In this document: positions 1 through 64,000 of the stretch, piece by piece
Layout: each line of letters begins with the position of its first letter
Numbering within the stretch: position 1 is the stretch's first letter
Assembly: GCA_001898145.1 (NCBI GenBank)
Contig: MKSR01000036.1
Location: 124,001-188,000 of the forward strand
DNA length: 64,000 nucleotides
DNA from: Dyadobacter sp. 50-39
Lineage (GTDB): Bacteria > Bacteroidota > Bacteroidia > Cytophagales > Spirosomataceae
Direction: 5' to 3'
Translations under genes and position numbers: made by a program
Notes under the pieces: model-generated
What the model saw: the letters and a program-made list of their open reading frames with translations, nothing else
What the model was told of the DNA's origin: nothing
The model's database searches: none

Positions 1-1
1 G

Positions 2-757
2 GACGCCATGAATAAGGAGTTCGATCCGGATGTAGCTACCGGCACCTACGGCGACCGTTCGGTAAAAGATGAGTGGATTTGGGCTGGATGCGAAATGTAC
101 GCGACGACCGGCAAACCGGAGTATATTAAAGAAATAGACCTGGAATTGCAGCAACCGATGGTGTTGCCTACGTGGAGTCAGGTGAAAACTTTGGGATACT
201 ACACATTGCTCCGTTTCGCCGAAAGATTGAAGTTACCTGCCGGGCAATCGGACGCGCTGCGGAAAAACGTGCTGGATTGCGGCAATCAGCTTTTGACAGA
301 CCTTGAAAAACAGCCCTACCACACAGTAATGGGTAAGGTAGCGAAAGACTATGCGTGGGGCAGCAGCTCGGTAGCCGCCAACCAGGGTATAGCGCTGCTG
401 TATGCGTATCGCCTCTCAAAAGATCAAAAATATCTGCACGCAGCGCTCGGTAATCTCGATTACCTTCTCGGCCGCAATGCCACAGGCTACTGTTTGCTGA
501 CAGGCTTCGGTTCCAAACGGGTAATGCACCCGCACCACCGGCCTTCCATCGCCGACGGAATTGCAGATCCTGTTCCGGGCTTGCTTTCGGGTGGGCCTAA
601 TCCCGGGCAACAGGACAAATGCCCGGGCTATCCCAACAAGTTTGCCGATGAGTCATTTACCGACAGCGATTGTTCTTACGCCTCCAACGAGATCGCGATC
701 AACTGGAACGCGCCGATGGTATACCTTGCCGCCGCGCTGGATGCAACATTCCACTAG
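2..757 (+). CDS. Glycoside hydrolase family 9 endoglucanase/cellulase, C-terminal part (5' truncated by window edge)
   Basis: This is the C-terminal roughly 250 residues of a GH9 (inverting endo-beta-1,4-glucanase) catalytic domain; the frame is open to the left edge, so the ATG at 8 is internal. The family signatures visible are the HPHHRPS segment near residue 177 of the visible part, which holds the conserved His/Arg of the active site, and the terminal YASNEIAINWNAPMVYLAAA block, in which the Glu of NEIAIN is the expected proton donor. YLLGRNATGYCLLTGFG is the other classic GH9 block. The protein ends right after the catalytic domain, with no sorting domain or CBM. Expected role: cellulose or beta-glucan cleavage, probably periplasmic or secreted; the signal peptide lies outside the window. 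A small convergent gene begins 8 bases after the stop. Confidence 0.93.
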   Translation, partial: DAMNKEFDPDVATGTYGDRSVKDEWIWAGCEMYATTGKPEYIKEIDLELQQPMVLPTWSQVKTLGYYTLLRFAERLKLPAGQSDALRKNVLDCGNQLLTDLEKQPYHTVMGKVAKDYAWGSSSVAANQGIALLYAYRLSKDQKYLHAALGNLDYLLGRNATGYCLLTGFGSKRVMHPHHRPSIADGIADPVPGLLSGGPNPGQQDKCPGYPNKFADESFTDSDCSYASNEIAINWNAPMVYLAAALDATFH

Positions 758-764
758 AGGGAAT

Positions 765-971
765 TCACGAACTTTTCCCTTTTACCGGCACGGTCTCGGG
801 CGTTTCGTTGTAACCCTTTTTTTGGGTCATATTCCCCTTCTCCGACTTCTGGATAGCGTCCTGCTCCACCTGGCCTGACGGCTTTGCGCTGTCGTCTTTT
901 TGCTTGGTTTTGCTTTTCGGTCCGCCCTGGCTTGGTGAGCCCCCTTCTACATTTTTGGTTTGCGTTTTCAT
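765..971 (-). CDS. Small Lys/Gln/Pro-rich hypothetical protein (68 aa)
   Basis: A 68-residue, strongly hydrophilic protein rich in Lys, Gln, Ser, Pro and Gly, with no hydrophobic segment, so probably cytosolic and disordered. It starts with ATGAAAACG after an AAAAAACT stretch, a typical Bacteroidota start context, and it is divergent from the acyl-CoA dehydrogenase gene, with about 120 bases between the starts. Its composition resembles the short disordered proteins often annotated as hypothetical in Cytophagales genomes. I recognise no family. No clear terminator separates it from the convergent cellulase gene, whose stop is 8 bases away. It is called on context and composition only. Confidence 0.55.
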   Translation of the reverse strand: MKTQTKNVEGGSPSQGGPKSKTKQKDDSAKPSGQVEQDAIQKSEKGNMTQKKGYNETPETVPVKGKSS

Positions 972-1093
972 AGTTTTTTAGGTTTAGGCGGGTGCTTGCA
1001 AATTCCGTTCCTGCCGGCGCGACTTTTTCAGGCGTGTGCAGTAGAACAGCCTCCGGGGCCGACTCTTTATCAAATCACAATCCAACAAACAGC

Positions 1094-2452
1094 ATGAACC
1101 TTTTCAAATCTTTTTCTCAGTTACGCAGTCTCCTCAAAACCATCGATATCGAAGCCGTCGCCAGGCTTTCACAAAAAGTAGATCTCAACCAGCTAATGGG
1201 TACCGTCTCCCAAATGAGCGAGGAGGACCTGGGTAAAATGCTGAAATTCATGCAGGCCGGTTCAGGCAAAAAAAAGGCGCCGCCGATCGTGAACGGCGAT
1301 TTTTATGAACTGGCCTCGACGCTCTCGCCGGAAGAGCAGGAGATCCGCCTGAAAGTGCGGGAGTTTATGGAAACGGAAATCAAGCCGATCGCTAACCACT
1401 ATTGGAACAATGCGCAGTTTCCCAAACACATTATTCCACTCATGGCCAAGCTGGATATCTGCGGGCTTACCTACCAAGGATATGGCTGCGCCGGACGTTC
1501 GGCATTGCTGGAAGGCTTCATCGCGATGGAAATGGCCCGCATCGATTCGTCCATTTCCACGTTTTTCGGTGTGCATAGCGGCCTCGCCATGGGGTCGATT
1601 TACCTATGCGGTTCGGAAGCGCAAAAGCAGCAATGGCTGCCTGTGATGCAGCGCATGGAACTGATCGGCGCATTCGGCCTGACAGAGCCCGAGGTGGGTT
1701 CGGGCGCTGCCGGAGGGCTTACCACCACCTGCAGGCGGGAGGGGGACGAATGGGTGATCAACGGCCAAAAGAAATGGATAGGCAATGCAACCTTCTCGGA
1801 TATTACGATTATCTGGGCGCGTGACCTGGGCGACAACCAGGTGAAGGGGTTCATCGTACGGAAAGAAAACCCGGGTTTCAAGGCGGAGAAGATGGAGGAC
1901 AAAATGGCGCTGCGCACCGTAGAGAATGCGCTTATTACATTGACCGACTGCCGCGTGCCCGAGGGCGACCGGCTTCAAAACGCCAATTCATTCAAGGATA
2001 CCGCCAATGTGCTGCGCATGACGCGCGCGGGCGTCGCGTGGCAGGCAGTAGGATGCGGGCGCGGCGCGTATGAGCTGGCATTGAAATACACCATGGAAAG
2101 GAAGCAGTTCGGTCGGCCCATAGCCGGTTTTCAATTGGTACAGGACCTGCTGGTTACCATGCTGGGCGATCTGACGGCCATGCAGACGATGGTTTACAGG
2201 CTATCGCAATTGCAGGATGCCGGCGACCTTGCCGACGAGCATGCTTCGCTGGCCAAAGTTTTCTGCACACTGCGGATGCGTTCGATCGTGGACCATGCGC
2301 GCGAGCTTTTTGGGGGCAACGGGATATTGCTCGAATACGACATTGCCCGCTTCGTGGCGGATGCGGAGGCTATATATTCCTATGAGGGTACAAAGGAGAT
2401 CAATTCGCTGATCGTCGGCAGGGCCATTACGGGAGAAAGTGCTTTTGTATAA
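1094..2452 (+). CDS. Acyl-CoA dehydrogenase family protein
   Basis: A 452-residue flavoprotein of the acyl-CoA dehydrogenase fold that oxidises an acyl-CoA to the 2,3-enoyl-CoA using FAD. About 75 extra N-terminal residues (helical, Leu- and Lys-rich) precede the core, which starts around LSPEEQEIRLKVREFMETEI. GAFGLTEPEVGSG is the FAD/substrate loop, RTVENALITLTDCRVPEGD the middle block, and YSYEGTKEINSLIVGRAI near the C-terminus holds the catalytic Glu position of glutaryl/isovaleryl-type enzymes. I chose the ATG at 1094 because it follows an AACAAACAGC stretch and removes 34 upstream residues of low-complexity readthrough. Substrate (glutaryl-CoA, short chain or other) cannot be fixed from sequence. 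No obvious operon partner; a perfect hairpin follows the stop immediately. Confidence 0.93.
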   Translation: MNLFKSFSQLRSLLKTIDIEAVARLSQKVDLNQLMGTVSQMSEEDLGKMLKFMQAGSGKKKAPPIVNGDFYELASTLSPEEQEIRLKVREFMETEIKPIANHYWNNAQFPKHIIPLMAKLDICGLTYQGYGCAGRSALLEGFIAMEMARIDSSISTFFGVHSGLAMGSIYLCGSEAQKQQWLPVMQRMELIGAFGLTEPEVGSGAAGGLTTTCRREGDEWVINGQKKWIGNATFSDITIIWARDLGDNQVKGFIVRKENPGFKAEKMEDKMALRTVENALITLTDCRVPEGDRLQNANSFKDTANVLRMTRAGVAWQAVGCGRGAYELALKYTMERKQFGRPIAGFQLVQDLLVTMLGDLTAMQTMVYRLSQLQDAGDLADEHASLAKVFCTLRMRSIVDHARELFGGNGILLEYDIARFVADAEAIYSYEGTKEINSLIVGRAITGESAFV

Positions 2453-2487
2453 ATGAAGAAGGGCAGTTTCAGCTGCCCTTCTTCATT
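2452..2487. terminator. Bidirectional intrinsic terminator between convergent genes
   Basis: A perfect 15-bp stem (AATGAAGAAGGGCAG at 2452-2466 with its complement at 2473-2487) and a 6-base loop lies exactly between the acyl-CoA dehydrogenase stop and the stop of the convergent thioredoxin-fold gene, overlapping both ends. The A- and T-rich flanks of the stem can serve both directions. Confidence 0.75.
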
Positions 2488-3859
2488 AACGTTTAAGCGT
2501 ACCGGCTTTCATTTCGTTGAGGTCTTTTTCCATCGACACCCACGACATTCCGGTCACCTTTTGCGCTTCGACTGCTTTGGTTTGCCAAACTATCGCCTCG
2601 TCTTTCCGGCCTAGTTTGTATAGCAAATGCGCATAAGTGTCAATGTAGGCAGGATTGCCCAGCGGAAGGTGGTTCTTATCCCGACGAAGTTCTTCGTGCC
2701 ATTCCATTGACTTTTTGGACCACATCAATGCATTTTCCAGGTCGCGGGGATTGTTGTTGTACTGGTAAAAATTCCAGGCGTGGTTATTGAGCTCGGTATG
2801 GAAATATTGCGAGGGCGGTGCGAAATGTACCGCCTGCTTCTCACCCGCAGGGCCCAGCGGTGTCTGGTCTGCCAGGTTCTTTTTCAGCATTTCATCATCC
2901 ATTCTTTTCAGGGAATCGACCGTGATCATCATGTGATGATGCTGAAACAGGCTTCGGCAATGGCGGAAATAGGTTGCTGTATCTTTTACCGCAAAAAAGT
3001 AGAACAGCATATTTCTGTCGAAAGCAAGCCGCCCTTTTGCGAAATCTCCGTTGTAAGTGTTTTGTAAAAAGTTTGAGCTTTGATAAGCAAGGTCCTGGCT
3101 TTTTGTTTCAACTGCTTTTCGCATGGTATTTCCCACAATGCCGCTGTTAAATGCGGATGCTTCCCGGAATGGGACTGATTTATACATGCTGTCGATCATC
3201 TTATGCGGTACCAGCGCCTGAATTACTTTATAGGCACGGCTATCCAACATAGGACCTTGCTGGTAAATGAATTTGACGGTGTGAAAATTGACAATTGAAT
3301 CTATCGGTAGTTTTCCTACATATTCATCCAGTAAGTCGTTTGTAGGCATATTCACTTCGCGGCGTTTCAGGATATATGCTTTTAGGAATGCGGCCGACCT
3401 TTCTCCTTCTTGATATTCCTTTTCGAAATCGGTTATTTTTTTGTCGCCTTTGCGGCCAAGCGCCACCTGGGCACTTTCCAGATAGGCCTTTGAATAGCTT
3501 GTAGAGCCGTTATAACGGTTTAATACATTGCCATCCGCATCCACAAAAAGTGATACCAATGCCCCTTTGATATGAAATTTTTCCGCCAGCTTTTTGCCAT
3601 TTTCAGACGTTACATTGCTTCGGACGGCAATAAAATTCTTTTGAAAAATATCGCGCAGGGCAACGCCTTTAAAACCCTGGGTCGCTACCTCGTTGCATTG
3701 TTCGCATTCACTGCTTTCGAGATGGATGAAAATTAGCTTTCGTTCCTTCCTGGCTGTTTTCGAAAGCGTTTCCCAGGGTGTGTTTTCATTGATGAATGTA
3801 ATTTGACCGCGGCATTGAAAAGAAATGATCAGCGAAATTGCCAGTACAATATGCTTCAT
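2486..3859 (-). CDS. Thioredoxin-fold protein with C-terminal helical (TPR-like) region, exported
   Basis: A 457-residue protein with an N-terminal signal peptide (MKHIVLAISLIISFQCRGQ) followed by a thioredoxin-like domain, roughly residues 25-135, with the redox pair CEQC at Cys52/Cys55 after the strand KLIFIHLES. The FVDADGNVLNRY segment resembles the thioredoxin_7/DUF255-type proteins common in Bacteroidota. The rest is helical, and its last 90 residues look like a tetratricopeptide unit (NPAYIDTYAHLLYKLGRKDEAIVWQ). Probable role: periplasmic thiol handling or a scaffold on an envelope complex; the partner is unknown. A lipoprotein alternative using Cys16 is possible but the residues around it are not a good lipobox. 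Confidence 0.8.
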   Translation of the reverse strand: MKHIVLAISLIISFQCRGQITFINENTPWETLSKTARKERKLIFIHLESSECEQCNEVATQGFKGVALRDIFQKNFIAVRSNVTSENGKKLAEKFHIKGALVSLFVDADGNVLNRYNGSTSYSKAYLESAQVALGRKGDKKITDFEKEYQEGERSAAFLKAYILKRREVNMPTNDLLDEYVGKLPIDSIVNFHTVKFIYQQGPMLDSRAYKVIQALVPHKMIDSMYKSVPFREASAFNSGIVGNTMRKAVETKSQDLAYQSSNFLQNTYNGDFAKGRLAFDRNMLFYFFAVKDTATYFRHCRSLFQHHHMMITVDSLKRMDDEMLKKNLADQTPLGPAGEKQAVHFAPPSQYFHTELNNHAWNFYQYNNNPRDLENALMWSKKSMEWHEELRRDKNHLPLGNPAYIDTYAHLLYKLGRKDEAIVWQTKAVEAQKVTGMSWVSMEKDLNEMKAGTLKR

Positions 3860-4025
3860 TATTGATCGGAAGGATGAGGTTTTTTCAAATGTAATTTAAA
3901 TTTTGTAACCGAATGTTAAAATAAAATAAAATTGAAATATAATACCTGAATGAGATAAGCGATTTGCAACCATTATTGCCATTGTATTGTCTCATTTTCA
4001 ATCCCATTCCGCAACTTTTGACCCC

Positions 4026-4394
4026 ATGAAAAAACTTCTCCCTTTCCTTTTTATCATTTTTATTTTTTCCTGCAAAGACGCTACCGTTTCCTCGCGGACG
4101 GAAGTCTGCGGTGTAAAAGATCCCGTTCGCAACCTTCCCTGGCTGAAAGCAAAAATCGACTCGCTGAAAACCGAAAAGCAGGATGATATGCTCATGGTTA
4201 CGGTCGGAAAAATCAAGGACGAGTATGTTTTCGATTACACCATGACCTATATGTCGTGCCACGTCTGCGTCGTGTACCGGTGCGACGGCTCCCGCGTCGA
4301 CCTGTCCAAATTATCACAAACCGAAATGGAGGAATTTGTGCGTACGGTCCGTGGAGAAAAGACCCGGGGACCCGTGATATGGCCGGAGAAATAG
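4026..4394 (+). CDS. Small lipoprotein of unknown function
   Basis: A 122-residue protein. The ATG at 4026 gives a clean lipoprotein signal (MKKLLPFLFIIFIFSC, lipidated Cys16), so the 13 in-frame residues before it are not used. The mature part is about 105 residues with three more cysteines, including the pair CHVC in TYMSCHVCVVYRCDG, which could bind a metal or form disulfides. I recognise no family. It is divergent from the thioredoxin-fold gene, with about 165 AT-rich bases between the two starts, so the two envelope proteins may share a promoter region; with a CxxC thioredoxin next door, a redox link is conceivable but unproven. Confidence 0.75.
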   Translation: MKKLLPFLFIIFIFSCKDATVSSRTEVCGVKDPVRNLPWLKAKIDSLKTEKQDDMLMVTVGKIKDEYVFDYTMTYMSCHVCVVYRCDGSRVDLSKLSQTEMEEFVRTVRGEKTRGPVIWPEK

Positions 4395-4432
4395 CCGCAA
4401 TTCTTGTCAATCAGCGGGGTAGGATGTAATTT

Positions 4433-4906
4433 GTGCCGCTCAACCCAACTATTCCATTCGTGCAGGCACCACTAACCATCCGTCGCGCCTCCGCTGCTGA
4501 TCGCGAGGTCATCTACGAAATGATATGCGGCCTCGAAAACACGCTGCTCGACCGGCCCGGTTTCGATGCAGCCTTTGACCGCAACATCGCAAGTCACAAT
4601 ATCACCTATTTCCTGGCGGAACAGGAAGGCAGGCCGGTCGGAATGGTGAGCTGCCATATTCAGCCGCTGTTACACCATGCCGCATTGGTTTCGGAAATCC
4701 AGGAAATGTATGTGGAGCCCGCATACCGGTCGCAGAAGATTGGGAACGCATTAATGGAGCACGTAACCGCCTTTGCAAAAGGTGAGGGTGCCATTCAGAT
4801 GGAAGTTACTTCCCGTGCCACGCGTGAGCAGGCGCACCGGTTCTACCAGCGCGAGGGCTTCCAGAAATCGCACGTGAAGCTTGTAAGGTATTTTAAAACC
4901 GAGTAA
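4433..4906 (+). CDS. GNAT family N-acetyltransferase
   Basis: A 157-residue single-domain GNAT enzyme, transferring an acetyl group from acetyl-CoA to an unknown amine. Visible features are the N-terminal IRRASAADREVIYEMI strand-helix, the central strand VSEIQEMYVEPAYRSQKIGNALMEHV with the pantetheine-binding RSQKIGNA loop, and the C-terminal RFYQREGFQKS beta-bulge. No ATG is available at the front: the start is GTG at 4433, or the GTG at 4460 that begins just before the first domain strand. The short gap (38 bases) after the lipoprotein stop permits cotranscription. A strong hairpin follows the stop. Confidence 0.88.
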   Translation: MPLNPTIPFVQAPLTIRRASAADREVIYEMICGLENTLLDRPGFDAAFDRNIASHNITYFLAEQEGRPVGMVSCHIQPLLHHAALVSEIQEMYVEPAYRSQKIGNALMEHVTAFAKGEGAIQMEVTSRATREQAHRFYQREGFQKSHVKLVRYFKTE

Positions 4907-4938
4907 AAAAGCACCGGGCCAACGTCCCGGTGCTTTTT
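4906..4938. terminator. Bidirectional intrinsic terminator
   Basis: AAAAAA-GCACCGGG-loop-CCCGGTGC-TTTTT: a perfect 8-bp GC-rich stem with an A run on the left and a T run on the right, between the convergent GNAT gene and the small exported protein gene. Confidence 0.85.
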
Positions 4939-4975
4939 GCATTACCCTAAACCTTCAACTATAACCTTCAATATC

Positions 4976-5359
4976 TCAGTATCGGCCTCTGTGGCGACCA
5001 TCGCGTGACCAGCGGTCGCGGTCGCGGCTGAGGCGGCGGGTATCCGACATCAGCTCGTGCAGGTCGTTGCGGAGTATTCTTTCCTCACGGTTCGACAGGC
5101 GGCCGTGACGGGCAAAATGCCGTTCTTTATCCTGGATGTTTTCGTAACGGTTCATGAGCATGTTGGCCTCACGCGAAGTGAGCGTGCCCCATTGCACACC
5201 GTTGGCGATATTTTGTCGTGCTTCTCTTTGAAGTCTGTTGATGTCAGACATTCTTTCATGGCTGGAACCGTCGCGGTAGTCGTAGCGCGGACCATATTGG
5301 GCGGAAGCATTGGTGAATCCTAATGCGAGAACCACTGCGGCAAAAAGTATCTTTTTCAT
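4976..5359 (-). CDS. Small exported Arg-rich protein (127 aa), unknown function
   Basis: A 127-residue protein with a signal peptide (MKKILFAAVVLALGFTNASAQ) and a mature part very rich in Arg, Asp, Glu, Asn and His. The mature part is helical with repeated Arg/Glu stretches (REARQNIANGVQWGTLTSREANMLMNRYENI, NREERILRNDL) and a C-terminal tail RDRDRWSRDGRHRGRY. The composition is similar to small periplasmic Bacteroidota proteins that resemble stress-induced Spy/CpxP-like chaperones, but no signature motif of that family is present. Probably monocistronic, with a terminator downstream and more than 100 bases to the next gene upstream. Confidence 0.8.
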   Translation of the reverse strand: MKKILFAAVVLALGFTNASAQYGPRYDYRDGSSHERMSDINRLQREARQNIANGVQWGTLTSREANMLMNRYENIQDKERHFARHGRLSNREERILRNDLHELMSDTRRLSRDRDRWSRDGRHRGRY

Positions 5360-5470
5360 AACCCAAAAGTTTTAATGTTTGTGGGTTAGAGGGCCGCCTG
5401 CCGCAGAGGTTTAAATGGGGATTGTTAACGATTGTTAACCGAAAATGCAGGGTTTTTAACCATTTGAAAA

Positions 5471-6205
5471 TCAGCCTGCGATCGACGCGCGAATCATTTC
5501 CTGGGCCTCATTCAGAATTTCTTCCGCTTTCCGTCCAGCCGGTTCGATGCCGGGCAGGACAGTGAAACTAAGCCGGGCGAAAGATTTCAGGGGAAATATT
5601 CCTTTGGGGTTCATCGCGCCGGTGCCGTTGATAGCTACGGGCACCACGAGCGCGTCGGGCGCTCTTTTGAGCAGGGTAGCCACGCCGCCGGGCTGGAACG
5701 GTTTCATATCGCCGCTGGCCGTGCGGGTACCCTCGGGGAATATAATGGCCGATGCCTTTTCGTCCTGGATCAGCTTGCCCAGGCGGGCGATCTCGGTAAT
5801 GGCTTGTTTTCCGTCTTTGCGGTTGATGAGCGCAGCGCCGCTTTTGCGCAGGTTGTAGGAAATGCTTGGAACACCCTTTGCAAGCTCGATTTTAGATACA
5901 AAGCGGGGGCTGTATTTCCGCATGTACCAATAAACAGGGGAGATGTCATAGCTGCTCTGGTGGTTGGCTACGAATATGATGGGACGGTTATCGGGCAGCT
6001 GGGCAAGGTTTTTGAGTTTGATGCTTGCCCCTGTCAGGTAGAGACCGAATGTGAGGGAAAAATTAAGCCAATCGACCGCCGTTTTGTGTGCCTTTTTGCC
6101 GAAGACGTTGAATGCGATCACTTGTATGACATGAAAAACCAGGAGTGTAAGGCCGAAATGGATCAGATATAGAGTACTTAGAACGTAATCGAGGATTTTT
6201 TTCAT
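5471..6205 (-). CDS. plsC: 1-acyl-sn-glycerol-3-phosphate acyltransferase (PlsC family)
   Basis: A 244-residue membrane-bound acyltransferase that acylates lysophosphatidic acid to phosphatidic acid in phospholipid synthesis. The catalytic HX4D block is visible as NHQSSYDISP, the glycerol-phosphate-binding block as FPEGTRT, and LINRKDGK and the late VPVAINGTGAMNP blocks match the family. One N-terminal hydrophobic helix pair (YLIHFGLTLLVFHVIQVIAFNVF) anchors it in the inner membrane. It is divergent from the acyl-ACP desaturase gene, and the shared 141-bp region holds a 16-bp perfect palindrome, which suggests common control of membrane lipid composition. Confidence 0.92.
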   Translation of the reverse strand: MKKILDYVLSTLYLIHFGLTLLVFHVIQVIAFNVFGKKAHKTAVDWLNFSLTFGLYLTGASIKLKNLAQLPDNRPIIFVANHQSSYDISPVYWYMRKYSPRFVSKIELAKGVPSISYNLRKSGAALINRKDGKQAITEIARLGKLIQDEKASAIIFPEGTRTASGDMKPFQPGGVATLLKRAPDALVVPVAINGTGAMNPKGIFPLKSFARLSFTVLPGIEPAGRKAEEILNEAQEMIRASIAG

Positions 6206-6267
6206 TCTTATTTTTTCTGCAAAAATAGTCGAAATCTGTTTTGGTTACTCCAAATTCTAAAAGGCGA

Positions 6268-6283
6268 AATGACAATTGTCATT
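6268..6283. promoter_or_regulatory. 16-bp perfect palindrome, candidate operator between plsC and acyl-ACP desaturase
   Basis: AATGACAATTGTCATT is its own reverse complement over 16 bases. It lies 62 bases upstream of the plsC start and 63 bases upstream of the desaturase start, the mid-point of the divergent region. This size and symmetry fit a dimeric TetR- or GntR-type regulator of lipid genes. The regulator is not in the window. Confidence 0.5.
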
Positions 6284-6346
6284 CAAAACTTACGTATTAT
6301 TCACGTTATTTGTAAAATAGTCAATAGTGTTTAAATCGAGATACAA

Positions 6347-7336
6347 ATGGATATTACGCTTTCAGCCGAAAGGCTTGAAGTAATGAAACATATAGGCAAA
6401 GACCTGGACGGACTGATTGGAGAATACCTGAAACCGATCGATGAAAACTGGCAACCCGCTGATTTTCTGCCCGATGCAACAAGGGAGAATTTCTTTCATG
6501 AAGTGAAGCTATTGCAGGAAAGTTGCCGGGATTTGCCTTATGATTACATTGCCGTGCTCATCGGGGATACGATTACGGAAGAGGCATTGCCGACTTACGA
6601 ATCGTGGCTCGTGGATGTGATCGGTGTGAACCAGGTCGATGAACCCGAGTCGGGGTGGGTGAAATGGGTACGTGCCTGGACGGCGGAAGAAAACCGTCAC
6701 GGCGACCTCCTTAATAAGTACCTCTACCTCTCGGGCCGCGTGAACATGCGCGCTATGGAGGTTTCCACACAATACCTGATTGCCGACGGTTTCGATATCG
6801 GTACCGACCGTGATCCTTACCGTAATTTCATCTACACGTCATTTCAGGAGCTGGCGACCAACGTATCGCACCGTCGCACGGCGACGCTCGCGAAGAAATT
6901 CGGTAATCCGCATTTGTCCAAAATATGTGGCGTGATCGCTTCCGACGAAATGCGTCACGCGAAAGCTTACAAAACGTTTGTAACGCGGATACTCGAAGTA
7001 GACCCGTCGGAGCTGCTGCTTGCTTTGGAAGATATGATGAGGAAGAAAATCGTGATGCCGGCCCACTTTATGCGGGAAACCGGCATGAAAATGGGCGAAA
7101 CCTTCTCCCATTTCTCCGACGCCGCACAGCGCCTGGGTGTCTACACCACATTGGACTACATCGACATTCTCGAAGACCTGCTCAAAGAATGGAATATCGA
7201 TTCCGTTCGCGATATCAATGAAAAAGCTGAAAAAGCAAGGGATTACCTCATGGCACTTCCTGCACGCCTCAGAAGAATCGCCGACCGCACCCGCGTTCCG
7301 GAACTTGCCTATGAATTCAGCTGGATCAGCAGATAA
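6347..7336 (+). CDS. Acyl-[acyl-carrier-protein] desaturase (diiron, stearoyl-ACP Delta9 type)
   Basis: A 329-residue soluble diiron enzyme of the plant-type acyl-ACP desaturase (FA_desaturase_2) family, which puts a cis double bond into an ACP-bound acyl chain using O2 and ferredoxin. Both iron-binding repeats are present: EENRHGD with Glu115/His118 and DEMRHAK with Glu201/His204. WVRAWTAEENRHG and FQELATNVSHRRTA are standard family blocks. The length is near that of other bacterial members, and no transit peptide is expected. Divergent from a PlsC acyltransferase, with a palindromic operator candidate between them, which supports a role in membrane fluidity. Confidence 0.93.
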   Translation: MDITLSAERLEVMKHIGKDLDGLIGEYLKPIDENWQPADFLPDATRENFFHEVKLLQESCRDLPYDYIAVLIGDTITEEALPTYESWLVDVIGVNQVDEPESGWVKWVRAWTAEENRHGDLLNKYLYLSGRVNMRAMEVSTQYLIADGFDIGTDRDPYRNFIYTSFQELATNVSHRRTATLAKKFGNPHLSKICGVIASDEMRHAKAYKTFVTRILEVDPSELLLALEDMMRKKIVMPAHFMRETGMKMGETFSHFSDAAQRLGVYTTLDYIDILEDLLKEWNIDSVRDINEKAEKARDYLMALPARLRRIADRTRVPELAYEFSWISR

Positions 7337-7344
7337 ATGATCCC

Positions 7345-7397
7345 GACCGTTGACTGCCGATTTTGTAGTCTTCCCATGAAATCGGCCGTCAGCGGTC
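7345..7397. terminator. Long imperfect inverted repeat between convergent genes
   Basis: The arm at 7345-7363 pairs with 7379-7397 with two mismatches (GACCG, TGAC and GCCGATTT blocks against their complements), around a 15-base loop. It fills most of the 65-bp gap between the desaturase stop and the stop of the convergent T9SS gene. It lacks a clear T run, so its role as a terminator is inferred from position. Confidence 0.5.
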
Positions 7398-7401
7398 TAC
7401 A

Positions 7402-9393
7402 TTACAGCAGCAACATCACCGCTCCCCGTTTGCTGATGACTTTCCCTTTGGTGGAAACACCTTCAATTTCCCATACATAAGTACCTGAAATGGCGGCGGC
7501 GCCTTTGAAAGAGCCGTCCCAGCCGGTGTTGAGCTGGTCGGTGAAGAATACCAGTTGCCCCCAGCGATTGTAGATACGAAAGTACCGGATCGACGCGATG
7601 TCGTTAACGACCGGTATAAGTACTTCATTTTTGCCATCGCCATTGGGCGAAAATGCGCTGGGGATAACAATGCTTTCCTGGCGCTTGATGGTAAGGTTTA
7701 CCTGCCCGGAACCCGTGCAGCCCTGCTCCGACGTTACATTTACCGTGTAAGATTTGTTTTCCTGCAAAATAGCAACCGGGCTTTGGATATTCGCATTGTT
7801 CAGTCCATCGGGCGGCGACCACACAAAGGTAGCTTCGGCATAATTGCGGATCTGAGGCGAAGTCGCGCTCAGCTGGAATGGAACGTTGTATTCCACCTGG
7901 GCATCGGGTGTGACATTGACCTCTAACTTGGGTGAAACGCGCACCAGCACTGTGTCAGAGAGGGTACAGGAACCCTTGGTCGTGGTAATGACATATTGTG
8001 TGGTCGCTTCCGGTGTAGCAACCGGTTCCAGTGCGCCGGCATTATCCAGCCCGTTTTGAGGTGCCCAGGAGAATGTTTGCCCGTTGCTGGTGGTTGCCAG
8101 GGTTACCGACTGGCCTACACAAAGGGTGGTGTCGGGCATGGTTTTCAGCGTGATATCACTTCCAAATGTCACGTCGGCGTTCTGCGCTGCGGTACAGCCG
8201 TTGCCGTCTTTGACAAATACCCTGTAACGCCCCATTGGCACCTGAAAAGCATTGGATGCCTGGTAATTCACCGAATCGATCGAATACTGGTACGGCCCTA
8301 TCCCGTCCTTGGCCGTGAGTGTGATGGTGCCGTTGGAGCCGGTTTCGCAATTGCCGCCGGTTACGTCCGCGGTGAGGGATGGATTGCTGATCACGATTTG
8401 CTTCCGGTTGTCGAGCGCATTGCCGCAAGACTGGCTCGTCACTGTGAGTGAAACGTTTTTGGTGCCGCCGGTAGGCCAGTTCAGCACATAAGGTCCCATT
8501 CCCGAACCGGAAACGACGGTTGCACCGTCCCAGTCCCATTTGAAATCGTAGCCTGTACCCGGCGAAGGAATGGCGCCGGTATATTTCACCTCCACGTTGG
8601 CCGTATTGCCGCAAACCGGGTTGGGGGAAATGGAGAAATCGGCATAGGAGTTGATACTGGCTTCGAAACAGATATCGGATACCGACTTATTCACCTCGGC
8701 CTGGGAAAAATGTTTGCCGTGAAAGGCGAGATAGGCAAAATTCGCTTCCCCTGATTCGCAGGTCTCGGCACTGTCGTCGCGGAAAATGTAAATCGGGACA
8801 CCGGTTTTGCCGACGTAATCTTTCGCCGAATCGATGTAGGTGGCGAACAGATTGTTGCCTACATACACTTCCATCCTTCCCGTGGCGCCGTCGCGCGTGA
8901 AGGTCAATAAATAGTAGGTGGATGAGTTAAAATAAGGGCATGCGCCCACGATGCCATTTGGAAAAAAATCGAGGCACCGTTCCGGGCTTCCGGGGGCACT
9001 CTTGAAGTAAATACCATTGTCGCGGGTACCGTTGGAGAAATCGATAATCCTGGCCCAGGTTGTGCCCCAGTTGGTCACCTTCAGGTAAAGTTGGATCGTA
9101 TATGACTCAGATACGAGGCCATCGTTGTTGGGGTATACCAATCCCCAGTTGAGATTGTTGTGAAAAACAGCCCGTCTGCCGCCGCAGGGGAGCATTTCTT
9201 CGAGGAAGACGCCTGGGATATTATCGCTGGCACATGAACCTGCTGCGCGTGCCAGTGCGAGGTCGGGTCCGCATTCGGGCTTCGCTACGGACAAGTCGTT
9301 TTTGAAACGATAGGTGTGTTTATCGGTTTGCGCCTGGGCAAAAGACAAAAAAGAGCATAAAAAAGTCAGAATATGTAAAGCGCTCCACTTCAT
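7402..9393 (-). CDS. Secreted T9SS cargo protein with LamG-like domain, PKD-like repeats and type B (CHU_C) sorting domain
   Basis: A 663-residue secreted protein: signal peptide (MKWSALHILTFLCSFLSFAQA), then a concanavalin/LamG-like region around residues 70-245 (YTIQLYLKVTN, TFTRDGATGRMEVYVGNNLFATYIDSA), then several Ig/PKD-like modules rich in Thr, Ser, Gly and Val. The final 85 residues are a gliding-motility-associated C-terminal domain: IPSAFSPNGDGKNEVL, FRIYNRWGQLVFF, GWDGSFKGAAAISGTYVWEI. This domain directs export by the type IX system and attachment to the cell surface. No catalytic motif is visible, so an adhesin or binding role is likely. Monocistronic by spacing. Confidence 0.9.
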   Translation of the reverse strand: MKWSALHILTFLCSFLSFAQAQTDKHTYRFKNDLSVAKPECGPDLALARAAGSCASDNIPGVFLEEMLPCGGRRAVFHNNLNWGLVYPNNDGLVSESYTIQLYLKVTNWGTTWARIIDFSNGTRDNGIYFKSAPGSPERCLDFFPNGIVGACPYFNSSTYYLLTFTRDGATGRMEVYVGNNLFATYIDSAKDYVGKTGVPIYIFRDDSAETCESGEANFAYLAFHGKHFSQAEVNKSVSDICFEASINSYADFSISPNPVCGNTANVEVKYTGAIPSPGTGYDFKWDWDGATVVSGSGMGPYVLNWPTGGTKNVSLTVTSQSCGNALDNRKQIVISNPSLTADVTGGNCETGSNGTITLTAKDGIGPYQYSIDSVNYQASNAFQVPMGRYRVFVKDGNGCTAAQNADVTFGSDITLKTMPDTTLCVGQSVTLATTSNGQTFSWAPQNGLDNAGALEPVATPEATTQYVITTTKGSCTLSDTVLVRVSPKLEVNVTPDAQVEYNVPFQLSATSPQIRNYAEATFVWSPPDGLNNANIQSPVAILQENKSYTVNVTSEQGCTGSGQVNLTIKRQESIVIPSAFSPNGDGKNEVLIPVVNDIASIRYFRIYNRWGQLVFFTDQLNTGWDGSFKGAAAISGTYVWEIEGVSTKGKVISKRGAVMLLL

Positions 9394-9558
9394 ATCATTG
9401 CCTGCCTGCCGAACGTGAGTAAAATTTGGGATTCAAAATTACTTTAAATACAACTAAAACGATGCCAGTTCGCCGCTTTTTTGATGGAGGGGGCCGGAAA
9501 CGGACTAGGCCCGCAAGTGCAGGCCTGATCCAGACAACCATATGTATGTGAGAGTTTA

Positions 9559-11007
9559 CTATGGGAGTACCCTTACGTCTCCGCGGCGGATCATGAGATT
9601 TTCCTTCGTTTTGAGGTCGTCATGAAGCATTTTGCGGAAACTGTCGACACGCTTCGTGGCGGTGAGGCGCTGGCCCTGCGGGGCTGGAATGCCCATCACA
9701 TCGAGCGCCTTGCGGAGCAGCGTTTCATTTTCATCGCCGAACGGCAGGTAAGGCACGGTAGTATCTTCGACCAGGTAGTCGGGCGTCATGCCATTGATCG
9801 TGCCGTAGTCCGACTCGCCATTGGCATTGGCGGTTTGGCCCAGCATAAGGTATACACCCCATTTCCATCGTTCCTGGTCATCGCCGATCAGTTGCCCGAA
9901 TAGGTTCTTGCCCGCCGTATGCTCGCCGATGCGGATGACACTCATGTAGGGTTTTAATCCATTGATGACCAGTTCGCTGGCCGACGCTGTGCCATTGGAA
10001 GTCAGTACGAACACACGGCTCAAACTGCTGCCGATATTGTTCGCTTCGTTCAGGAAGGTATAGTTCAATGCGTTCGCCCCCTGCATTTTTTGCCAGTATG
10101 CGGTATACTTGTCATTCCACTGCTCCTTGTAGAATACTTTGGAGCTCGTCACGCCCGTTCCGATCAGGGAGGCCAGCGTCTCGGCGGAGCTGATATAGCC
10201 ACCGGGATTGAACCGCAGGTCAAGCACCAGTTCATTCACCCCTTTGCTTTTGAAATCCGCGAAAACCTGGCGCAGCTCGTTGTCATATTTGGATTGATCG
10301 GCTTCGGTGCCGGGTACAAACTGTGTGTAAACCAGGTATCCGATCGTTTTGGCGTAATCCGGTTTTGAAATAACCGTTGAAAAAAGGACCGGATCTTCAC
10401 TCACTTGCGCCCTGGTTATGGTAACCGCCTGGGTGCCCGCCACGATGGACGAGCCGGAGACTTCTCCCAATGTAAATGTGGCCGTCTCGCTCCCGCTGAG
10501 CAACGACGCGTAGTTGCCGGAAGTCAGCTGCGTCCCGTTCACTTTCATGAGGATATCACCGCGTTTCAATCCAGCTGCTTCGGCAGGGCTGCCTTTCACC
10601 ACGTAGTTCAGAAAAGCGGCGATGTTAGACTTCCCGTTATCGATGTAAGACAGCGAATAGCTGATCCCGAAAATCTTGCTGATGCCGTTAAACTCGTTCT
10701 GCAATGCGTCGATATCATCGGTAACCATCGAAAACCGGTCAACCGTTGCGCGCTGGTAAACGAGTTTTTCAAAGTAGTCGTGAGGATCGATCGTATTATC
10801 CAGGCTGGTCTTTGCAGGCAGGTTTTTATACCAGAAATAGGCATCATCCATGACATCGTAAAGCCAGTTATTGATATCGGGGTAATCGGCCGTCGTTGTG
10901 GAATCAGTGGTCTTCACGGCCGGGGCGACATCCTTGTCGTTACACCCCACCACCGTCAACGCAAAAATCAGGACACAGAGCAGATGTAATCGTTTGAAAT
11001 TTACCAT
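9559..11007 (-). CDS. S41 family C-terminal processing peptidase, lipoprotein
   Basis: A 482-residue protein with a lipoprotein signal (MVNFKRLHLLCVLIFALTVVGC, Cys22), an N-terminal helical cap (DINNWLYDVMDDAYFWYKNLP), a PDZ domain around GSPAEAAGLKRGDILMKVNGTQLTSGN, and the S41 protease core with ELVLDLRFNPGGYISSAETLASLIG, the nucleophile block TSNGTASASELVINGLKPYM (Ser of SASE) and the Lys of GEHTAGKNLFGQ. This is the typical Bacteroidota S41 architecture, usually tethered to the outer membrane and facing the periplasm or the outside. The substrate is unknown. Monocistronic; its start is separated from the iolE stop by 276 bases holding the iol terminator. Confidence 0.92.
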   Translation of the reverse strand: MVNFKRLHLLCVLIFALTVVGCNDKDVAPAVKTTDSTTTADYPDINNWLYDVMDDAYFWYKNLPAKTSLDNTIDPHDYFEKLVYQRATVDRFSMVTDDIDALQNEFNGISKIFGISYSLSYIDNGKSNIAAFLNYVVKGSPAEAAGLKRGDILMKVNGTQLTSGNYASLLSGSETATFTLGEVSGSSIVAGTQAVTITRAQVSEDPVLFSTVISKPDYAKTIGYLVYTQFVPGTEADQSKYDNELRQVFADFKSKGVNELVLDLRFNPGGYISSAETLASLIGTGVTSSKVFYKEQWNDKYTAYWQKMQGANALNYTFLNEANNIGSSLSRVFVLTSNGTASASELVINGLKPYMSVIRIGEHTAGKNLFGQLIGDDQERWKWGVYLMLGQTANANGESDYGTINGMTPDYLVEDTTVPYLPFGDENETLLRKALDVMGIPAPQGQRLTATKRVDSFRKMLHDDLKTKENLMIRRGDVRVLP

Positions 11008-11200
11008 AGTGTTCAGTTTAAAAGTAATGCGTAAACTGATGTGCCATAGGCCGTGTTTGTCAAGCAGGTTAATCGGTAATATACTGCTGTTACGTGCGGT
11101 GGAGGGGAAATGTGGCGGGGCCCATGATAGTTGAGCCGAAATATTTAGTAATTCGTTATTTCAAAGCCGTTACCCTTTCGAAGATAGAACGTAGGAGTGA

Positions 11201-11265
11201 CAAAAATTATCGCCACTGGTCCGGAGGCTTTTGAAACAAAAGTCGCGTCCTGGGCCAGTGGCGAT
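11201..11265 (-). terminator. Long hairpin terminator at the end of the iol operon
   Basis: A perfect 11-bp outer stem (ATCGCCACTGG at 11209-11219 with its complement at 11255-11265) encloses an inner CTTTTG/CAAAAG stem. On the minus strand the structure is followed by AATTTTTG (11201-11208). It sits 19 bases past the iolE stop and is the likely end of the eight-gene inositol operon. The region 11008-11200 upstream of the S41 gene shows no gene. Confidence 0.7.
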
Positions 11266-11283
11266 TTATGAAGAAATGAGTGC

Positions 11284-12186
11284 TTAAATCCCTGTCAATC
11301 CCCTGAAAAAATTCCTGGCGATAATGGCATATTCGAGCGGGTTGGCCTTGGCGGGGTCTTGCTCGGCTTCGAGGACGATCCAGCCGGTGTAGTTGCTTTC
11401 TTTGATGATCGCGAACAGTGAAGGGAAGTCGATGCAGCCTTCTGGATCGCCCGGTACGGTGAAGACGCCGTTTTTAACGGCCGTCAGAAAGCTCAGCCGC
11501 TCGTCGTGTACACGTCGCAGCACGTTGGGGCGTACGTCTTTCAGGTGTATATGTGCAGTGCGGCCGATGTATTTGTTCAATGCCGCTACCGGATCTTCGC
11601 CGGCGAAATGGAAATGCCCGCAATCATAGTTCAGAAATACGTAGTCGGGGTTGGTTTCATTCAGCAGCCGATCGGTTTCCTCGACGGTCTGAATGCAGGT
11701 CCCCATATGGTGGTGAAACGCCAGTTTCATACCGCGATCACGGGCAATTTTGCCCAATTCAGTCAGGCCGTAGGTGAAACTATTCCATTCTTCACGGGTA
11801 TTCAGCATTCCTTTACCCTCAAAAACCGGCACTTCCATTTGCCCCTGACAGCTGTTTCCGGTTTCGCCTCCGCCGATTACTTTGGCGCCCATGATTTCCA
11901 GGAAATCGAGCAGTTTGGTGAAATTCTCGCGGTTTTCGGCGAAAGATTTGGTCGTCAGTTCATAACTGTTCCATTGGTTGCAAATCTGCAAGCCGCGCAG
12001 TTCCAATGCCTTTTTCAAAACATTGGTATCGCGTGGAAACTTGTTACCCACTTCGCAGCCTGTAAAACCGGCCAGCGCCATCTCGCTCACGCATTGCTCG
12101 AATGTATTTTCGCCGCCGAGCTCCGGCATATCGTCGTTGGTCCAATTGATAGGAGCAACGCCCAGTTTAATGTTTTCGAAGTTCAT
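11284..12186 (-). CDS. iolE: Myo-inosose-2 dehydratase
   Basis: A 300-residue TIM-barrel enzyme (xylose-isomerase-like) that dehydrates scyllo-inosose (2-keto-myo-inositol) to 3D-(3,5/4)-trihydroxycyclohexane-1,2-dione, step two of myo-inositol breakdown. The start KLGVAPINWTNDDMPELGGENTFEQCVSEM is the IolE signature; metal and substrate residues lie in AFHHHMGTCIQT, LNYDCGHFHFAGEDP, AHIHLKDV and GWIVLEAEQD. The length fits the family. It is the last gene of the operon, 3 bases after the iolD stop, which indicates translational coupling with IolD, the next enzyme of the pathway. It could be called IolI-like on fold alone, but the N-terminal block and its partners favour IolE. Confidence 0.93.
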   Translation of the reverse strand: MNFENIKLGVAPINWTNDDMPELGGENTFEQCVSEMALAGFTGCEVGNKFPRDTNVLKKALELRGLQICNQWNSYELTTKSFAENRENFTKLLDFLEIMGAKVIGGGETGNSCQGQMEVPVFEGKGMLNTREEWNSFTYGLTELGKIARDRGMKLAFHHHMGTCIQTVEETDRLLNETNPDYVFLNYDCGHFHFAGEDPVAALNKYIGRTAHIHLKDVRPNVLRRVHDERLSFLTAVKNGVFTVPGDPEGCIDFPSLFAIIKESNYTGWIVLEAEQDPAKANPLEYAIIARNFFRGLTGI

Positions 12187-12189
12187 TCC

Positions 12190-14055
12190 TTATAAGAAAA
12201 TTCGTTGCGTTTTTTTGTTCTCGCGATAAGTTTCGTACGCCTTTTGAACCGTACCGGAGGTCGAAACTTCTGCTATGGGCACTTCCCACCAGGCGTGGTA
12301 ACCTTTTACGGTGCGGTAGAGGCTGGTTTCGATGTAGATAACGGTGGTCCGGTCGGCGTTTTTGGCTTCGGCCAATGCATTTTCCAGTGATGCGCGGTCG
12401 GTAGCGCGGATCACGTTTGCGCCGAGGCTCTCGGCGTTTTTGGCAAGGTCTACCGGCAGGAAGCCGCCCGACAGCTGGCCGGTTGCATCGTCGCGGTATT
12501 TATACATTGTGCCAAATCGCTCGCTGCCAATGCTTTCCGAAAGGCCGCCAATGCTGGCGTAGCCATTGTTGTTCAGAAGCAGGATCGTAAAGCGTACGCC
12601 TTCCTGAATGGCCGTCACGATTTCGTGGTTATTCATGAGGTAACCCCCGTCGCCGCAGAGCACATATACTTCACGCGTCGGGTCAGCCATTTTAGCGCCG
12701 AGGCCCGCCGCTATTTCATAGCCCATGCACGAGTACCCGTATTCGAGGTGGAAGTTTTTCGGGTCGGTAGCACGCCAGAGTTTGTGCAGATCGCCCGGGG
12801 CACTGCCGGATGCATTGATCATTACGTCGCGGTCATCCATGAAGCTGTTCAGCGTACCGATCACCACCGCCTGGTCGATCGGCGGTACGGTACTGTTGCC
12901 TTCGGCGTAAATCTGGGTCACCTCATCGTCCCAGGCTTTGTTGATACCGGCAATGTGCTCCCGGTATTCTGCCGCTACCTCAAAATCACCGAGGAGTCCG
13001 GCAAGTTCTTCCAAAACAGCCTTGGCATCCCCGATCACCGGCAATGCAGCATGTTTGAATGCATCGAACTCGCTGATATTGATATTGACGAACCGGACGT
13101 CCGCATTCTTGAAGATCGATTTGGATGCCGTCGTAAAGTCGCTGTACCGGGTGCCGATCCCGATCACGAGATCAGCCTGGTTGGCCACATCGATCGCATA
13201 TTTGGTACCTGTTGCACCGAGCCCGCCAATGCTGTAAGGCGCATCGTAGCGCACCGCGCCTTTGCCCGCGAACGTTTCGCCCACAGGAATCCCGGTTTTG
13301 GAAGCAAACTGGTGAAGCGTTTCGGTGGCGCCGCTGTAAATGGCCCCGCCGCCCGCTACGATCACCGGTTTTTTAGCAGATTTGATCCATTCAGCCGCCT
13401 TCTGCAAGGTTACCAGGTCCGGGCGCGGCCGGCCGACATGCCATACGCGTTTTTGAAATAGTGATTCGGGAAAATCGTAAGCGTGGGTTTGCACATCCTG
13501 CGGCATCGAGAGTGTCACGCAACCCATTTCTGCCTGCGAGGTGAGCACGCGCATTACTTCGGGAAGCGAGTAAATGAGCTGCTCGGGACGGTTAATGCGG
13601 TCCCAGTATTTGGAAACCGGTTTGAAACAGTCATTCACTGAAATATCCTGCGAGGCCGCGCTTTCGAGCTGCTGTAAAACCGGGTTCGGTTCACGGGTTG
13701 CAAAAATATCACCCGGCAGAAGTAGTACAGGCAACCGGTTGATGGTCGCCAGTGCGGCGCCGGTGATCATATTGGTAGCACCCGGACCGATCGAAGTCGT
13801 GCAAACGAATGCGCCCAGCCGGTTCTTCACCTTGGCATAGGCCACCGCCGTATGCACCATCGACTGCTCGTTGCGGCATTGGTAGTACCGGAAATCCGGG
13901 TTTTCCTGCAAGGCCTGGCCGAGTCCGGCCACATTGCCGTGCCCGAAAATACCGAAGCAACCCCCAAAATAGGGCTCCTCTACGCCGTCGCGCTCAATGT
14001 ACTGGTTTTTGAGAAACATGATGGTAGCCTGGGCCACCGTAAGTCGTTTGGTCAT
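12190..14055 (-). CDS. iolD: 3D-(3,5/4)-trihydroxycyclohexane-1,2-dione acylhydrolase (ThDP-dependent)
   Basis: A 621-residue thiamine-diphosphate enzyme that opens the ring of the dione made by IolE to give 5-deoxy-D-glucuronate. The three ThDP-enzyme domains are visible: the N-terminal PYR domain with CRNEQSMVHTAVAYAK (catalytic Glu), a central domain around GVILKPVIVAGGGAIYSG-type sequence, and the C-terminal PP domain with the cofactor motif GDGGYLMNNHEIVTAIQEG...NNNGYASIGG. The N-terminal RLTVAQATIMFLKNQYIERDGVEEPYFGG is specific to IolD among acetolactate-synthase-like proteins. It lies 30 bases after the aldolase gene and 3 bases before iolE in the same direction. Confidence 0.95.
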   Translation of the reverse strand: MTKRLTVAQATIMFLKNQYIERDGVEEPYFGGCFGIFGHGNVAGLGQALQENPDFRYYQCRNEQSMVHTAVAYAKVKNRLGAFVCTTSIGPGATNMITGAALATINRLPVLLLPGDIFATREPNPVLQQLESAASQDISVNDCFKPVSKYWDRINRPEQLIYSLPEVMRVLTSQAEMGCVTLSMPQDVQTHAYDFPESLFQKRVWHVGRPRPDLVTLQKAAEWIKSAKKPVIVAGGGAIYSGATETLHQFASKTGIPVGETFAGKGAVRYDAPYSIGGLGATGTKYAIDVANQADLVIGIGTRYSDFTTASKSIFKNADVRFVNINISEFDAFKHAALPVIGDAKAVLEELAGLLGDFEVAAEYREHIAGINKAWDDEVTQIYAEGNSTVPPIDQAVVIGTLNSFMDDRDVMINASGSAPGDLHKLWRATDPKNFHLEYGYSCMGYEIAAGLGAKMADPTREVYVLCGDGGYLMNNHEIVTAIQEGVRFTILLLNNNGYASIGGLSESIGSERFGTMYKYRDDATGQLSGGFLPVDLAKNAESLGANVIRATDRASLENALAEAKNADRTTVIYIETSLYRTVKGYHAWWEVPIAEVSTSGTVQKAYETYRENKKTQRIFL

Positions 14056-14085
14056 GTCTTTGAATATTTACTGTTCGAAACAGAG

Positions 14086-15036
14086 TCAGCTGATATTGTC
14101 GCCGAAATCGCCCGCCTTGCCCGTGCAACCGAACAGATCGAACTTTTTCAGCATAAATTTTTTGTATTCTTCCATGAAGATCTTCCCTGGTGTAGTGGGG
14201 GCGAATTCATCGGGCCGGTCACGGAAAAATTCCCGGTTGACCATCGTCCAGAGCAGCCGGGTATCGGTAGCGATATTGATTTTGCAAATACCCAGCGGAA
14301 TGGCTTTTCTAACTTCCTCTTCCTGCACGCCCTTGGCATCGGTTTTCAACTGGCCGCCCGCCGCATTAATGCGTTCGATCACTTCCGGAACGACATTGGA
14401 GCCTCCGTGCAGTACGAGCGGAAAGCCCGGCAGGCGCTGTTGTATTTCTTCCAGGATATGGAACTGCAATCCCTGTCCGCCGGAGAACTTGTAAGCGCCG
14501 TGACTGGTACCTACGGCAATGGCCAGGCTGTCACAATCGGTGAGATGCACAAAATCTTCCACCTGCTGCGGATTCGTATAAAATGAATGCGCAGCATCGA
14601 CGGTCAGGTCGTCTTCTACACCCGCCAGCACACCAAGTTCGGCTTCCACGCTCATGCCTTTGGCGTGCGCCGCGGCTACCACGGCCTTCGTACGGGCCAC
14701 ATTCTTTTCAAAACTGTCGTGCGAGGCATCGATCATCACCGAGGTGTAGCCGCCTTTGTCGATTGCGTCGAAAATATGTTCTTCATAACCGTGATCCATG
14801 TGGATCGCGTAGGTGACGCGCGGGTAAATGCGTGCGGCGGCGGCTATCATGGACAGGAGCATGTCCGCATGGGCATAGTCGCGTGCGAAGGGCGTGGTCT
14901 GCACGATAAAAGGCGCATCCGCTTCCTGAGCAGCGGCGAAAAGGCCATGGATTTCTTCCATGAAGAACACGTTCACGGCCGGTATCGCGTAGCGGCCATA
15001 GCATTTTTCAAAAAGTTGGCGAGTTGTCAGTAGCAT
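14086..15036 (-). CDS. iolJ: Class II aldolase, probable 6-phospho-5-dehydro-2-deoxy-D-gluconate aldolase
   Basis: A 316-residue zinc-dependent class II aldolase. AIHMDHG holds the catalytic Asp and a zinc His; VEAELGVLAG, AIAVGTSHGAYKF (zinc His), LVLHGGSNVVPE (zinc His) and CKINIATDTRL (phosphate-binding end) are the remaining family blocks. In the inositol pathway IolJ splits 5-dehydro-2-deoxygluconate 6-phosphate into malonate semialdehyde and dihydroxyacetone phosphate. By sequence alone it could be a fructose- or tagatose-bisphosphate aldolase; its place between the transporter gene (8-base gap) and iolD, and the lack of any other aldolase in the operon, favour IolJ. The first and third Met codons near the start are close; the start at 15036 aligns with family N-termini. 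Confidence 0.88.
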   Translation of the reverse strand: MLLTTRQLFEKCYGRYAIPAVNVFFMEEIHGLFAAAQEADAPFIVQTTPFARDYAHADMLLSMIAAAARIYPRVTYAIHMDHGYEEHIFDAIDKGGYTSVMIDASHDSFEKNVARTKAVVAAAHAKGMSVEAELGVLAGVEDDLTVDAAHSFYTNPQQVEDFVHLTDCDSLAIAVGTSHGAYKFSGGQGLQFHILEEIQQRLPGFPLVLHGGSNVVPEVIERINAAGGQLKTDAKGVQEEEVRKAIPLGICKINIATDTRLLWTMVNREFFRDRPDEFAPTTPGKIFMEEYKKFMLKKFDLFGCTGKAGDFGDNIS

Positions 15037-15044
15037 TGGAATGG

Positions 15045-16655
15045 TTACCAGAAAATGGTGTATAAAGCTGCCAGCACACCGCAGATCAGCACCGAGCCTA
15101 TCGCGAAGCTCCTGCCGGGCTGGAACATTGATGCCTCTATGTTCAGGCCCTTCGGATTGTTCTTGCTTTTGGGATCAGCCAGGGAAATGGCGGCGATAAC
15201 CGCGCAGAGTATCAGGAAAATGTAGCCCATGCGGTCCAGAAACGGAATTTCGGGGTACATAAACTTGCCGGCTGTCGATAGCGGGATCGTCAGCAACGCG
15301 GCTGCCAATGCGGCAGCGGAGGTAGTCCGTTTCCAGAACATTCCGAGGATGAATATCGCAAACACTCCTGGCGTAATGAAGCTGCTATATTCCTGGATAA
15401 ACTGGTAGGCCTGGTCGAGGACCCGTAACTGCGGTGCGATAAGGACACCGATGGCCATTGCAACATAGATTGTGATGCGGCCTACGCGCACCAACTGGCG
15501 CTCGCTGGCCTGCGGCGCAATGTACTGTTTGTAAATGTCTAATGTAAAAATCGTTGAAATACTGTTGGCTTTACCGGCTAGGGACGCCACTATGGCCGCG
15601 GTAAGCGCTGCAAAAGCCATCCCCTTCAAGCCTGCGGGCAGGAGGTTCAGCAGAACCGGGTAGGCATGGTCAGGTTTCACCACATTGCCGGCGAGCATTT
15701 CTTGCTGGAACATGCCGTTTTGATATAAAACGAAGGCTGCAATGCCCGGGATCACAACGATGATGGGGATGAGCAATTTGAGCAAAGCGGCGAACAGAAT
15801 GCCTTTCCGGGCAGTTGGCAAGCTGGCACCAAGGCTGCGCTGGATAATGTACTGGTTGCAGCCGAAATAGGCCAGGTTGTTGATCCACATGGCACCGAGG
15901 ATCACCGTCAGGCCGGGAAGGTCTTTGTAGAACGGATTATCCTTCGGCAGGATCATATGGAAATGCGAATCAGCCTGTTCTTTCAGTAACCCGAGTGCAT
16001 TGAAAATGCCCGGTCTGTTGAAATGCTGCGATACCAGATCCAATGCAAGGTAAGTAGTTGCCAACCCTCCGAGGACGAGCACAACCACCTGCACCACATC
16101 CGTATAGCCGATTACCTTCATCCCGCCGATCGTAATCACGACGGCAAACAGTCCCAGTCCCACGATCGCGTATTGAAAATCAATTCCGGCAGTCACTTCA
16201 AGCGCCAGGGCGCCGAGGTACAAAATGGATGTCAGGTTTACAAATACATACAGCAGAAGCCAGAAAACCGCCATGATGGTCGCTACTGTCGGATTATACC
16301 TTTCCCGCAGGAACTGCGGCATGGTGTAGATCTTGTTTTTGAGATACACCGGGAGAATGAACAACGCCACGACGATCAGGGAGGCTGCCGCCATCCATTC
16401 GTAGGAAGAAATGGCCAGCCCAATGGCAAATCCCGATCCCGACATTCCGATAAAGTGCTCCGCAGAAATGTTGGAAGCGATGATCGAGGCACCGATCGCC
16501 CAGAATGTCAGCGAACCCTCCGCAAGAAAGTAGTCGGTCGAACTGACTTCTTTCGAGCTTTTCTTTCTATAAATCCAGTAACCGTAAGCGGAAACGCCTA
16601 TCAGATAGATGAAAAATACTATGTAATCCAGCGATTGCAGACCGGTAGTGGACAT
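15045..16655 (-). CDS. Sodium:solute symporter (SSS/SglT-like), probable myo-inositol transporter
   Basis: A 536-residue inner-membrane symporter of the sodium/glucose cotransporter family with about 13-14 hydrophobic helices. The SSS signatures are visible: GASIIASNISAEHFIGMSGSGFA near residue 57, TIGGMKVIGYTDVVQVVVLVLGG near 175, and GLKGMAFAALTAAIVASLAGKANSISTIFTLDIYKQY near 345, whose Ser and Thr contribute to the sodium site. The family carries glucose, galactose, inositol and similar polyols. Encoded between iolG and the aldolase, it is the obvious inner-membrane inositol importer; substrate is inferred from context. A 206-bp gap with a repeat-rich palindromic element separates it from iolG. 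Confidence 0.9.
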   Translation of the reverse strand: MSTTGLQSLDYIVFFIYLIGVSAYGYWIYRKKSSKEVSSTDYFLAEGSLTFWAIGASIIASNISAEHFIGMSGSGFAIGLAISSYEWMAAASLIVVALFILPVYLKNKIYTMPQFLRERYNPTVATIMAVFWLLLYVFVNLTSILYLGALALEVTAGIDFQYAIVGLGLFAVVITIGGMKVIGYTDVVQVVVLVLGGLATTYLALDLVSQHFNRPGIFNALGLLKEQADSHFHMILPKDNPFYKDLPGLTVILGAMWINNLAYFGCNQYIIQRSLGASLPTARKGILFAALLKLLIPIIVVIPGIAAFVLYQNGMFQQEMLAGNVVKPDHAYPVLLNLLPAGLKGMAFAALTAAIVASLAGKANSISTIFTLDIYKQYIAPQASERQLVRVGRITIYVAMAIGVLIAPQLRVLDQAYQFIQEYSSFITPGVFAIFILGMFWKRTTSAAALAAALLTIPLSTAGKFMYPEIPFLDRMGYIFLILCAVIAAISLADPKSKNNPKGLNIEASMFQPGRSFAIGSVLICGVLAALYTIFW

Positions 16656-16711
16656 GCTTATGAAAGGGTTAGTTAATTAAATGGGATTGTGAAGGATGAC
16701 GGGGAACGGTA

Positions 16712-16861
16712 TTGGTCGGGTTGGTCAGGTGTTGGTCAAGTGTAGTCAGGTATTGTCAGGCGTCGGTAAAAAGTCAAACTTATTGATTTTTCCCAACAAC
16801 TGACCAAACCTGCCCGCACTTGGCTATACCTGACTATTCTACTACACCTGACTAAACCCTG
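16712..16861. repeat. Intergenic palindromic element made of degenerate ~10-base units (element A)
   Basis: The left arm, 16712-16762, holds five tandem variants of TTGGTCAGGTG (GGTCGGG, GGTCAGG, GGTCAAG, AGTCAGG, TGTCAGG). After an AT-rich middle, the right arm, about 16799-16861, holds reverse-complement variants (CTGACCAAACC, CACTTGG, ACCTGACTA, ACACCTGACTA, TATACCTG). The last unit runs into the stop codon of iolG. The transcript could form a long imperfect hairpin inside the operon between iolG and the transporter gene. Confidence 0.7.
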
Positions 16862-17896
16862 CTATACCTGTGCAGCCGCGTATTGCAGCACTTCGTCCAG
16901 TTTCACGCTTCGGCCTTCCGTCAGGGACTTCATCGCAGCGATGCCGATGGCGGTGGCCATCAGGCCGTCGTGCGCGTCCACGGGGGAAGGAGTGTCTTTC
17001 AACACGCAGTCGATGAACGTTTTAAGGCAGACGCGGTATGCCGTTTCATACCTTTCGAGGAAGAAATGCAGCGGAAGCGAGCTATGACCGCCATTGCTGT
17101 CGAAATGAATGAGTGTGTCAGTCGTATTGTTTTCTGCCTTCGCCATGCCTTTTGATCCGAAGATTTCGAGGCGTTGGTCGTAACCGTAAACGGCTTTGCG
17201 GCTATTGTCGATCACGCCTATCGCGCCATTTTCGAAAGTCAAAACAATGACAGCCGTATCAATATCGCCGAATTCCCTGATCTCCGGGTGAATGAGCGCG
17301 TCTCCCTTTACAAATACCTCTTTCACCTCACTTCCCACAATGTAGCGGGCCATATCGAAGTCGTGGATAGACATATCGAGGAAAATCCCGCCCGAAACTT
17401 TCAGGTACTCCACAGGCGGCGGTGCCGGGTCGCGGCTGGTAATGCGCAGGATGTGCGGCTCACCGATTTTGTCGGCCGCTACCAGGTGCCGCACATTGTT
17501 GAAGTTGGCATCGAACCGGCGGTTGAAGCCCAGCATTAACTTCACATTGTTGTCGGCAACGGCCTTTTCGGCTGCCTGGATCGCTTCGAGTGTGACGTCG
17601 AGGGGTTTTTCACAAAAAACATGCTTTCCTTTTTCAGCCGCAGCAACCGTGTAGGGTACGTGGAAAGGGGTAGGAGAGCAAATGATCACAGCCTCCACAT
17701 CGGGGTGGTTGATCACATCGTAGGCGTCGGTAACGACCTCGGGTACACCCAGGTCTCGGGCGAATGCATGCGCAGCCGGCGAAAGGTCGGAAGCGATAAT
17801 CACTTCCGCATCGGGCATGTGGTGCACCAGGTTTGTAAGGTGTATCTGGCCAATCCGGCCCAGTCCGATCACACCGGTTTTAAGTTTTTTTGTCAT
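16862..17896 (-). CDS. iolG: Myo-inositol 2-dehydrogenase
   Basis: A 344-residue NAD-dependent oxidoreductase of the Gfo/Idh/MocA family that oxidises myo-inositol to 2-keto-myo-inositol, step one of the pathway. The N-terminal Rossmann motif GVIGLGRIGQIH (residues 8-19), the catalytic dyad Lys in FCEKPLDVTL (about residue 97) and the active-site block SGGIFLDMSIHDFDMARYIVG (Asp and His near residue 175) are all present. The length is the family norm. Read leftward after iolA with a 63-base gap. Together with iolB, C, D, E, J and A it makes the cluster a full inositol route. Confidence 0.93.
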   Translation of the reverse strand: MTKKLKTGVIGLGRIGQIHLTNLVHHMPDAEVIIASDLSPAAHAFARDLGVPEVVTDAYDVINHPDVEAVIICSPTPFHVPYTVAAAEKGKHVFCEKPLDVTLEAIQAAEKAVADNNVKLMLGFNRRFDANFNNVRHLVAADKIGEPHILRITSRDPAPPPVEYLKVSGGIFLDMSIHDFDMARYIVGSEVKEVFVKGDALIHPEIREFGDIDTAVIVLTFENGAIGVIDNSRKAVYGYDQRLEIFGSKGMAKAENNTTDTLIHFDSNGGHSSLPLHFFLERYETAYRVCLKTFIDCVLKDTPSPVDAHDGLMATAIGIAAMKSLTEGRSVKLDEVLQYAAAQV

Positions 17897-17959
17897 CTTC
17901 TGGTATTGCGAGCGAGTTTCATCCGTCGACCGAAGTCGGCGGTCAATGATTATAAGTTA

Positions 17960-19426
17960 TCAGAATTTCCTGTGCCATTCTTTCAGCCAGCGCTCGATCA
18001 CCACTTTCGTTTGGGTGAAGAACTCTACCGCGTGTTTGCCCTGGCCATGGAGGTCGCCGTAGAAGCTCTCCTTCCAGCCGGAGAACGGGAACTGTGCCAC
18101 CGGAGCGGCTACACCGATATTGATACCGATATTACCTGCCTCAGCCTCGTGACGGAAACGGCGCGCGTTCAGTCCGCTGCTGGTGAAAATACAAGCCATA
18201 TTACCGTACTTGCCTGAGTTGATAAAGCGGATCGCTTCGTCGATCGTATTAATATGTACCAGGCTCAGTACCGGACCGAAAATCTCGGTCGCAGCCAGCT
18301 CGCCGTCCAGCGGAATGTCTTCGATGATGGTAGGAGCGATGAAGTTCCCGTTTTCGTAGCCGTCAATTTTCGCGTTGCGTCCATCCACGAGCAAACGGCC
18401 TCCTTCGTGCAAACCTTTGTCAATCAGGGTGTGGACGCGGTTCTTACTTTCGGCGGTGATCACCGGGCCCATCAGTACGTCCGAATCCAGACCGAAACCG
18501 GTTTTACGGCTTTTAGCAGATTCAACGAGGCTCTCGGTGATGTCCTTATGCTCACCAACGGTGATGATCGTCGAAGCCGCCAGGCATCGCTGTCCCGCAC
18601 AGCCATAAACGCTGTCGATCACGATCTGCGAAGTCATGTCGATATCCGCATCCGGCAGAACGATTACCGGGTTTTTTGCGCCGCCCTGGGCCTGAACGCG
18701 TTTTCCGTTGGCCGAACCTTTGGCATACACATAACGGGCCACATTGGAGGAGCCCACAAAGCTGATACCCTTGATCACCGGATGTTCGAGAATGGCGTCC
18801 ACCGTTTCGCGAGCGCCCTGTACCAGGTTCAGCACGCCCTTGGGAAGGTCGAGCTGTTCCATGAGCCCAACGATCTTGGTCATTGTGAGCGGCACTTTTT
18901 CCGAAGGTTTGATAATGTAGCTGTTACCGCAGGCGAGTGCGTAGGGGAGGAACCAGAATGTGATCATACCCGGGAAATTGAACGGCGCAATGCATGCGCA
19001 CACACCCAGCGGCTGGCGGATCATGTACTCGTCGATACCCTTGGCAATATCTTCGGAAAACTCTCCCTGGATGAGCGTCGGCATACCGCAGGCATTCTCC
19101 ACGTTCTCGATCGCACGGACCATTTCGGCCCTGGCCTCGATGAACGTCTTGCCCGATTCGAGCACGATGGTCCTGGCAATGTCGTCGGCGTTGTCTTCGA
19201 GGATTGTTTTGAGTTTAAACAAATATTGCACGCGCTTCGAAACCGGCGTATTTCTCCACTCCTGAAAACCCTCGTGGGCAGCCGCTGCGGCATCGGCAAC
19301 GTCTTGTGCATTGCCGTACGGTACTTTTGCCAGCACTTCCTGCGTGGCGGGGTTCAGCACGTCCGACAGTTGGTCGGAGTGGCTGTCGACCCAGCGGCCG
19401 TTGATGTAATTCTGTAATTTTTCCAT
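17960..19426 (-). CDS. iolA: CoA-acylating methylmalonate/malonate-semialdehyde dehydrogenase
   Basis: A 488-residue aldehyde dehydrogenase of the MmsA/IolA type, converting malonate semialdehyde with CoA and NAD to acetyl-CoA and CO2, the last step of inositol breakdown. [19 protein letters not shown] and the catalytic [10 protein letters not shown] (Cys near residue 285) match MmsA; the usual ALDH general-base Glu region is replaced by the Gly-rich AQGGAKN, as expected for the CoA-dependent class. [11 protein letters not shown] and [31 protein letters not shown] complete the signature. The gene lies 14 bases after the iolC stop in the same direction. Confidence 0.94.
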
Positions 19427-19440
19427 GTGTATTTTGAAAC

Positions 19441-20448
19441 TTATAATCCTCCGTATCCTTTCACGAACTCCATTACTTCCTCATAGGCCGGCATGAAATT
19501 CGCGCAGCCTTCCCGCGTGACGATAATCGCCCCGCACGCATTTCCCATTCTCACGCTTTTGTACAAATCCCATCCCCGCAGCAACCCGAAGGAGAAACCG
19601 GCGCAGAAAGCGTCGCCCGCCCCCAGCACATTCAAAACTTCCACCGGGAAGCCCGGTACTTTCACTTCTTCCTTACCGGGCTGGAAAATAGACGCACCGT
19701 CTTTACCACGCTTCACCACCAGTGTTTCCACGCCTGATTGCAGGATTTCCTGGATGGCATTTTCGATATTCCCGCGGATTTCCGGCGCCGAGATCTGCTG
19801 GTGTTTGATCAAAAGCTGCTCTTTGTCGGTCAGGAACGTGGCAAGAATCTCTTCCTCGGTCCCAACCACGATGTTGAAGCTCCCCAAAGCCGCGCGGATT
19901 GTTACGCCGAATGCGCGTGGATCGAACCATTGGTCGGCGCGGAAATCGATGTCCAGCAGCCTGGTAACCCCGTTTTTCTTCGCCATTTCCAATGCATAGA
20001 ACATCGCCGTGCGGCTCGGATCCTTGCTGAACGCGGTACCTGAAAACGCCGCGGCCTTGAAATCCTGGAACGGTATCGCAGATACGTGATCGATATTGAG
20101 GTTGATATCCGCGCAGTTTTCGCGGTAATATACCAGCGGGAAGCGGTCGGGTGGCTCGATACCCAGTACCACGGCCGAGCTGCGTGTACCTTCGATCACC
20201 GGCACCCATTCGGTAACGATGCCCTCGTTGTCGAGGAAATGCTTGATGAAATTTCCGACCTGGTCGTTTCCGATTCCCGTCAGGATAGCCGTTTCCAGGC
20301 CCAGCCGGCGGCTACCGGTGGCGATGTTGAGCGGGCAACCGCCCACAAAGGCGTTGAATGCCTCAATTTTTTCAAATGGGCTGCCCACGTTGGCCGAGTA
20401 GAGGTCAATGGACGAGCGGCCAAGGGTAAGAAGATCGTATTTGGGCAT
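19441..20448 (-). CDS. iolC: 5-dehydro-2-deoxygluconokinase (PfkB family)
   Basis: A 335-residue ribokinase-fold sugar kinase that phosphorylates 5-dehydro-2-deoxy-D-gluconate at O6. The start [43 protein letters not shown] contains the PfkB first block with the Gly-Gly hinge; [20 protein letters not shown] is the second block with the catalytic Asp. VGTEEEI and [12 protein letters not shown] are typical nucleotide-side blocks. I use the ATG at 20448; a longer frame to 20478 adds ten residues that fall in the repeat-flanked leader. It is the second gene of the operon after iolB, with a 136-bp palindromic repeat element between the two genes. Confidence 0.93.
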
Positions 20449-20460
20449 GGGAGTATATTT

Positions 20461-20580
20461 TACTTCGGCTTTCGGCAATCGGCTGTCGGCCTTTTTTTTA
20501 CTTCGGCTTTCGGCCTCTTATTATTTTTGTCCTATTCTATTTTCAACTGTCCGACAGCCGATAGCCGACGGCCGAAGTAC
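20461..20580. repeat. Intergenic palindromic repeat with TACTTCGGC ends (element B)
   Basis: The left arm, 20461-20490, is made of TTCGGC, TTTCGGC, AATCGGC and TGTCGGC units. A second partial copy of the left arm is at 20499-20515. The right arm, 20553-20580, carries the complementary units (CAGCCGA, TAGCCGA, CGGCCGAAGTAC). The outer ends TACTTCGGC and GCCGAAGTA pair perfectly. The element fills the gap between iolB and iolC and ends 4 bases before the iolB stop codon. Related copies are at 39986-40062 and 40079-40153. Confidence 0.85.
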
Positions 20581-20584
20581 TTTT

Positions 20585-21448
20585 CTACCTGTTCATCTCC
20601 GCAGTCACGATCGGCAGTCTCGGATCGGCACCTTTCCAGGTCCCGTAAATCCAGTCGTGGTCGGGGTCGGAGGTGTTGGCGAGCGACTGGTCGCTTCCGG
20701 CGAGGAAATTGAGATAATATACATTGTAGCCATGGCCCGCCACTACCGGGTGGTAGCCTTTGGGAACGAGCACCGCTTCATTGTTTTTCACGCGGATAAT
20801 TTCGTCCAGCGAGCGGTCTTCGGTATAAACCTGCTGAATGGCGTAACCCTGCGGTTTGTCGATTTTATAGACATAGATTTCTTCGAGATTCGCTTCGAGC
20901 AAAGTGCCGTCCTCGGCTACCTTGCGCTCGTCGTGCTTGTGCGCGGGGAAGGAGCTCCAATTGCCCGATGGCGTGTACACTTCCACACACACGATCTTGT
21001 GGCAGCCGAAGCCCGGTTCGAGCAGGCTGTTGATCTGGCGGTTGGCATTGTCGCCGCCACGGTATTCGATAGCAGCTTCTTCGGGGCGCTTCATACGCGG
21101 CGGGTGGTCTTCGTCGGAAGGGACTTTGCAGATGGCTATATCCGTGCCCGGCGACTGTGCGGTGAGCACGAAAGGCGTGCGGCGTGAAAGGTACATCGCG
21201 TGGCCAATGCCACTGAAAACATCCTTGCGGCCATTGCCCGTTTCCCAAACCTGCCCGGCCGCTTCCACCTTGAAATTTCCGCCCAATAATGCAAAGCAAT
21301 ATTCATAATCGCCGGTATCACCCACAATTTGTTCGCCCGCTTCCAGTATTTTAGCTTCGAAGTTCAGGTACGTCCAGCCGGCTTGTTCGGCGGTGAGGGA
21401 ATGATAGGTCTTGTCGTGTGTTCGGGGCTTGATCAGCAGGTCACTCAT
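20585..21448 (-). CDS. iolB: 5-deoxy-glucuronate isomerase
   Basis: A 287-residue bicupin enzyme (KduI/IolB family) that isomerises 5-deoxy-D-glucuronate to 5-dehydro-2-deoxy-D-gluconate. The metal site is visible in the second cupin as SSFPAHKHDERK plus a Glu in the following ANLEEIYVYKID and a His in KGYHPVVAGHGYNVYYLNFLAG. The ending DHDWIYGTWKGADPRLPIV is specific to IolB. The ATG at 21448 gives MSDLLIKPRTHDKTYHSL; the 18 upstream in-frame residues overlap the promoter and are not used. It is the first gene of the iol operon and has a short 5' leader. Confidence 0.94.
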   Translation of the reverse strand: MSDLLIKPRTHDKTYHSLTAEQAGWTYLNFEAKILEAGEQIVGDTGDYEYCFALLGGNFKVEAAGQVWETGNGRKDVFSGIGHAMYLSRRTPFVLTAQSPGTDIAICKVPSDEDHPPRMKRPEEAAIEYRGGDNANRQINSLLEPGFGCHKIVCVEVYTPSGNWSSFPAHKHDERKVAEDGTLLEANLEEIYVYKIDKPQGYAIQQVYTEDRSLDEIIRVKNNEAVLVPKGYHPVVAGHGYNVYYLNFLAGSDQSLANTSDPDHDWIYGTWKGADPRLPIVTAEMNR

Positions 21449-21472
21449 TGTGGTAAATCCATTACATTTGCA

Positions 21473-21503
21473 CAATGATAGTGTTGTATAAATTAAACAC
21501 AAA
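21473..21503 (-). promoter_or_regulatory. Bacteroidota-type promoter of the iol operon
   Basis: On the minus strand TTTG (21503-21500), a 19-base spacer and TATCATTG (21480-21473) match the Bacteroidota housekeeping promoter, TTTG then TAnnTTTG, with one mismatch in the -7 box. The iolB ATG at 21448 is 24 bases further on, so the leader is about 17 to 20 bases long. The palindrome at 21528-21537 lies 24 bases upstream of the -33 box. Confidence 0.6.
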
Positions 21504-21527
21504 ATGTAAATATGTTAATATTGAATG

Positions 21528-21537
21528 CAAACGTTTG
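21528..21537. promoter_or_regulatory. LacI-type operator CAAACGTTTG in the iolB-lacI intergenic region
   Basis: CAAACGTTTG is a perfect 10-bp palindrome with the central CG typical of LacI-family operators; the context is ATGCAAACGTTTGAAA (21525-21540). It lies between the divergent iolB and LacI-family genes, 37 bases before the regulator start. The same 10 bases, with GC or TGC in front and GAA behind, occur twice upstream of susC. Confidence 0.65.
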
Positions 21538-21574
21538 AAAAAATTTCAAAGAATTAATTGACCTATTTTAACTC

Positions 21575-22606
21575 ATGAATTCCTCACGTCCTGTTACGAT
21601 TAAAGATATTGCACGGCGTTTCCGGTGCTCTCCCTCCACTGTTTCCCGCGCCCTGAATGACCATCCGGCGATCAATGAAGACACCCGCAAAAACATCCAG
21701 GAATATGCCAGAGAGGTGGGGTACCAGCGTAATGAAGTGTCGCTGAGCCTGCTCAACAAAAAAACCGCTTCGCTCGGCGTGGTAGTGCCGACTATCAGCA
21801 ATTACTACGAGACGGCGGTGATTGAAGGCCTGCATACGGTCTTGCAGCCCATGGGTTACACGCTCAATATCTGCGTGACAAACGAAAGTTACCTGCTCGA
21901 AAAGGAATCACTGTCCAAACTGCTCTCTAACAGAACGGAAGGTATATTTCTATCGGTGTCGCAAGAAACTTATGACGCGGGTTACTACGAGCATCTCGAA
22001 CATGTAATCCAGCGGAAAACGCCGCTCATTTTCATCGACCGGGAATACGAAGATTTCGAAACCAGCCGTGCGACAGTGGACGATTACCATGGCGCATTTG
22101 CGGCAGTAGAACATTTGATTTCGATCGGTTATAAACAAATAGCGCATTTAAAAGGCCCCAACGGCCTCACCGTTTCCGAACAGCGTTTCAAGGGTTATAT
22201 CAACTGTCTGAAAAAATACAATATGCCCATTCGGGAGGACCTCATTCTCAATACCAACTTCAATGTAGAATCCGCCATTCTGCCCACCAAGCGCCTGCTG
22301 GAACTGGCATCCCCGCCTGATGCGATCTTCGGTGTGAATGACCAGGTAGCGATCGGTGCCATGCGCGTGGCGAAGGACAAAGGCCTGCGAATTCCGCAGG
22401 ATATCGGCCTCGTCGGTTTCGATAATTCGCCCATTTCCGCTTACACATTTCCGTCGCTCACCACCGTCCACCGGCCGGGACGTAAGATCGGAATGGAAGC
22501 TTCTCGCTTGTTTCTCAATCAGTTGAACGGTTCCGGGGACTTTGCGCCCGAGAGCATTGTGCTCCCTTCCGAGCTGGTAATCCGGGAGTCGTCGCTGCGG
22601 ATTTAG
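21575..22606 (+). CDS. LacI family transcriptional regulator, probable regulator of the iol operon
   Basis: A 343-residue repressor: an N-terminal LacI helix-turn-helix (TIKDIARRFRCSPSTVSRALNDHPAI, residues 8-33), the hinge helix around residues 50-58, and a periplasmic-binding-protein-like effector domain (SLGVVVPTISNYYETAVIEG to the C-terminus), with PDAIFGVNDQVAIGAMRVAKDKGLRIPQDIGLVGFDNSPIS as the conserved C-subdomain block. It is divergent from iolB, and a palindromic operator candidate lies in between, so it probably senses an inositol-derived ligand and controls the operon and itself. Whether the ligand is inositol, inosose or a phosphorylated product cannot be seen. Confidence 0.92.
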   Translation: MNSSRPVTIKDIARRFRCSPSTVSRALNDHPAINEDTRKNIQEYAREVGYQRNEVSLSLLNKKTASLGVVVPTISNYYETAVIEGLHTVLQPMGYTLNICVTNESYLLEKESLSKLLSNRTEGIFLSVSQETYDAGYYEHLEHVIQRKTPLIFIDREYEDFETSRATVDDYHGAFAAVEHLISIGYKQIAHLKGPNGLTVSEQRFKGYINCLKKYNMPIREDLILNTNFNVESAILPTKRLLELASPPDAIFGVNDQVAIGAMRVAKDKGLRIPQDIGLVGFDNSPISAYTFPSLTTVHRPGRKIGMEASRLFLNQLNGSGDFAPESIVLPSELVIRESSLRI

Positions 22607-22718
22607 GGCCGCAGAGCCCGTGGATTTTTGAAGAAATAATTAGATCGTAACTCCCAGATACTTTGAAAAAATATTAATAGTTTAGACGATCTGTAACTCT
22701 TCTATCTGATTTGTAAAC

Positions 22719-25334
22719 TTGATTTTTAAATTTCGTTCAATCCGACTTTTCCTGTCCGTATTGTGTGTGCTTGCTATGTGCGTTGGCGAACTCCGGGCAG
22801 CTCCTTCCATCGGTATCAAGCCTGTTCCGTCGTGGGTAATTCCGGTTACACCGGGTGGGAAGGCACCTTCTTCGAAGGACTTTTCAGAGGGCTACTATAT
22901 ATCCTTTCTCGACAAGCAGATCAATCTAACGGCTCAAAGTACCTACCAACGCTTCGTACGGCAGATTGTTTCCGAAAGCGGGGTTCAGAATGGGTCTGAA
23001 TTTTCGATCAGGGTCAATCCGGCTTATGAGCGCATTGATTTTCATGAAGTAACCGTATGGCGGGGCGGGCAGCGGTTGTCGCAGCTCAATCTGCGCGATT
23101 TTAAATTGCTACCGGTGGAGTCGGAGCGGCAACGGTTTATTTACAATGGCGAGTATTCGGCGACGCTGGTGTTAAAGGATATTCGAAAAGGCGATCGGAT
23201 CGATGTATCTTATTCACGTACAGGCTGGAACCCGGTGTTCATGAACAAGTATTCGGCCTTCCTGTATTTTGATGCCTACGATTATATTTCCCACATTCAT
23301 ACAGCTATTCTTGCGCCGAAGGGACGTGCGTTGTCTTTTAAAGATTTTAACAAACCTCCGGCCAGAACCGTGCGGGATACAGGATGGAATACGGTATACG
23401 AATGGACTGCAAATAACGTCAAAAATAGTTCCTACGATGACGACGTACCCGGTTGGTATTCCAAGGAGCCTTTTGTGCAGGTGACGGAGTTCAAAAGTTG
23501 GAAGGAAGTGGTCGACTGGGGCCTTAATTTTTACCAGATACCCACGCCGACGGGCACTTTGAAGAAAAAAGTGGATGAATGGAAGGCGGAAAGTAAAACC
23601 AGGCAGGAATTCATTGGAAAGGCGATCCGCTTCGTCCAGGATGAAATCCGCTACCTGGGCGTAGAAACGGGAGAAAACTCACATAAGCCGCACCGGCCGG
23701 AAGAAGTGTTCGCTCAGCGGTATGGCGACTGCAAAGACAAAGCTTTCCTGCTGTGTGCCATTTTGCGATCGAATGGGATCGAATGCGATCCGGTGCTGGT
23801 GGATACCTACAAGCGCTCGCGCCTGGGTGATTACCTTCCTTCTCCATCGGATTTCAACCACGTGATCGCGCGCGTAAAGATGGTTGAGGAAAGGCTGGGT
23901 AATGAAGATGTATACGCGTTTATCGACGCGACGATCTCATTACAGGGTGGAACAGCGCCACAGATGCTTTGCCCTCCTTATGGCAAAGGACTGATTCTCG
24001 CTAATGGTCAGTCAGGCCCGGTGGAGATCAGTCGGCATAAATGGGGTAGTGTTGACATCGTGGAAGACATTTATCTTCCTGCAAGCGGCGATTCTCTGGC
24101 TCAGGGGCGGCTGGAAGTCAAGACAGTTTACAATGGAGCGGAAGCCGACAATTTTCGGGCGGAATTTCAGGAAGGAGATATTTCCAAACTCGAAGAAGAC
24201 TATCTGAATTTTTACAAGGATATTTTCAAACACGCAGAAGTCGATTTCGCCGATACGCTGGAATATTATGACCACCGGGAGGGGAATAATTTTTCACTGG
24301 TTGAGCGCTACTCACTCAATAAACCCTGGCAGCTCGATACGGCCGGGAACAGGTATTTCTTCGATATTTTTGGAAAAACGCTCTATGGCGAGCTGACATT
24401 CCTGCCCGGACGGCCCAGAAAAGATCCGCTTTATCTGAAATTTCCCTTTGAACGAACGTACACTATCAATATCCATTTGCCGGGCGTGTTCAGTGTCGCC
24501 AAGGATAAATGGCAGATCGAGCGTGAGGCATATGCGATTGAATTTGAGTCTGCTTACTTGCCCAAAGAAAACATCTGGTGTTTGACCTATCATTATATAA
24601 ACCGGAAAGACCACGTCCCTCTTGCGCAGATTAAGGAATTCAAGGCCGACATGGACAAACTGGCCGGGGCCCTGGACTACCAGCTCAGCGAACCGAAAGC
24701 AGGTGGTATGAAACCTTCGGATATGAATGGAGCGATGATTGGAGTTCTCATTGCCGCGATTGTATTTGCTCTTAGCTATTTTAAAAAGTTGTACACATAT
24801 TCTCCTGGTGCAGGGATATACCACGAGCCGGCGATGCATACCGGCAGCTGGCTGGTATTTGTGGGTTTCTCAATCGCGGTAACCCCGTTTGTTACGTTCG
24901 GACTGCTGGTGAATATTTTGACAAAAGGCTACCTTACCAATAGTTTATGGAATGCCTACGAGTCTTCGGGATGGCTCCGTTCCTGGTCATTCAGGGGGCT
25001 GATGATGGCCGAGATATACTTCAATATATTTGTGCTCGGGTTTGCCATTTTGCTCACGGCCCTGTTTTTCAAAAAACGCGACTCGTTTCCTCAGCTTTAC
25101 ATTCGGTTTCTGATAATCGCCGCGGTAGGTGTTTTAACGAATCAGGTGCTTGCTTTCGCATTGTCCGACAACGGCACATTTGACTACGTTTTGGCTTTCA
25201 GGAACATTGTTTTTGCTGCGATCTGGATTCCTTATATGCGTCGTTCAGAACGCGTGAAACGCACATTTGTGAATACATACGGGGCCAGTCCGGTAAAGGA
25301 AACTACCGAAAGTGTGGAAGTAATGAAGCCCTGA
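22719..25334 (+). CDS. Exported DUF3857/transglutaminase-like protein with C-terminal DUF2569-like membrane domain
   Basis: An 871-residue protein: signal peptide (MIFKFRSIRLFLSVLCVLAMCVGELRA), DUF3857 domain (about residues 55-250), transglutaminase-like domain (about 285-400) with catalytic Cys338 in RYGDCKDKAFLL, His in DFNHVIARV and Asp in YAFIDATIS, a beta-rich middle (about 430-650), then five or so membrane helices from about residue 668 on, of which residues 706-850 resemble the DUF2569 family (TGSWLVFVGFSIAVTPFVTFGLL). The start is TTG at 22719; no ATG gives a complete signal peptide. It sits between the LacI gene and the SusD gene (opposite strand), each with its own spacing. Role unknown: a peptidase or cross-linking activity on the periplasmic side of the inner membrane is likely. 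Confidence 0.85.
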   Translation: MIFKFRSIRLFLSVLCVLAMCVGELRAAPSIGIKPVPSWVIPVTPGGKAPSSKDFSEGYYISFLDKQINLTAQSTYQRFVRQIVSESGVQNGSEFSIRVNPAYERIDFHEVTVWRGGQRLSQLNLRDFKLLPVESERQRFIYNGEYSATLVLKDIRKGDRIDVSYSRTGWNPVFMNKYSAFLYFDAYDYISHIHTAILAPKGRALSFKDFNKPPARTVRDTGWNTVYEWTANNVKNSSYDDDVPGWYSKEPFVQVTEFKSWKEVVDWGLNFYQIPTPTGTLKKKVDEWKAESKTRQEFIGKAIRFVQDEIRYLGVETGENSHKPHRPEEVFAQRYGDCKDKAFLLCAILRSNGIECDPVLVDTYKRSRLGDYLPSPSDFNHVIARVKMVEERLGNEDVYAFIDATISLQGGTAPQMLCPPYGKGLILANGQSGPVEISRHKWGSVDIVEDIYLPASGDSLAQGRLEVKTVYNGAEADNFRAEFQEGDISKLEEDYLNFYKDIFKHAEVDFADTLEYYDHREGNNFSLVERYSLNKPWQLDTAGNRYFFDIFGKTLYGELTFLPGRPRKDPLYLKFPFERTYTINIHLPGVFSVAKDKWQIEREAYAIEFESAYLPKENIWCLTYHYINRKDHVPLAQIKEFKADMDKLAGALDYQLSEPKAGGMKPSDMNGAMIGVLIAAIVFALSYFKKLYTYSPGAGIYHEPAMHTGSWLVFVGFSIAVTPFVTFGLLVNILTKGYLTNSLWNAYESSGWLRSWSFRGLMMAEIYFNIFVLGFAILLTALFFKKRDSFPQLYIRFLIIAAVGVLTNQVLAFALSDNGTFDYVLAFRNIVFAAIWIPYMRRSERVKRTFVNTYGASPVKETTESVEVMKP

Positions 25335-25359
25335 GCATAGTGATTCTGGCATCAAAAAA

Positions 25360-25393
25360 GAAAAGCCGGTCAGGTTACCCCGACCGGCTTTTT
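25360..25393. terminator. Bidirectional intrinsic terminator
   Basis: AAAAGCCGGT ... ACCGGCTTTTT: a 10-bp stem with flanking A and T runs between the stops of the DUF3857 gene and the convergent susD-like gene. Confidence 0.85.
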
Positions 25394-25410
25394 GTTTGTT
25401 TACTCAAATA

Positions 25411-27105
25411 TCAATACCCATCATTCTGCTTCAAATATCCCGGCAAATTCGACGCGCCGTCGATGGCGGTTTGCGGGATCGGGAAGATGCGTTTCTTTAC
25501 GTCGGTATTGGTTTTTTCGGTCCATTTGCCTTCGTATTTGCCAAAACGGATCATATCCGGGCGGCGCAGCATTTCCCAGTAGAATTCGAAACCGCGTTCG
25601 CGGAAGAGCAGGTCGAGATTCATGGTCGTAAGCGCAGGCGGCGCGAGCGTCTTCGTGCGTGATGCGCGCACGAGGTTTACATCGGCCAGGGCACCGGCCG
25701 CGTCGTTGCTTTTGCGCAGCTTCGCTTCGGCACGCATGAGGTAAATATCGGCCAGACGTGCGATCACGATATCGGCTTCACCGCGGTTACGACCGGTGTT
25801 CGACTTATTGCTGAACTCGTATTTCTCTACACGGTAGCCCGTATTGTAGTTGCTGCCTGCGGTAGTGAAGTCGATCATCTCAGAGAAGCTTACCGGCAAA
25901 TCGGCACGGTTACGGGTCACGTAGCTCAGTTTACCCACTTTCAGCTTGCCGTCGGGGCAGCGGAGGAACGCCCCGTTTACCCGCAATGCGCCGTATTGCT
26001 GGCCTCTCAGGATACCGCGGTTGATCTTGTAATCCGCATCAGCTACACAGGTGTCGGCCGCATTGGAATAGATCGACATGTTTTGCTGATAAAAACGCGG
26101 GTCGCGGGAAGGGTCAACGGCACCATAAGCCTGTACCCAGGTCTGGTAGAAATCCGAAGTAATACCCGGACCATCGGTACCGTTCGCGGCAGGGAATTCT
26201 GCGAGCGGGAACTGGTCGCCGGAGATCGAGAAGTAAGCCATACGGTTGTGTCCGTTCAGCTCGGCGCGCTGGTCAACCGCGAAAATGATCTCTTCGTTTG
26301 TGTGGTTGCTGTTTCCAAAGATCGCGAAGTAGTCCGCGGAAAGTTTCGCCTGGCCGGAGTTGATCACCTTGTCGGTATACTGGATCACCTTATCCATATC
26401 CTCGGCCTTGAAATCGAACGTCGCACCGTAAATGTTGCGGTACACCGCTGCATTTAAATTAAGACGAGCCAGCAAGCTCCATACGGCAGCTTGGTTCAAA
26501 CGGCCCGGACCTACCACCGACTTCGGTTGCAAAACCGGCTCTACTGCCAGGAATTCGCTTTCGATGTACTTGACAGCCTCATCGCCGCGGATAATCTTGG
26601 ACGTCGTGCCCGGATCATCCTTCACAAATGCAATACCGAACAGATCGAGCATCACCATATTGTAGTAGGCGCGCATACCGCGGGCCTCCGCAGTGTAAAG
26701 TGCCGTATTGGGCGAAGTTGCACTCTTAAGGCCTTCGATGGCCGTGATACACCTCGAAATCGACTGTACGAGCTGGTTCCAGGTGTTGTTTACATTCGGG
26801 TCGGTGCTGGTGGTATTGTGCCCGTGCAAAGCAATGTAAATACCGTTATCGCCCCAGTCGGTGCCGCCCCGGTATGGGAGGATGGCTTCGTCGGTGGAGA
26901 TTTCCTGCAATGCAAAATAGGTGGTATGCTGGAAAAGGTTGGGCAGCAATGCGTAGGTCGGTGCGAGCAGTCCGTTGACTGTTTCTTCTTCTGAAAGTTT
27001 GGCCGTGAGCGTTTCGTCCAGCACTTTTTCTTTCAGGTCGGTACAGGCGTTGCTGAACATGAGCAGGCCGGTTACCGCAAATATGGTTGATAGTTTCTTC
27101 TTCAT
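25411..27105 (-). CDS. RagB/SusD family nutrient uptake outer membrane lipoprotein
   Basis: A 564-residue SusD-like lipoprotein: lipoprotein signal MKKKLSTIFAVTGLLMFSNAC (Cys21), N-terminal TPR-type helices (NGLLAPTYALLPNL, AEARGMRAYYNMVMLDLFG, QAAVWSLLARLNLNAAVY) and the C-terminal SusD block ending ADIVIARLADIYLMRAEAKLRKSNDAAGALADVNLVRASRTKTLAPPALTTMNLDLLFRERGFEFYWEMLRRPDMIRFG. It caps the SusC pore on the cell surface and binds the substrate. Its start is 10 bases after the susC stop, so the two are one transcript. Substrate is not visible, but the operators upstream of susC tie it to the iol regulator. Confidence 0.95.
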   Translation of the reverse strand: MKKKLSTIFAVTGLLMFSNACTDLKEKVLDETLTAKLSEEETVNGLLAPTYALLPNLFQHTTYFALQEISTDEAILPYRGGTDWGDNGIYIALHGHNTTSTDPNVNNTWNQLVQSISRCITAIEGLKSATSPNTALYTAEARGMRAYYNMVMLDLFGIAFVKDDPGTTSKIIRGDEAVKYIESEFLAVEPVLQPKSVVGPGRLNQAAVWSLLARLNLNAAVYRNIYGATFDFKAEDMDKVIQYTDKVINSGQAKLSADYFAIFGNSNHTNEEIIFAVDQRAELNGHNRMAYFSISGDQFPLAEFPAANGTDGPGITSDFYQTWVQAYGAVDPSRDPRFYQQNMSIYSNAADTCVADADYKINRGILRGQQYGALRVNGAFLRCPDGKLKVGKLSYVTRNRADLPVSFSEMIDFTTAGSNYNTGYRVEKYEFSNKSNTGRNRGEADIVIARLADIYLMRAEAKLRKSNDAAGALADVNLVRASRTKTLAPPALTTMNLDLLFRERGFEFYWEMLRRPDMIRFGKYEGKWTEKTNTDVKKRIFPIPQTAIDGASNLPGYLKQNDGY

Positions 27106-27115
27106 GGGTCAATAA

Positions 27116-30100
27116 TTAAAAGCCGAGGTTGATCGAGAAAATGACAGTTTTCGCTTTCGGATAGCTCAGGTAGTCGATGCCATAAGAGGTAATGCCGGCG
27201 ATCGAACGGTCGTTGTTAACTTCCGGGTCGTAGCCATTGTATTTGGTCCACAAAGCCAGGTTTTGGCCTGTAACCGAAATGCGGGCTGTCTGTACCCATC
27301 TGCTGATACCAAGCTTGGCGGTGTTGAGGTTATAGCCGAGCACGAGGTTGTTCAACCTCAGGTAAGCACCGCTTTTGAGATACCTTGTAGAAACACCTGC
27401 CGAGTTGTTAACCGATTCTTCCGGCGATTCGAGTGCTTCCGGTGTTACGTTCACACCTTTCGACAGTTTCAGCTTGTAAAAATTCGAGTTCGCAGTGTTG
27501 TCATACACTTTGTTGCCGGCAACGCCATTGAAATTGGCGCTCAGGTCGAAGCCCTTGAAGCTGACATTTCCGTTGAAATTGTACATGCGGGTAGGTAATG
27601 CAGTACCGGCTACAACACGGTCGGCGTCGTTCACGATGCCATTGCCGTCCACGTCGCGGAACTTGCTGATGCCTTTCTCGTCGAAACCGATGAACTCTTT
27701 CAGGTAGAATGAGCCGATCGCCTCCCCATTGATATAGCCGTTGATGGTGGCCGACGTCAGACCGGATCCTTGCGCGGATCCCGAAGGAATAACGGTATAA
27801 GGAGAGTGTTCGACGCGGTTTTTGATGAAAGTAATGTTTCCGCCAAGCGAGTATCTCAAGCCATTCTCCAGGGTATTGCGATAGTTCAGGTCAAGCTCCA
27901 AACCCTGGTTGATGATCTGCATATCAGGCACGTTGGTCCAGAAAGTACCCGCTGGCTGAACTGGGTCGGCAGGGATCACTTCAAGCAGCATCTTTTCGGA
28001 TACCTTTCTGAAATAATCAATTTCTCCACTCAATGCCCCTTTGAACAAACCAAAGTCAAGACCTAAGTCCGTCTGTTTGGACACTTCCCATTGGATGTTG
28101 GGGTTAGCCAGACGTGTGTAGGTAGTACCGGCGGGATAGGTGGTGCCGCCGTCAAGCGGATAGCTCGCAGTTCCTGAAACCACGGATGTAAAACGTGCCT
28201 GCGTAATTTTGGATGGGATTTCCTGGTTACCCGTCGATCCCCAGCCTGCGCGGAGTTTCAATTCCGAGAATGGCGACGATTTCATGAAAGGTTCTTCTGA
28301 AATCCTCCAACCTGCGGAGAACGACGGGAACGATCCGTATTTGTTGTTGGAACCGAATTTGGACGACCCGTCGATACGCAACGTAGCGGTAAGCAAATAC
28401 CTGTCTTTGAAACCATAGCTCGCACGGCCAAAGAACGATTGTAATTCATTGATCGTCGCGAAACCGCCGGGTTGATTCAATGCCAACGAAAGATCTTGCC
28501 CGAGGCCCGGGTTGTAGATCGGCTCGATGTCCGAGATCGGGAATTTGTTGATACTGAAATTCCGGCTCTGAATGAAAATGCGCTGGTATGAATGACCGAG
28601 CAATGCGGTCAGGCTGTGCATTTTGGTATTCAGGTTGTAAGTAAGGTAGTTCTCGATCAGTCTGTTGGTATTACGGAGACCGTAGTTTTCCAGACGTCCG
28701 ATCTCGGCCGGGATCGTACTGGGCAGCAATTGCTTATCCTGTGTGGCCGTTGAGTTATCGATGCCAAAGTTCAGTTTGTAAATCAGCCCGTCGATAATCT
28801 TCACGGAAGGCGAAATACTCGCCAGCACGCGGTTGGTCGTCAGTTCCTCCTTATACTGCTGCAAAGTGAACAGCGGGTTGGTGAAATCCTGATATTGAGC
28901 AATTTGTCCGTTCGCATCGTAGGGAGCGTAAGTCGGGTTGATGGTCAGGGCACTACCAATCGCACCCTGGATGTTAGGACGTTGGTTCTTGGTATTGGTA
29001 GCATTCAGATTAAAATCCAGCGTCACGCGGTCGTCGAACAATTTTTGCGAAAGGTTCATACGACCCGTGTAGCGGTTCTGCTGGCTGTTTTTAAGAATAC
29101 CTTGCTGTTTTTGCGCGCCAAATGATGCGTAATAGGTCATTTTATCACTACCGCCACCCACTGACACGTTGTGATTGTGAGTAGTAGCAGTCCTGAAAAT
29201 TTCCTTCTGCCAGTCCGTATTGGCTTTCCCGTCGGTGATGGTTGCGCCGAGCTTGGTCGCTTCGGCCAAAAACTCAGGTCCCGAGAGCACATCCAGCGGA
29301 CGTGCTACATTGGAAATACCCAGGCTTCCCGAGTAGGTCACTTGTGCGGTGCCAGACTTGCCTTTTTTAGTTGTAATGAGAATAACCCCGTTGGCACCTC
29401 TTGCACCATAGATGGCTGTGGCAGAGGCGTCTTTCAGTACATCGATCGACTCGATATCCTGTGGGTTCAGGAAGTTGAGGGGGTTGGTATCGCCGCCGGT
29501 ACCGCTGTTGTCGAGCGCCATACCGTCCACCACAAACAGCGGCGTACTGCCGGTGCGCACACCACCCGGTCCGCGCACGGTGATGTTGGTTTTACCGCCT
29601 GGCTCACCGGTAGCCGAAGTGATATTCACACCCGAAACTTTTCCCTGAAGCAATTGCTCGGGCGAGTTGATGATACCCTGGTTAAACTCTGCGCTTTTGA
29701 GCGACTTCACCGAGCCGGTAATGTCCTTCTTCGTAGCGCTGCCGTAGCCGACTACTACCACCTCGCTGAGGTTGGACGCTGCTTCTTTAAGCTTGACGAC
29801 GATGGAGCTCGCATTGCTTTCGGTGAGCAGGAAATCTTTCAGGGATTGTTTTTCAAATCCTATATAGCTGAATTCCAGGTTGTAACGCTGGCCTGTTTGC
29901 AGATTAGCAAAACTGAAAGAGCCCGATTCGTTGGTAGTTGCTCCCTGCTTGTTATTGCCGCTGACGTCGGAAATCACCACGGTAACGCCCGGCAGTCCTT
30001 CCGAAGATCCTTCGGTGGTCACTTTCCCGGTAAGGGTAACTTCCTGCAACTTGTTCATGCTGGTTTCAACATGTTTTCGGGGCTGGCCTTCGGGAACCGG

Positions 30101-30205
30101 TATTGCAGCAGCTGCTATGGCATGCAGGCCGCAAACGGCCGTTACCTGCATGAGGCAGTTTCTGATTATCCCGGTCCTGACTGATAGAGTCGAAGTATTT
30201 CTCAT
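27116..30205 (-). CDS. SusC/RagA family TonB-linked outer membrane transporter
   Basis: A 1029-residue TonB-dependent transporter. After the signal region (MRNTSTLSVRTGIIRNCLMQVTAVCGLHAIAAAA) come a CarboxypepD_reg-like domain (residues ~55-140, VTLTGKVTTEGSSEGLPGVTVVI ... FSYIGFEKQ), a plug domain (~150-270) with EVVVVGYGSATKKDITGSV and the SusC signature FVVDGMALDNSGTGGDTNPLNFLNPQDIESIDVLKDASATAIYGARGANGVILITTKKGK, and a 22-strand barrel ending in SYPKAKTVIFSINLGF with a terminal Phe. It imports an oligomer or large ligand with the SusD-like partner encoded 10 bases downstream. Two CAAACGTTTG operators lie 145-174 bases upstream of the start, identical to the one at the iol promoter. Confidence 0.95.
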   Translation of the reverse strand: MRNTSTLSVRTGIIRNCLMQVTAVCGLHAIAAAAIPVPEGQPRKHVETSMNKLQEVTLTGKVTTEGSSEGLPGVTVVISDVSGNNKQGATTNESGSFSFANLQTGQRYNLEFSYIGFEKQSLKDFLLTESNASSIVVKLKEAASNLSEVVVVGYGSATKKDITGSVKSLKSAEFNQGIINSPEQLLQGKVSGVNITSATGEPGGKTNITVRGPGGVRTGSTPLFVVDGMALDNSGTGGDTNPLNFLNPQDIESIDVLKDASATAIYGARGANGVILITTKKGKSGTAQVTYSGSLGISNVARPLDVLSGPEFLAEATKLGATITDGKANTDWQKEIFRTATTHNHNVSVGGGSDKMTYYASFGAQKQQGILKNSQQNRYTGRMNLSQKLFDDRVTLDFNLNATNTKNQRPNIQGAIGSALTINPTYAPYDANGQIAQYQDFTNPLFTLQQYKEELTTNRVLASISPSVKIIDGLIYKLNFGIDNSTATQDKQLLPSTIPAEIGRLENYGLRNTNRLIENYLTYNLNTKMHSLTALLGHSYQRIFIQSRNFSINKFPISDIEPIYNPGLGQDLSLALNQPGGFATINELQSFFGRASYGFKDRYLLTATLRIDGSSKFGSNNKYGSFPSFSAGWRISEEPFMKSSPFSELKLRAGWGSTGNQEIPSKITQARFTSVVSGTASYPLDGGTTYPAGTTYTRLANPNIQWEVSKQTDLGLDFGLFKGALSGEIDYFRKVSEKMLLEVIPADPVQPAGTFWTNVPDMQIINQGLELDLNYRNTLENGLRYSLGGNITFIKNRVEHSPYTVIPSGSAQGSGLTSATINGYINGEAIGSFYLKEFIGFDEKGISKFRDVDGNGIVNDADRVVAGTALPTRMYNFNGNVSFKGFDLSANFNGVAGNKVYDNTANSNFYKLKLSKGVNVTPEALESPEESVNNSAGVSTRYLKSGAYLRLNNLVLGYNLNTAKLGISRWVQTARISVTGQNLALWTKYNGYDPEVNNDRSIAGITSYGIDYLSYPKAKTVIFSINLGF

Positions 30206-30349
30206 AGTCGTGGATTATTGGATTTTACAGTGAATAGAATGTTGGAGCCAAAGGAATTTACAGTCATAGAGGAAAATTTGGAGTAATGAGTTACAAGATT
30301 ACCGATTGTATTATTAAGATAATTAATAGTAATTACTTTATAGTCAATG

Positions 30350-30359
30350 CAAACGTTTG
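30350..30359. promoter_or_regulatory. LacI-type operator CAAACGTTTG upstream of susC, proximal copy
   Basis: A perfect 10-bp palindrome in the context AATGCAAACGTTTGAAA, matching the site at 21528-21537 over at least 14 bases including flanks. It lies 145 bases upstream of the susC start codon. Confidence 0.6.
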
Positions 30360-30369
30360 AAATTCTGTG

Positions 30370-30379
30370 CAAACGTTTG
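30370..30379. promoter_or_regulatory. LacI-type operator CAAACGTTTG upstream of susC, distal copy
   Basis: A second perfect copy in the context GTGCAAACGTTTGAAAA, centred exactly 20 bp from the proximal copy, that is about two helical turns, so two repressor dimers could bind on the same face of the DNA. Confidence 0.6.
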
Positions 30380-30634
30380 AAAAAATATGGAGATTTAATT
30401 GGATGAAATTAATACTGCTTTTTGGGGTGTAGGAATAGTGATTTTAAATCATCCCAAAGTCTAACGGGGATGAGAAAAGTTGCATTTAAGCAGCATTTCA
30501 GGCCAAAAATGGGATTAGCAGGAAGAATAAATGAAGGAATTCGCTTTAAGGAATTGTTAAATCGGCCGGAGCGGATAGGACACGGGCTGGAAAGTGGAGT
30601 AGCGGGAGGGAAGCGACGGAGAATTTTCAGACGA

Positions 30635-30868
30635 CTAAGCGGCGCTATCAGTCGGAGTAACTTTTAAGGTTAATCCACGCGTTTTCAGCAGTTCATCCAA
30701 TTCCTGTTGATGTTCTGCCAGGAGCTGTTCGTATTGCGTGATCATTAACCATGAATCGCCTGACTCGCGATGCATTTTCAGGGTTTGATTAGTGAGTGCT
30801 ACAAGTTCTATAAGTCGCGACACGCGCAATCCCCATTCTTCCAGTTCTACTATCATCTGTGGTTTCAT
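30635..30868 (-). CDS. Small helical protein (77 aa), partner of the nucleotidyltransferase-like protein
   Basis: A 77-residue protein, almost all helix: MIVELEEWGLRVSRLIELVALTNQTLKMHRE and LMITQYEQLLAEHQQELDELLKTRG, the second with heptad-like Leu spacing suited to a coiled coil. No membrane segment, no HEPN-type R-X4-6-H motif and no known DNA-binding fold. Its ATG lies 3 bases after the stop of the upstream nucleotidyltransferase-like gene, so the two are translationally coupled. Function unknown; an antitoxin or adaptor role next to a nucleotidyltransferase is an inference from arrangement and size. Confidence 0.75.
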   Translation of the reverse strand: MKPQMIVELEEWGLRVSRLIELVALTNQTLKMHRESGDSWLMITQYEQLLAEHQQELDELLKTRGLTLKVTPTDSAA

Positions 30869-30871
30869 GAC

Positions 30872-31336
30872 TCAGTAATTTAGTTGTATAAACCCTTTCG
30901 ATTGTCCTTTTCGAGTATCTTTAGAGAACCCATGCATCCACTGCACAGAGTCCAGGTAAGATTGGAAGAAGTCTTTGTGATCCTTTGGGTAATCTTTAAC
31001 AAAGTATCCGTCGATACGGAGTCTTTGGTCACGACTGTATTCTTTCAGAAGGTACAACAGATGCTCATTGCGACTGAAAGTTTTCGCATTTACAAATGTC
31101 ACGAAATCGATATCTCCTGGATTAAGTTTCCTGGTAACAAAACTTCCGTCGATCCATTGATGAAAATCCGTGCCAATGATGGCAACCAACTTCTCCATAT
31201 ACACCGAAAAGTTCTCGAAAATTACCTGCCTCGTGCTAGATCTGGGAAAAGCATCCACAAACTCAGCTTTAAATGTCGACCAGTCAGTATAAATAATGTC
31301 GTAGGGCTTCAAGTTGCCCTGAATGTCAAACTCCAA
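30872..31336 (-). CDS. Minimal nucleotidyltransferase-fold protein (DUF6932-like)
   Basis: A 154-residue protein of the polymerase-beta nucleotidyltransferase fold. The core motif GS-x9-DxD is present as Gly64-Ser65 ... Asp75-Ile-Asp77 (QWIDGSFVTRKLNPGDIDFV), and a third acidic residue, Asp109 in RLRIDGYFV, fits the last catalytic strand. The N-terminus MEFDIQGNLKPYDII matches what I recall of the DUF6932 family. The start is TTG at 31336: an in-frame TAA lies five codons upstream and no ATG lies near. The next gene follows after 3 bases. Such minimal enzymes can nucleotidylate proteins or tRNA, as in MNT-type toxin-antitoxin pairs, but the target here is unknown. Confidence 0.8.
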   Translation of the reverse strand: MEFDIQGNLKPYDIIYTDWSTFKAEFVDAFPRSSTRQVIFENFSVYMEKLVAIIGTDFHQWIDGSFVTRKLNPGDIDFVTFVNAKTFSRNEHLLYLLKEYSRDQRLRIDGYFVKDYPKDHKDFFQSYLDSVQWMHGFSKDTRKGQSKGFIQLNY

Positions 31337-31381
31337 GTGTGTGCTGTTTTACTGGTAATTAAAGATACCAAAATAAAACTT

Positions 31382-33925
31382 TTAAACGTCCTGCCGCAAC
31401 ACTTCCAGCGGCGGGCGGGACAAGATGCCGCGGCTGTTGAGCAAACCGATTATTACGGTTAGCAACGTGACGAAAAGAAATATCAGTGCCACGGGACCGG
31501 GCTCGGGATTGAATTCGGACTCGAAACTGAACTTCGCGAGGCTGAAACTGCCGATGATGGCAATGAGAATACCAGTGATTGCGGCCAGTGCGCCCAGGAA
31601 GAAATATTCGAGCGAGGTGATGATGAATATCTGCTTGCGGCTCGCGCCCAATGTGCGCAGCAGAACGCTCTCCTGAATGCGCTGATATTTGCTGATCATG
31701 ACGGATGCAATGAGCACGATAAGCCCGGTGAGGATACTGAAACCGGCCATGAAGCGGATCACGAAGCCGATTTTGTTAAAAATATCGTCGAGCACACGCA
31801 GTACAAGGGCCAGGTCGATGATGGAAATGTTGGGATACTGCCGGACCAGCGCCTGCTGAAATTGCGCGGAAACGGCCGGATTGGGTACGTGCGTGAGCAT
31901 GGCGTGGAACTGGGGCGCTTCTTCGAGCACGCCGGTCGGGAACACGACCAGGAAGTTGGTACGCACTTCGCTCCAGTTCACTTCGCGGAAACTGGAAATA
32001 ATCGTAGGCATGATGGTGCCCTGGACATTGAATACCAGCGTGTCGCCCAGTTCCAGTCGGCTTCTTTCGGCGAAGCCTTGTTCGACAGACACCGGGATCA
32101 GTTCCGCGGATTTGTCGTATTTACCCTGCCATTTCCCTTTGGTGATTTTTTCGGAAGAAGTTGTGGAATCGCGGAAAGTGACGCGGTATTCGCGGCCGAA
32201 AATGCGCCGGGATTGTTCGGCGGTGGTGTCGCCTTCAAAATCGGCAGCGGTTTTACCGTTAATTTCCTCCAGACGCATATTGACGATGGGCACGCTTTGG
32301 TTAATGGGCACATTTTGCGCCTTCGCAATGGCCAGCACGCCGTCTTTTTGATGGCTTTGGATATCGAACAGTACCATATTAGGCTGGTTACCGCTGCTCG
32401 ACAGCTTCACCCGGTTGAGCAGGATGGTTTGTATAAAAAATAGCGTGCATATCAGCGACGTTCCCAGCCCGACCGATACAATGAGGATCGTCGTCTGGTT
32501 GTTGGGCCGGTACAAGTTCGCCAGGCCCTGGCGCCACAGGTAGCTCCATGATACGGGGAAGAACCGGCGTACTAGCCACATCAGCAAGCTGGCAATGCCG
32601 AAAAGCACCAGGAACGAGGCGAGTATGCTGGCGGTAAACACCAATGCCTGCACCCAGGTCTGCATTTGCAGGAACGAAAACCCGAAAATGAACAGGACAA
32701 TCAGCCCGTACAAAGCCCAGCTGACCGCGTCGCGTTCGGGATGGGATGCGTCCGAAGCCGAGCGGAGTACATTCAGCGGTGAGACTTTGCGGATGGATAC
32801 GAGCGGGGGTAATGCGAAAAGAATGGAAATGAGCACGCCAATCGCGAGCCCCTGGCCGATGGCCGTCCAGGATATGTCGGTAGTGAGATCAAATGGGAGC
32901 AGGTCTTGCAGGACCACGGGAAGAAATTGCTGGATAACGGTCCCCAGTATGGTACCCAGCACCGTGCCGATCAGCCCGATACCGGCGATCTGAATGAGAT
33001 AGATCAGGAATGCCTGCGATGCTTTGACGCCCAGGCAGCGCAGGATCGCGATGGAGTTCAGTTTCTCGCGTACATATATGTGTATGGCGCTTGCTACGCC
33101 TATACACCCGAGCAGGAGCGCTACAAATCCCACCAATGACAGGAAGCGCGTGAGGTCGCGGAACGAGCGGCCGGTATCTTCCTTCTGGCTCTGCACCGTA
33201 TTATAGTCAAGGTCGTACCGTTCGAATTTCGGTTGCAGCGTTTTGACCATCTTTTCGACATCCGTTTTCGGAGGATATTTGAAATAATACCGGTAGCCGA
33301 CGCGGCTGCCTTTCTGCATGAGGCCCGTCTGGTCGAGAAAGCGCATCGGGATGTAAACCACCGGTGCCACGGAGGCGGTAATGCCTGTCGAGCCGGGGGC
33401 TTTTTCAAGAATGCCGGCAATGGCAAATGTCACCTCGCCGATCCGGATCGAATCGCCGACCCTCGCGCGGTATTGCAATGCCAACGTCTGGTCTATCAAG
33501 GCTTCCTGCCGGTCGCGGAATGTCTTTTCAGCCGAAACCGGCACCGTTTCCAGTTTGCCATAGTAAGGGAAATCGCCGGAGAGCGCTTTCACCTGGGTGA
33601 GCCTGCTGCCGCCGCCTTTATTGAAATACACCATCGAAGCAAATGCGCGCTCCTCGGAGCGGACTTTGCCCAGCGAATCGACGAACGTGAGCGCTTTTCC
33701 TTCGATCTTTTTCCCGCTGTAAACCGATAAATCGGCACCGATAAGCGTTGCGGCCTGGTTGTCGATATTGTCGCGCAGGTTGTCGCCGAGTGAATAAATG
33801 GCCACGAGCGCGGCTATGCCGAGGATAATGGACGATATGAAAAGGGCCAGCCGGGCGCGGTTTCTGCGGCTGTCGCGCCACGCCATTTGCAATAACCAGG
33901 AGAGGTTGAAAGTATTGGGGTTCAT
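31382..33925 (-). CDS. ABC transporter permease, FtsX-like, YbbP type
   Basis: An 847-residue inner-membrane protein with two FtsX/MacB-like permease modules. After the first helix (LALFISSIILGIAALVAIYSLGDNL) comes a large periplasmic domain (~60-270), then three helices (FVALLLGCIGVASAIHIYVREKL, FLIYLIQIAGIGLIGTVLGTILGTV and the next), two helices in the middle (~440-510), a second periplasmic domain (~520-720) and a final triple of helices with FIITSLEYFFLGALAAITGILIAII. The ATG at 33925 gives MNPNTFNLSWLLQMAWRDSRRNRARL, so 32 upstream residues are not coding. The ATPase gene lies 13 bases upstream. In E. coli the same pair (ybbA-ybbP) is also divergent from tesA; the transported lipid-like substrate is unknown. 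Confidence 0.9.
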   Translation of the reverse strand: MNPNTFNLSWLLQMAWRDSRRNRARLALFISSIILGIAALVAIYSLGDNLRDNIDNQAATLIGADLSVYSGKKIEGKALTFVDSLGKVRSEERAFASMVYFNKGGGSRLTQVKALSGDFPYYGKLETVPVSAEKTFRDRQEALIDQTLALQYRARVGDSIRIGEVTFAIAGILEKAPGSTGITASVAPVVYIPMRFLDQTGLMQKGSRVGYRYYFKYPPKTDVEKMVKTLQPKFERYDLDYNTVQSQKEDTGRSFRDLTRFLSLVGFVALLLGCIGVASAIHIYVREKLNSIAILRCLGVKASQAFLIYLIQIAGIGLIGTVLGTILGTVIQQFLPVVLQDLLPFDLTTDISWTAIGQGLAIGVLISILFALPPLVSIRKVSPLNVLRSASDASHPERDAVSWALYGLIVLFIFGFSFLQMQTWVQALVFTASILASFLVLFGIASLLMWLVRRFFPVSWSYLWRQGLANLYRPNNQTTILIVSVGLGTSLICTLFFIQTILLNRVKLSSSGNQPNMVLFDIQSHQKDGVLAIAKAQNVPINQSVPIVNMRLEEINGKTAADFEGDTTAEQSRRIFGREYRVTFRDSTTSSEKITKGKWQGKYDKSAELIPVSVEQGFAERSRLELGDTLVFNVQGTIMPTIISSFREVNWSEVRTNFLVVFPTGVLEEAPQFHAMLTHVPNPAVSAQFQQALVRQYPNISIIDLALVLRVLDDIFNKIGFVIRFMAGFSILTGLIVLIASVMISKYQRIQESVLLRTLGASRKQIFIITSLEYFFLGALAAITGILIAIIGSFSLAKFSFESEFNPEPGPVALIFLFVTLLTVIIGLLNSRGILSRPPLEVLRQDV

Positions 33926-33938
33926 CGGAAATTCACAG

Positions 33939-34613
33939 TTAGCTTGCCTCCACAATTTTGCCGCCTTTGATGCGGATAATGCGCTGGGTCTTGGCAGCGA
34001 GTTCGAGGTCGTGGGTAACAACTACGAGTGTAGTGCCAGCTTCGCGGTTGAGATCAAAAAGCAGTTTTACCACTTTTTCGCTCGTTTCGGCATCGAGGTT
34101 GCCCGTGGGTTCGTCGGCAAAGAGGATCTGCGGCTGATTGGAGAATGCACGGGCCAGCGATACGCGCTGCTGTTCGCCGCCGCTGAGCTGGGTAGGGTAG
34201 TGGTGGCCGCGTTCGGCAAGGCCCACTTTATCGAGCAGGTCGAGCGCACGGGACTTCACATTCTTCTCGCCGCGGAGTTCCATGGGTACCATCACGTTTT
34301 CCAACGCGGTGAGCGTGGGCAGCAGCTGGAAGTTTTGGAAAATAAACCCTACGTACTGGTTGCGCACTGCCGCAAGCTGGTCTTCGTTGAGGCCGTTCAG
34401 CCGCGTCCCGTGCAGCTCTACTGTGCCCGCCGTGGAGCGGTCGAGGCCGGCGCAAAGGCCTAGCAGCGTCGTTTTGCCGCTGCCGGATGGGCCTACAATA
34501 GAGACTGTGGAACCTGTTTCGATGGAAAAACTGATATTGTCAAGGACTTTGAGGGTGCGGTCGCCGCTTTTATATATTTTACTGACGTCGTGCAGATCGA
34601 GTATGGTATTCAT
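33939..34613 (-). CDS. ABC transporter ATP-binding protein, YbbA/LolD type
   Basis: A 224-residue ATPase with Walker A VGPSGSGKTTLLG, Q-loop FIFQNFQLLPTLTALENV, ABC signature QLSGGEQQRVSLARAF, Walker B QILFADEPTGNLD and the H-loop VVVTHDLELA. The wording of the Q-loop and signature is typical of the MacB/LolD/YbbA group that pairs with FtsX-type permeases. The ATG at 34613 is used; a TTG one codon earlier is not needed. It forms an operon with the permease 13 bases downstream. Confidence 0.93.
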   Translation of the reverse strand: MNTILDLHDVSKIYKSGDRTLKVLDNISFSIETGSTVSIVGPSGSGKTTLLGLCAGLDRSTAGTVELHGTRLNGLNEDQLAAVRNQYVGFIFQNFQLLPTLTALENVMVPMELRGEKNVKSRALDLLDKVGLAERGHHYPTQLSGGEQQRVSLARAFSNQPQILFADEPTGNLDAETSEKVVKLLFDLNREAGTTLVVVTHDLELAAKTQRIIRIKGGKIVEAS

Positions 34614-34779
34614 CAATGGTTTTTATTTTATGTTTGCGTGGTGCTCTACCGGGGAGACCTAATTTGGCTCTTTTCAGTTATTGTTTCTCATAAATATAGT
34701 TTAAACGGTTTTTAAATGAGAATGAATGGCCCGGTATACGTTTTTAAACTGTAAAATTCATTCCACTTCGATACAGATT

Positions 34780-35475
34780 ATGACTGATATACGTCGTTTC
34801 AAGGCATTTTTAGCATTGTTTCTCCTCACAGCAGGATTGTTTTCCTGCGGCAGCGGGCAAAAGGAGGGTTCAGAGCAGAAGCCCGGTTCAGCAGATACAT
34901 CGGCGAAAGCACCTGCCGCTAAAAAGAAGATCATCGTGTTTTTCGGAAACAGCCTCACCGCCGCATACGGCCTCGACGATCCCTCGCAGGGTTTTGCCGG
35001 GCTGATCCAGAAGCGGATCGATTCGCTGGGCCTGAACTACAAGGTGGTGAATGCGGGTGTGAGCGGCGAGACCACCTCGGGTGGTAACAGTCGGATCGAC
35101 TGGCTCCTCAAACAGCCGCTTGACGTTTTTGTGCTCGAACTCGGAGGTAATGACGGCCTTAGGGGGATTCCGGTTTCAGAAACACGCAAGAACCTGCAGG
35201 AAATCCTCGACAAGGTAAAGGCCAAATATCCGGATGCCAAACGTGTGCTGGCGGGGATGCAGATCCCGCCGAACATGGGCCAGAAATACGCGGGTGAATT
35301 CAAGGAAGTGTACGCCGATCTAGCCAAAAAGAACGATGTGACGCTCATTCCGTTCCTGCTCGAAGGGGTGGGAGGTGAAACCAAGCTCAACCAGGCCGAC
35401 GGCATTCACCCCACAGCCGAAGGGCACAAGATACTGGCCGAAAATGTGTGGGTGAAGATCAAAGATTTGCTGTAA
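34780..35475 (+). CDS. tesA: TesA-like SGNH arylesterase/lysophospholipase, lipoprotein
   Basis: A 231-residue SGNH hydrolase with a lipoprotein signal (LALFLLTAGLFSC, Cys near residue 24) and a short acidic linker. Block I FFGNSLTAAYGLDD holds the nucleophile Ser, block II is VVNAGVSGETTSGG, block III ELGGNDGLRGIPV supplies the oxyanion Gly/Asn, and block V DGIHPTAEGH the Asp-His pair. The ATG at 34780 is preferred over an upstream in-frame ATG because it starts the signal peptide. Activity on esters or lysophospholipids in the periplasm is expected. It is divergent from the ABC pair, as tesA is in E. coli, which suggests a shared envelope-lipid role. Confidence 0.92.
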   Translation: MTDIRRFKAFLALFLLTAGLFSCGSGQKEGSEQKPGSADTSAKAPAAKKKIIVFFGNSLTAAYGLDDPSQGFAGLIQKRIDSLGLNYKVVNAGVSGETTSGGNSRIDWLLKQPLDVFVLELGGNDGLRGIPVSETRKNLQEILDKVKAKYPDAKRVLAGMQIPPNMGQKYAGEFKEVYADLAKKNDVTLIPFLLEGVGGETKLNQADGIHPTAEGHKILAENVWVKIKDLL

Positions 35476-35479
35476 AATG

Positions 35480-35507
35480 AAAGAACCCGCCATCGAGCGG
35501 GTTCTTT
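35480..35507. terminator. Bidirectional intrinsic terminator
   Basis: AAAGAACCCGC-catcga-GCGGGTTCTTT, a perfect 11-bp stem with A and T ends, fills the gap between the tesA-like gene and the convergent glycine-zipper protein gene. Confidence 0.88.
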
Positions 35508-35512
35508 GTTGT

Positions 35513-36064
35513 TCAGGCATTGTAAATTTCGTTGCCGTGCAGTTGCCGGGCTCCATATCTATGCCAGGCTTCGATGATCTCCATCCGGTCTTCGACGGTT
35601 TTTGGAGTAAACGAGATAATCGTCTCGCCAGCACGGATGCTGGTCTCGAATGCTTCCGCATGCTCCTTGGGTACGCCGCGGCCGTGTAATGCGCCTACGA
35701 TGCCGCCCGTTAGCCCGCCTGCACCTGCACCCGTGAGTGCGGCAAGTAATGGTCCGGCCACCGCGATGCCGAGTCCGGGAATAATGACCGTGCTGCCGAT
35801 GGCGATAATCGCCCCGGCAATAGCCCCCGCCGTACCGCCGATGGCCGAGCCAATGCCCGCATTCTCCATGGTGGTATGCGAAGGCTTTTCTTCGCCGATC
35901 TCTTCGTGATGTATCCGGTGTGTATCGTCGGAAATGATTACGTTGATCTCTTCCGGTTTGTAGCCTCTGTAAATCAGCTCGTCGTAAGCTTTCTGCGCAT
36001 CCATGCGATTGGAGAATGCCGCGTTAACCAGCGAGGGATAGTTATAGTCGATTGTAGTTTCCAT
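35513..36064 (-). CDS. General stress protein 17M-like domain plus glycine-zipper protein
   Basis: A 183-residue protein. The N-terminal 70 residues (SLVNAAFSNRMDAQKAYDELIYRGYKPEEINVIISDDT) match the YflT/general stress protein 17M fold, and the middle (residues ~85-145) is a glycine-zipper stretch (AIGGTAGAIAGAIIAIGSTVIIPGLGIAVAGPLLAALTGAGAGGLTGGIVGALHG) able to pack into a membrane. The ATG at 36064 (METTIDYNYP) is chosen; 34 upstream in-frame residues have no family counterpart. Such proteins are stress-induced in many Bacteroidota. The next gene upstream, a 54-residue membrane protein, also belongs to the stress-associated set, but a terminator separates them. Confidence 0.85.
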   Translation of the reverse strand: METTIDYNYPSLVNAAFSNRMDAQKAYDELIYRGYKPEEINVIISDDTHRIHHEEIGEEKPSHTTMENAGIGSAIGGTAGAIAGAIIAIGSTVIIPGLGIAVAGPLLAALTGAGAGGLTGGIVGALHGRGVPKEHAEAFETSIRAGETIISFTPKTVEDRMEIIEAWHRYGARQLHGNEIYNA

Positions 36065-36138
36065 GACCTGGGGTTTTAGTTTGAATCCTGCCGTTTCAAC
36101 AACAACTATGCCAGATGACGGCGGGCCAGGCCGGGCAT

Positions 36139-36180
36139 AAAAAAGCCCGGAACGGTTGATTACCAACGTTCCGGGCCTTT
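36139..36180 (-). terminator. Intrinsic terminator downstream of the 54-residue membrane protein gene
   Basis: GCCCGGAACG (36145-36154) pairs with CGTTCCGGGC (36167-36176). On the minus strand it is followed by a run of six T (36144-36139). It lies between the small membrane protein gene and the glycine-zipper gene. Confidence 0.85.
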
Positions 36181-36196
36181 GGTGAATGAGTTTGCG

Positions 36197-36361
36197 CTAT
36201 ACCACCCTATCGCCGCGTATCAAACGCAGGATGATGGCCACTACGGCGATCACGAGGAGGATATGAATGATATTTCCTAAGCCAAAACTTGCAAAGCCGA
36301 AATAGCCGATCAGCCACAAGATCACCAGGATCACGGCTATGGTATACAGGAGATTTCCCAT
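36197..36361 (-). CDS. Lmo0937-like small membrane protein (54 aa)
   Basis: A 54-residue hydrophobic protein, MGNLLYTIAVILVILWLIGY and onward, with two membrane helices separated by FGFASFGLGNIIH and a basic end RLIRGDRVV. The two-helix layout with a GNIIHILLVIAVV second helix matches the widespread Lmo0937-family membrane proteins. The frame is 55 codons, ATG at 36361 to TAG at 36197, followed at once by a strong terminator. These proteins are commonly encoded beside stress proteins, as here. The 225 bases upstream of it hold no gene that I can see. Confidence 0.85.
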   Translation of the reverse strand: MGNLLYTIAVILVILWLIGYFGFASFGLGNIIHILLVIAVVAIILRLIRGDRVV

Positions 36362-36586
36362 TGTTGTAAAATTTTGAGTTAGAGTTATATTAGAGATACC
36401 AGCTTTACATCAATTTAGGTGCCAGGCACTTTATCATGCCCCGGAACGGGATATTTCCACGGTTTCTACAATATTTGCGGGGTTCAAGGCTGTTCTTCCG
36501 TGCAGTTGTAGAAAATTTTCTCAAAATCTTACGGTAACTGCCATTCCATAATCGTCATTGTCTCAATTCCCTTTCAATTCTTTCCA

Positions 36587-37420
36587 ATGAAAAAAGCATT
36601 TCTATCTTTTTTTGCATCCGCCGTTTTTATTTTCTGTCAGTTCAATGCCGCGCAGGTCTCCGCGGCCCAGGTCGACACCGTGGAGGTCAACAGTGCGGTG
36701 ATGAAAACGAAACTGAAAGTAGTCGTGGTACGGCCCGCGGGTTACAGCTCCGGCAAGGAGTTTCCGGTGGTTTACCTGCTGCACGGTTACAGCGGAAACC
36801 ATTCCAACTGGATTACCAAAGCGCCGGGCATCCAGCAAGCCGCCGACCAGTATAATATGATGATTGTTTGCCCCGACGGTGGGTTCAGCAGCTGGTACTG
36901 GGACAGCCCGGTAGACCCGCAGTCACAGTTTGAGACCTATATCTCCAGGGAACTGGTGGCTTACGTCGATAAGAACTACAAAACCATCAAAGACCGTAAA
37001 GGACGCGGCATTACCGGACTGAGCATGGGCGGCCACGGCGCATTGTACCTCGCATTGAAGCATCAGGATGTGTACGGCACTGCCGGGAGCATGAGTGGGG
37101 GCGTGGATATCCGTCCTTTCCCCAACAACTGGGACATGGCAAAACGCCTGGGCAGCTATGCCGAACAACCCGAAAGATGGGAGAAGAATACGGTCATTAA
37201 TATGCTCCATTTGCTGACCCCTAATTCACTTTCGCTCATCATCGACTGCGGTACCGAAGATTTCTTTTATGGCGTCAATGAAAACCTGCACCAGCAGCTT
37301 GAATACCGCAAGATTCCCCACGACTATATTTCCCGCCCAGGAGCACACAACTGGCCATACTGGGAGAATGCCGTTCAGCACCAGCTTCTTTTCATGAATA
37401 CTTATTTTAGTAAAAAATAA
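36587..37420 (+). CDS. Exported esterase, CE1/esterase D-like alpha/beta hydrolase
   Basis: A 277-residue secreted alpha/beta hydrolase: signal peptide MKKAFLSFFASAVFIFCQFNAAQVSAAQ, oxyanion-side block PVVYLLHGYSGNHSNW, nucleophile elbow GLSMGGHGALYLAL with Ser146, acid region IIDCGTEDFF and catalytic His in PGAHNWPYWENAV. Family members are acetyl-xylan/feruloyl esterases and S-formylglutathione hydrolases; export and neighbouring carbohydrate genes favour a hemicellulose esterase. The CE15-like gene starts 16 bases after the stop, so they are probably cotranscribed. Confidence 0.88.
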   Translation: MKKAFLSFFASAVFIFCQFNAAQVSAAQVDTVEVNSAVMKTKLKVVVVRPAGYSSGKEFPVVYLLHGYSGNHSNWITKAPGIQQAADQYNMMIVCPDGGFSSWYWDSPVDPQSQFETYISRELVAYVDKNYKTIKDRKGRGITGLSMGGHGALYLALKHQDVYGTAGSMSGGVDIRPFPNNWDMAKRLGSYAEQPERWEKNTVINMLHLLTPNSLSLIIDCGTEDFFYGVNENLHQQLEYRKIPHDYISRPGAHNWPYWENAVQHQLLFMNTYFSKK

Positions 37421-37436
37421 CACTCAAATCCGTTGC

Positions 37437-38696
37437 ATGCGACTCATTATGAGGAATTTACTTTTTGCATTGACGCCTCTCTGTGCTTTCGTGCCGAAAA
37501 TAGTGTACGGCCAGGAGGGTAATCGCGCACTGCCCGACCCATTTACTTTCAACAGCGGAAAAAAGGTGAAATCGGTGAAAGAATGGGAGGAACGGCGAAA
37601 GGAAATTCTCGAAACGATGACGCGCGAAATGTACGGCACCTCGCCGGGACGCCCCAAAAACATGCGCTTTGAAGTTTTTGACCTCGATAAAAAAGCATTG
37701 GGTGGTAAAGCAACCCGCAAGCAAGTGACCGTATATATTGCTGAAAATGGCCGCGAAGCCCGGTTTGACTTGCTGGTCTACGTTCCCAATCAGGCCAAAC
37801 ATCCTGTACCGGCGATCATCGGATTGAATTTCATCGGCAACCAGGCGATTCACGCGGATCCGGGTATCAAGCTGACAACCGCCTGGGTCGAAAACAGCCG
37901 GATGTTTCCCTGCGCAGCGAATGGCAAGGCCACCGATGCCTGCCGGGGCGTCAATGCGTCGCAATGGGCGGTGGATAGTATTCTCGCACGCGGTTACGCG
38001 CTTGTAACGCTCTACCGCGAGGAAGTAGCCTCCGATAGAAAGGAATATGCGTTTCAGACAGGCGTGCACCCGTTGTACCCTGCTTTGCAGCAGCGGGAGG
38101 ACAATTTCTCGACCGTCGCTGCCTGGGCCTGGGCATTGAGCCGCGGGCTGGACTATTTGGAAACCGACAGGGATATCGATGCAAAGCGCGTGGCTGTGTT
38201 CGGTTTTTCGCGCCTCGGCAAGGCTGCGCTCTGGGCCGGTGCAACAGATCGGCGGTTTGCTGCCGTACTGAGCAATGAGTCGGGTGCGGGAGGCGGAAAG
38301 CAGTTCCGGCGCGGGATCGGGGAGGACATTAACCGCCTTTGTACCGTATTTCCGCACTGGTATGCCCGGAGCCTGAACAAATACAAAGGCAAGGACACCG
38401 AGTTGCCGTTCGATCAGCATTTTGTCCTTTCGCTCATTGCTCCGAGGCCGGTTTACCTGGCTACGGCAGAGGACGATAAAAATGCCGATCCGCAGGGTGA
38501 GTTCGCTACCGCGCGGGCTGCGGATGGGATATACCGGTTTTTAGGGACGAGCGGTTTTCCGGATGTACCGTTTCCGGCGCTGAATCGGCCCGTATCGGGC
38601 CAGATCGGCTTTCATATCCGGCCGGGCGGGCACGACGTTAAAATGTTCGACTGGATACAGTTTTTAAATTTCTCTGATTTACATTTGCAAAAATAG
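37437..38696 (+). CDS. CE15-like 4-O-methyl-glucuronoyl methylesterase
   Basis: A 419-residue exported hydrolase that resembles the glucuronoyl esterases of carbohydrate esterase family 15, which cut the ester between lignin and glucuronic acid in xylan. Signal peptide LLFALTPLCAFVPKIVYG; nucleophile elbow FGFSRLGKAALWAG with the Ser near residue 257 (the family writes GxSRxGK); NESGAGGG follows as the family Glu block; PFDQHFVLSLIAPRPVYLATAEDD and the final GGHDVKMFDWIQF with the catalytic His. The first ATG (37437) is taken, an ATG four codons in is equally possible. Just before a FucP-like transporter gene. Confidence 0.9.
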   Translation: MRLIMRNLLFALTPLCAFVPKIVYGQEGNRALPDPFTFNSGKKVKSVKEWEERRKEILETMTREMYGTSPGRPKNMRFEVFDLDKKALGGKATRKQVTVYIAENGREARFDLLVYVPNQAKHPVPAIIGLNFIGNQAIHADPGIKLTTAWVENSRMFPCAANGKATDACRGVNASQWAVDSILARGYALVTLYREEVASDRKEYAFQTGVHPLYPALQQREDNFSTVAAWAWALSRGLDYLETDRDIDAKRVAVFGFSRLGKAALWAGATDRRFAAVLSNESGAGGGKQFRRGIGEDINRLCTVFPHWYARSLNKYKGKDTELPFDQHFVLSLIAPRPVYLATAEDDKNADPQGEFATARAADGIYRFLGTSGFPDVPFPALNRPVSGQIGFHIRPGGHDVKMFDWIQFLNFSDLHLQK

Positions 38697-38731
38697 ACCG
38701 AACCTTATATTTAATTTTACTATTCAGCTAA

Positions 38732-39985
38732 ATGAGCAACCATTCGTCTGCCGGCACCGTTCACGCCTCCCCGCCTAAGTTCACTGACAAAAAATACCTT
38801 GTTACCCTGGTCTTCGTAACGTCCCTGTTCATGTTCTGGGGGATTGCCATTACGATGGGGGACGTGCTCAACAAACACTTCCAGAAGGTGTTGAGCCTGA
38901 GTAAGACGCAATCCGCTTTCGTACAGTTCGCGATTTTCGGGGCCTACTTCATTATGGGTATCCCTGCGGGTTTGTTCATGAAGCGTTTCGGTTATAAAAG
39001 CGGTGTATTGCTGGGTTTGTCGCTTTTCGCATTAGGTGCATTCCTGTTCGTTCCTGCCGCCAGCACGGCTTCATTCCCGTTCTTCGGCATCGCGTTGTTT
39101 ATCCTCGGTTGCGGCCTGGCTACGCTCGAAACCGTGGCGCACCCGTTTGTAGCGTCGCTCGGCGACCAGCGCACGAGTGATCAGCGCATCAACTTCGCTC
39201 AGGCATTCAATGCATTGGGTGCTATCCTCGGGCCTGCGATCGGCGGCTACTTCCTTTTCCGGAACCACGTGGAGGGCAGTACAGACCTTACTTCTGTGAA
39301 GAACCTTTACATTGCCATCGGTTCGGTGATTGCATTGATCGCGCTCGCTTTTTCATTTGTGAAAGTTCCGGCCCTCATTGATCCGCACGCAGCGGAGGTG
39401 AATGCCGATACTTCCAATGTGGATACGGAGCCCGGAAAGACATTATTCCAGCACAGGCATTTTGTGTGGGCGGTAGCGGCCCAAACTTTCAATGTGGCGG
39501 CGCAAGGCGGTACGTGGGCATTCTTTATCAATTATGCGCACGAGAAAATGGGCTTCTCCGACGCGGTGGCAGCCAACTATATGATCGGTTTCATGGCATT
39601 GATGCTGGCCGGACGTTTTGTAGGTACTTTCCTGATGCGCTTCATCGCTCCCAACTCACTGCTGGCCATTTTTGCATTCAGTAATATCGTCATGTGTCTC
39701 ATTGTAGCACAGGCGTGGGGATGGCCTTCCTTCATCGCGCTGATGATGCTCAACTTCTTCTTCAGCATTATGTTCCCGACAATTTTCAGTCTTGGTCTGA
39801 AAAACCTCGGATCCAATACCCAGCAAGGCTCTTCATTTATCGCGATGGGCGTGGCAGGAGGGGCATTCTTCCCGTTCCTGATGGGCGCAGTGGCAGAAAC
39901 GAATGTAGCACACGCCTACTATCTGCCGATCATCTGTTATACGGTGATCTTCCTGTTTGGTTATAAATTTTATAAAACGCATTGA
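38732..39985 (+). CDS. FucP-type MFS sugar:proton symporter
   Basis: A 417-residue 12-helix transporter of the fucose/glucose/galactose permease family: VFVTSLFMFWGIAITMGDVLNKHFQKVLSLSKTQSAFVQFAIFGAYFIMGIPAGLFMKRFGYKSGVLLGL is the FucP N-terminal signature and RINFAQAFNALGAILGPAIGGYFLF the helix 5 block. It should import a monosaccharide released by outer enzymes. A 35-bp gap after the CE15 gene suggests cotranscription. Its stop codon abuts the palindromic repeats at 39986. Confidence 0.92.
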   Translation: MSNHSSAGTVHASPPKFTDKKYLVTLVFVTSLFMFWGIAITMGDVLNKHFQKVLSLSKTQSAFVQFAIFGAYFIMGIPAGLFMKRFGYKSGVLLGLSLFALGAFLFVPAASTASFPFFGIALFILGCGLATLETVAHPFVASLGDQRTSDQRINFAQAFNALGAILGPAIGGYFLFRNHVEGSTDLTSVKNLYIAIGSVIALIALAFSFVKVPALIDPHAAEVNADTSNVDTEPGKTLFQHRHFVWAVAAQTFNVAAQGGTWAFFINYAHEKMGFSDAVAANYMIGFMALMLAGRFVGTFLMRFIAPNSLLAIFAFSNIVMCLIVAQAWGWPSFIALMMLNFFFSIMFPTIFSLGLKNLGSNTQQGSSFIAMGVAGGAFFPFLMGAVAETNVAHAYYLPIICYTVIFLFGYKFYKTH

Positions 39986-40062
39986 GGTACTTCGGCCGCC
40001 GGCAATCGGCCGCCGGCAATCGGCTGTCGGCTTTTGGTTAGCTGAAAATCAGCTGAAGTACC
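39986..40062. repeat. Intergenic palindromic repeat with GTACTTCGGC end (element C1)
   Basis: The element opens with GGTACTTCGGC and closes with GCTGAAGTACC. Inside are tandem units GCCGCCGGCAATCGGC and AATCGGCTGTCGGC, then a small AGCTGAaaaTCAGCT hairpin. It starts immediately after the transporter stop codon. It shares its end and the inner AATCGGCTGTCGGC unit with element B in the iol operon. Confidence 0.8.
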
Positions 40063-40078
40063 AATTAACTAATAGAGA

Positions 40079-40153
40079 TACCTCGGCCATCGATAATAGG
40101 CTTTTGGGACGACTGACAATCAGCCGACAGCCGAGAGCCGACAGCCGAAGTAC
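40079..40153. repeat. Intergenic palindromic repeat with GCCGAAGTAC end (element C2)
   Basis: A second unit 16 bases after C1. It opens with TACCTCGGCC and closes with four tandem units in the reverse sense (CAGCCGA, CAGCCGA, GAGCCGA, CAGCCGAAGTAC). Its right end is identical to that of element B. The ROK kinase gene starts 19 bases later. Confidence 0.8.
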
Positions 40154-40171
40154 TACCAAAACACTTAACAA

Positions 40172-41071
40172 ATGAAACTCTGGGGAATCGACTTAGGAGG
40201 TACTAAAATAGAATGTGCAGTGCTGGATCCCGAAAGGAATCTGGAAGTAGTGGTACGTATGCGCGTGCCGACGGAATCGGTGAATGGCTATGACCATATC
40301 CTGTCGCAGATCAAAAAGCTGATCGACATGGTGGCTGAGCAGGTGGGCGAGCGGCCGCGGAAGATCGGTTTCGCGACCCCGGGCGTGCTCGAACCGGATT
40401 CGCAGCTCATGAAAAACTCCAACACGACCTGCCTCAACGGAATGCCGCTGAAGGCCGATCTGGAAAAAATATTGGGCGTGCCCTGCCAGCTTGCCAACGA
40501 CGCCAACTGCTTTGCATTGGCCGAAGCACTCATGGGGGCCGGTAAGGACTACCACGGGGCCGAAGTGGTTTTCGGGGTTATTATGGGCACCGGTGTAGGC
40601 GGCGGCCTGGTGGTAAACAACAAGATCATCGGCGGCCACCACGGTATCGGCGGCGAATGGGGCCACAATATCCTCGAAGAAGGCGGCGAGCCATGCTACT
40701 GCGGCAAAGCAGGCTGCGTGGAGCAGGTGATCGCCGGTCCGGCTCTGGAGCGCCATTATCAGAAACTCAGCGGAGAAAAGGTGTCCATGAAAACGGTTCT
40801 GGAAAGGTATCATTCCGGCAACGACGAGCATGCGAAAGCGACTATCGAGCGCTTGCTCGAGTATTATGGCCGGGCTATTTCGACGCTGATCAACGTAATC
40901 GACCCGAACCTGATCGTGATCGGCGGCGGAGTCGGCAATATCGACCTGCTTTACACAGCAGGCTACGAGCGTATCCGCAAGTATATTTTTAACAAGGGAG
41001 TCGTCACGACGCCGATCGTAAAGCCCAAGCTTGGCGATAGCGCCGGTGTTTTCGGCGCAGCGCTCCTGTAA
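40172..41071 (+). CDS. ROK family sugar kinase
   Basis: A 299-residue sugar kinase of the ROK family. GIDLGGTKIECAVLD is the phosphate-binding start, MGTGVGGGLVVNNKIIGGHHGIGGEWGHN the central substrate block with the zinc His, and CYCGKAGCVEQ the ROK zinc-binding motif CxCGxxGCxE. VIGGGVGNIDLL is the adenosine block. It phosphorylates glucose, fructose, mannose or N-acetyl sugars; which one is not visible. It follows the FucP-type importer across the repeat pair and so probably phosphorylates the imported sugar. A strong terminator follows. Confidence 0.92.
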   Translation: MKLWGIDLGGTKIECAVLDPERNLEVVVRMRVPTESVNGYDHILSQIKKLIDMVAEQVGERPRKIGFATPGVLEPDSQLMKNSNTTCLNGMPLKADLEKILGVPCQLANDANCFALAEALMGAGKDYHGAEVVFGVIMGTGVGGGLVVNNKIIGGHHGIGGEWGHNILEEGGEPCYCGKAGCVEQVIAGPALERHYQKLSGEKVSMKTVLERYHSGNDEHAKATIERLLEYYGRAISTLINVIDPNLIVIGGGVGNIDLLYTAGYERIRKYIFNKGVVTTPIVKPKLGDSAGVFGAALL

Positions 41072-41087
41072 TCGGCTGCTGTTTTCC

Positions 41088-41133
41088 AGTCCCGGCATTG
41101 TCCAGCATTTTGTTGGAGAATGCCGGGACTTTT
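41088..41133 (+). terminator. Intrinsic terminator after the ROK kinase gene
   Basis: AGTCCCGGCATT (41088-41099) pairs perfectly with 41119-41130 around a 19-base loop and is followed by TTTT. It starts 16 bases after the kinase stop. Confidence 0.85.
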
Positions 41134-41217
41134 GTTGCCTTTTGTTTGAGGGATATAGGCAGTAAATCAGTAATTTATGTGGCTTCTTAGCTCAGTTGTC
41201 ATCAACTTGTATGAGTC

Positions 41218-42423
41218 ATGTACACCACCATCACCACTACTAGAACCCTCACCAACCGCATCCGGTCGATCGACACGGTCCGCGGCCTGATCATCATTGT
41301 CATGGCTCTCGACCATGTACGCGATTTTTTCCACATAGCCGGTGCTACCGGCGATCCTACCGACCTGGCTACGACCACTCCGGCCTTGTTTCTTACCCGG
41401 TGGATCACCCATTATTGTGCACCGTCTTTCATGATGCTTTCGGGTTTGTCGGCCTATCTGTCGGGCCTCAGCAAAACGGCGGCCGAGAAGTCGGCCTTTC
41501 TGATCAAGCGCGGTTTCTGGCTTATTCTGGTTGAAATGGTGTTTATGACGTTTGCATTCACATTTGATGTTTATTACAAAACACTCTTTTTTGCCGTATT
41601 CTGGGCATTGGGCGGCGCAATGATCGTGCTCGGCATTGCGGTACGGTTTGCTTCTCCTAAAACGGTGCTGGTACTCGGGCTGGCACTGGTATTGGGGCAT
41701 AACCTGCTGGACTATGTGAAGTTGCAGGAAAACTCGGCAGCCGACATCCTCTTACGCATATTCTTTACCGGTAGAGGTACATTCCTGCCGAGGCCTGATG
41801 GCGGCGCGATCGTTTTTTTGTATGTGATATTTCCCTGGGCAGGCATTATGATGTCGGGCTACGGCCTGGGCATGCTTTACAACCGGCAGGAAGATCCGGC
41901 ACGGCGCAGGAAGCTGCTCGTGTGGATTGGCTCTACGCTTACATTGCTGTTTGTCGTGCTAAGGTTTATCAACGGTTACGGAGACCCTGCCCCTTGGTCG
42001 GTGCAGGATACCGGCATTAAAACATTCATGTCCTTCCTGAATGTGACCAAATATCCCCCCTCGCTGCTATTTACATTCATGACGCAAGGGCCGATACTGA
42101 TTCTACTGGCCCTCACCGAACAGACAGATAACGCATTCAGCCGCATTTGTACGGTTTACGGACGGGTACCGTTCTTCTTTTTCCTGGTGCATTTTTACGT
42201 AATCCATATTATGACCATGGTGACGGTATTCCTATCCGGCTACACCTGGCAGCAAGCGACCGACGACAGCCTTTTCTTCAAATTCAGGCCCAATGAATTC
42301 GGCTACCCGCTCGGGCAAACCTATCTGATCTGGATGTTCATTGTAGTGGCCCTTTACTGGCCGTGTAAATGGTACGGCGAATACCGGGCGCGGAAGAGAA
42401 CCTGGTGGCTCAGCTATTTGTAA
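41218..42423 (+). CDS. DUF1624/heparan-alpha-glucosaminide acetyltransferase-like membrane protein
   Basis: A 401-residue inner-membrane protein with about ten helices. The start IRSIDTVRGLIIIVMALDHVRDFFH is the signature of the DUF1624 (HGSNAT-like, acyltransferase-3 related) family, with the conserved Asp, Arg and Asp-His. Family members carry acyl groups across the membrane to sugars. It has its own start after a terminator, and the esterase gene downstream starts 29 bases after its stop, so these two may be cotranscribed. Substrate unknown. Confidence 0.88.
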   Translation: MYTTITTTRTLTNRIRSIDTVRGLIIIVMALDHVRDFFHIAGATGDPTDLATTTPALFLTRWITHYCAPSFMMLSGLSAYLSGLSKTAAEKSAFLIKRGFWLILVEMVFMTFAFTFDVYYKTLFFAVFWALGGAMIVLGIAVRFASPKTVLVLGLALVLGHNLLDYVKLQENSAADILLRIFFTGRGTFLPRPDGGAIVFLYVIFPWAGIMMSGYGLGMLYNRQEDPARRRKLLVWIGSTLTLLFVVLRFINGYGDPAPWSVQDTGIKTFMSFLNVTKYPPSLLFTFMTQGPILILLALTEQTDNAFSRICTVYGRVPFFFFLVHFYVIHIMTMVTVFLSGYTWQQATDDSLFFKFRPNEFGYPLGQTYLIWMFIVVALYWPCKWYGEYRARKRTWWLSYL

Positions 42424-42452
42424 ACTATTAATTAATTTAAATACACACTTTC

Positions 42453-43880
42453 ATGAAGCATCTTTTGCTCCTGTTTTGCTTTCTAACACCTGTTCTAACC
42501 AGTGCACAAGCGCCGGAGGAAAACTACACGGCAGATCCGGCCTCAGAGGAACATACTGGCGTTCCCAAGGGCGAAGTTTTAAAATTTGTGTTTGATCAAT
42601 CCAAAATCTTTCCCGGTACTTGGCGCGAGTATTGGGTGTATGTGCCCGCGCAATACAAGCCCGATACGCCTGCGTGCGTATACGTGAACCAGGACGGCAT
42701 TCAATGGAAGGCTCCGACGGTATTTGATAACCTCATTCACCAGAAGGAAATGCCGGTCACGATTGGGGTGTTTGTGATGCACGGGCGCGTGAAAGCCGCC
42801 GATCCCAATGCGGCCAACGACCGTTTCAACCGCAGTTTCGAATACGACGGCCTGGGCGATGCCTATGCGCAGTTTATCCTCGAAGAAATCCTGCCGGAAG
42901 TGGAAAAGCAGAAGACCAGCGACGGCCGCGCGATCCGCCTGTCGAAAAATGGTAACGACCGGGCCATTGGCGGTTCGAGCAGCGGGGCCGTGTGCGCATT
43001 CACCGCTGCCTGGGAAAGGCCGGATGCTTTTTCGCGCGTTTTTAGTGCGATAGGGACCTACGTGGGCCTTCGCGGTGCTGACCGCTACCCGACATTGGTA
43101 CGGAAGGTGGAGCCCAAGCCGATCCGGATTTACATGCAGGACGGGGCTAACGATCTCAATATTTACGCCGGCGACTGGTGGATGGCCAATCAGACCATGC
43201 TGCGCGCGCTGACATTTGCAGGTTATGAAGTAATGCACAGCTGGGGCGAGGGCGGCCATAACGGCAAGCAGGGTACCGCGCTGTTTCCCGAAGCCATGCG
43301 CTATCTGTGGAAAGGCTGGCCCGAGCCGGTAAAAAAAGGCCTGTCGCAGAATGCATTTCTTTCGGCATTGCTAATTCCCGGAGAGGAATGGAGCATTGCC
43401 CGGGAAAGTTTTCAATTTAACCCAAAGCCCGCGGCTAAATGGGCGGATGTGCTTCAAAAAGCGGGAAAAGTAGCCGCGCTCTCACCTGATCAAACACTGC
43501 TCTATACCGCCGATCCGGGTTCGCACTGGCTTTGTTCCGATCAAATACAAGCAAACGGCAAGCCCGCGTATAAACAGCGGTTTGGCTGGCTGCATTCACC
43601 GGATACCGAGGAGAATGCGGGCGCATCCGGCATTGTTTGCGACCGTGACGGCCGCATCTATGTGGCCACGCATATGGGCGTGCAAATCCTCGACCAGACC
43701 GGTCGTGTGAATGCGATCCTGCCCGTTTCAGGTGGACGGGTTTTGGCAATAGGGTTCGGAGGAAAAGATTTTGATATACTTTATATTCAATCCCAAAACA
43801 AAACTTACCGCCGCAAGCTGAAAACGCGCGGTGCCAGCCCGGCGGAAGCGCCTAACAAACCGGATGCTCCCAAGCTGTAA
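42453..43880 (+). CDS. Exported two-domain esterase: CE1-like hydrolase plus SMP-30/gluconolactonase-like domain
   Basis: A 475-residue secreted protein: signal peptide (MKHLLLLFCFLTPVLTSAQ), an esterase D-like hydrolase (about residues 40-295) with GGSSSGAVCAFTAAWERPDAF, Ser176 being the likely nucleophile, RIYMQDGANDLN as the acid block and GGHNGKQG for the His, followed by about 150 residues of beta-propeller character (TLLYTADPGSHWLCSDQI, GIVCDRDGRIYVATHMGVQILDQTGRVNAILP) resembling SMP-30. Such fusions occur in Bacteroidota polysaccharide loci. It probably removes acyl decorations from plant polysaccharide. Confidence 0.88.
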   Translation: MKHLLLLFCFLTPVLTSAQAPEENYTADPASEEHTGVPKGEVLKFVFDQSKIFPGTWREYWVYVPAQYKPDTPACVYVNQDGIQWKAPTVFDNLIHQKEMPVTIGVFVMHGRVKAADPNAANDRFNRSFEYDGLGDAYAQFILEEILPEVEKQKTSDGRAIRLSKNGNDRAIGGSSSGAVCAFTAAWERPDAFSRVFSAIGTYVGLRGADRYPTLVRKVEPKPIRIYMQDGANDLNIYAGDWWMANQTMLRALTFAGYEVMHSWGEGGHNGKQGTALFPEAMRYLWKGWPEPVKKGLSQNAFLSALLIPGEEWSIARESFQFNPKPAAKWADVLQKAGKVAALSPDQTLLYTADPGSHWLCSDQIQANGKPAYKQRFGWLHSPDTEENAGASGIVCDRDGRIYVATHMGVQILDQTGRVNAILPVSGGRVLAIGFGGKDFDILYIQSQNKTYRRKLKTRGASPAEAPNKPDAPKL

Positions 43881-43885
43881 GGCCA

Positions 43886-44302
43886 CTAACCGTTGAGGAA
43901 AATGGCCAGGATGATCAGTAATCCGGCAACGAGGCTTATCGAACCGGCAAACGGGAAGAAATAAATGAATTCAATGGCTCCCATGGCCACGTAACCAATC
44001 CCGATGGGTGTAAGCACATTGCGTGCAATGTCGTGGTTGCTGTCGGCATAACGTGCCGCAGAGAGGATCAGCGCTATCGACATAGCGTATACGACGAACA
44101 GAATGAGACCGTAACCTTCAAAGTAATCGCCCATGCTCCGCATGACGCCCATGAACTCGAACCTTGGGCCGGTCATTTGCCGGATCACCTCCTGTTTGAC
44201 AGGGTCGGGCGTTTCTTTCCATGAAAAATGGCCGAAAAAATGCCCGACTAAGTGTACAGCGATGCACAGCGCGGCAAGGCGCAGGACGAGTCTGGGTTTC
44301 AT
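43886..44302 (-). CDS. Small membrane protein (138 aa), unknown function
   Basis: A 138-residue protein with four predicted membrane helices: LVLRLAALCIAVHLVGHFFGHF, YGLILFVVYAMSIALILSAARY, VLTPIGIGYVAMGAIEFIYFFPF and AGSISLVAGLLIILAIFL. A His-rich first helix (HLVGHFFGHFSW) stands out and could bind a metal or haem, but I recognise no family. Convergent with the two-domain esterase gene (6-base gap) and 22 bases downstream of the glycosidase-like gene, with which it may be cotranscribed. Confidence 0.75.
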   Translation of the reverse strand: MKPRLVLRLAALCIAVHLVGHFFGHFSWKETPDPVKQEVIRQMTGPRFEFMGVMRSMGDYFEGYGLILFVVYAMSIALILSAARYADSNHDIARNVLTPIGIGYVAMGAIEFIYFFPFAGSISLVAGLLIILAIFLNG

Positions 44303-44324
44303 ATGGGGTAGCGTCAGATTTAGT

Positions 44325-46430
44325 TTACCATTCCATCACAATACTTTCGAACTCCGCCAGGCGGGCTAGTGAGAGGCTGATCGTGCCATCTTTCCAGGTG
44401 AAGTTCAAAGGCTTGTGATTAGTCAATGTAAACACTTTTTGCGGTTTTTTCGCCACCCTGATCCTGAATTGCAGGTTGCTGACCGGCAAAGGTTCGAAAT
44501 AGGTATTTCCGCTGAAACCGGTAAGGTTGATCAGGTGCAGAATCTGGCCGTCTGGGGTATTTTTAGCCCGGTTTTCCGGGGTATTCCAGGTGAATTCCTT
44601 CAACACCGTTTCGACCCTCGCGGGCGCATTCGTATCGAAATTCTGTGCGATTTCGGGTAGCATATGGTGGATCATATCCAGCAGAAGGTTCTTGTGTTCC
44701 TGGTAGCCGTGCATGTAATAGATCCGCCCCAGGCTGATCGGGAAAATCGCCGCCTTGCTGTTTGGATGGTTTTTGATGGCCAATCCATAATAACCCGTAG
44801 GGTCGTGGCCGCCTATGATTTCGGGTGGGCCGGGGCGGCCCTTGGCCAGGACAGGCAGCAGCTTCCGGTCGGCGCCCGACAGGTCATAAAGCCCGAGGTT
44901 AAACTTCCAGAAAAGCATGCTTTGCCCTTTGAAACTCTTGAAAATACTGCGGTCGTCCGGCACGAGGTAGTTGCCTGCTCCGTCATTGTCCTTCTTTTCG
45001 ATTTTTGCACCAAAAAGCGTGAGCAACGTTTCAGGGCTGTCAAACAGCGCCCGGTTGGTGGCAATCAGGTGGGTACCTTGCTGGCTGGCTTCTTTCAGGA
45101 TGCGGATCGCCTCGGGTTTCAGATAGGTGATTTCGGGCAGAATGATCAGTTGATAACCTTTTACTTTCTGTTCGAGGTGGGCAATCTGCCCATCCTCCAC
45201 GATGTCGAATGGAATATGTGCCTCGCGAAGCATCAGCTGAATGCCCCGGTATTCTTGCATCGGTTCGCCATTCGGCCAGGCACCGGGGGCGATCACCGCC
45301 ACTTTTGCTACCGATTTGTATCGGCCAAAATAGGCCTCATTGTTCTTGTGAAAACCATAAACTTTCCTGAGAGCGGGGTAATTGCGCTCGTCCTCATACC
45401 CGCGCATATCGCCCATCATGCTCATGTCCAGGCCCGAGCCGTTGGCGATGTTCTCGTATAACCGGATCCGCGTCTCCTCAGGTTCCACCGCATTGTAGCG
45501 CGACTGGAACGAGATCTGCTGAATGCTGGCATTGCTGATAATGTGATCGGGGAATGAGTTGACCGCATTGCCCACATTGTCGGACGCCGTGTAGGGCCAG
45601 TAGGGCAGGGTGGTCATGCTTTGCGACTCGTGCCGGATGATGTCCACAAACTTGTCGGAATAGGTGCAGATCGCAATCTGCTCGTTCCTGGATTTTACCA
45701 GCTTGTGCAGCCTTTCCGACCAGTCTTCAACCGTAGCCTTTTTGAATTCCAGGTATTGCTGAAAGAGCGTGTCCGCTTTATTCTCCTCGGTTGGCAGTGT
45801 TTTCCCGCCGCTGAATTCCGCGAAACGTTTTTTGTCATAATCATTCTGGTCTATTCCGTGGTATTTACCTTCATAGGGATTATTGACCTGGTAACCAGGC
45901 ATATTCAGGAAAATTCCGTCGATCGGGAAGGTGTTGATCACCTCCTCAATGATTTTGAATGCCTTTTCCTGGACATAAGGTGCGTTGATAGACACTACAT
46001 ACATATCGGTATTGATGATGCGTTCGCCCTTGGGGGAAATGTAGCACCAGTCGGGATGGGCTTTGAAAATGCGCTCGTGCACACGGCTGAAATCAAAGCG
46101 TACGATTACCTTGATGCCCTTTTCGTGGCATTTCCGGACGATGTCGGCCAGTACATTATTGTCTTTTAAATAAGGGTTACGGTAATGGAAATCGAGTTTG
46201 GTAGGGTAAAAAGCCATGATCCCTCCCGCATTGATCAGCAATGTATTGGCCGAGCAGTCAATAAGGTCCGTTAAAATAGAGTCCGCATTGATCGTAGCGG
46301 CTTCGTATGCGGGCAGGTTCATCTGGATTACCCTCAGATTGTTCCTTTTCCACCAAAGGTCTTTGGGGCTTTGAGCGGCGAGCCAGCTTGGATTCAGGAT
46401 CAGCAATAGGAGTAAAATGCGGTTTTTCAT
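44325..46430 (-). CDS. GHL6-like putative glycoside hydrolase with beta-galactosidase trimerisation-type domain
   Basis: A 701-residue exported protein: signal peptide MKNRILLLLLILNPSWLAAQ, a TIM-barrel-like region (about residues 30-370: TLLINAGGIMAFYPTKLDFHYRNPYLKDNNVLADIVRKCHEKGIKVIVRFDFSRV, FPIDGIFLNMPGYQVN), then a Rossmann-like glutaminase-type module (about 375-520: VAVIAPGAWPNGEPMQEYRGIQLMLREAHIPFDIVED) as in beta-galactosidase trimerisation domains, and a beta-sandwich end. It resembles the hypothetical glycosyl hydrolase 6 family; the substrate is unknown. Catalytic acids are plausibly the Asp in KVIVRFDFSR and the Asp of PIDGIFLN, not proven. Confidence 0.82.
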   Translation of the reverse strand: MKNRILLLLLILNPSWLAAQSPKDLWWKRNNLRVIQMNLPAYEAATINADSILTDLIDCSANTLLINAGGIMAFYPTKLDFHYRNPYLKDNNVLADIVRKCHEKGIKVIVRFDFSRVHERIFKAHPDWCYISPKGERIINTDMYVVSINAPYVQEKAFKIIEEVINTFPIDGIFLNMPGYQVNNPYEGKYHGIDQNDYDKKRFAEFSGGKTLPTEENKADTLFQQYLEFKKATVEDWSERLHKLVKSRNEQIAICTYSDKFVDIIRHESQSMTTLPYWPYTASDNVGNAVNSFPDHIISNASIQQISFQSRYNAVEPEETRIRLYENIANGSGLDMSMMGDMRGYEDERNYPALRKVYGFHKNNEAYFGRYKSVAKVAVIAPGAWPNGEPMQEYRGIQLMLREAHIPFDIVEDGQIAHLEQKVKGYQLIILPEITYLKPEAIRILKEASQQGTHLIATNRALFDSPETLLTLFGAKIEKKDNDGAGNYLVPDDRSIFKSFKGQSMLFWKFNLGLYDLSGADRKLLPVLAKGRPGPPEIIGGHDPTGYYGLAIKNHPNSKAAIFPISLGRIYYMHGYQEHKNLLLDMIHHMLPEIAQNFDTNAPARVETVLKEFTWNTPENRAKNTPDGQILHLINLTGFSGNTYFEPLPVSNLQFRIRVAKKPQKVFTLTNHKPLNFTWKDGTISLSLARLAEFESIVMEW

Positions 46431-46552
46431 GCAGGATTAATGGTTTGGTGGAAAAGAATAGGGTTCCATCGCATCTACTGGAAGCCCGCGGATTGATTTT
46501 TATAGATGAATAGGTTGATATAACTTGATCATGCATTTAACTCAATAGTACA

Positions 46553-47683
46553 TTGAATGGACGATATTTTTTCCTGACGGTCATCCTCCTGGCCGTACAG
46601 GTTCCGCGCGTGTCGGCACAGAACGGGTGGGTTAAACGGTTTGTGCAGAAAACGATTTCGGATACAACCGGCGAGGGAAAATCCAGTTTCCGCGTATACC
46701 CTACGCTGGGCTATTCGCCGGAAACGAGCGTGGAGTTCGGCCTGTCGTCATTGCTGCTTTTCCAGGCCAAAGGTGACACACTGAACCGCCTGAGCGAGGT
46801 TGCCGCGTTTACATTTGTCACGCTAGAAGGTCAGTACGGCATTTGGCTCGACAATGCGATTTATGGGGATAAGGATAAATGGTTTTTTCTGGGCAGGACG
46901 CGTTTTCAGCGTTTTCCATTGCTCTACTACGGTATAGGCCACACCACACCCGACAAAGAACCCGCGCTGATCGATGCCAATTATCTGTTGCTGAGGCAAC
47001 GCGTTTTAAGAAGGGTAATACCCAACTTTTTCATCGGTCCGGAAATCGACTATCAGCAGCTTTACAATGCGGAATTCAAACAACCGGAAGACCACATGTA
47101 CGACGAGCCGCTGGGCAGCGACGGCACGCGCAACATGGGCCTGGGTGCTGCATTGGTTTATGACAACCGGCACAATGTCCTCAATGTGCGTAAGGGGTTT
47201 TTCGGAGAACTATCTTTTTTGAAATACAATCAATCGCTGGGAAGTCATCACAATTTCCAGGGTTTCAATCTGGACCTTCGCAGTTCGCATCCGATGACGA
47301 AGCGCAACGTGCTGGCCTGGCAAGTCTACGGCAACTTTTTTACCGGCAGCGTGCCGTTCAACCAAATGGCGCTGATGGGCGGGGAGATGATTATGCGGGG
47401 CTACTATTATGGCCGCTATCGCGATAAGAATATGCTTGCCACACAGGTAGAGCACCGCTGGCTGCCGTTTGGGTTCAGCAAGCGGTTTGGAGGAGTGATT
47501 TTCGCAGGCGCGGCAGTAGTGGGGCCTAAAATTGCGTCGCTTACGCCCGCACGTGCGCGACTTTCCGGCGGCGTAGGGCTACGGTACCTGTTGTTTCCCA
47601 AAAAGGATATTTACCTGCGGCTGGACGTTGGCTTTACCAAGGAAGGGCCGGGCTTTTACCTGTTTACCGGCGAAGCATTCTAG
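46553..47683 (+). CDS. BamA/TamA-family outer membrane beta-barrel protein
   Basis: A 376-residue barrel protein with a signal peptide (MNGRYFFLTVILLAVQVPRVSAQ) and no POTRA domains; it is the 16-strand surface-antigen barrel alone, with MGGEMIMRGYYYGRYRDKNMLATQVEHRW corresponding to the VRGY/RGF motif of the Omp85 lid loop and LGAALVYDNRHNVLNVRKGFFGELSF typical of the barrel. The start is TTG at 46553. Length (376) fits the POTRA-less Omp85 group in Bacteroidota, whose cargo is unknown. Its stop codon overlaps that of the convergent MFS gene by the four bases CTAG. Confidence 0.85.
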   Translation: MNGRYFFLTVILLAVQVPRVSAQNGWVKRFVQKTISDTTGEGKSSFRVYPTLGYSPETSVEFGLSSLLLFQAKGDTLNRLSEVAAFTFVTLEGQYGIWLDNAIYGDKDKWFFLGRTRFQRFPLLYYGIGHTTPDKEPALIDANYLLLRQRVLRRVIPNFFIGPEIDYQQLYNAEFKQPEDHMYDEPLGSDGTRNMGLGAALVYDNRHNVLNVRKGFFGELSFLKYNQSLGSHHNFQGFNLDLRSSHPMTKRNVLAWQVYGNFFTGSVPFNQMALMGGEMIMRGYYYGRYRDKNMLATQVEHRWLPFGFSKRFGGVIFAGAAVVGPKIASLTPARARLSGGVGLRYLLFPKKDIYLRLDVGFTKEGPGFYLFTGEAF

Positions 47684-48816
47684 TCGCGGTGCTTGTAGCC
47701 GAACGCGACGAAAAACAACAGCACGCCTACCAGCCCCAGCGCCCATGACAGTGAGGTAACTTCCGCCAGGATACCAATCAGGGCAGGCCCTGCAAGCTGG
47801 CCTGAATAGCCCAGGATCGTCACGGCGGACAATGCAATGGAAGGCGGAATGTTCGGAATGCGCCCTGCGGCAGTGAAAAAGATCGGTACCACATTGGCAG
47901 CGCCCAGGCCCACCATCACAAAACCGGCCAGCGCAGCAATGGCGGAGGGGATTGCAACGGCTACGATGAACCCTGTACCGGCCAGAAGTGTACCGTAAAA
48001 TACCACTTTGGCAGGACCTAACCGATGGATAATGCCGTCCCCCGTGAGGCGCATAATGGCCATTGCCACCGAGAAGGCCGCATAGCCCAGCCCTGAGAAG
48101 GAAGGGTCGAAGCCGCGGGAAAATTGAAGAAACACCGCGCTCCAATCGAGGAGCGAGCCCTCTGCCAGGAAAAGAATGAAACACATTATACCCAGCAGCA
48201 CCACCGGGCCTTTGGGCAACACGAAGCTGGTGCCATCCATTTTCGTCTCCTCCGAATGCGGTAACAGGTAGCGCGACTGGGTTACCGTGATAAAGACGAG
48301 CAATGCGGAAATGGCCACCGCGGCGTAAGTCGGCGAAAGCCCCGCTTTGATCAGGAAGCCAAGGCCTATGGAGCCCATAAGCCCGCCCAGGCTGAACATC
48401 CCGTGGAAGGACGACATGATATGACTACCATGGCGCTCCTGCACCACCACGGCCTGTGCATTCATAGAGACATCGATAGAACCTATTCCAGCGCCAAATA
48501 CGAACAATGCAGCCGCCAGTTGGATAGGCGAGCCCGCCATCAGCAGCAGCGGAAGCAGGGAGGCGATCACCAGCGCCGATACGATTGCCACTGTACGGCT
48601 GCCATATTTATTGATCAGCAGGCCTGTGAGAGGCATCGTGAGTATGGCCCCGGCACCCAATGCAAGCAACACTACTCCCAGGTCGGCGTCGTTCAAGCCC
48701 AGCTTGATTTTCGCAAAAGGTACCATCGGCGCCCAGCTCGACAAACCGATGCCGCATACCAAAAATATCAATAGTGTTGCCCTCCTGGCTGCGCTGATTC
48801 TCAGTTTCTCTTCCAT
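47680..48816 (-). CDS. MFS transporter
   Basis: A 378-residue major facilitator with 12 helices. The family loop between helices 2 and 3 is seen in GLLINKYGSRTVAIV and the later GDGIIHRLGPAKVVFYG. LFVFGAGIGSIDVSMNAQAVVVQERHGSHIMSSFHGMFSLGGLMGS resembles YfcJ/YbjJ- and FsgF-like sugar or drug MFS members. Substrate unknown. Three TTGCA repeats with a 10-bp period lie 37-74 bases upstream of the start. Overlaps the BamA-family gene by 4 bases tail to tail. Confidence 0.9.
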   Translation of the reverse strand: MEEKLRISAARRATLLIFLVCGIGLSSWAPMVPFAKIKLGLNDADLGVVLLALGAGAILTMPLTGLLINKYGSRTVAIVSALVIASLLPLLLMAGSPIQLAAALFVFGAGIGSIDVSMNAQAVVVQERHGSHIMSSFHGMFSLGGLMGSIGLGFLIKAGLSPTYAAVAISALLVFITVTQSRYLLPHSEETKMDGTSFVLPKGPVVLLGIMCFILFLAEGSLLDWSAVFLQFSRGFDPSFSGLGYAAFSVAMAIMRLTGDGIIHRLGPAKVVFYGTLLAGTGFIVAVAIPSAIAALAGFVMVGLGAANVVPIFFTAAGRIPNIPPSIALSAVTILGYSGQLAGPALIGILAEVTSLSWALGLVGVLLFFVAFGYKHRD

Positions 48817-48852
48817 TTATACCGCATCGATTTTCTACAAAGAAATATATTT

Positions 48853-48888
48853 TTGCAGAAAATTGCAAAATGTTGCAAAAAATAGCAA
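48853..48888. repeat. Phased TTGCA repeats upstream of the MFS gene
   Basis: TTGCA occurs at 48853, 48863 and 48873, each followed by an A-rich stretch, and a degenerate TAGCA follows at about 48883. The 10-bp period puts all copies on one face of the helix. They lie about 37-74 bases upstream of the MFS start. Binding sites for a regulator or bent DNA are both possible. Confidence 0.4.
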
Positions 48889-48919
48889 TGTCCTTGAACA
48901 GACTGTCTGCATTCGTCCT

Positions 48920-48952
48920 AAAAAAAAGAGGCCAGGTTTGTGACCTGGCCTC
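48920..48952 (-). terminator. Intrinsic terminator after the GMC oxidoreductase gene
   Basis: GAGGCCAGGT (48928-48937) pairs with ACCTGGCCTC (48943-48952), a perfect 10-bp stem, followed on the minus strand by T8 (48927-48920). It starts 10 bases past the GMC stop codon. Confidence 0.88.
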
Positions 48953-48962
48953 CGGATTGTCG

Positions 48963-50684
48963 TCAGATATTTTTCTTTTTGGACTCCTTCACGACGAAGT
49001 CCACCGCCCGCGCCGTAAGCGCCATGTAAGTGAGCGACGGGTTCACGCATGAGGCGGAGGTCATACACGCGCCGTCCGTTACGAATACGTTTTTCACAGA
49101 GTGGAGCTGGTTGTTCCCATTCAGCACCGAAGTCTTGGGGTCGCGTCCCATGCGGGCGGTACCCATTTCGTGGATCGCCATACCCAGGTAGGAGCCGTTA
49201 TCGTAAGTACGGACGTTTTTAATGCCGGACTTTTCGAGCATTTCTGCCGCGTCGTTCATCATATCTTTCCGCATTTTCTTCTCGTTTTCACGGAGATCCG
49301 CGTCGAACACCACGGCCGGGATACCGAACTTGTCCTTTTTTTCCTTGTTCAGGTACATCCGGTTTTCGTGGTAAGGCAAGGTTTCACCGAAACCGCCAAA
49401 GCCCATTGTCCAGTTGCCCGGTGTCGTGAGTTCCTCCTTGAAATCGGCACCAAATGCAAGTTCGGCCACGTTACGTTGCCATCCCTGGCGGCTGCCGCCT
49501 CCCTGGTAGCCGAATCCGCGCAGATAGTCACGCTTGTCGGAGCCTACGTTCCGGTAGCGCGGTACATATATACCGTTCGCACGTCTTCCGAAATAGTATT
49601 TGTCGAGGTCGCCTTCCCAGGTACCGCTTGCGCCTGTGCGGAAGTGGTGGTCCATCAGGTTATGGCCCAGCTCGCCCGAGTCGTTACCCATTCCATTCGG
49701 GAAACGGTCGGATGTAGAATTAAGGAGCAATGCGGTGGTGGCCAGCGCACTTGCACATACGAAAATGATGTTGGCAAAATACTCGCGTTCCTGCAAGGTA
49801 ACCGTGTCCACGACGCGTACGCCCGTGGCGCGGCCTCCCTGTTTTTTTCCATCGTAGATGATCTCCCTAACCACCGAATCAGGGCGGAGTGTCAGGCGTC
49901 CCGTCTTCATCGCCGGCGGCAATGTGGATGATTGGGTACTGAAATAGGCACCGTAAGGACACCCGTAGGAACAGCGGTTGCGGTACTGGCACGGTCCGCG
50001 GCCGCCGTCGAGCTGAATCTTGGTCGGCTGCGAAAGGTTCGCGACGCGTCCGATCGTCATGGTACGGCCGGGAAATTCCTTTTCCAAACGCTTGCGCACT
50101 TCTTTCTCTACGAAATACATGTCCATCGGCGCGATGAAATCGCTATCCGGCAACTGGGGCAGCCCGAGTTTTTCACCCGAAATACCAACGTGTTTTTCAA
50201 CATATGAATACCAGGGAGCAACGTCCTTATAGCGGATCGGCCAGTCGACCGCGATGCCGTCTTTCAGGTTAGCTTCAAAATCGAGGTCGCTCCATCGGTA
50301 AGACTGCCGGCCCCACATGATGGATTTCCCGCCTACGATATTCGGACGGAACCAGTCGAAGCGCTTTTTCTCCTCGTAAGGCTGATCCATGTCGTTCATC
50401 CAGTACTTCTCCGTCATTTCGTTGTACGGATAGTCCCGCGAAAGGAATGGGTGCGTTTCTTTCTGTTTGACCGTCAGGCGGCCATTGTATTGCGTTTCCC
50501 AGGGTGCTTTCAATGCATTTTCGTAACCTGTTACGTGTTCCAGGTTTTTACCTTTTTCGAGCATGAGCACTTTCAGCCCCTTCTCGGTGAGTTCTTTCGC
50601 CGCCCAGCCGCCGGAAACTCCGGAGCCGATCACGATGGCGTCGTAGGTGATGTCTTTTTTTGCGTCAATATTAAGATTCGCCAT
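48963..50684 (-). CDS. GMC family oxidoreductase (FAD), large subunit of a membrane-bound dehydrogenase
   Basis: A 573-residue flavoprotein: N-terminal FAD motif DAIVIGSGVSGGWAAKELTEKGLKVLMLEKG (residues ~15-45), GMC signature block FRPNIVGGKSIMWGRQSYRWSDLDFEAN, a four-Cys-like YRNRCSYGCPYGAYFSTQSSTLPPA segment typical of the gluconate/sorbosone dehydrogenase group, and the C-terminal HEMGTARMGRDPKTSVLNGNNQLHSVKNVFVTDGACMTSASCVNPSLTYMALTARA with the active-site His and Asn. It probably oxidises a sugar or polyol and passes electrons on. The small subunit gene lies 83 bases upstream in the same direction. Confidence 0.93.
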   Translation of the reverse strand: MANLNIDAKKDITYDAIVIGSGVSGGWAAKELTEKGLKVLMLEKGKNLEHVTGYENALKAPWETQYNGRLTVKQKETHPFLSRDYPYNEMTEKYWMNDMDQPYEEKKRFDWFRPNIVGGKSIMWGRQSYRWSDLDFEANLKDGIAVDWPIRYKDVAPWYSYVEKHVGISGEKLGLPQLPDSDFIAPMDMYFVEKEVRKRLEKEFPGRTMTIGRVANLSQPTKIQLDGGRGPCQYRNRCSYGCPYGAYFSTQSSTLPPAMKTGRLTLRPDSVVREIIYDGKKQGGRATGVRVVDTVTLQEREYFANIIFVCASALATTALLLNSTSDRFPNGMGNDSGELGHNLMDHHFRTGASGTWEGDLDKYYFGRRANGIYVPRYRNVGSDKRDYLRGFGYQGGGSRQGWQRNVAELAFGADFKEELTTPGNWTMGFGGFGETLPYHENRMYLNKEKKDKFGIPAVVFDADLRENEKKMRKDMMNDAAEMLEKSGIKNVRTYDNGSYLGMAIHEMGTARMGRDPKTSVLNGNNQLHSVKNVFVTDGACMTSASCVNPSLTYMALTARAVDFVVKESKKKNI

Positions 50685-50767
50685 TTTTCTGTTAGAGTTT
50701 GGAATGGTCAGGAGGTAGTCAGTAAGTCATGTATTGTTTGTTCCTGCGTCCTGTAAATGTTTCCGGA

Positions 50768-51298
50768 TTAAAGTGCCCAGCTTTTTTGTCCCTTGGGCAT
50801 AGGCCAGCTGCCTTCGAAACGGCCGGGGATCGGCAGATAGTCGAGCGCTTGTGTCGCGCCGATTTCGGAGGTGAAATAGCCGGTGACGGTCAGCCCCTTC
50901 ATTTGCAGGAAGAAAGGCTTGTCGGAAACCGTGGTCTTTTTGATAATGTCGTTTTTCTGGGCAGAGTCCAGCGCGGCGAAGTCTTTGGAATACGTTTCTT
51001 TGGCGAGGGCATCTACTTTGGCCAGGCCATCATAGAATTTTTTCTGCTCCTCCATCGGGTAACAGTCGCGCATGACGCGCACGATAAACTTTTCGGCCCC
51101 GGCTGCTTTGGCGCCCGGTGTGCCGGTGGTAGGGATGATCACATCCGCCACATCCGCCAGCAGCGCTTCCTGCTGATCGGATATTTCAAGGGATGGCCCG
51201 AAATTCAGACGTTCGCCTGTAATGCCGGCCATCAGCGGGGCCGAAATGGCACCACCAAGCAGGAAGGTTATTCTTTGAACAGCTTCTCTACGGTTCAT
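50768..51298 (-). CDS. Gluconate 2-dehydrogenase subunit 3-like protein
   Basis: A 176-residue small subunit of the GMC-type dehydrogenase complex. It begins with MNRREAVQRITFLLGGAISAPLMAGI, a twin-arginine-like signal followed by a hydrophobic stretch, so the complex is likely exported or membrane-anchored on the periplasmic side. LADVADVIIPTTGTPGAKAAGAEKFIVRVMRDCYP is the family signature; the C-terminal YFTSEIGATQALDYLPIPGRFEG is also conserved. The GMC subunit follows 83 bases downstream. Substrate is unknown (gluconate, glucose or another sugar acid). Confidence 0.92.
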   Translation of the reverse strand: MNRREAVQRITFLLGGAISAPLMAGITGERLNFGPSLEISDQQEALLADVADVIIPTTGTPGAKAAGAEKFIVRVMRDCYPMEEQKKFYDGLAKVDALAKETYSKDFAALDSAQKNDIIKKTTVSDKPFFLQMKGLTVTGYFTSEIGATQALDYLPIPGRFEGSWPMPKGQKSWAL

Positions 51299-51564
51299 GG
51301 GTAGGTTATTAAGTCAGGAATTCAAATAGCTATAAAAAATATCTTTTAAAGATAATTAAGATTGGCGATTTGGGCGTCAAAACAGGGCTGTTTTCCCGAA
51401 TATTCATTCATAGATACCATTCGCACATCAAATTTCGTGAGGTCCGGAGTCAGTAGTGATATTTGAACCATATTATTGGACTAGGGGCTGGAAAGACAGC
51501 AATTCAATGGGGCTGTTGGACAGTTAAAGGTTAGTAATAGAGGAACGTTGAGTAAATAATGTAG

Positions 51565-51599
51565 ATATCTTCCCTGAATTTCAGGGAAGATATTTTTTT
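51565..51599 (+). terminator. Perfect palindromic hairpin with T7 tail
   Basis: ATATCTTCCCTGAA (51565-51578) and its complement (51580-51593) form a 14-bp perfect stem around one base (a few central pairs must open as loop), followed by a T run (51593-51599). No coding gene precedes it on the plus strand within 250 bases, so it would end an unannotated plus-strand transcript or act on a short RNA. Confidence 0.7.
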
Positions 51600-51600
51600 G

Positions 51601-51746
51601 GAGGGCAGTCCCTAAAGTCGGCTTGCTTTCTCATAGTGTATCAACCTGACTAAGCGAACTGCCGACGTTGCTGCAAATCCGGGGGACTGGCGGAATCCGG
51701 ATTGTACGATGGAGGCGAAAAGGCCGGATGCGTCCGGTCTTTTTTT
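51601..51746 (+). ncRNA. Candidate structured small RNA ending in an intrinsic terminator
   Basis: Three stems in order on the plus strand: GTCGGC (51617-51622) with GCCGAC (51661-51666), enclosing TAGT...ACTA pairs; AATCCGG (51676-51682) with CCGGATT (51697-51703) around a 14-base loop; and the terminator AGGCCGGA-tgcg-TCCGGTCT (51721-51740, 8 bp with one G-U) followed by T6. There is no open frame across it and no coding gene immediately upstream. The GC content is well above that of the flanks. It matches no riboswitch or RNA family that I recognise. It could be a leader with an attenuator for the aldo/keto reductase (90 bases downstream) or a free-standing sRNA. Confidence 0.4.
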
Positions 51747-51835
51747 GTACCCTATTGAATGCAAATGGCCTCTTTACACTTGATGTTTGAGGATTTTATC
51801 TTTTAATTCGGTCTGATCATTCTAAATTATCTCAA

Positions 51836-52888
<1,053 letters not shown>

Positions 52889-52933
52889 ATTTCAACCGGA
52901 GGCCGGGCGCGCAGAAGTGTATCCCGGATCGGG

Positions 52934-53572
52934 CTACCTGGCCTCCGGAATATATAGCCCGTGCTGCATGGCATAAACGATGAGATCGGTCGTGCGGCGG
53001 ACTTTCAGCTTGTCCATCACGCTGCGGTGGTAGTATTGTACTGTGTGGGCGCTCAGTCTTAATTCATATGCGATTTCCTTGATCGTATGGCCGCCACAAA
53101 CCTTTTGCAGCACTTCTTTCTCTCGCGGAGAGAGGTGCATCACCACTTCTTCCTCTGTAAATACGCTGTTGATGAGGCTGTCGCGGATGGCCTTGCCGAT
53201 ATACTGCTTTCCGGATTGTACCTGGAAAATCGATTCCTTAAATTCTTCAAACAGTGTTGACTTTGATAGGAAGCTATTAGCCCCCCGGCGGATTGTGTGC
53301 TTGACCGTCTGCGGGTCTGTAATGGCCGAAAGCACAATCACCTTCGTCTCACGCGGGAGCGTCGCGCGGCAAATGTCTAGCAACTCAAAGCCATTCGGGC
53401 CATTCAAGGCCAGATCCATAACCAGAATGTCGGGAGGGCATGCGCTTCTCGCCGTCAGAAAATCCCTGCCGTCCGTGTAAGTATCCACCCTATTGATTTC
53501 CGGGACCAGCTGCAAAAGGCTTTGCAGAGCATCTGCCAGAAGGAGGTGTTCATCCACCAAAACTATGTTCAT
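52934..53572 (-). CDS. NarL/FixJ family response regulator
   Basis: A 212-residue two-component response regulator. The receiver domain (residues ~1-120) has the acidic pair Asp7/Glu8, the phospho-acceptor Asp53 in ILVMDLAL, Ser82 in the VIVLSA switch strand and Lys104 in SFLSKS. A LuxR-type helix-turn-helix (~145-210: LSPREKEVLQKVCGGHTIKEIAYELRLSAHTVQYYHRSVMDKLKVR) follows. No histidine kinase gene lies in the window, so the partner is an orphan elsewhere. It is divergent from the large T9SS surface protein gene across 682 non-coding bases. Confidence 0.94.
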   Translation of the reverse strand: MNIVLVDEHLLLADALQSLLQLVPEINRVDTYTDGRDFLTARSACPPDILVMDLALNGPNGFELLDICRATLPRETKVIVLSAITDPQTVKHTIRRGANSFLSKSTLFEEFKESIFQVQSGKQYIGKAIRDSLINSVFTEEEVVMHLSPREKEVLQKVCGGHTIKEIAYELRLSAHTVQYYHRSVMDKLKVRRTTDLIVYAMQHGLYIPEAR

Positions 53573-54254
53573 AGAATAACTTTATAGAATAAATTTTAAT
53601 ATCACTGCGATGTAGTTGTACAATACCTTATTTTATACGATCCAACCATTAAATTTTCGGCGCTTTTTCAAAAGTTCCCGTGAAATATAAACCTATTTGA
53701 TCAGTTGCGTATTGTTCTACACAAAATACTATAAATCAGCAGATAGTATCCATTGTACGTAGCATATTACTTATTTTTCGGCAACTATCTTGTACGAATT
53801 TATAATTGAGTCGTGGATAAAATTAATTGGATTACCCCAATTTTTTGGGGGTGTATCTATACTCAAAATATGTGGGTTTATTTTGATTCATTTATAGATA
53901 CATTTGCAATTAACCACTATTTAGTTTGAGAAAATAGTATAACTAATTGAAATAAATAGGACAGCACACATTCTTGAAATCATCGTAACGTAAAACAACT
54001 TTGATAGTATTACAATAAATTTACTCATCTCTCTTGCCGGTCACCCGGCATTCGTTAAGCGACACCTTCACAAAAAAGACCATCGGAGCAGCGCATTCGG
54101 CAGCCTTTCCAATGGCATATCAACGATAATTTTTATGGATGCTTCCGGCTGGGCCGGTCAAGTCAGAGCTGTGCTTTGTAACGCATTGGTTGTCTTGTAT
54201 TTATGTTTCACTATTCACATAACGGTTTGTCTCTATTCTAAAATTTCTATCTCT
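53573..54254. other. 682-bp AT-rich non-coding region between the response regulator and T9SS protein genes
   Basis: No coding frame of note except an in-frame run of 40 codons before the T9SS start, which I judge not to be translated. It holds a short hairpin ACCCC...GGGGT (53835-53853), a candidate promoter -7 box at 53899 and a GC hairpin TGCCGG-tcac-CCGGCA (54035-54050). If the promoter is real, the T9SS gene has a 5' leader of about 340 bases. Confidence 0.6.
53899..53906 (+). promoter_or_regulatory. Candidate -7 box (TACATTTG) for the T9SS surface protein gene
   Basis: TACATTTG matches the Bacteroidota -7 consensus TAnnTTTG exactly. A TTTG at 53882-53885 is present upstream but the spacer is only 13 bases, shorter than the usual 19-20, so the promoter call is weak. 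Confidence 0.3.
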
Positions 54255-56216
54255 ATGAAAAGTTCTATCGGCTATCTCATCCCAAAACTCAGCGCGCTGA
54301 GGGTTGCGGCCTTGCTCGTAATGGCAGTACTTTCTTCGCAAGCTGTTTGGGCGTCACAACATGCGACATCGGCAACCCCGAACACTTCCAGCAACCTGGC
54401 ACCCGCTTCGGTTACCAAACTCGACAGTCTTACAGGCGCCCCCGATGGGAAATACGGAAGGCTTCTGGCCTCCGGTTTAAAGGTTTCGGTTGTTACATAT
54501 GCCAGCTGGGCGAGCGTGACTTTGAATTTGCCCGCATCTATTCCCGCCGGAAAAAAAGCATACGTCAAGATTAAAGCACCGGAAGCGGAAGGCATTTCGC
54601 TGGACCTGGGAAGCCTGGTGAATTTGCTGGGAATCCTGGATGCGCAGGGGATTGTAGTGACCACAAGCGCAGGTACCGCGTCGACGGAATTGGTGAAGGA
54701 CAAGAATAACAACCTGTACCTCGCTGTAACATCTACAGCTTCCTATAATAATGTTACCGTGCGACTGAATTTTTCCGGTTTCACAGGCATTCTCGGGGTC
54801 GCCATTGGTACCGTTCACCTGGATATCGATGCTATTTCAACTTACGAGGATGAAGTTTTCACGCCATGCAGCGCCGTTGGATTTGCTTTCGCGGATATTG
54901 ATCCGGAGGCCAAGGGTATCGACATTTCGTTGATCAATCCTTTGCTGGACCCGCAAAAGGCGATCGATGGTATCGTTAGTGCAGGCAACTACGCCTATCT
55001 TCAGAACGGTGCGGTAGGTGCTGTTTCAACGGTTTCGGAAACCGTTTATCTGGGAACCCCATCCCCGGGTACCAACCAGGTGCTCGCGACCATTTCGAGA
55101 CCTCCGAGCCTCGTGGACCTTACATTATTGAATGGCATCACCATCGAAACCTATCTGGGCTCAACGCAAGTAAGTTCGGCAAATCTCGGAACCAATCTTT
55201 TGACGCTGACGCTGCTCACGCTGTTTGAGAACAATAACCTGGTTACCGTGTCTTTCGTACCAGGTGGTACATTCGACCGGATCGTCATTAAGGCCACAGC
55301 GGCAGCGTCGGTGTTTACCGGGCTGCGCGTTCATGAGCTTAGCTCCCGTCCTCCTATTGTGTTCACCGGCGGAACGGTGACCCCAGGGCGCGTATTTGAC
55401 CCGGTTGCTTCCGACCTTTTCACTGCCAAAACAGGAGGAGCGATAAGTTTTAGCATCCAATGCGGTTTGCCAGCGGATTACACCTACGCGTTGTACCAGG
55501 TATCCTCCCCGGGCGGCCGCACCATGGCTGGTACTTTGCCCAGCACCGTGACGCTTAACCCGAACGGTAATTTCTCGGGTACTCCTACATTCGGACAAAA
55601 CGGTACATACACATTCGACGTGCAGGCCACCAACCAGTTTGGCCAGAGCGCGGTGGCTTCTTTCACGATGGAAATAGAGGCGGCATTGCCCGTTACGCTG
55701 GTGAGCTTCAAGGCGCTCGCCGAAGGACCTACGGCATCGCTGTCCTGGACGACTTCGGAAGAAACCAATAGCGATCGTTTCGATATCGAACGCAGCCAGA
55801 ACGGTAAAAACTGGTCGAAAATCGGGTCGATGAACTCGCATAAGGAAAGCAGCGTGAACCAGTACTACTCGTTTGTGGACCCGTCGCCGCTGAGAGGCGA
55901 AAACCTCTATCGGCTTAAAATGGTCGACCTGGATGGAACATTTGCGTATAGCCGGATCGAGCATGTGAATTTCAAAGCTGTCGCACTGGTTTATCCCAAC
56001 CCCGTGACCAGTACCGATCGCTTGTCGGTGAATGTCGGCGATTGGAGCAAGGTAAGCCTGGTGAAAGTGGTCAATGCTTCCGGTAAAGTCGTTTTTGAAG
56101 CCTCTAATGCATTGCTTTCCGGTATCAGTGCCCGCAACCTCGCTGCGGGTGCTTATGTAATCCAGGTAACGCACACCGATGGTACGGTTACCTCACAAAG
56201 ATTTGTAAGACAATAA
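54255..56216 (+). CDS. T9SS-secreted surface protein with putative-Ig domain and type A sorting domain
   Basis: A 653-residue protein with a signal peptide (SALRVAALLVMAVLSSQAVWAS), a beta-rich N-terminal part (residues ~45-380) without known motifs, a putative Ig-like (cadherin-like) module around 395-480 (GRVFDPVASDLFTAKTGGAISFSIQCGLPADYTYAL ... GNFSGTPTFGQNGTYTFDVQATNQFGQSA) and a C-terminal LPVTLVSFKA module common in Cytophagales, ending with the type A sorting domain VYPNPVTSTDRLSVN ... LAAGAYVIQVTHTDGTVTSQRFVRQ. The ATG at 54255 is used; the upstream 40 codons have no function. Probable cell-surface adhesin or structural protein. A strong terminator follows. Confidence 0.9.
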   Translation: MKSSIGYLIPKLSALRVAALLVMAVLSSQAVWASQHATSATPNTSSNLAPASVTKLDSLTGAPDGKYGRLLASGLKVSVVTYASWASVTLNLPASIPAGKKAYVKIKAPEAEGISLDLGSLVNLLGILDAQGIVVTTSAGTASTELVKDKNNNLYLAVTSTASYNNVTVRLNFSGFTGILGVAIGTVHLDIDAISTYEDEVFTPCSAVGFAFADIDPEAKGIDISLINPLLDPQKAIDGIVSAGNYAYLQNGAVGAVSTVSETVYLGTPSPGTNQVLATISRPPSLVDLTLLNGITIETYLGSTQVSSANLGTNLLTLTLLTLFENNNLVTVSFVPGGTFDRIVIKATAAASVFTGLRVHELSSRPPIVFTGGTVTPGRVFDPVASDLFTAKTGGAISFSIQCGLPADYTYALYQVSSPGGRTMAGTLPSTVTLNPNGNFSGTPTFGQNGTYTFDVQATNQFGQSAVASFTMEIEAALPVTLVSFKALAEGPTASLSWTTSEETNSDRFDIERSQNGKNWSKIGSMNSHKESSVNQYYSFVDPSPLRGENLYRLKMVDLDGTFAYSRIEHVNFKAVALVYPNPVTSTDRLSVNVGDWSKVSLVKVVNASGKVVFEASNALLSGISARNLAAGAYVIQVTHTDGTVTSQRFVRQ

Positions 56217-56235
56217 TCCTGCACACATACACACA

Positions 56236-56270
56236 CAAACCGCTGGCGCCATGTCAGCGGTTTGTTTTTT
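56236..56270 (+). terminator. Intrinsic terminator after the T9SS surface protein gene
   Basis: CAAACCGCTG (56236-56245) pairs with CAGCGGTTTG (56255-56264), followed by T6. It starts 20 bases after the stop codon. Confidence 0.88.
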
Positions 56271-56370
56271 GTGTACCATACCCCAAAAAGATAACCAACT
56301 ACTTTTTTTGAAGCGACAGAGCGGTATATTTGAGCTTTAAAGTATCCCGATTACCAACGTTAACTTTACT

Positions 56371-56868
56371 ATGCCCAGCAGAAGAGGTAAAAAGAGCAAG
56401 TTCAAAAAGGTCCTGATTCCGGTTTTGAAATGGACCAGTGCGATTGTCCCCGTTTGTGCCTTCATTTACGTTCTCTACTACTACAAGCAATTCGACTTCC
56501 TGAAACCGAAAGCGCAGGTGAAAACAGAGACCAAGGTGCTTGACCAGAGCGACTCCACGCTGGCAGCCCTGGGGAAATCGGAAGCACTTGCGGCGAAAAT
56601 ACACATCACCGAAAACGAATGGCACCTCGTAGGCGGGCTCGCCATCCACACCATGACGGTGGAGAATACCTCAGAGTCGCCGGTAAAAAATTTGGAGGTG
56701 GAGTTTAAATACCTCAATGACGTACAGGCTGTGGTAACTTCCAAGATCGTTACGATCAAAACACCGCTTCCGGCGAAGAAATCCACGAAAGTTTCTGAAT
56801 TAAGCGTCGGTTACGTCAATAACTCGGTGGTGGGCTGCGATGTGAAAGTGCTAAGGGCGAGAATCTAA
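56371..56868 (+). CDS. Membrane-anchored protein with FxLYD-like beta domain (165 aa)
   Basis: A 165-residue protein with a basic N-terminus (MPSRRGKKSKFKKVLI), one membrane helix (VLKWTSAIVPVCAFIYVLYYY, about residues 17-37) and a C-terminal beta-sandwich of about 85 residues (GGLAIHTMTVENTSESPVKNLEVEFKYLNDVQAVVTSKIVTI ... AKKSTKVSELSVGYVNNSVVGCDVKV). The layout resembles FxLYD-type domains found in surface proteins, but without the family-defining motif. Function unknown. A second small membrane protein gene follows 62 bases downstream. Confidence 0.78.
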   Translation: MPSRRGKKSKFKKVLIPVLKWTSAIVPVCAFIYVLYYYKQFDFLKPKAQVKTETKVLDQSDSTLAALGKSEALAAKIHITENEWHLVGGLAIHTMTVENTSESPVKNLEVEFKYLNDVQAVVTSKIVTIKTPLPAKKSTKVSELSVGYVNNSVVGCDVKVLRARI

Positions 56869-56930
56869 CCTGCTGGAACTGTGCCTGGCTGGTACGATTA
56901 TTTATGCAATGGTACCAAACCTGACCAACA

Positions 56931-57134
56931 ATGGATACCATGGCACAGCTACTTCAAAGTCTCTACAATATGGCGCCGGTACTGGCGATGATCATCCTTT
57001 TCGCCGCAGCCATCGGCGGATTCTGGCTTGTGATTGAACTCAAAAAAAGAAGCGCATATACCCGTCATTCGCTGAGTGACCGTTTGTTCCTGAAACGTAA
57101 CACCGGAAGACTTCGCAAAATGCAGCTGCATTAA
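56931..57134 (+). CDS. Small single-span membrane protein (67 aa)
   Basis: A 67-residue protein with one helix (MAPVLAMIILFAAAIGGFWLVIELKK) and a basic C-terminal tail (RLFLKRNTGRLRKMQLH). An in-frame ATG three codons on (56940) is an equally good start. Composition and length are those of a real small membrane protein, and it sits 62 bases downstream of the FxLYD-like gene in the same direction. I recognise no family. Confidence 0.6.
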   Translation: MDTMAQLLQSLYNMAPVLAMIILFAAAIGGFWLVIELKKRSAYTRHSLSDRLFLKRNTGRLRKMQLH

Positions 57135-57143
57135 CAATGGGGC

Positions 57144-57180
57144 AAAAAAAAACATCCCAATTACAAGGTAACCGGGATGT
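57144..57180 (-). terminator. Intrinsic terminator on the minus strand
   Basis: ACATCCC (57152-57158) pairs with GGGATGT (57174-57180) with further inner pairs. On the minus strand it is followed by a run of nine T (57152-57144). It would end transcripts of the leftward YfbU-like gene, whose stop is 150 bases away; the bases between show no gene. Confidence 0.7.
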
Positions 57181-57330
57181 CTGATTTTACTCAACGTTAT
57201 TGAAAACCGTTCGACGGGTTTCCGATACAAACTTAATGATTTCTTTATTCAAAACATTGATTTTTGTTTAGGAAATAATATTTTTTGTAGCCATTCGATA
57301 AGTTGCATTTACTGATCGGCATACGGTTGC

Positions 57331-57897
57331 CTATGAAGACTGAATATCAAGCACTAGCGTTTTGACCTGATCAATAAAGTTTTGCAAATCCAGGGCCGAA
57401 TATTGCTGTTTTTGGGCATTTTCATAGTCGAAATAAACGGAAAGCATGCGATTGTATTTAATCAGCGAATTACTTTTATGCGACTTCAATTCGCGGCCTT
57501 TGTACTCGCCGTGCTCGTCCATGCGGTCCACCAGATAGGACATCATATAATAATGCATGCCGCTGTCCTGGTCAAATCCTTCAAATTCCAGCGACGCCAG
57601 ATCAAGTAATTCCTTGTCTGCTTCGGGCAGCGAACGAATGGAATCATTGATCCGGCTGTACATTTTCATGATATCGGAGATTTCATTGTAAACGCTCAAT
57701 GGTACCTCTTCGTACAAGTTGTTAAACACCTTTGGGTAGAGGCCTGTATAGCCCTTTTCTAGTATCTCAATCCTTTTTTCATAGAGTTCACGTTCCTTTT
57801 CGTTGCCGAGGGCGGAGAGTATTCTGCATTGGTTAATCAGCAGTTGTCGTTCAATGAGGGAAATGCTTTCGGGGATCATGTAAGGCTGGTTCGACAT
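57331..57897 (-). CDS. YfbU family protein
   Basis: A 188-residue protein of the YfbU family, named after an E. coli protein of unknown function whose overexpression was linked to cell death. LIERQLLINQCRILSALGNEKERELYEKRIEILEKGY, EVPLSVYNEISDIMKMYSRINDSI, LASLEFEGFDQDSGMHYYMMSYLVDRMDEHGEY and LIKYNRMLSVYFDY all align in order with the family blocks I remember. The protein is all helical and soluble. The ATG at 57897 is used in place of the longer frame at 57927. Monocistronic. Confidence 0.85.
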   Translation of the reverse strand: MSNQPYMIPESISLIERQLLINQCRILSALGNEKERELYEKRIEILEKGYTGLYPKVFNNLYEEVPLSVYNEISDIMKMYSRINDSIRSLPEADKELLDLASLEFEGFDQDSGMHYYMMSYLVDRMDEHGEYKGRELKSHKSNSLIKYNRMLSVYFDYENAQKQQYSALDLQNFIDQVKTLVLDIQSS

Positions 57898-58020
57898 TTT
57901 TGGCAAGTTAAACGGTATTAAGTACATATTATGTTGACTTTCCTTGTAATGTTCAGGAAAGTTTGCTCACTTACAGCTGCATTGTATTACACGGCCAACA
58001 CGAAATTGCCGATACGCCTG

Positions 58021-58269
58021 ATGTCTCAACCGATGGAACCACTACACACCGACTCAGCCCATTCCGATCACCGCCCCGACGGAGAGACGCTTTCAGATTA
58101 TGTGAAGCGTATGGAAACCGAAGGGAATCTCAGAAGGCTCGCTCAAAAGCTGGAAGGCGATCTGAGACAACCTGTTACCGGAGAAGATCGTCAGACTTCC
58201 CTGCCAGGCAGCCCTGATCTTTCCTTCGAAAAGTTCGAGGAGAAACGCAAGAGCCGTGGCGATCAATAG
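58021..58269 (+). CDS. Small hydrophilic hypothetical protein (82 aa)
   Basis: An 82-residue acidic/basic protein, MSQPMEPLHTDSAHSDHRPD and on, with a helical middle (LSDYVKRMETEGNLRRLAQKLEGDLRQP) and a Lys/Arg-rich end ([14 protein letters not shown]). A longer frame starts at 57931. Its last seven bases overlap the end of rarA tail to tail. No family recognised. It could be a chance frame, but it lies in a 370-base gap with no other function and its composition is protein-like. Confidence 0.4.
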   Translation: MSQPMEPLHTDSAHSDHRPDGETLSDYVKRMETEGNLRRLAQKLEGDLRQPVTGEDRQTSLPGSPDLSFEKFEEKRKSRGDQ

Positions 58270-59534
58270 CCATACCAATCCCCCCACCAATATTGCAGTT
58301 TTTTCCTGATTTCTTCCTCACGCGCATTGCGGCCTGGGTCGAAGAATTTGGTACCCTTTAACTCGTCCGGCAGGAAATCCTGCTTGGCGAAGTTGCCTTC
58401 GAAGTCGTGCGAATACTTGTAGTCTTTGCCGTAACCGATTTGTTTCATCAGCTTTGTGGGCGCATTACGCAGGTGCAATGGCACAGGCAAGTGTGCAGTG
58501 CGCGTAGCAGCCTCGATGGCGTCGCCGATGGCCATATAGCTCGCGTTACTTTTGGGCGAAGTAGCCAGGTATACGGCTGTCTGCGACAGAATGATGCGGC
58601 ATTCGGGGTAGCCAACCACATTTACGGCCTGCATACAAGCGTTGGCCATGATCATCGCCGTCGGATTGGCATTGCCAATGTCCTCGGATGCCATGATGAG
58701 CATCCTGCGCGCGATGAACGACGGATCTTCGCCTGCGACGATCATCCTGGCCATCCAGTACACCGCCCCGTTGGGATCACTGCCGCGCAGTGACTTGATG
58801 AATGCCGAAATGATGTCGTAATGCTGTTCTCCGGATTTATCGTAGCGGGCGATGTTCTGCTGCGCCACTTCTGTCACCCATTCGTCGGTGATTTCAATCT
58901 TTTTGGTCTCTCCTTTGCCCAGCACCACGAGTTCGAGCAGGTTCAGGAGCTTGCGGCCGTCACCGCCCGAGAGCCTCAGCAGCGCGTCATAAGACTTGAA
59001 TTTAATATTCTTCTCTTTCAGCCAGGGGTCTTTTTCCAATGCGCGGGCAATGAGCCCTTTCAATTCTTTTTCACCGAAAGCTTCCAGAATGTAAACCTGG
59101 CAGCGTGAGAGCAAAGCGGAATTGATTTCGAATGAAGGGTTTTCAGTCGTTGCACCGATCAGTGTAACCTGGCCCTTTTCAACGGCGCCGAGCAATGCGT
59201 CCTGCTGGCTTTTGTTGTAACGGTGAATTTCATCGATAAATAAAATAGCCGGGAAAAGGCCCGAAGGTCGGGCAAGTACTTCCCGTAAATCCTTGACGCC
59301 GGAGCTGATCGCACTGAGATTGTAGAACTGCCTTTTTGTGGTTTCCGCAATGAGTAACGCGAGGGTAGTTTTCCCCACTCCGGGAGGTCCCCAGAAAATC
59401 ATCGAAGGAATAGCGTTTTGTAAAATGGCTCGTCTGAGCGGTCCTTTTGGGCCAAGTAATTTTTCCTGCCCCACAAAATCGTCGAGCGTCCGCGGGCGGA
59501 GGCGTTCGGCGAGGGGTGTGGTAATCGTGTTCAT
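58263..59534 (-). CDS. rarA: Replication-associated recombination protein A (AAA+ ATPase)
   Basis: A 423-residue RarA/MgsA/Mgs1-family ATPase that acts at stalled replication forks with SSB. N-terminal [17 protein letters not shown], Walker [18 protein letters not shown], Walker [22 protein letters not shown], sensor 1 [21 protein letters not shown], then the RarA-specific [53 protein letters not shown] and the tetramerisation end [27 protein letters not shown]. The ATG at 59534 is chosen; upstream in-frame residues lie in the leader. Monocistronic by spacing. Confidence 0.96.
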
Positions 59535-59582
59535 GCGTGAAGTGTCGGTAGTCAGTTTGTTAATGTAGGGTAAATTTAACAC

Positions 59583-59612
59583 AAAAAAAGCGCGGCTGAG
59601 TTCGCCGCGCTT
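59583..59612 (-). terminator. Intrinsic terminator after the sigma factor gene
   Basis: AGCGCGGC (59589-59596) pairs with GCCGCGCT (59604-59611), an 8-bp GC stem, followed on the minus strand by a T7 run (59589-59583). It lies 37 bases past the sigma factor stop. Confidence 0.88.
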
Positions 59613-59648
59613 CCTAAGCACATATTTAAACGTTTAAACAGACGGCTA

Positions 59649-60230
59649 TCAGAAAGTCAGCCTGTCGAGTGTCATCTGCTTTTTAAGGTTACCCAATGCA
59701 CCAAAAACGAGGTTGTACACGGATTGAATGTTTATTTTCATCAAATCTGCGATCTCGTGGTTGTTCAGGTTCATGTAGAATTTCAGGAAAATAGCTTCGC
59801 GCTGGCGGCGTGGCAATCCGTTGATGGCTACATTGAGGTGCTGGTTGGTGGATTCGAATTCTTCTTCTGAAATCAGGTGGTTTTCGTGGGAAGGCGTGTT
59901 GATATGCCAGTACTCAACCGGGATATCTTCGTTGCTGGTATGCTTTTGTTGTGCATTTAAATGGCGGACCAATTTACGTTTGATGGAAGCCATCAGATAA
60001 AAGCGAACCGAGGTGGTGTCACCGAGCGTCATGCGGTTTCTCCATAACTCTACAAACAAATCGTGGATGCAATCTTTGATCAAAGGCTTGTCGATCGTGA
60101 ATTGCGAACAGTACTGGTAAAGAATGTGAACGTAAGAGCGGTAGAGGCATGCGTAGGCATTTTCATCGCCTTTTCTGAACTGATCCCAAAAACAGAGTTC
60201 TTCTTCTTGCTTGTAGCGTAGGTGAGCCAT
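59649..60230 (-). CDS. RNA polymerase ECF-type sigma factor
   Basis: A 193-residue group 4 sigma factor. Region 2 is YACLYRSYVHILYQYCSQFTIDKPLIKDCIHDLFVELWRNRMTLGDTTSVRFYLMASIKRKLVRHLN, and region 4 is LPRRQREAIFLKFYMNLNNHEIADLMKINIQSVYNLVFGALGNLKKQM with the helix-turn-helix. No FecR/anti-sigma gene is next to it, unlike the SusCD-linked sigma factors. Its 160-base upstream region is very AT-rich. A 14-bp palindrome, TTTAAACGTTTAAA (59625-59638), lies just past the stop codon. Confidence 0.92.
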   Translation of the reverse strand: MAHLRYKQEEELCFWDQFRKGDENAYACLYRSYVHILYQYCSQFTIDKPLIKDCIHDLFVELWRNRMTLGDTTSVRFYLMASIKRKLVRHLNAQQKHTSNEDIPVEYWHINTPSHENHLISEEEFESTNQHLNVAINGLPRRQREAIFLKFYMNLNNHEIADLMKINIQSVYNLVFGALGNLKKQMTLDRLTF

Positions 60231-60389
60231 TGTTTGGAAAGGATTTGGAATTGGGGTTAGGAATGATTGTGAATAATGTCATTATTACACTTGTAAATAT
60301 ATTTATAAAAAAACATATTTTAAAAATATTTTCATCATAAAATTATATTTCAAAGGTTAATGATACTATTTCCCTAATGCCGCCGCCGA

Positions 60390-62018
60390 CTATAATGTAG
60401 CCGCGGTAAACTTGAAATTCTCTCCGTCAAACAGGCCTTTATCACTCAGTTTGAGGGATGGTATGACCAGTAAAGCCATGAATGACAGCGACATAAAGGG
60501 AGATTTTAAAGTTGACCCAAGTGTGTTTTTTACAAATCCGTCCAGCTTCGTGTAGCTCCCGGCTACATCGTAACCGTTGCGGTCGGTCATTAAACCGGCG
60601 ATCGGCAGCTCGATCAAATGCTCCTCGCCAGCGCCCACGGCCGATAATCCGCCCTTCGCGCTGATCACCAGGTTCACTGCATGGGCAATACTTTCATCAT
60701 CACATCCTATACATATTATATTGTGCGAGTCATGCGCCACCGATGATGCTAATGCACCTGCTCTCAAGCCAAAATTGCGGATGAATGCGATTGCAGGAGG
60801 TGCGGGCGCATAGCGGTTCACCACGACCACCTTCAATACATCTTTTTCCGGATCCGGGACTACTGCCCCGCCGATAATTTTTGCATCCGTTATCCACTCA
60901 TTTGTAACTAATTGACCATCTAACGCCTCGATTACCCTGACCTGTTTCTCAGAACTTTTTGCATTCAAGCGAAAATCTCCCGCCGTTTTAAGGTTGCATT
61001 CAAATCGGTTGGGGTGATGGCTGCGTAGATCAGGAATCAGCGACGCTCCGCTTTGAGCCACCACAGCTCCATCGATCCACGTTTCCAGGACATTGAAAGC
61101 ATTCAAATCGTCAACGACTATAAAGTCGGCCGGGTCGCCCTCGCGCAGCAAACCGACGTTCAGGCTATAATGCTTCACCGGATTTATGCACGCTGCTTGC
61201 AGCACATTCCAGAAATCGTAACCCATCGCCAGCGCACGTTTGACAAGTACGTTGATATGTCCCTCGACAAGGTTATCGGGATGCTTGTCGTCCGAGCAAA
61301 ACATAATGTGGTCGGGATACTCGTCGATGAGCGGGATCAGTGCTTCGAAATTGCGTGCGGCACTGCCTTCCCGGATCAGAATTTTTACCCCGTAACCGAT
61401 TTTTTCCTTCGCTTCCTCATAGGTGAAGCATTCGTGATCCGTACTGATTCCGAAACTCGCGTAACGTTTCGCCGCCTCGCCGCGCAAGCCTGGCGCGTGG
61501 CCGTCGACTACCTTATGGTAGCGTTTGGCCCAATCGATTTTGGCCATCATATCCGGGTCTTCATGCAGCACCCCCGGAAAATTCATGACCTCGGCCAGAT
61601 AGCCGATTTCATCACTGGCCAGCAGTTCGCCCACTTCTTCGGCACTGACGATCGCCCCGGCAGTTTCGAAAACCGTCGCAGGCACGCACGATGGCGCACC
61701 GAAGCAGAATTTGAACGGAACGCGCTTCCCGTCTTCAATCATAAAATGCACCCCTTCCGTACCGAGCACATTGGCGATTTCGTGAGGGTCGGATACCGTT
61801 GCAATCGTCCCATGTACCACAGCCAGTCGTGCAAACTGCGCGGGCGTGAGCATCGAGCTCTCGACGTGTACATGCGCATCCGTGAAGCCGGGCAGTATAT
61901 AAGGTAGCGAGGGATTCTCCGGGCCGGTAATGTCGATTTTGGCGATAGACCTGTCCACAATATGGATGGCGGCTTCGCGGATCGTCCTGTCGGGAATGTT
62001 GATCAGATTGGCTTTCAT
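60390..62018 (-). CDS. ade: Adenine deaminase
   Basis: A 542-residue amidohydrolase that converts adenine to hypoxanthine and ammonia in purine salvage. Metal-site blocks: PGFTDAHVHVESSMLTPAQFARLAV (HxH), GHAPGLRG (His), STDHECFTYEEA (His) and MFCSDDKHPDNL (Asp). The C-terminal domain with SVAHDSHNIICIGCDDESIAHAVNLVISAKGG is specific to Ade. Length near the family norm. Its start overlaps the stop of the AraC-type regulator gene by four bases (62015-62018), indicating translational coupling. Confidence 0.96.
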   Translation of the reverse strand: MKANLINIPDRTIREAAIHIVDRSIAKIDITGPENPSLPYILPGFTDAHVHVESSMLTPAQFARLAVVHGTIATVSDPHEIANVLGTEGVHFMIEDGKRVPFKFCFGAPSCVPATVFETAGAIVSAEEVGELLASDEIGYLAEVMNFPGVLHEDPDMMAKIDWAKRYHKVVDGHAPGLRGEAAKRYASFGISTDHECFTYEEAKEKIGYGVKILIREGSAARNFEALIPLIDEYPDHIMFCSDDKHPDNLVEGHINVLVKRALAMGYDFWNVLQAACINPVKHYSLNVGLLREGDPADFIVVDDLNAFNVLETWIDGAVVAQSGASLIPDLRSHHPNRFECNLKTAGDFRLNAKSSEKQVRVIEALDGQLVTNEWITDAKIIGGAVVPDPEKDVLKVVVVNRYAPAPPAIAFIRNFGLRAGALASSVAHDSHNIICIGCDDESIAHAVNLVISAKGGLSAVGAGEEHLIELPIAGLMTDRNGYDVAGSYTKLDGFVKNTLGSTLKSPFMSLSFMALLVIPSLKLSDKGLFDGENFKFTAATL

Positions 62019-62923
62019 AATGCTGTGTTAAATGCAGGCAAATGACCGGAAATGGGAATTTTGCGGAATTCCTTCTGGTATTGCATCGGGCTTTTGCCGG
62101 TGTGGAGTTTAAAATACTTGTTGAAATTGGCAAAATTGTTGAAACCACTTTCGAAACAGACCTGAGCGACAGGAATGCGGCTTTCCGACAACAACTTGCA
62201 AGCGTGTCCGATGCGGAGTTCAAGCAGAAACTGCGAATAGGTCTTGCGGCTGCGGCTTTTGAAATAGCGGCAGAATGAATGCGGGCTGATGTTGGCGACC
62301 TCGGCGATTTCCTCGATCGAGATCTTTTTCTGGAAATTGGAAATCGAGTACTGGTAAATGTGGTTAATGCGGTCGGTGTCGTACTGGTCGTACTCGTTCT
62401 GGTACTGGGTGTTGGACAGGACATTGATTTCCTCGCAATGGGCCAGGGTTTCCAGTATTTGCATTAACGAAATGATGGAATTGCCACTGGTCTGGTTGAG
62501 GAGCTCGTGCAGGAGTGTTTTCACTTTGTCGGTGCCCTGGCCGAGTATCTTCATCCCGAGCCGTGCTTTCACGAGCAAATCGTGGATCGACTTGTTTTCC
62601 GGAAGCGCAAGAAAGCTTTTACCAAAAATGTCTTCCGAAAAATGGACGACAGTGGCCTGTGCATAAAGCTGGCTGCCGCGTTGGAAGTACTTTTCGTCGC
62701 AACGCCAGTAATGCGGCAGGTTGGGACCGATCAGCAGCAGGTCACCGCTTTGAAAACTGCGGATGTTATCCCCCACGAACTGCGTACCCGAGCCCTGTTC
62801 GATGTGAATGAGCTCTAACTCAGGGTGGTAATGCCAGCGGTTGTAAAAGTAGAGCACCACGTCACGGCGGATGCTGAACGACTTCTGTAAGCCTTTGGGT
62901 ACTTTAAGTAGCTGCGGTTTCAC
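62015..62923 (-). CDS. AraC family transcriptional regulator
   Basis: A 302-residue regulator with an N-terminal cupin-type sensory domain (residues ~15-105: FYNRWHYHPELELIHIEQGSGTQFVGDNIRSFQSGDLLLIGPNLPHYW) and a C-terminal AraC double helix-turn-helix (~190-290: SISNFQKKISIEEIAEVANISPHSFCRYFKSRSRKTYSQFLLELRIGHACKLLSESRIPVAQVCFESGFNNFANFNKYFKLHTGKSPMQYQKEF). It is divergent from uxaA, with 175 bases between the starts, and cotranscribed with ade. It probably controls the uxaA side, sensing a sugar acid; coupling to adenine deaminase is unusual. Confidence 0.92.
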   Translation of the reverse strand: MKPQLLKVPKGLQKSFSIRRDVVLYFYNRWHYHPELELIHIEQGSGTQFVGDNIRSFQSGDLLLIGPNLPHYWRCDEKYFQRGSQLYAQATVVHFSEDIFGKSFLALPENKSIHDLLVKARLGMKILGQGTDKVKTLLHELLNQTSGNSIISLMQILETLAHCEEINVLSNTQYQNEYDQYDTDRINHIYQYSISNFQKKISIEEIAEVANISPHSFCRYFKSRSRKTYSQFLLELRIGHACKLLSESRIPVAQVCFESGFNNFANFNKYFKLHTGKSPMQYQKEFRKIPISGHLPAFNTAL

Positions 62924-63098
62924 AAATAATTACATGATTAAAACCGTAAAAGAGAAATATATGCCAATATAGTTGAAAAATTTGCTAATGTCTGAGTTCA
63001 TTGTATTCAAATAATTCTGTTGTTTTGCTGATATATTCAATTTGGCATCATTGAAAACCAGATGGATATATCAGATTACCATTCACCTGAACATTAAT

Positions 63099-64000
63099 AT
63101 GGCGTCCCAATTTCTGAAAGTTCACCCTTCCGACAATGTTATCGTGGCATTGCGCGATCAGCCCGCCGGCGCGGACGCGATGTACGAGGGGAATCTCTAC
63201 CATCTTCAATATGGCGTTTCGGCCAAGCACAAATTCGTTACAGAGGACATCGATACCGGCGGCGCTATCATTATGTATGGCGTGCTCGTGGGAAGGGCCA
63301 CCCAGCCGATTAAAAAGGGAGAGCCGATCACGACATTCAACCTGAAACACGACGCGCACGATTACAGCACTGCCAATCGTCAGCCTTATTCATATACCCA
63401 GCCGGATGTAAGCCACTGGCAAAACCGGACTTTCAAAGGTTACCACCGCGAAGACGGTCGGGTAGGGACCTACAATTACTGGCTCGTGGTACCGCTAGTA
63501 TTTTGCGAAAACCGAAACGTGCTGATTATGAAGGACGCATTCGAGCGGGAGCTGGGTTATGCGCAAACCGATATGTACCGTGACCAGGTTCGGGAATTCC
63601 TGCATTTATATCAGCAAGGGGATATGCGTACGATCAAAAATCTGGAAACATTCGTCGATGCTCCTGCGTCGGCTAAAAGGAAACCGGAACGCCCGTTCAA
63701 GAATGTGGACGGCGTGAAATTTCTCACGCACGAAGGTGGTTGCGGAGGTACTCGGCTGGATGCCAATACATTATGTGCATTGTTTGCTTCCTACGCGGTA
63801 CATCCCAATGTGGCGGGTATCACGGTACTTAGCCTCGGCTGCCAGAACTCGGAGCTAAAAACGCTCGAAGACGAAATCCGTAAGCGCGATCCGCACTTCA
63901 ATAAACCTTTCTTTGCATTCGAGCACCAGAAAGGTACAGAGTACTCGCTGATGTCGGGTGCAATCAAGGAAACTTTCATGGGCCTTACCAAAATCAATGA
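63099..64000 (+). CDS. uxaA: Altronate dehydratase (UxaA family), N-terminal part (3' cut by window edge)
   Basis: The first 300 residues of a UxaA-family hydro-lyase, which dehydrates D-altronate to 2-keto-3-deoxygluconate in galacturonate breakdown. The N-terminal SAF domain (LKVHPSDNVIVALRDQPAGADAMYEG and KHKFVTEDIDTGGAIIMYGVLVGRATQPIKKGEPI, residues ~5-90) is followed by the linker and the start of the main domain (FKGYHREDGRVGTYNYWLVVPLVFCENRN, FLTHEGGCGGTRLDANTLCALFASYAVHPNVAGITVLSLGCQNSE, with the iron-type Cys residues). The ATG at 63099 opens the SAF domain directly. No stop before the edge. Fits the pectin and plant-polymer theme of the window. Confidence 0.92.
   Translation, partial: MASQFLKVHPSDNVIVALRDQPAGADAMYEGNLYHLQYGVSAKHKFVTEDIDTGGAIIMYGVLVGRATQPIKKGEPITTFNLKHDAHDYSTANRQPYSYTQPDVSHWQNRTFKGYHREDGRVGTYNYWLVVPLVFCENRNVLIMKDAFERELGYAQTDMYRDQVREFLHLYQQGDMRTIKNLETFVDAPASAKRKPERPFKNVDGVKFLTHEGGCGGTRLDANTLCALFASYAVHPNVAGITVLSLGCQNSELKTLEDEIRKRDPHFNKPFFAFEHQKGTEYSLMSGAIKETFMGLTKIN

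Follow-up and report, generated by a model that had tools for sequence, protein, structure and literature searches.

A conserved LacI-type operator probably places a SusCD outer-membrane importer and inositol catabolism under common control in Dyadobacter

In Dyadobacter, a LacI-family inositol repressor probably controls both the inositol catabolic (iol) operon and a SusCD importer through a shared operator, as suggested by the conservation of its predicted binding sites across related genomes. An exact string scan of the whole window (the 64-kb stretch of DNA analyzed here) located the palindrome CAAACGTTTG at three positions only, 21528-21537, 30350-30359 and 30370-30379, in agreement with the original prediction. 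The first copy lies between iolB, on the minus strand, and lacI, on the plus strand (ATG 21575), and the other two form a pair 145-174 nt upstream of the susC ATG at 30205. All three are enclosed in the longer sequence TGCAAACGTTTGAAA, which bears out the matching flanks described earlier, and 19 bp are common to the first and third copies. The predicted operators, none of them assigned to a strand, are operator 1 (TGCAAACGTTTGAAAA, 21526..21541, in the iolB-lacI gap, with its exact core at 21528), operator 2 (TGCAAACGTTTGAAAT, 30348..30363, promoter-proximal at susC, exact core at 30350) and operator 3 (TGCAAACGTTTGAAAA again, 30368..30383), which is spaced 20 bp from operator 2, as had been noted. 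The two groups of operators are 8.8 kb apart and the ends of lacI and susD 2.8 kb apart, so the distance of 5 kb given previously has to be corrected.

The source genome belongs to Dyadobacter, and its iol operon occupies the minus strand between 21.5 and 11.3 kb, in the order iolB, iolC, iolA, iolG, symporter, aldolase, iolD, iolE. The curated NCBIfam cut-offs are exceeded by iolB (5-deoxy-glucuronate isomerase, 20585..21502 as the ORF is listed, TIGR04378), iolC (5-dehydro-2-deoxygluconokinase, 19441..20478, TIGR04382), iolG (inositol 2-dehydrogenase, 16862..17896, TIGR04380), iolD (12190..14055, TIGR04377) and iolE (11284..12186, TIGR04379), as well as by iolA at the level of the methylmalonate-semialdehyde dehydrogenase family (17960..19426, TIGR01722). 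The remaining two genes, also on the minus strand, encode an SSF-family sodium:solute symporter presumed to mediate inositol uptake across the inner membrane (15045..16655, PF00474 and TIGR00813 above cut-off) and a class II aldolase presumed to take the iolJ role (14086..15036, PF01116). The regulator gene (21575..22606, plus strand) is divergent from iolB and encodes a protein with an N-terminal LacI helix-turn-helix (HTH, ...CSPSTVSRAL...) and a periplasmic-binding-type sensor domain (PF00356 and PF13377, both above cut-off), of which residues 7-339 match chain 1rzr, the glucose-resistance amylase regulator. As is typical of the family, a palindrome with a central CG, the candidate operator, is found near the regulator's own gene.

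On the same strand as the iol operon, a TonB-linked SusC barrel (27116..30205, TIGR04056 and TIGR04057 above cut-off) adjoins its surface lipoprotein partner SusD (25411..27105, PF07980 above cut-off), to which the related solved structures are all distant. A terminator-like hairpin of 14 pairs directly 3' of susD (25361..25392, minus strand) fits a two-gene susCD unit; the hairpin scan of the region returned 15 such patterns compared to 14.2 in shuffled sequences, so the scan itself is weak evidence. No glycosidase or phosphatase gene was found within the susCD unit of the window. The interval between lacI and susD (22607-25410 in the window, where it holds a DUF3857/transglutaminase gene) looks like an insertion hotspot: at the same place in relatives it ranges from 78 bp to 7.9 kb, with about 400 bp or less in four genomes, and carries DUF3857 genes and, by eye, also aldo-keto reductase, permease and short toxin-antitoxin-like genes. 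We rejected these genes as a clue to the ligand, as the cargo differs between species.

Taken by itself, the window proves little. With up to one mismatch, CAAACGTTTG has 7 matches in the window, including the three exact ones, compared to 3.6 expected, and at least 7 matches were obtained in 4 of 100 shuffles. Three exact sites per 64-kb window correspond to a Poisson P of 1.5e-4 (0.10 expected), a post hoc value in which the pair is counted as two. A genome-wide motif scan, which had been proposed together with the original prediction, yielded 12 exact palindromic sites in the 7.72-Mb genome and 16 for the reversed control, indicating no enrichment of the 10-mer. Because the 10-mer occurs at reversal level genome-wide and its one-mismatch matches in the window are near chance, significance from the window alone was rejected as proof, and this weakness of the evidence within a single genome led us to the comparison with relatives. 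The tandem pair with a spacer of 9-12 nt is a single occurrence in the genome. Apart from the three window sites, the exact matches comprise one before an INO1-like gene, two before other susC-type genes (L079, L003), three within ORFs (L005, L009, L011) and three elsewhere without an inositol link (L078, L081, L082); altogether, three susC-type genes have the core at a distance of no more than about 500 bp. An inositol link is apparent for 4 of the 12 sites (iol, susC twice and INO1), and the 8 sites without one count against a shared LacI regulator.

These other sites raise the question of whether a LacI paralog with a similar half-site binds upstream of susC, in which case susCD would answer to a different sugar and the palindrome would be a common core of LacI operators. 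The genome contains 12 LacI-type HTH matches, STVSRAL is common to 5 of the 7 HTHs displayed, and GCAAACGTTTTTT occurs close to another lacI locus. Among distant LacI relatives (37-42%), several have their own gene preceded by CGCAAACGTTTGC-type sites, and the core can thus not be regarded as the mark of one regulator alone. TTATGCAAACGTTTGCATAA and the symmetric TGCAAACGTTTGCA lie upstream of a second SusCD, which follows a gene for a Gfo/Idh-type dehydrogenase (G000:C8:279294, L079:10001-10014), a similar arrangement recurs in six further Dyadobacter loci (L381, L391, L392, L396, L398, L402), and GCGCAAACGTTTGCGC lies about 350 bp before the third susC-type gene of the genome (L003, G000:C10:196227), perhaps a site of another LacI paralog. 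Against a paralog, ATTTTTTCAAACGTTTGCA is common to the iolB site and the distal susC site, in the same orientation relative to the gene, and susCD is found near this particular lacI in 36 of 48 Dyadobacter genomes. Together with a locus from another family discussed below, these observations make control of susC by a different LacI protein unlikely.

Comparison within the genus strongly favors the regulator encoded beside iolB. Its ortholog is found in all 48 Dyadobacter genomes at 84-100% identity, and every one of the 48 lacI loci read (47 from Dyadobacter and one from another genus) has CAAACGTTTG at most 200 bp upstream of the gene; the 48th Dyadobacter genome (G179) likewise has a site near lacI, in locus L264. 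SusD has an ortholog with 74% identity or more in 46 of the 48 genomes (absent from G112 and G150; partial and in two pieces in G179). By coordinates, susCD lies elsewhere than near lacI in 9 genomes, in addition to the 36 linked ones, with the fragmented G179 in neither class. The exact site was found within 300 bp before susC in all 45 loci read, paired in 40 and single in 5, and the pairs are spaced by 20 bp in 38 cases and by 21 bp in 2, such that the spacing seen in the window is kept in most orthologs. The 46th ortholog, in G159, where the start is on a separate contig, has a pair at 147 and 167 bp upstream, 20 bp apart, which brings the totals to 46 of 46 Dyadobacter orthologs with a site and 41 of 46 with a pair. 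In an alignment of 45 susC upstream regions, perfect conservation (1.000, compared to a median of 0.42) is reached by a single 10-column block, CAAACGTTTG.

The nine genomes in which susCD is far from iol or on another contig (G142, G145, G155, G160, G163, G168, G174, G176, G180) are particularly informative. All nine retain the tandem pair before susC, the iol loci of the same genomes also have the site, and no match to the iol genes of the window was found in the 20 kb around each of the unlinked susCD units. The common sequence can thus not be explained by neighborhood, and hitch-hiking of susCD with iol was rejected on the same grounds. Together, the 48 genomes contain 47 copies of the pair CAAACGTTTG-N9-12-CAAACGTTTG and none of its reversed control. 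Assignment by hand placed 41 of these pairs before this susC, 3 at iolB/lacI (G112, G142, G161) and 3 before other outer-membrane protein genes, of which two are other susC genes (L179, L191) and one is an Oar-like barrel gene near lacI (L264). The proposal that one LacI regulator would serve both iol and susCD is strongly supported by this phylogenetic footprinting, by the nine unlinked loci with operators and by loci of other genera.

The Oar-like gene belongs to an uncultured Dyadobacter (PF25183, 4171-7377 of L264), with the tandem pair at 7475-7505, while SusCD is encoded on a separate contig; in this genome the place of SusCD may have passed to a transporter of a different family. All 48 Dyadobacter genomes contain a longer form of the operator, the 14-mer TKCAAACGTTTGCA, compared to 7 matches in 3 genomes for its reversal. 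Counting by hand in the first 22 genomes gave 108 sites, 74 of them associated with iolB/lacI, other parts of the iol operon, this susC or INO1. The other 34 include five before the second SusCD with the Gfo/Idh gene (L381, L391, L392, L396, L398), two before a DUF4136-type gene (L380 by scanning, L382 by likeness) and one pair before the susC gene of L179, and the sites of L384 and L387 are at unrelated genes. The sites outside iol, susC and INO1 may represent further members of the regulon or sites of another LacI protein.

The position of the operators relative to promoter elements suggests how regulation might work. In Bacteroides the promoter consensus consists of TTTG at -33 and TAnnTTTG at -7, according to passages of one report, which also states that Flavobacterium johnsoniae yielded no -33 motif (PMC7366714). 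The predicted iolB promoter (21501..21531, minus strand) uses the operator half TTTG as the -33 element (21531-21528), followed by a 19-nt spacer and TACATTTT as the -7 element (21508-21501). TAnnTTT follows TTTG at exactly 19 nt in 40 of 48 iolB loci and at no other spacing between 15 and 25. At susC the -7 element is poorly defined, with TAnnTTT in 6, 4, 6 and 4 of 45 loci at spacers of 19, 20, 21 and 22 nt, respectively, and scans of the region for sigma-70-type promoters and terminators were overall no better than shuffles. The TTG start listed for iolB (21502; window 21446-21502) would fall within the predicted promoter, and ATG 21448 is probably the likelier start.

Starting from the observed sites, their conservation, their presence when susCD is unlinked and their recurrence with other inositol genes, we propose a scheme of binding, repression, effector release and import. 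The LacI-family protein encoded beside iolB, a putative inositol-responsive repressor, would bind TGCAAACGTTTGAAA. Since the iolB site and the -33 element overlap, binding of a dimer would cover the latter and block RNA polymerase, as in classical repression. At susC, where the sites are 20-21 bp apart, that is, two helical turns, two dimers could occupy one face of the DNA. Inositol or an early catabolite would bind the regulator and release both units, allowing expression of the symporter and Iol enzymes together with SusCD as the predicted outer-membrane importer of inositol or of a small compound containing it. In this scheme lacI would also regulate itself. Since the TTTG half of the site could act as a -33 box, the conserved sequence before susC might alternatively be a promoter element, or a site of another protein, that serves basal expression with no tie to inositol. 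A perfect 10-bp palindrome present twice at 20-21 bp, with 47 occurrences in 48 genomes and none for the reversed control, exceeds what a -33 box needs, and the core is near three susC-type genes of the genome, compared to the 81 susC/susD pairs annotated in one species of the genus according to sections of PMC11573002. We consider a role limited to basal expression very improbable.

The common repressor is further supported by other genera. Among the loci with a LacI of at least 62% identity outside Dyadobacter (L269-L292), which include Pseudarcicella, Terrimonas, Agriterribacter and several metagenome bins, 20 of 24 have the exact CAAACGTTTG near lacI or an inositol gene, and in all 12 of those with an iol operon the site is between iolB and lacI. 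The four loci without a site are L271, where the contig begins about 1 kb before lacI, L273, L274 and L290. Two further arrangements concern iol operons themselves. One operon contains a 36-bp perfect palindrome with a CAAACGTTTG core between iolG and the symporter gene (L056:3957-3992, G064), and four loci of another genus of the same family (L073-L076) have iol operons without an adjoining lacI, yet with two AAACGTTT cores 21 bp apart before iolB.

The same regulator also meets a second inositol pathway. The gene for myo-inositol oxygenase (MIOX, PF05153) shares a locus with this LacI in L272, L287 and L291, and with a 44% LacI in L293; in L291 a 63% relative of the window's SSF symporter follows MIOX. 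In L287, from a Saprospiraceae bin, LacI is followed by 5 kb of other genes and then by a site, MIOX, a SusC with 62% identity to that of the window and the start of a SusD, a combination of this LacI clade, operator, MIOX and SusC ortholog in one locus that argues against a paralog acting at susC. L288 and L293 have LacI, a site and then a more distant SusC and SusD (mostly 30-32%), with MIOX next in L293. In G031, from the family of the window, TTTCAAACGTTTGCAT lies before MIOX, which has a Runella-like promoter and is followed by a 67% LacI, and also before a separate 64% SusC; this latter site sits between two divergent susC genes, which counts against a shared LacI. Overall, L287, L288, L293 and G031 indicate that this combination of regulator clade, operator and SusC family is associated with both inositol pathways.

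The reach of the motif is limited in other respects. An exact site within 1 kb of susC is absent from 5 of the 6 non-Dyadobacter SusCD loci with a SusD of 66-71% identity, and L365 has one 1.3 kb away. Outside Dyadobacter, MIOX is found in 4 of 6 genomes with the SusD ortholog and in 24 of 388 others (Fisher P 2.8e-4); leaving out the three genomes of the window's own family reduces this to 1 of 3 (P 0.18), so the association is weak. Searching 1.5 kb on each side, we found exact CAAACGTTTG in 1 of 28 above-cut-off MIOX loci (G031), implying that MIOX genes of Bacteroidota do not generally carry the motif. In L371 (G619) a more distant SusCD pair neighbors iolE- and iolA-like genes, and in L378 (G458) another is flanked by MIOX and a 64% symporter relative, both without an adjoining exact CAAACGTTTG.

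It can reasonably be inferred that SusCD imports an inositol-containing compound, and free inositol, phytate products and glycosides fit alike. Because SusCD ligands usually exceed monosaccharide size, the compound could be a larger conjugate, such as a phytate product, glycerophosphoinositol or a galactinol-like glycoside, that is split at the surface or in the periplasm; this would be a variant of co-regulation with iol, not its negation. Phosphoesterase, alkaline phosphatase or metallophosphatase genes adjoin SusCD in three of the six non-Dyadobacter loci with a 66-71% SusD (L360, L363, L365) and provide a lead towards inositol phosphates, although none of these three has an operator closer than 1 kb to susC. 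The absence of glycosidase and phosphatase genes from the susCD unit of the window and the species-dependent content of the lacI-susD interval also speak against a conjugate, which we regard as a serious possibility without favoring it.

Inositol synthesis may be connected to the same operator. An inositol-3-phosphate-synthase-like protein (PF01658 above cut-off, TIGR03450 below its cut-off, with a match to chain 1gr0) is encoded at G000:C44:30966-32183 with a site at C44:32309 (L080). The protein is encoded in 30 of 48 Dyadobacter genomes and in few genomes of the order sample (7 of 291, including six from Dyadobacter). The symmetric form of the palindrome, TGCAAACGTTTGCA, precedes the gene in all 30 Dyadobacter genomes that have it, and INO1 is an independent inositol gene under what appears to be the same palindrome. 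The nearest functional parallel is IpsA of Corynebacterium and relatives, which shares the LacI family, a palindrome with a central CG, the inositol theme and ino1 among its targets, a likeness of function, not one from sequence comparison (passages of PMC3899939). There, IpsA activates ino1 without inositol from sites upstream of -35 and represses where -35/-10 are overlapped, and myo-inositol releases it from DNA (PMC3899939). It differs in being actinobacterial, and its targets in these passages are cell-wall-related genes as well as ino1, with neither an iol operon nor SusCD among them (PMC3899939). Compared to this dual layout, the overlap with -33 is clear at iolB; at INO1, besides the site in every genome with the gene, a TAnnTTTG-like element lies 48-49 bp downstream of the operator in 12 of 30 genomes, and in several others one lies close to it. 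Tentatively, and with considerable doubt, one LacI protein might block SusCD and catabolism without inositol and activate inositol-phosphate synthesis from an upstream site, with inositol reversing all of these effects. Under such a single-LacI inositol economy, SusCD would be dedicated to carrying a cyclitol, not a polysaccharide, across the outer membrane with high affinity.

IolR repressors likewise control inositol catabolic operons, and their families differ from LacI: IolR belongs to the DeoR family in Bacillus and to the RpiR family in Salmonella, and we know of no SusCD in the reports on either. Polysaccharide utilization loci of the Sus type, with a local regulator, place a SusC/SusD pair under substrate-linked control; in contrast, the Dyadobacter unit lacks glycosidases, and the LacI operator would tie SusCD to a cyclitol operon even when the two are unlinked. 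Thermotoga IolR is a ROK-family protein, and transport there is by the ABC transporter InoEFGK, with no SusCD, in the sections concerned (PMC3750489). PusCD of Flavobacterium is likewise a SusCD for a non-polysaccharide use in plant-associated Bacteroidota, but it is induced by phosphate depletion, is reported in gene clusters distinct from those of the carbohydrate type and has no tie to inositol uptake in the passages at hand (PMC8115612).

A survey reported iol clusters in 49% of 55 Spirosomaceae species, naming Dyadobacter; LacI, TonB and outer membrane are absent from its main text, and 'susc' appears only as 'susceptibility' in a reference (PMC9430895). Two Dyadobacter strains, one of which (CECT 9623, L249) is among the genomes compared here, are reported to carry phytase genes and 96 and 81 SusCD pairs; the same sections describe a general lack of sole-carbon-source use, with m-inositol tested and no separate result given for it (PMC11573002). 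No SusC/SusD pair tied to inositol was found in the open literature, including sections of PMC10033563, PMC7825182, PMC8115612, PMC11573002, PMC9430895, PMC12482443 and PMC6258284, subscription papers being outside this scope. The open literature searched is consistent with the earlier statement that links between SusCD systems and inositol are rare, but in genomes such neighborhoods recur (L287, L293, L378, L371).

For Dyadobacter, whose genomes may have 81-96 such pairs (sections of PMC11573002), our analysis offers a sequence-based functional assignment for an orphan SusCD pair. For Bacteroidota it names a putative inositol regulator of the LacI type, whose defined operator is useful for finding inositol genes in Iol-type and some MIOX-type genomes, and the conserved INO1 site allows one to ask directly whether uptake, breakdown and synthesis are coupled through a single regulator. 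If SusCD indeed serves inositol, Sus-type import, a system best known for larger sugars, would extend towards a cyclitol abundant in soil and plants.
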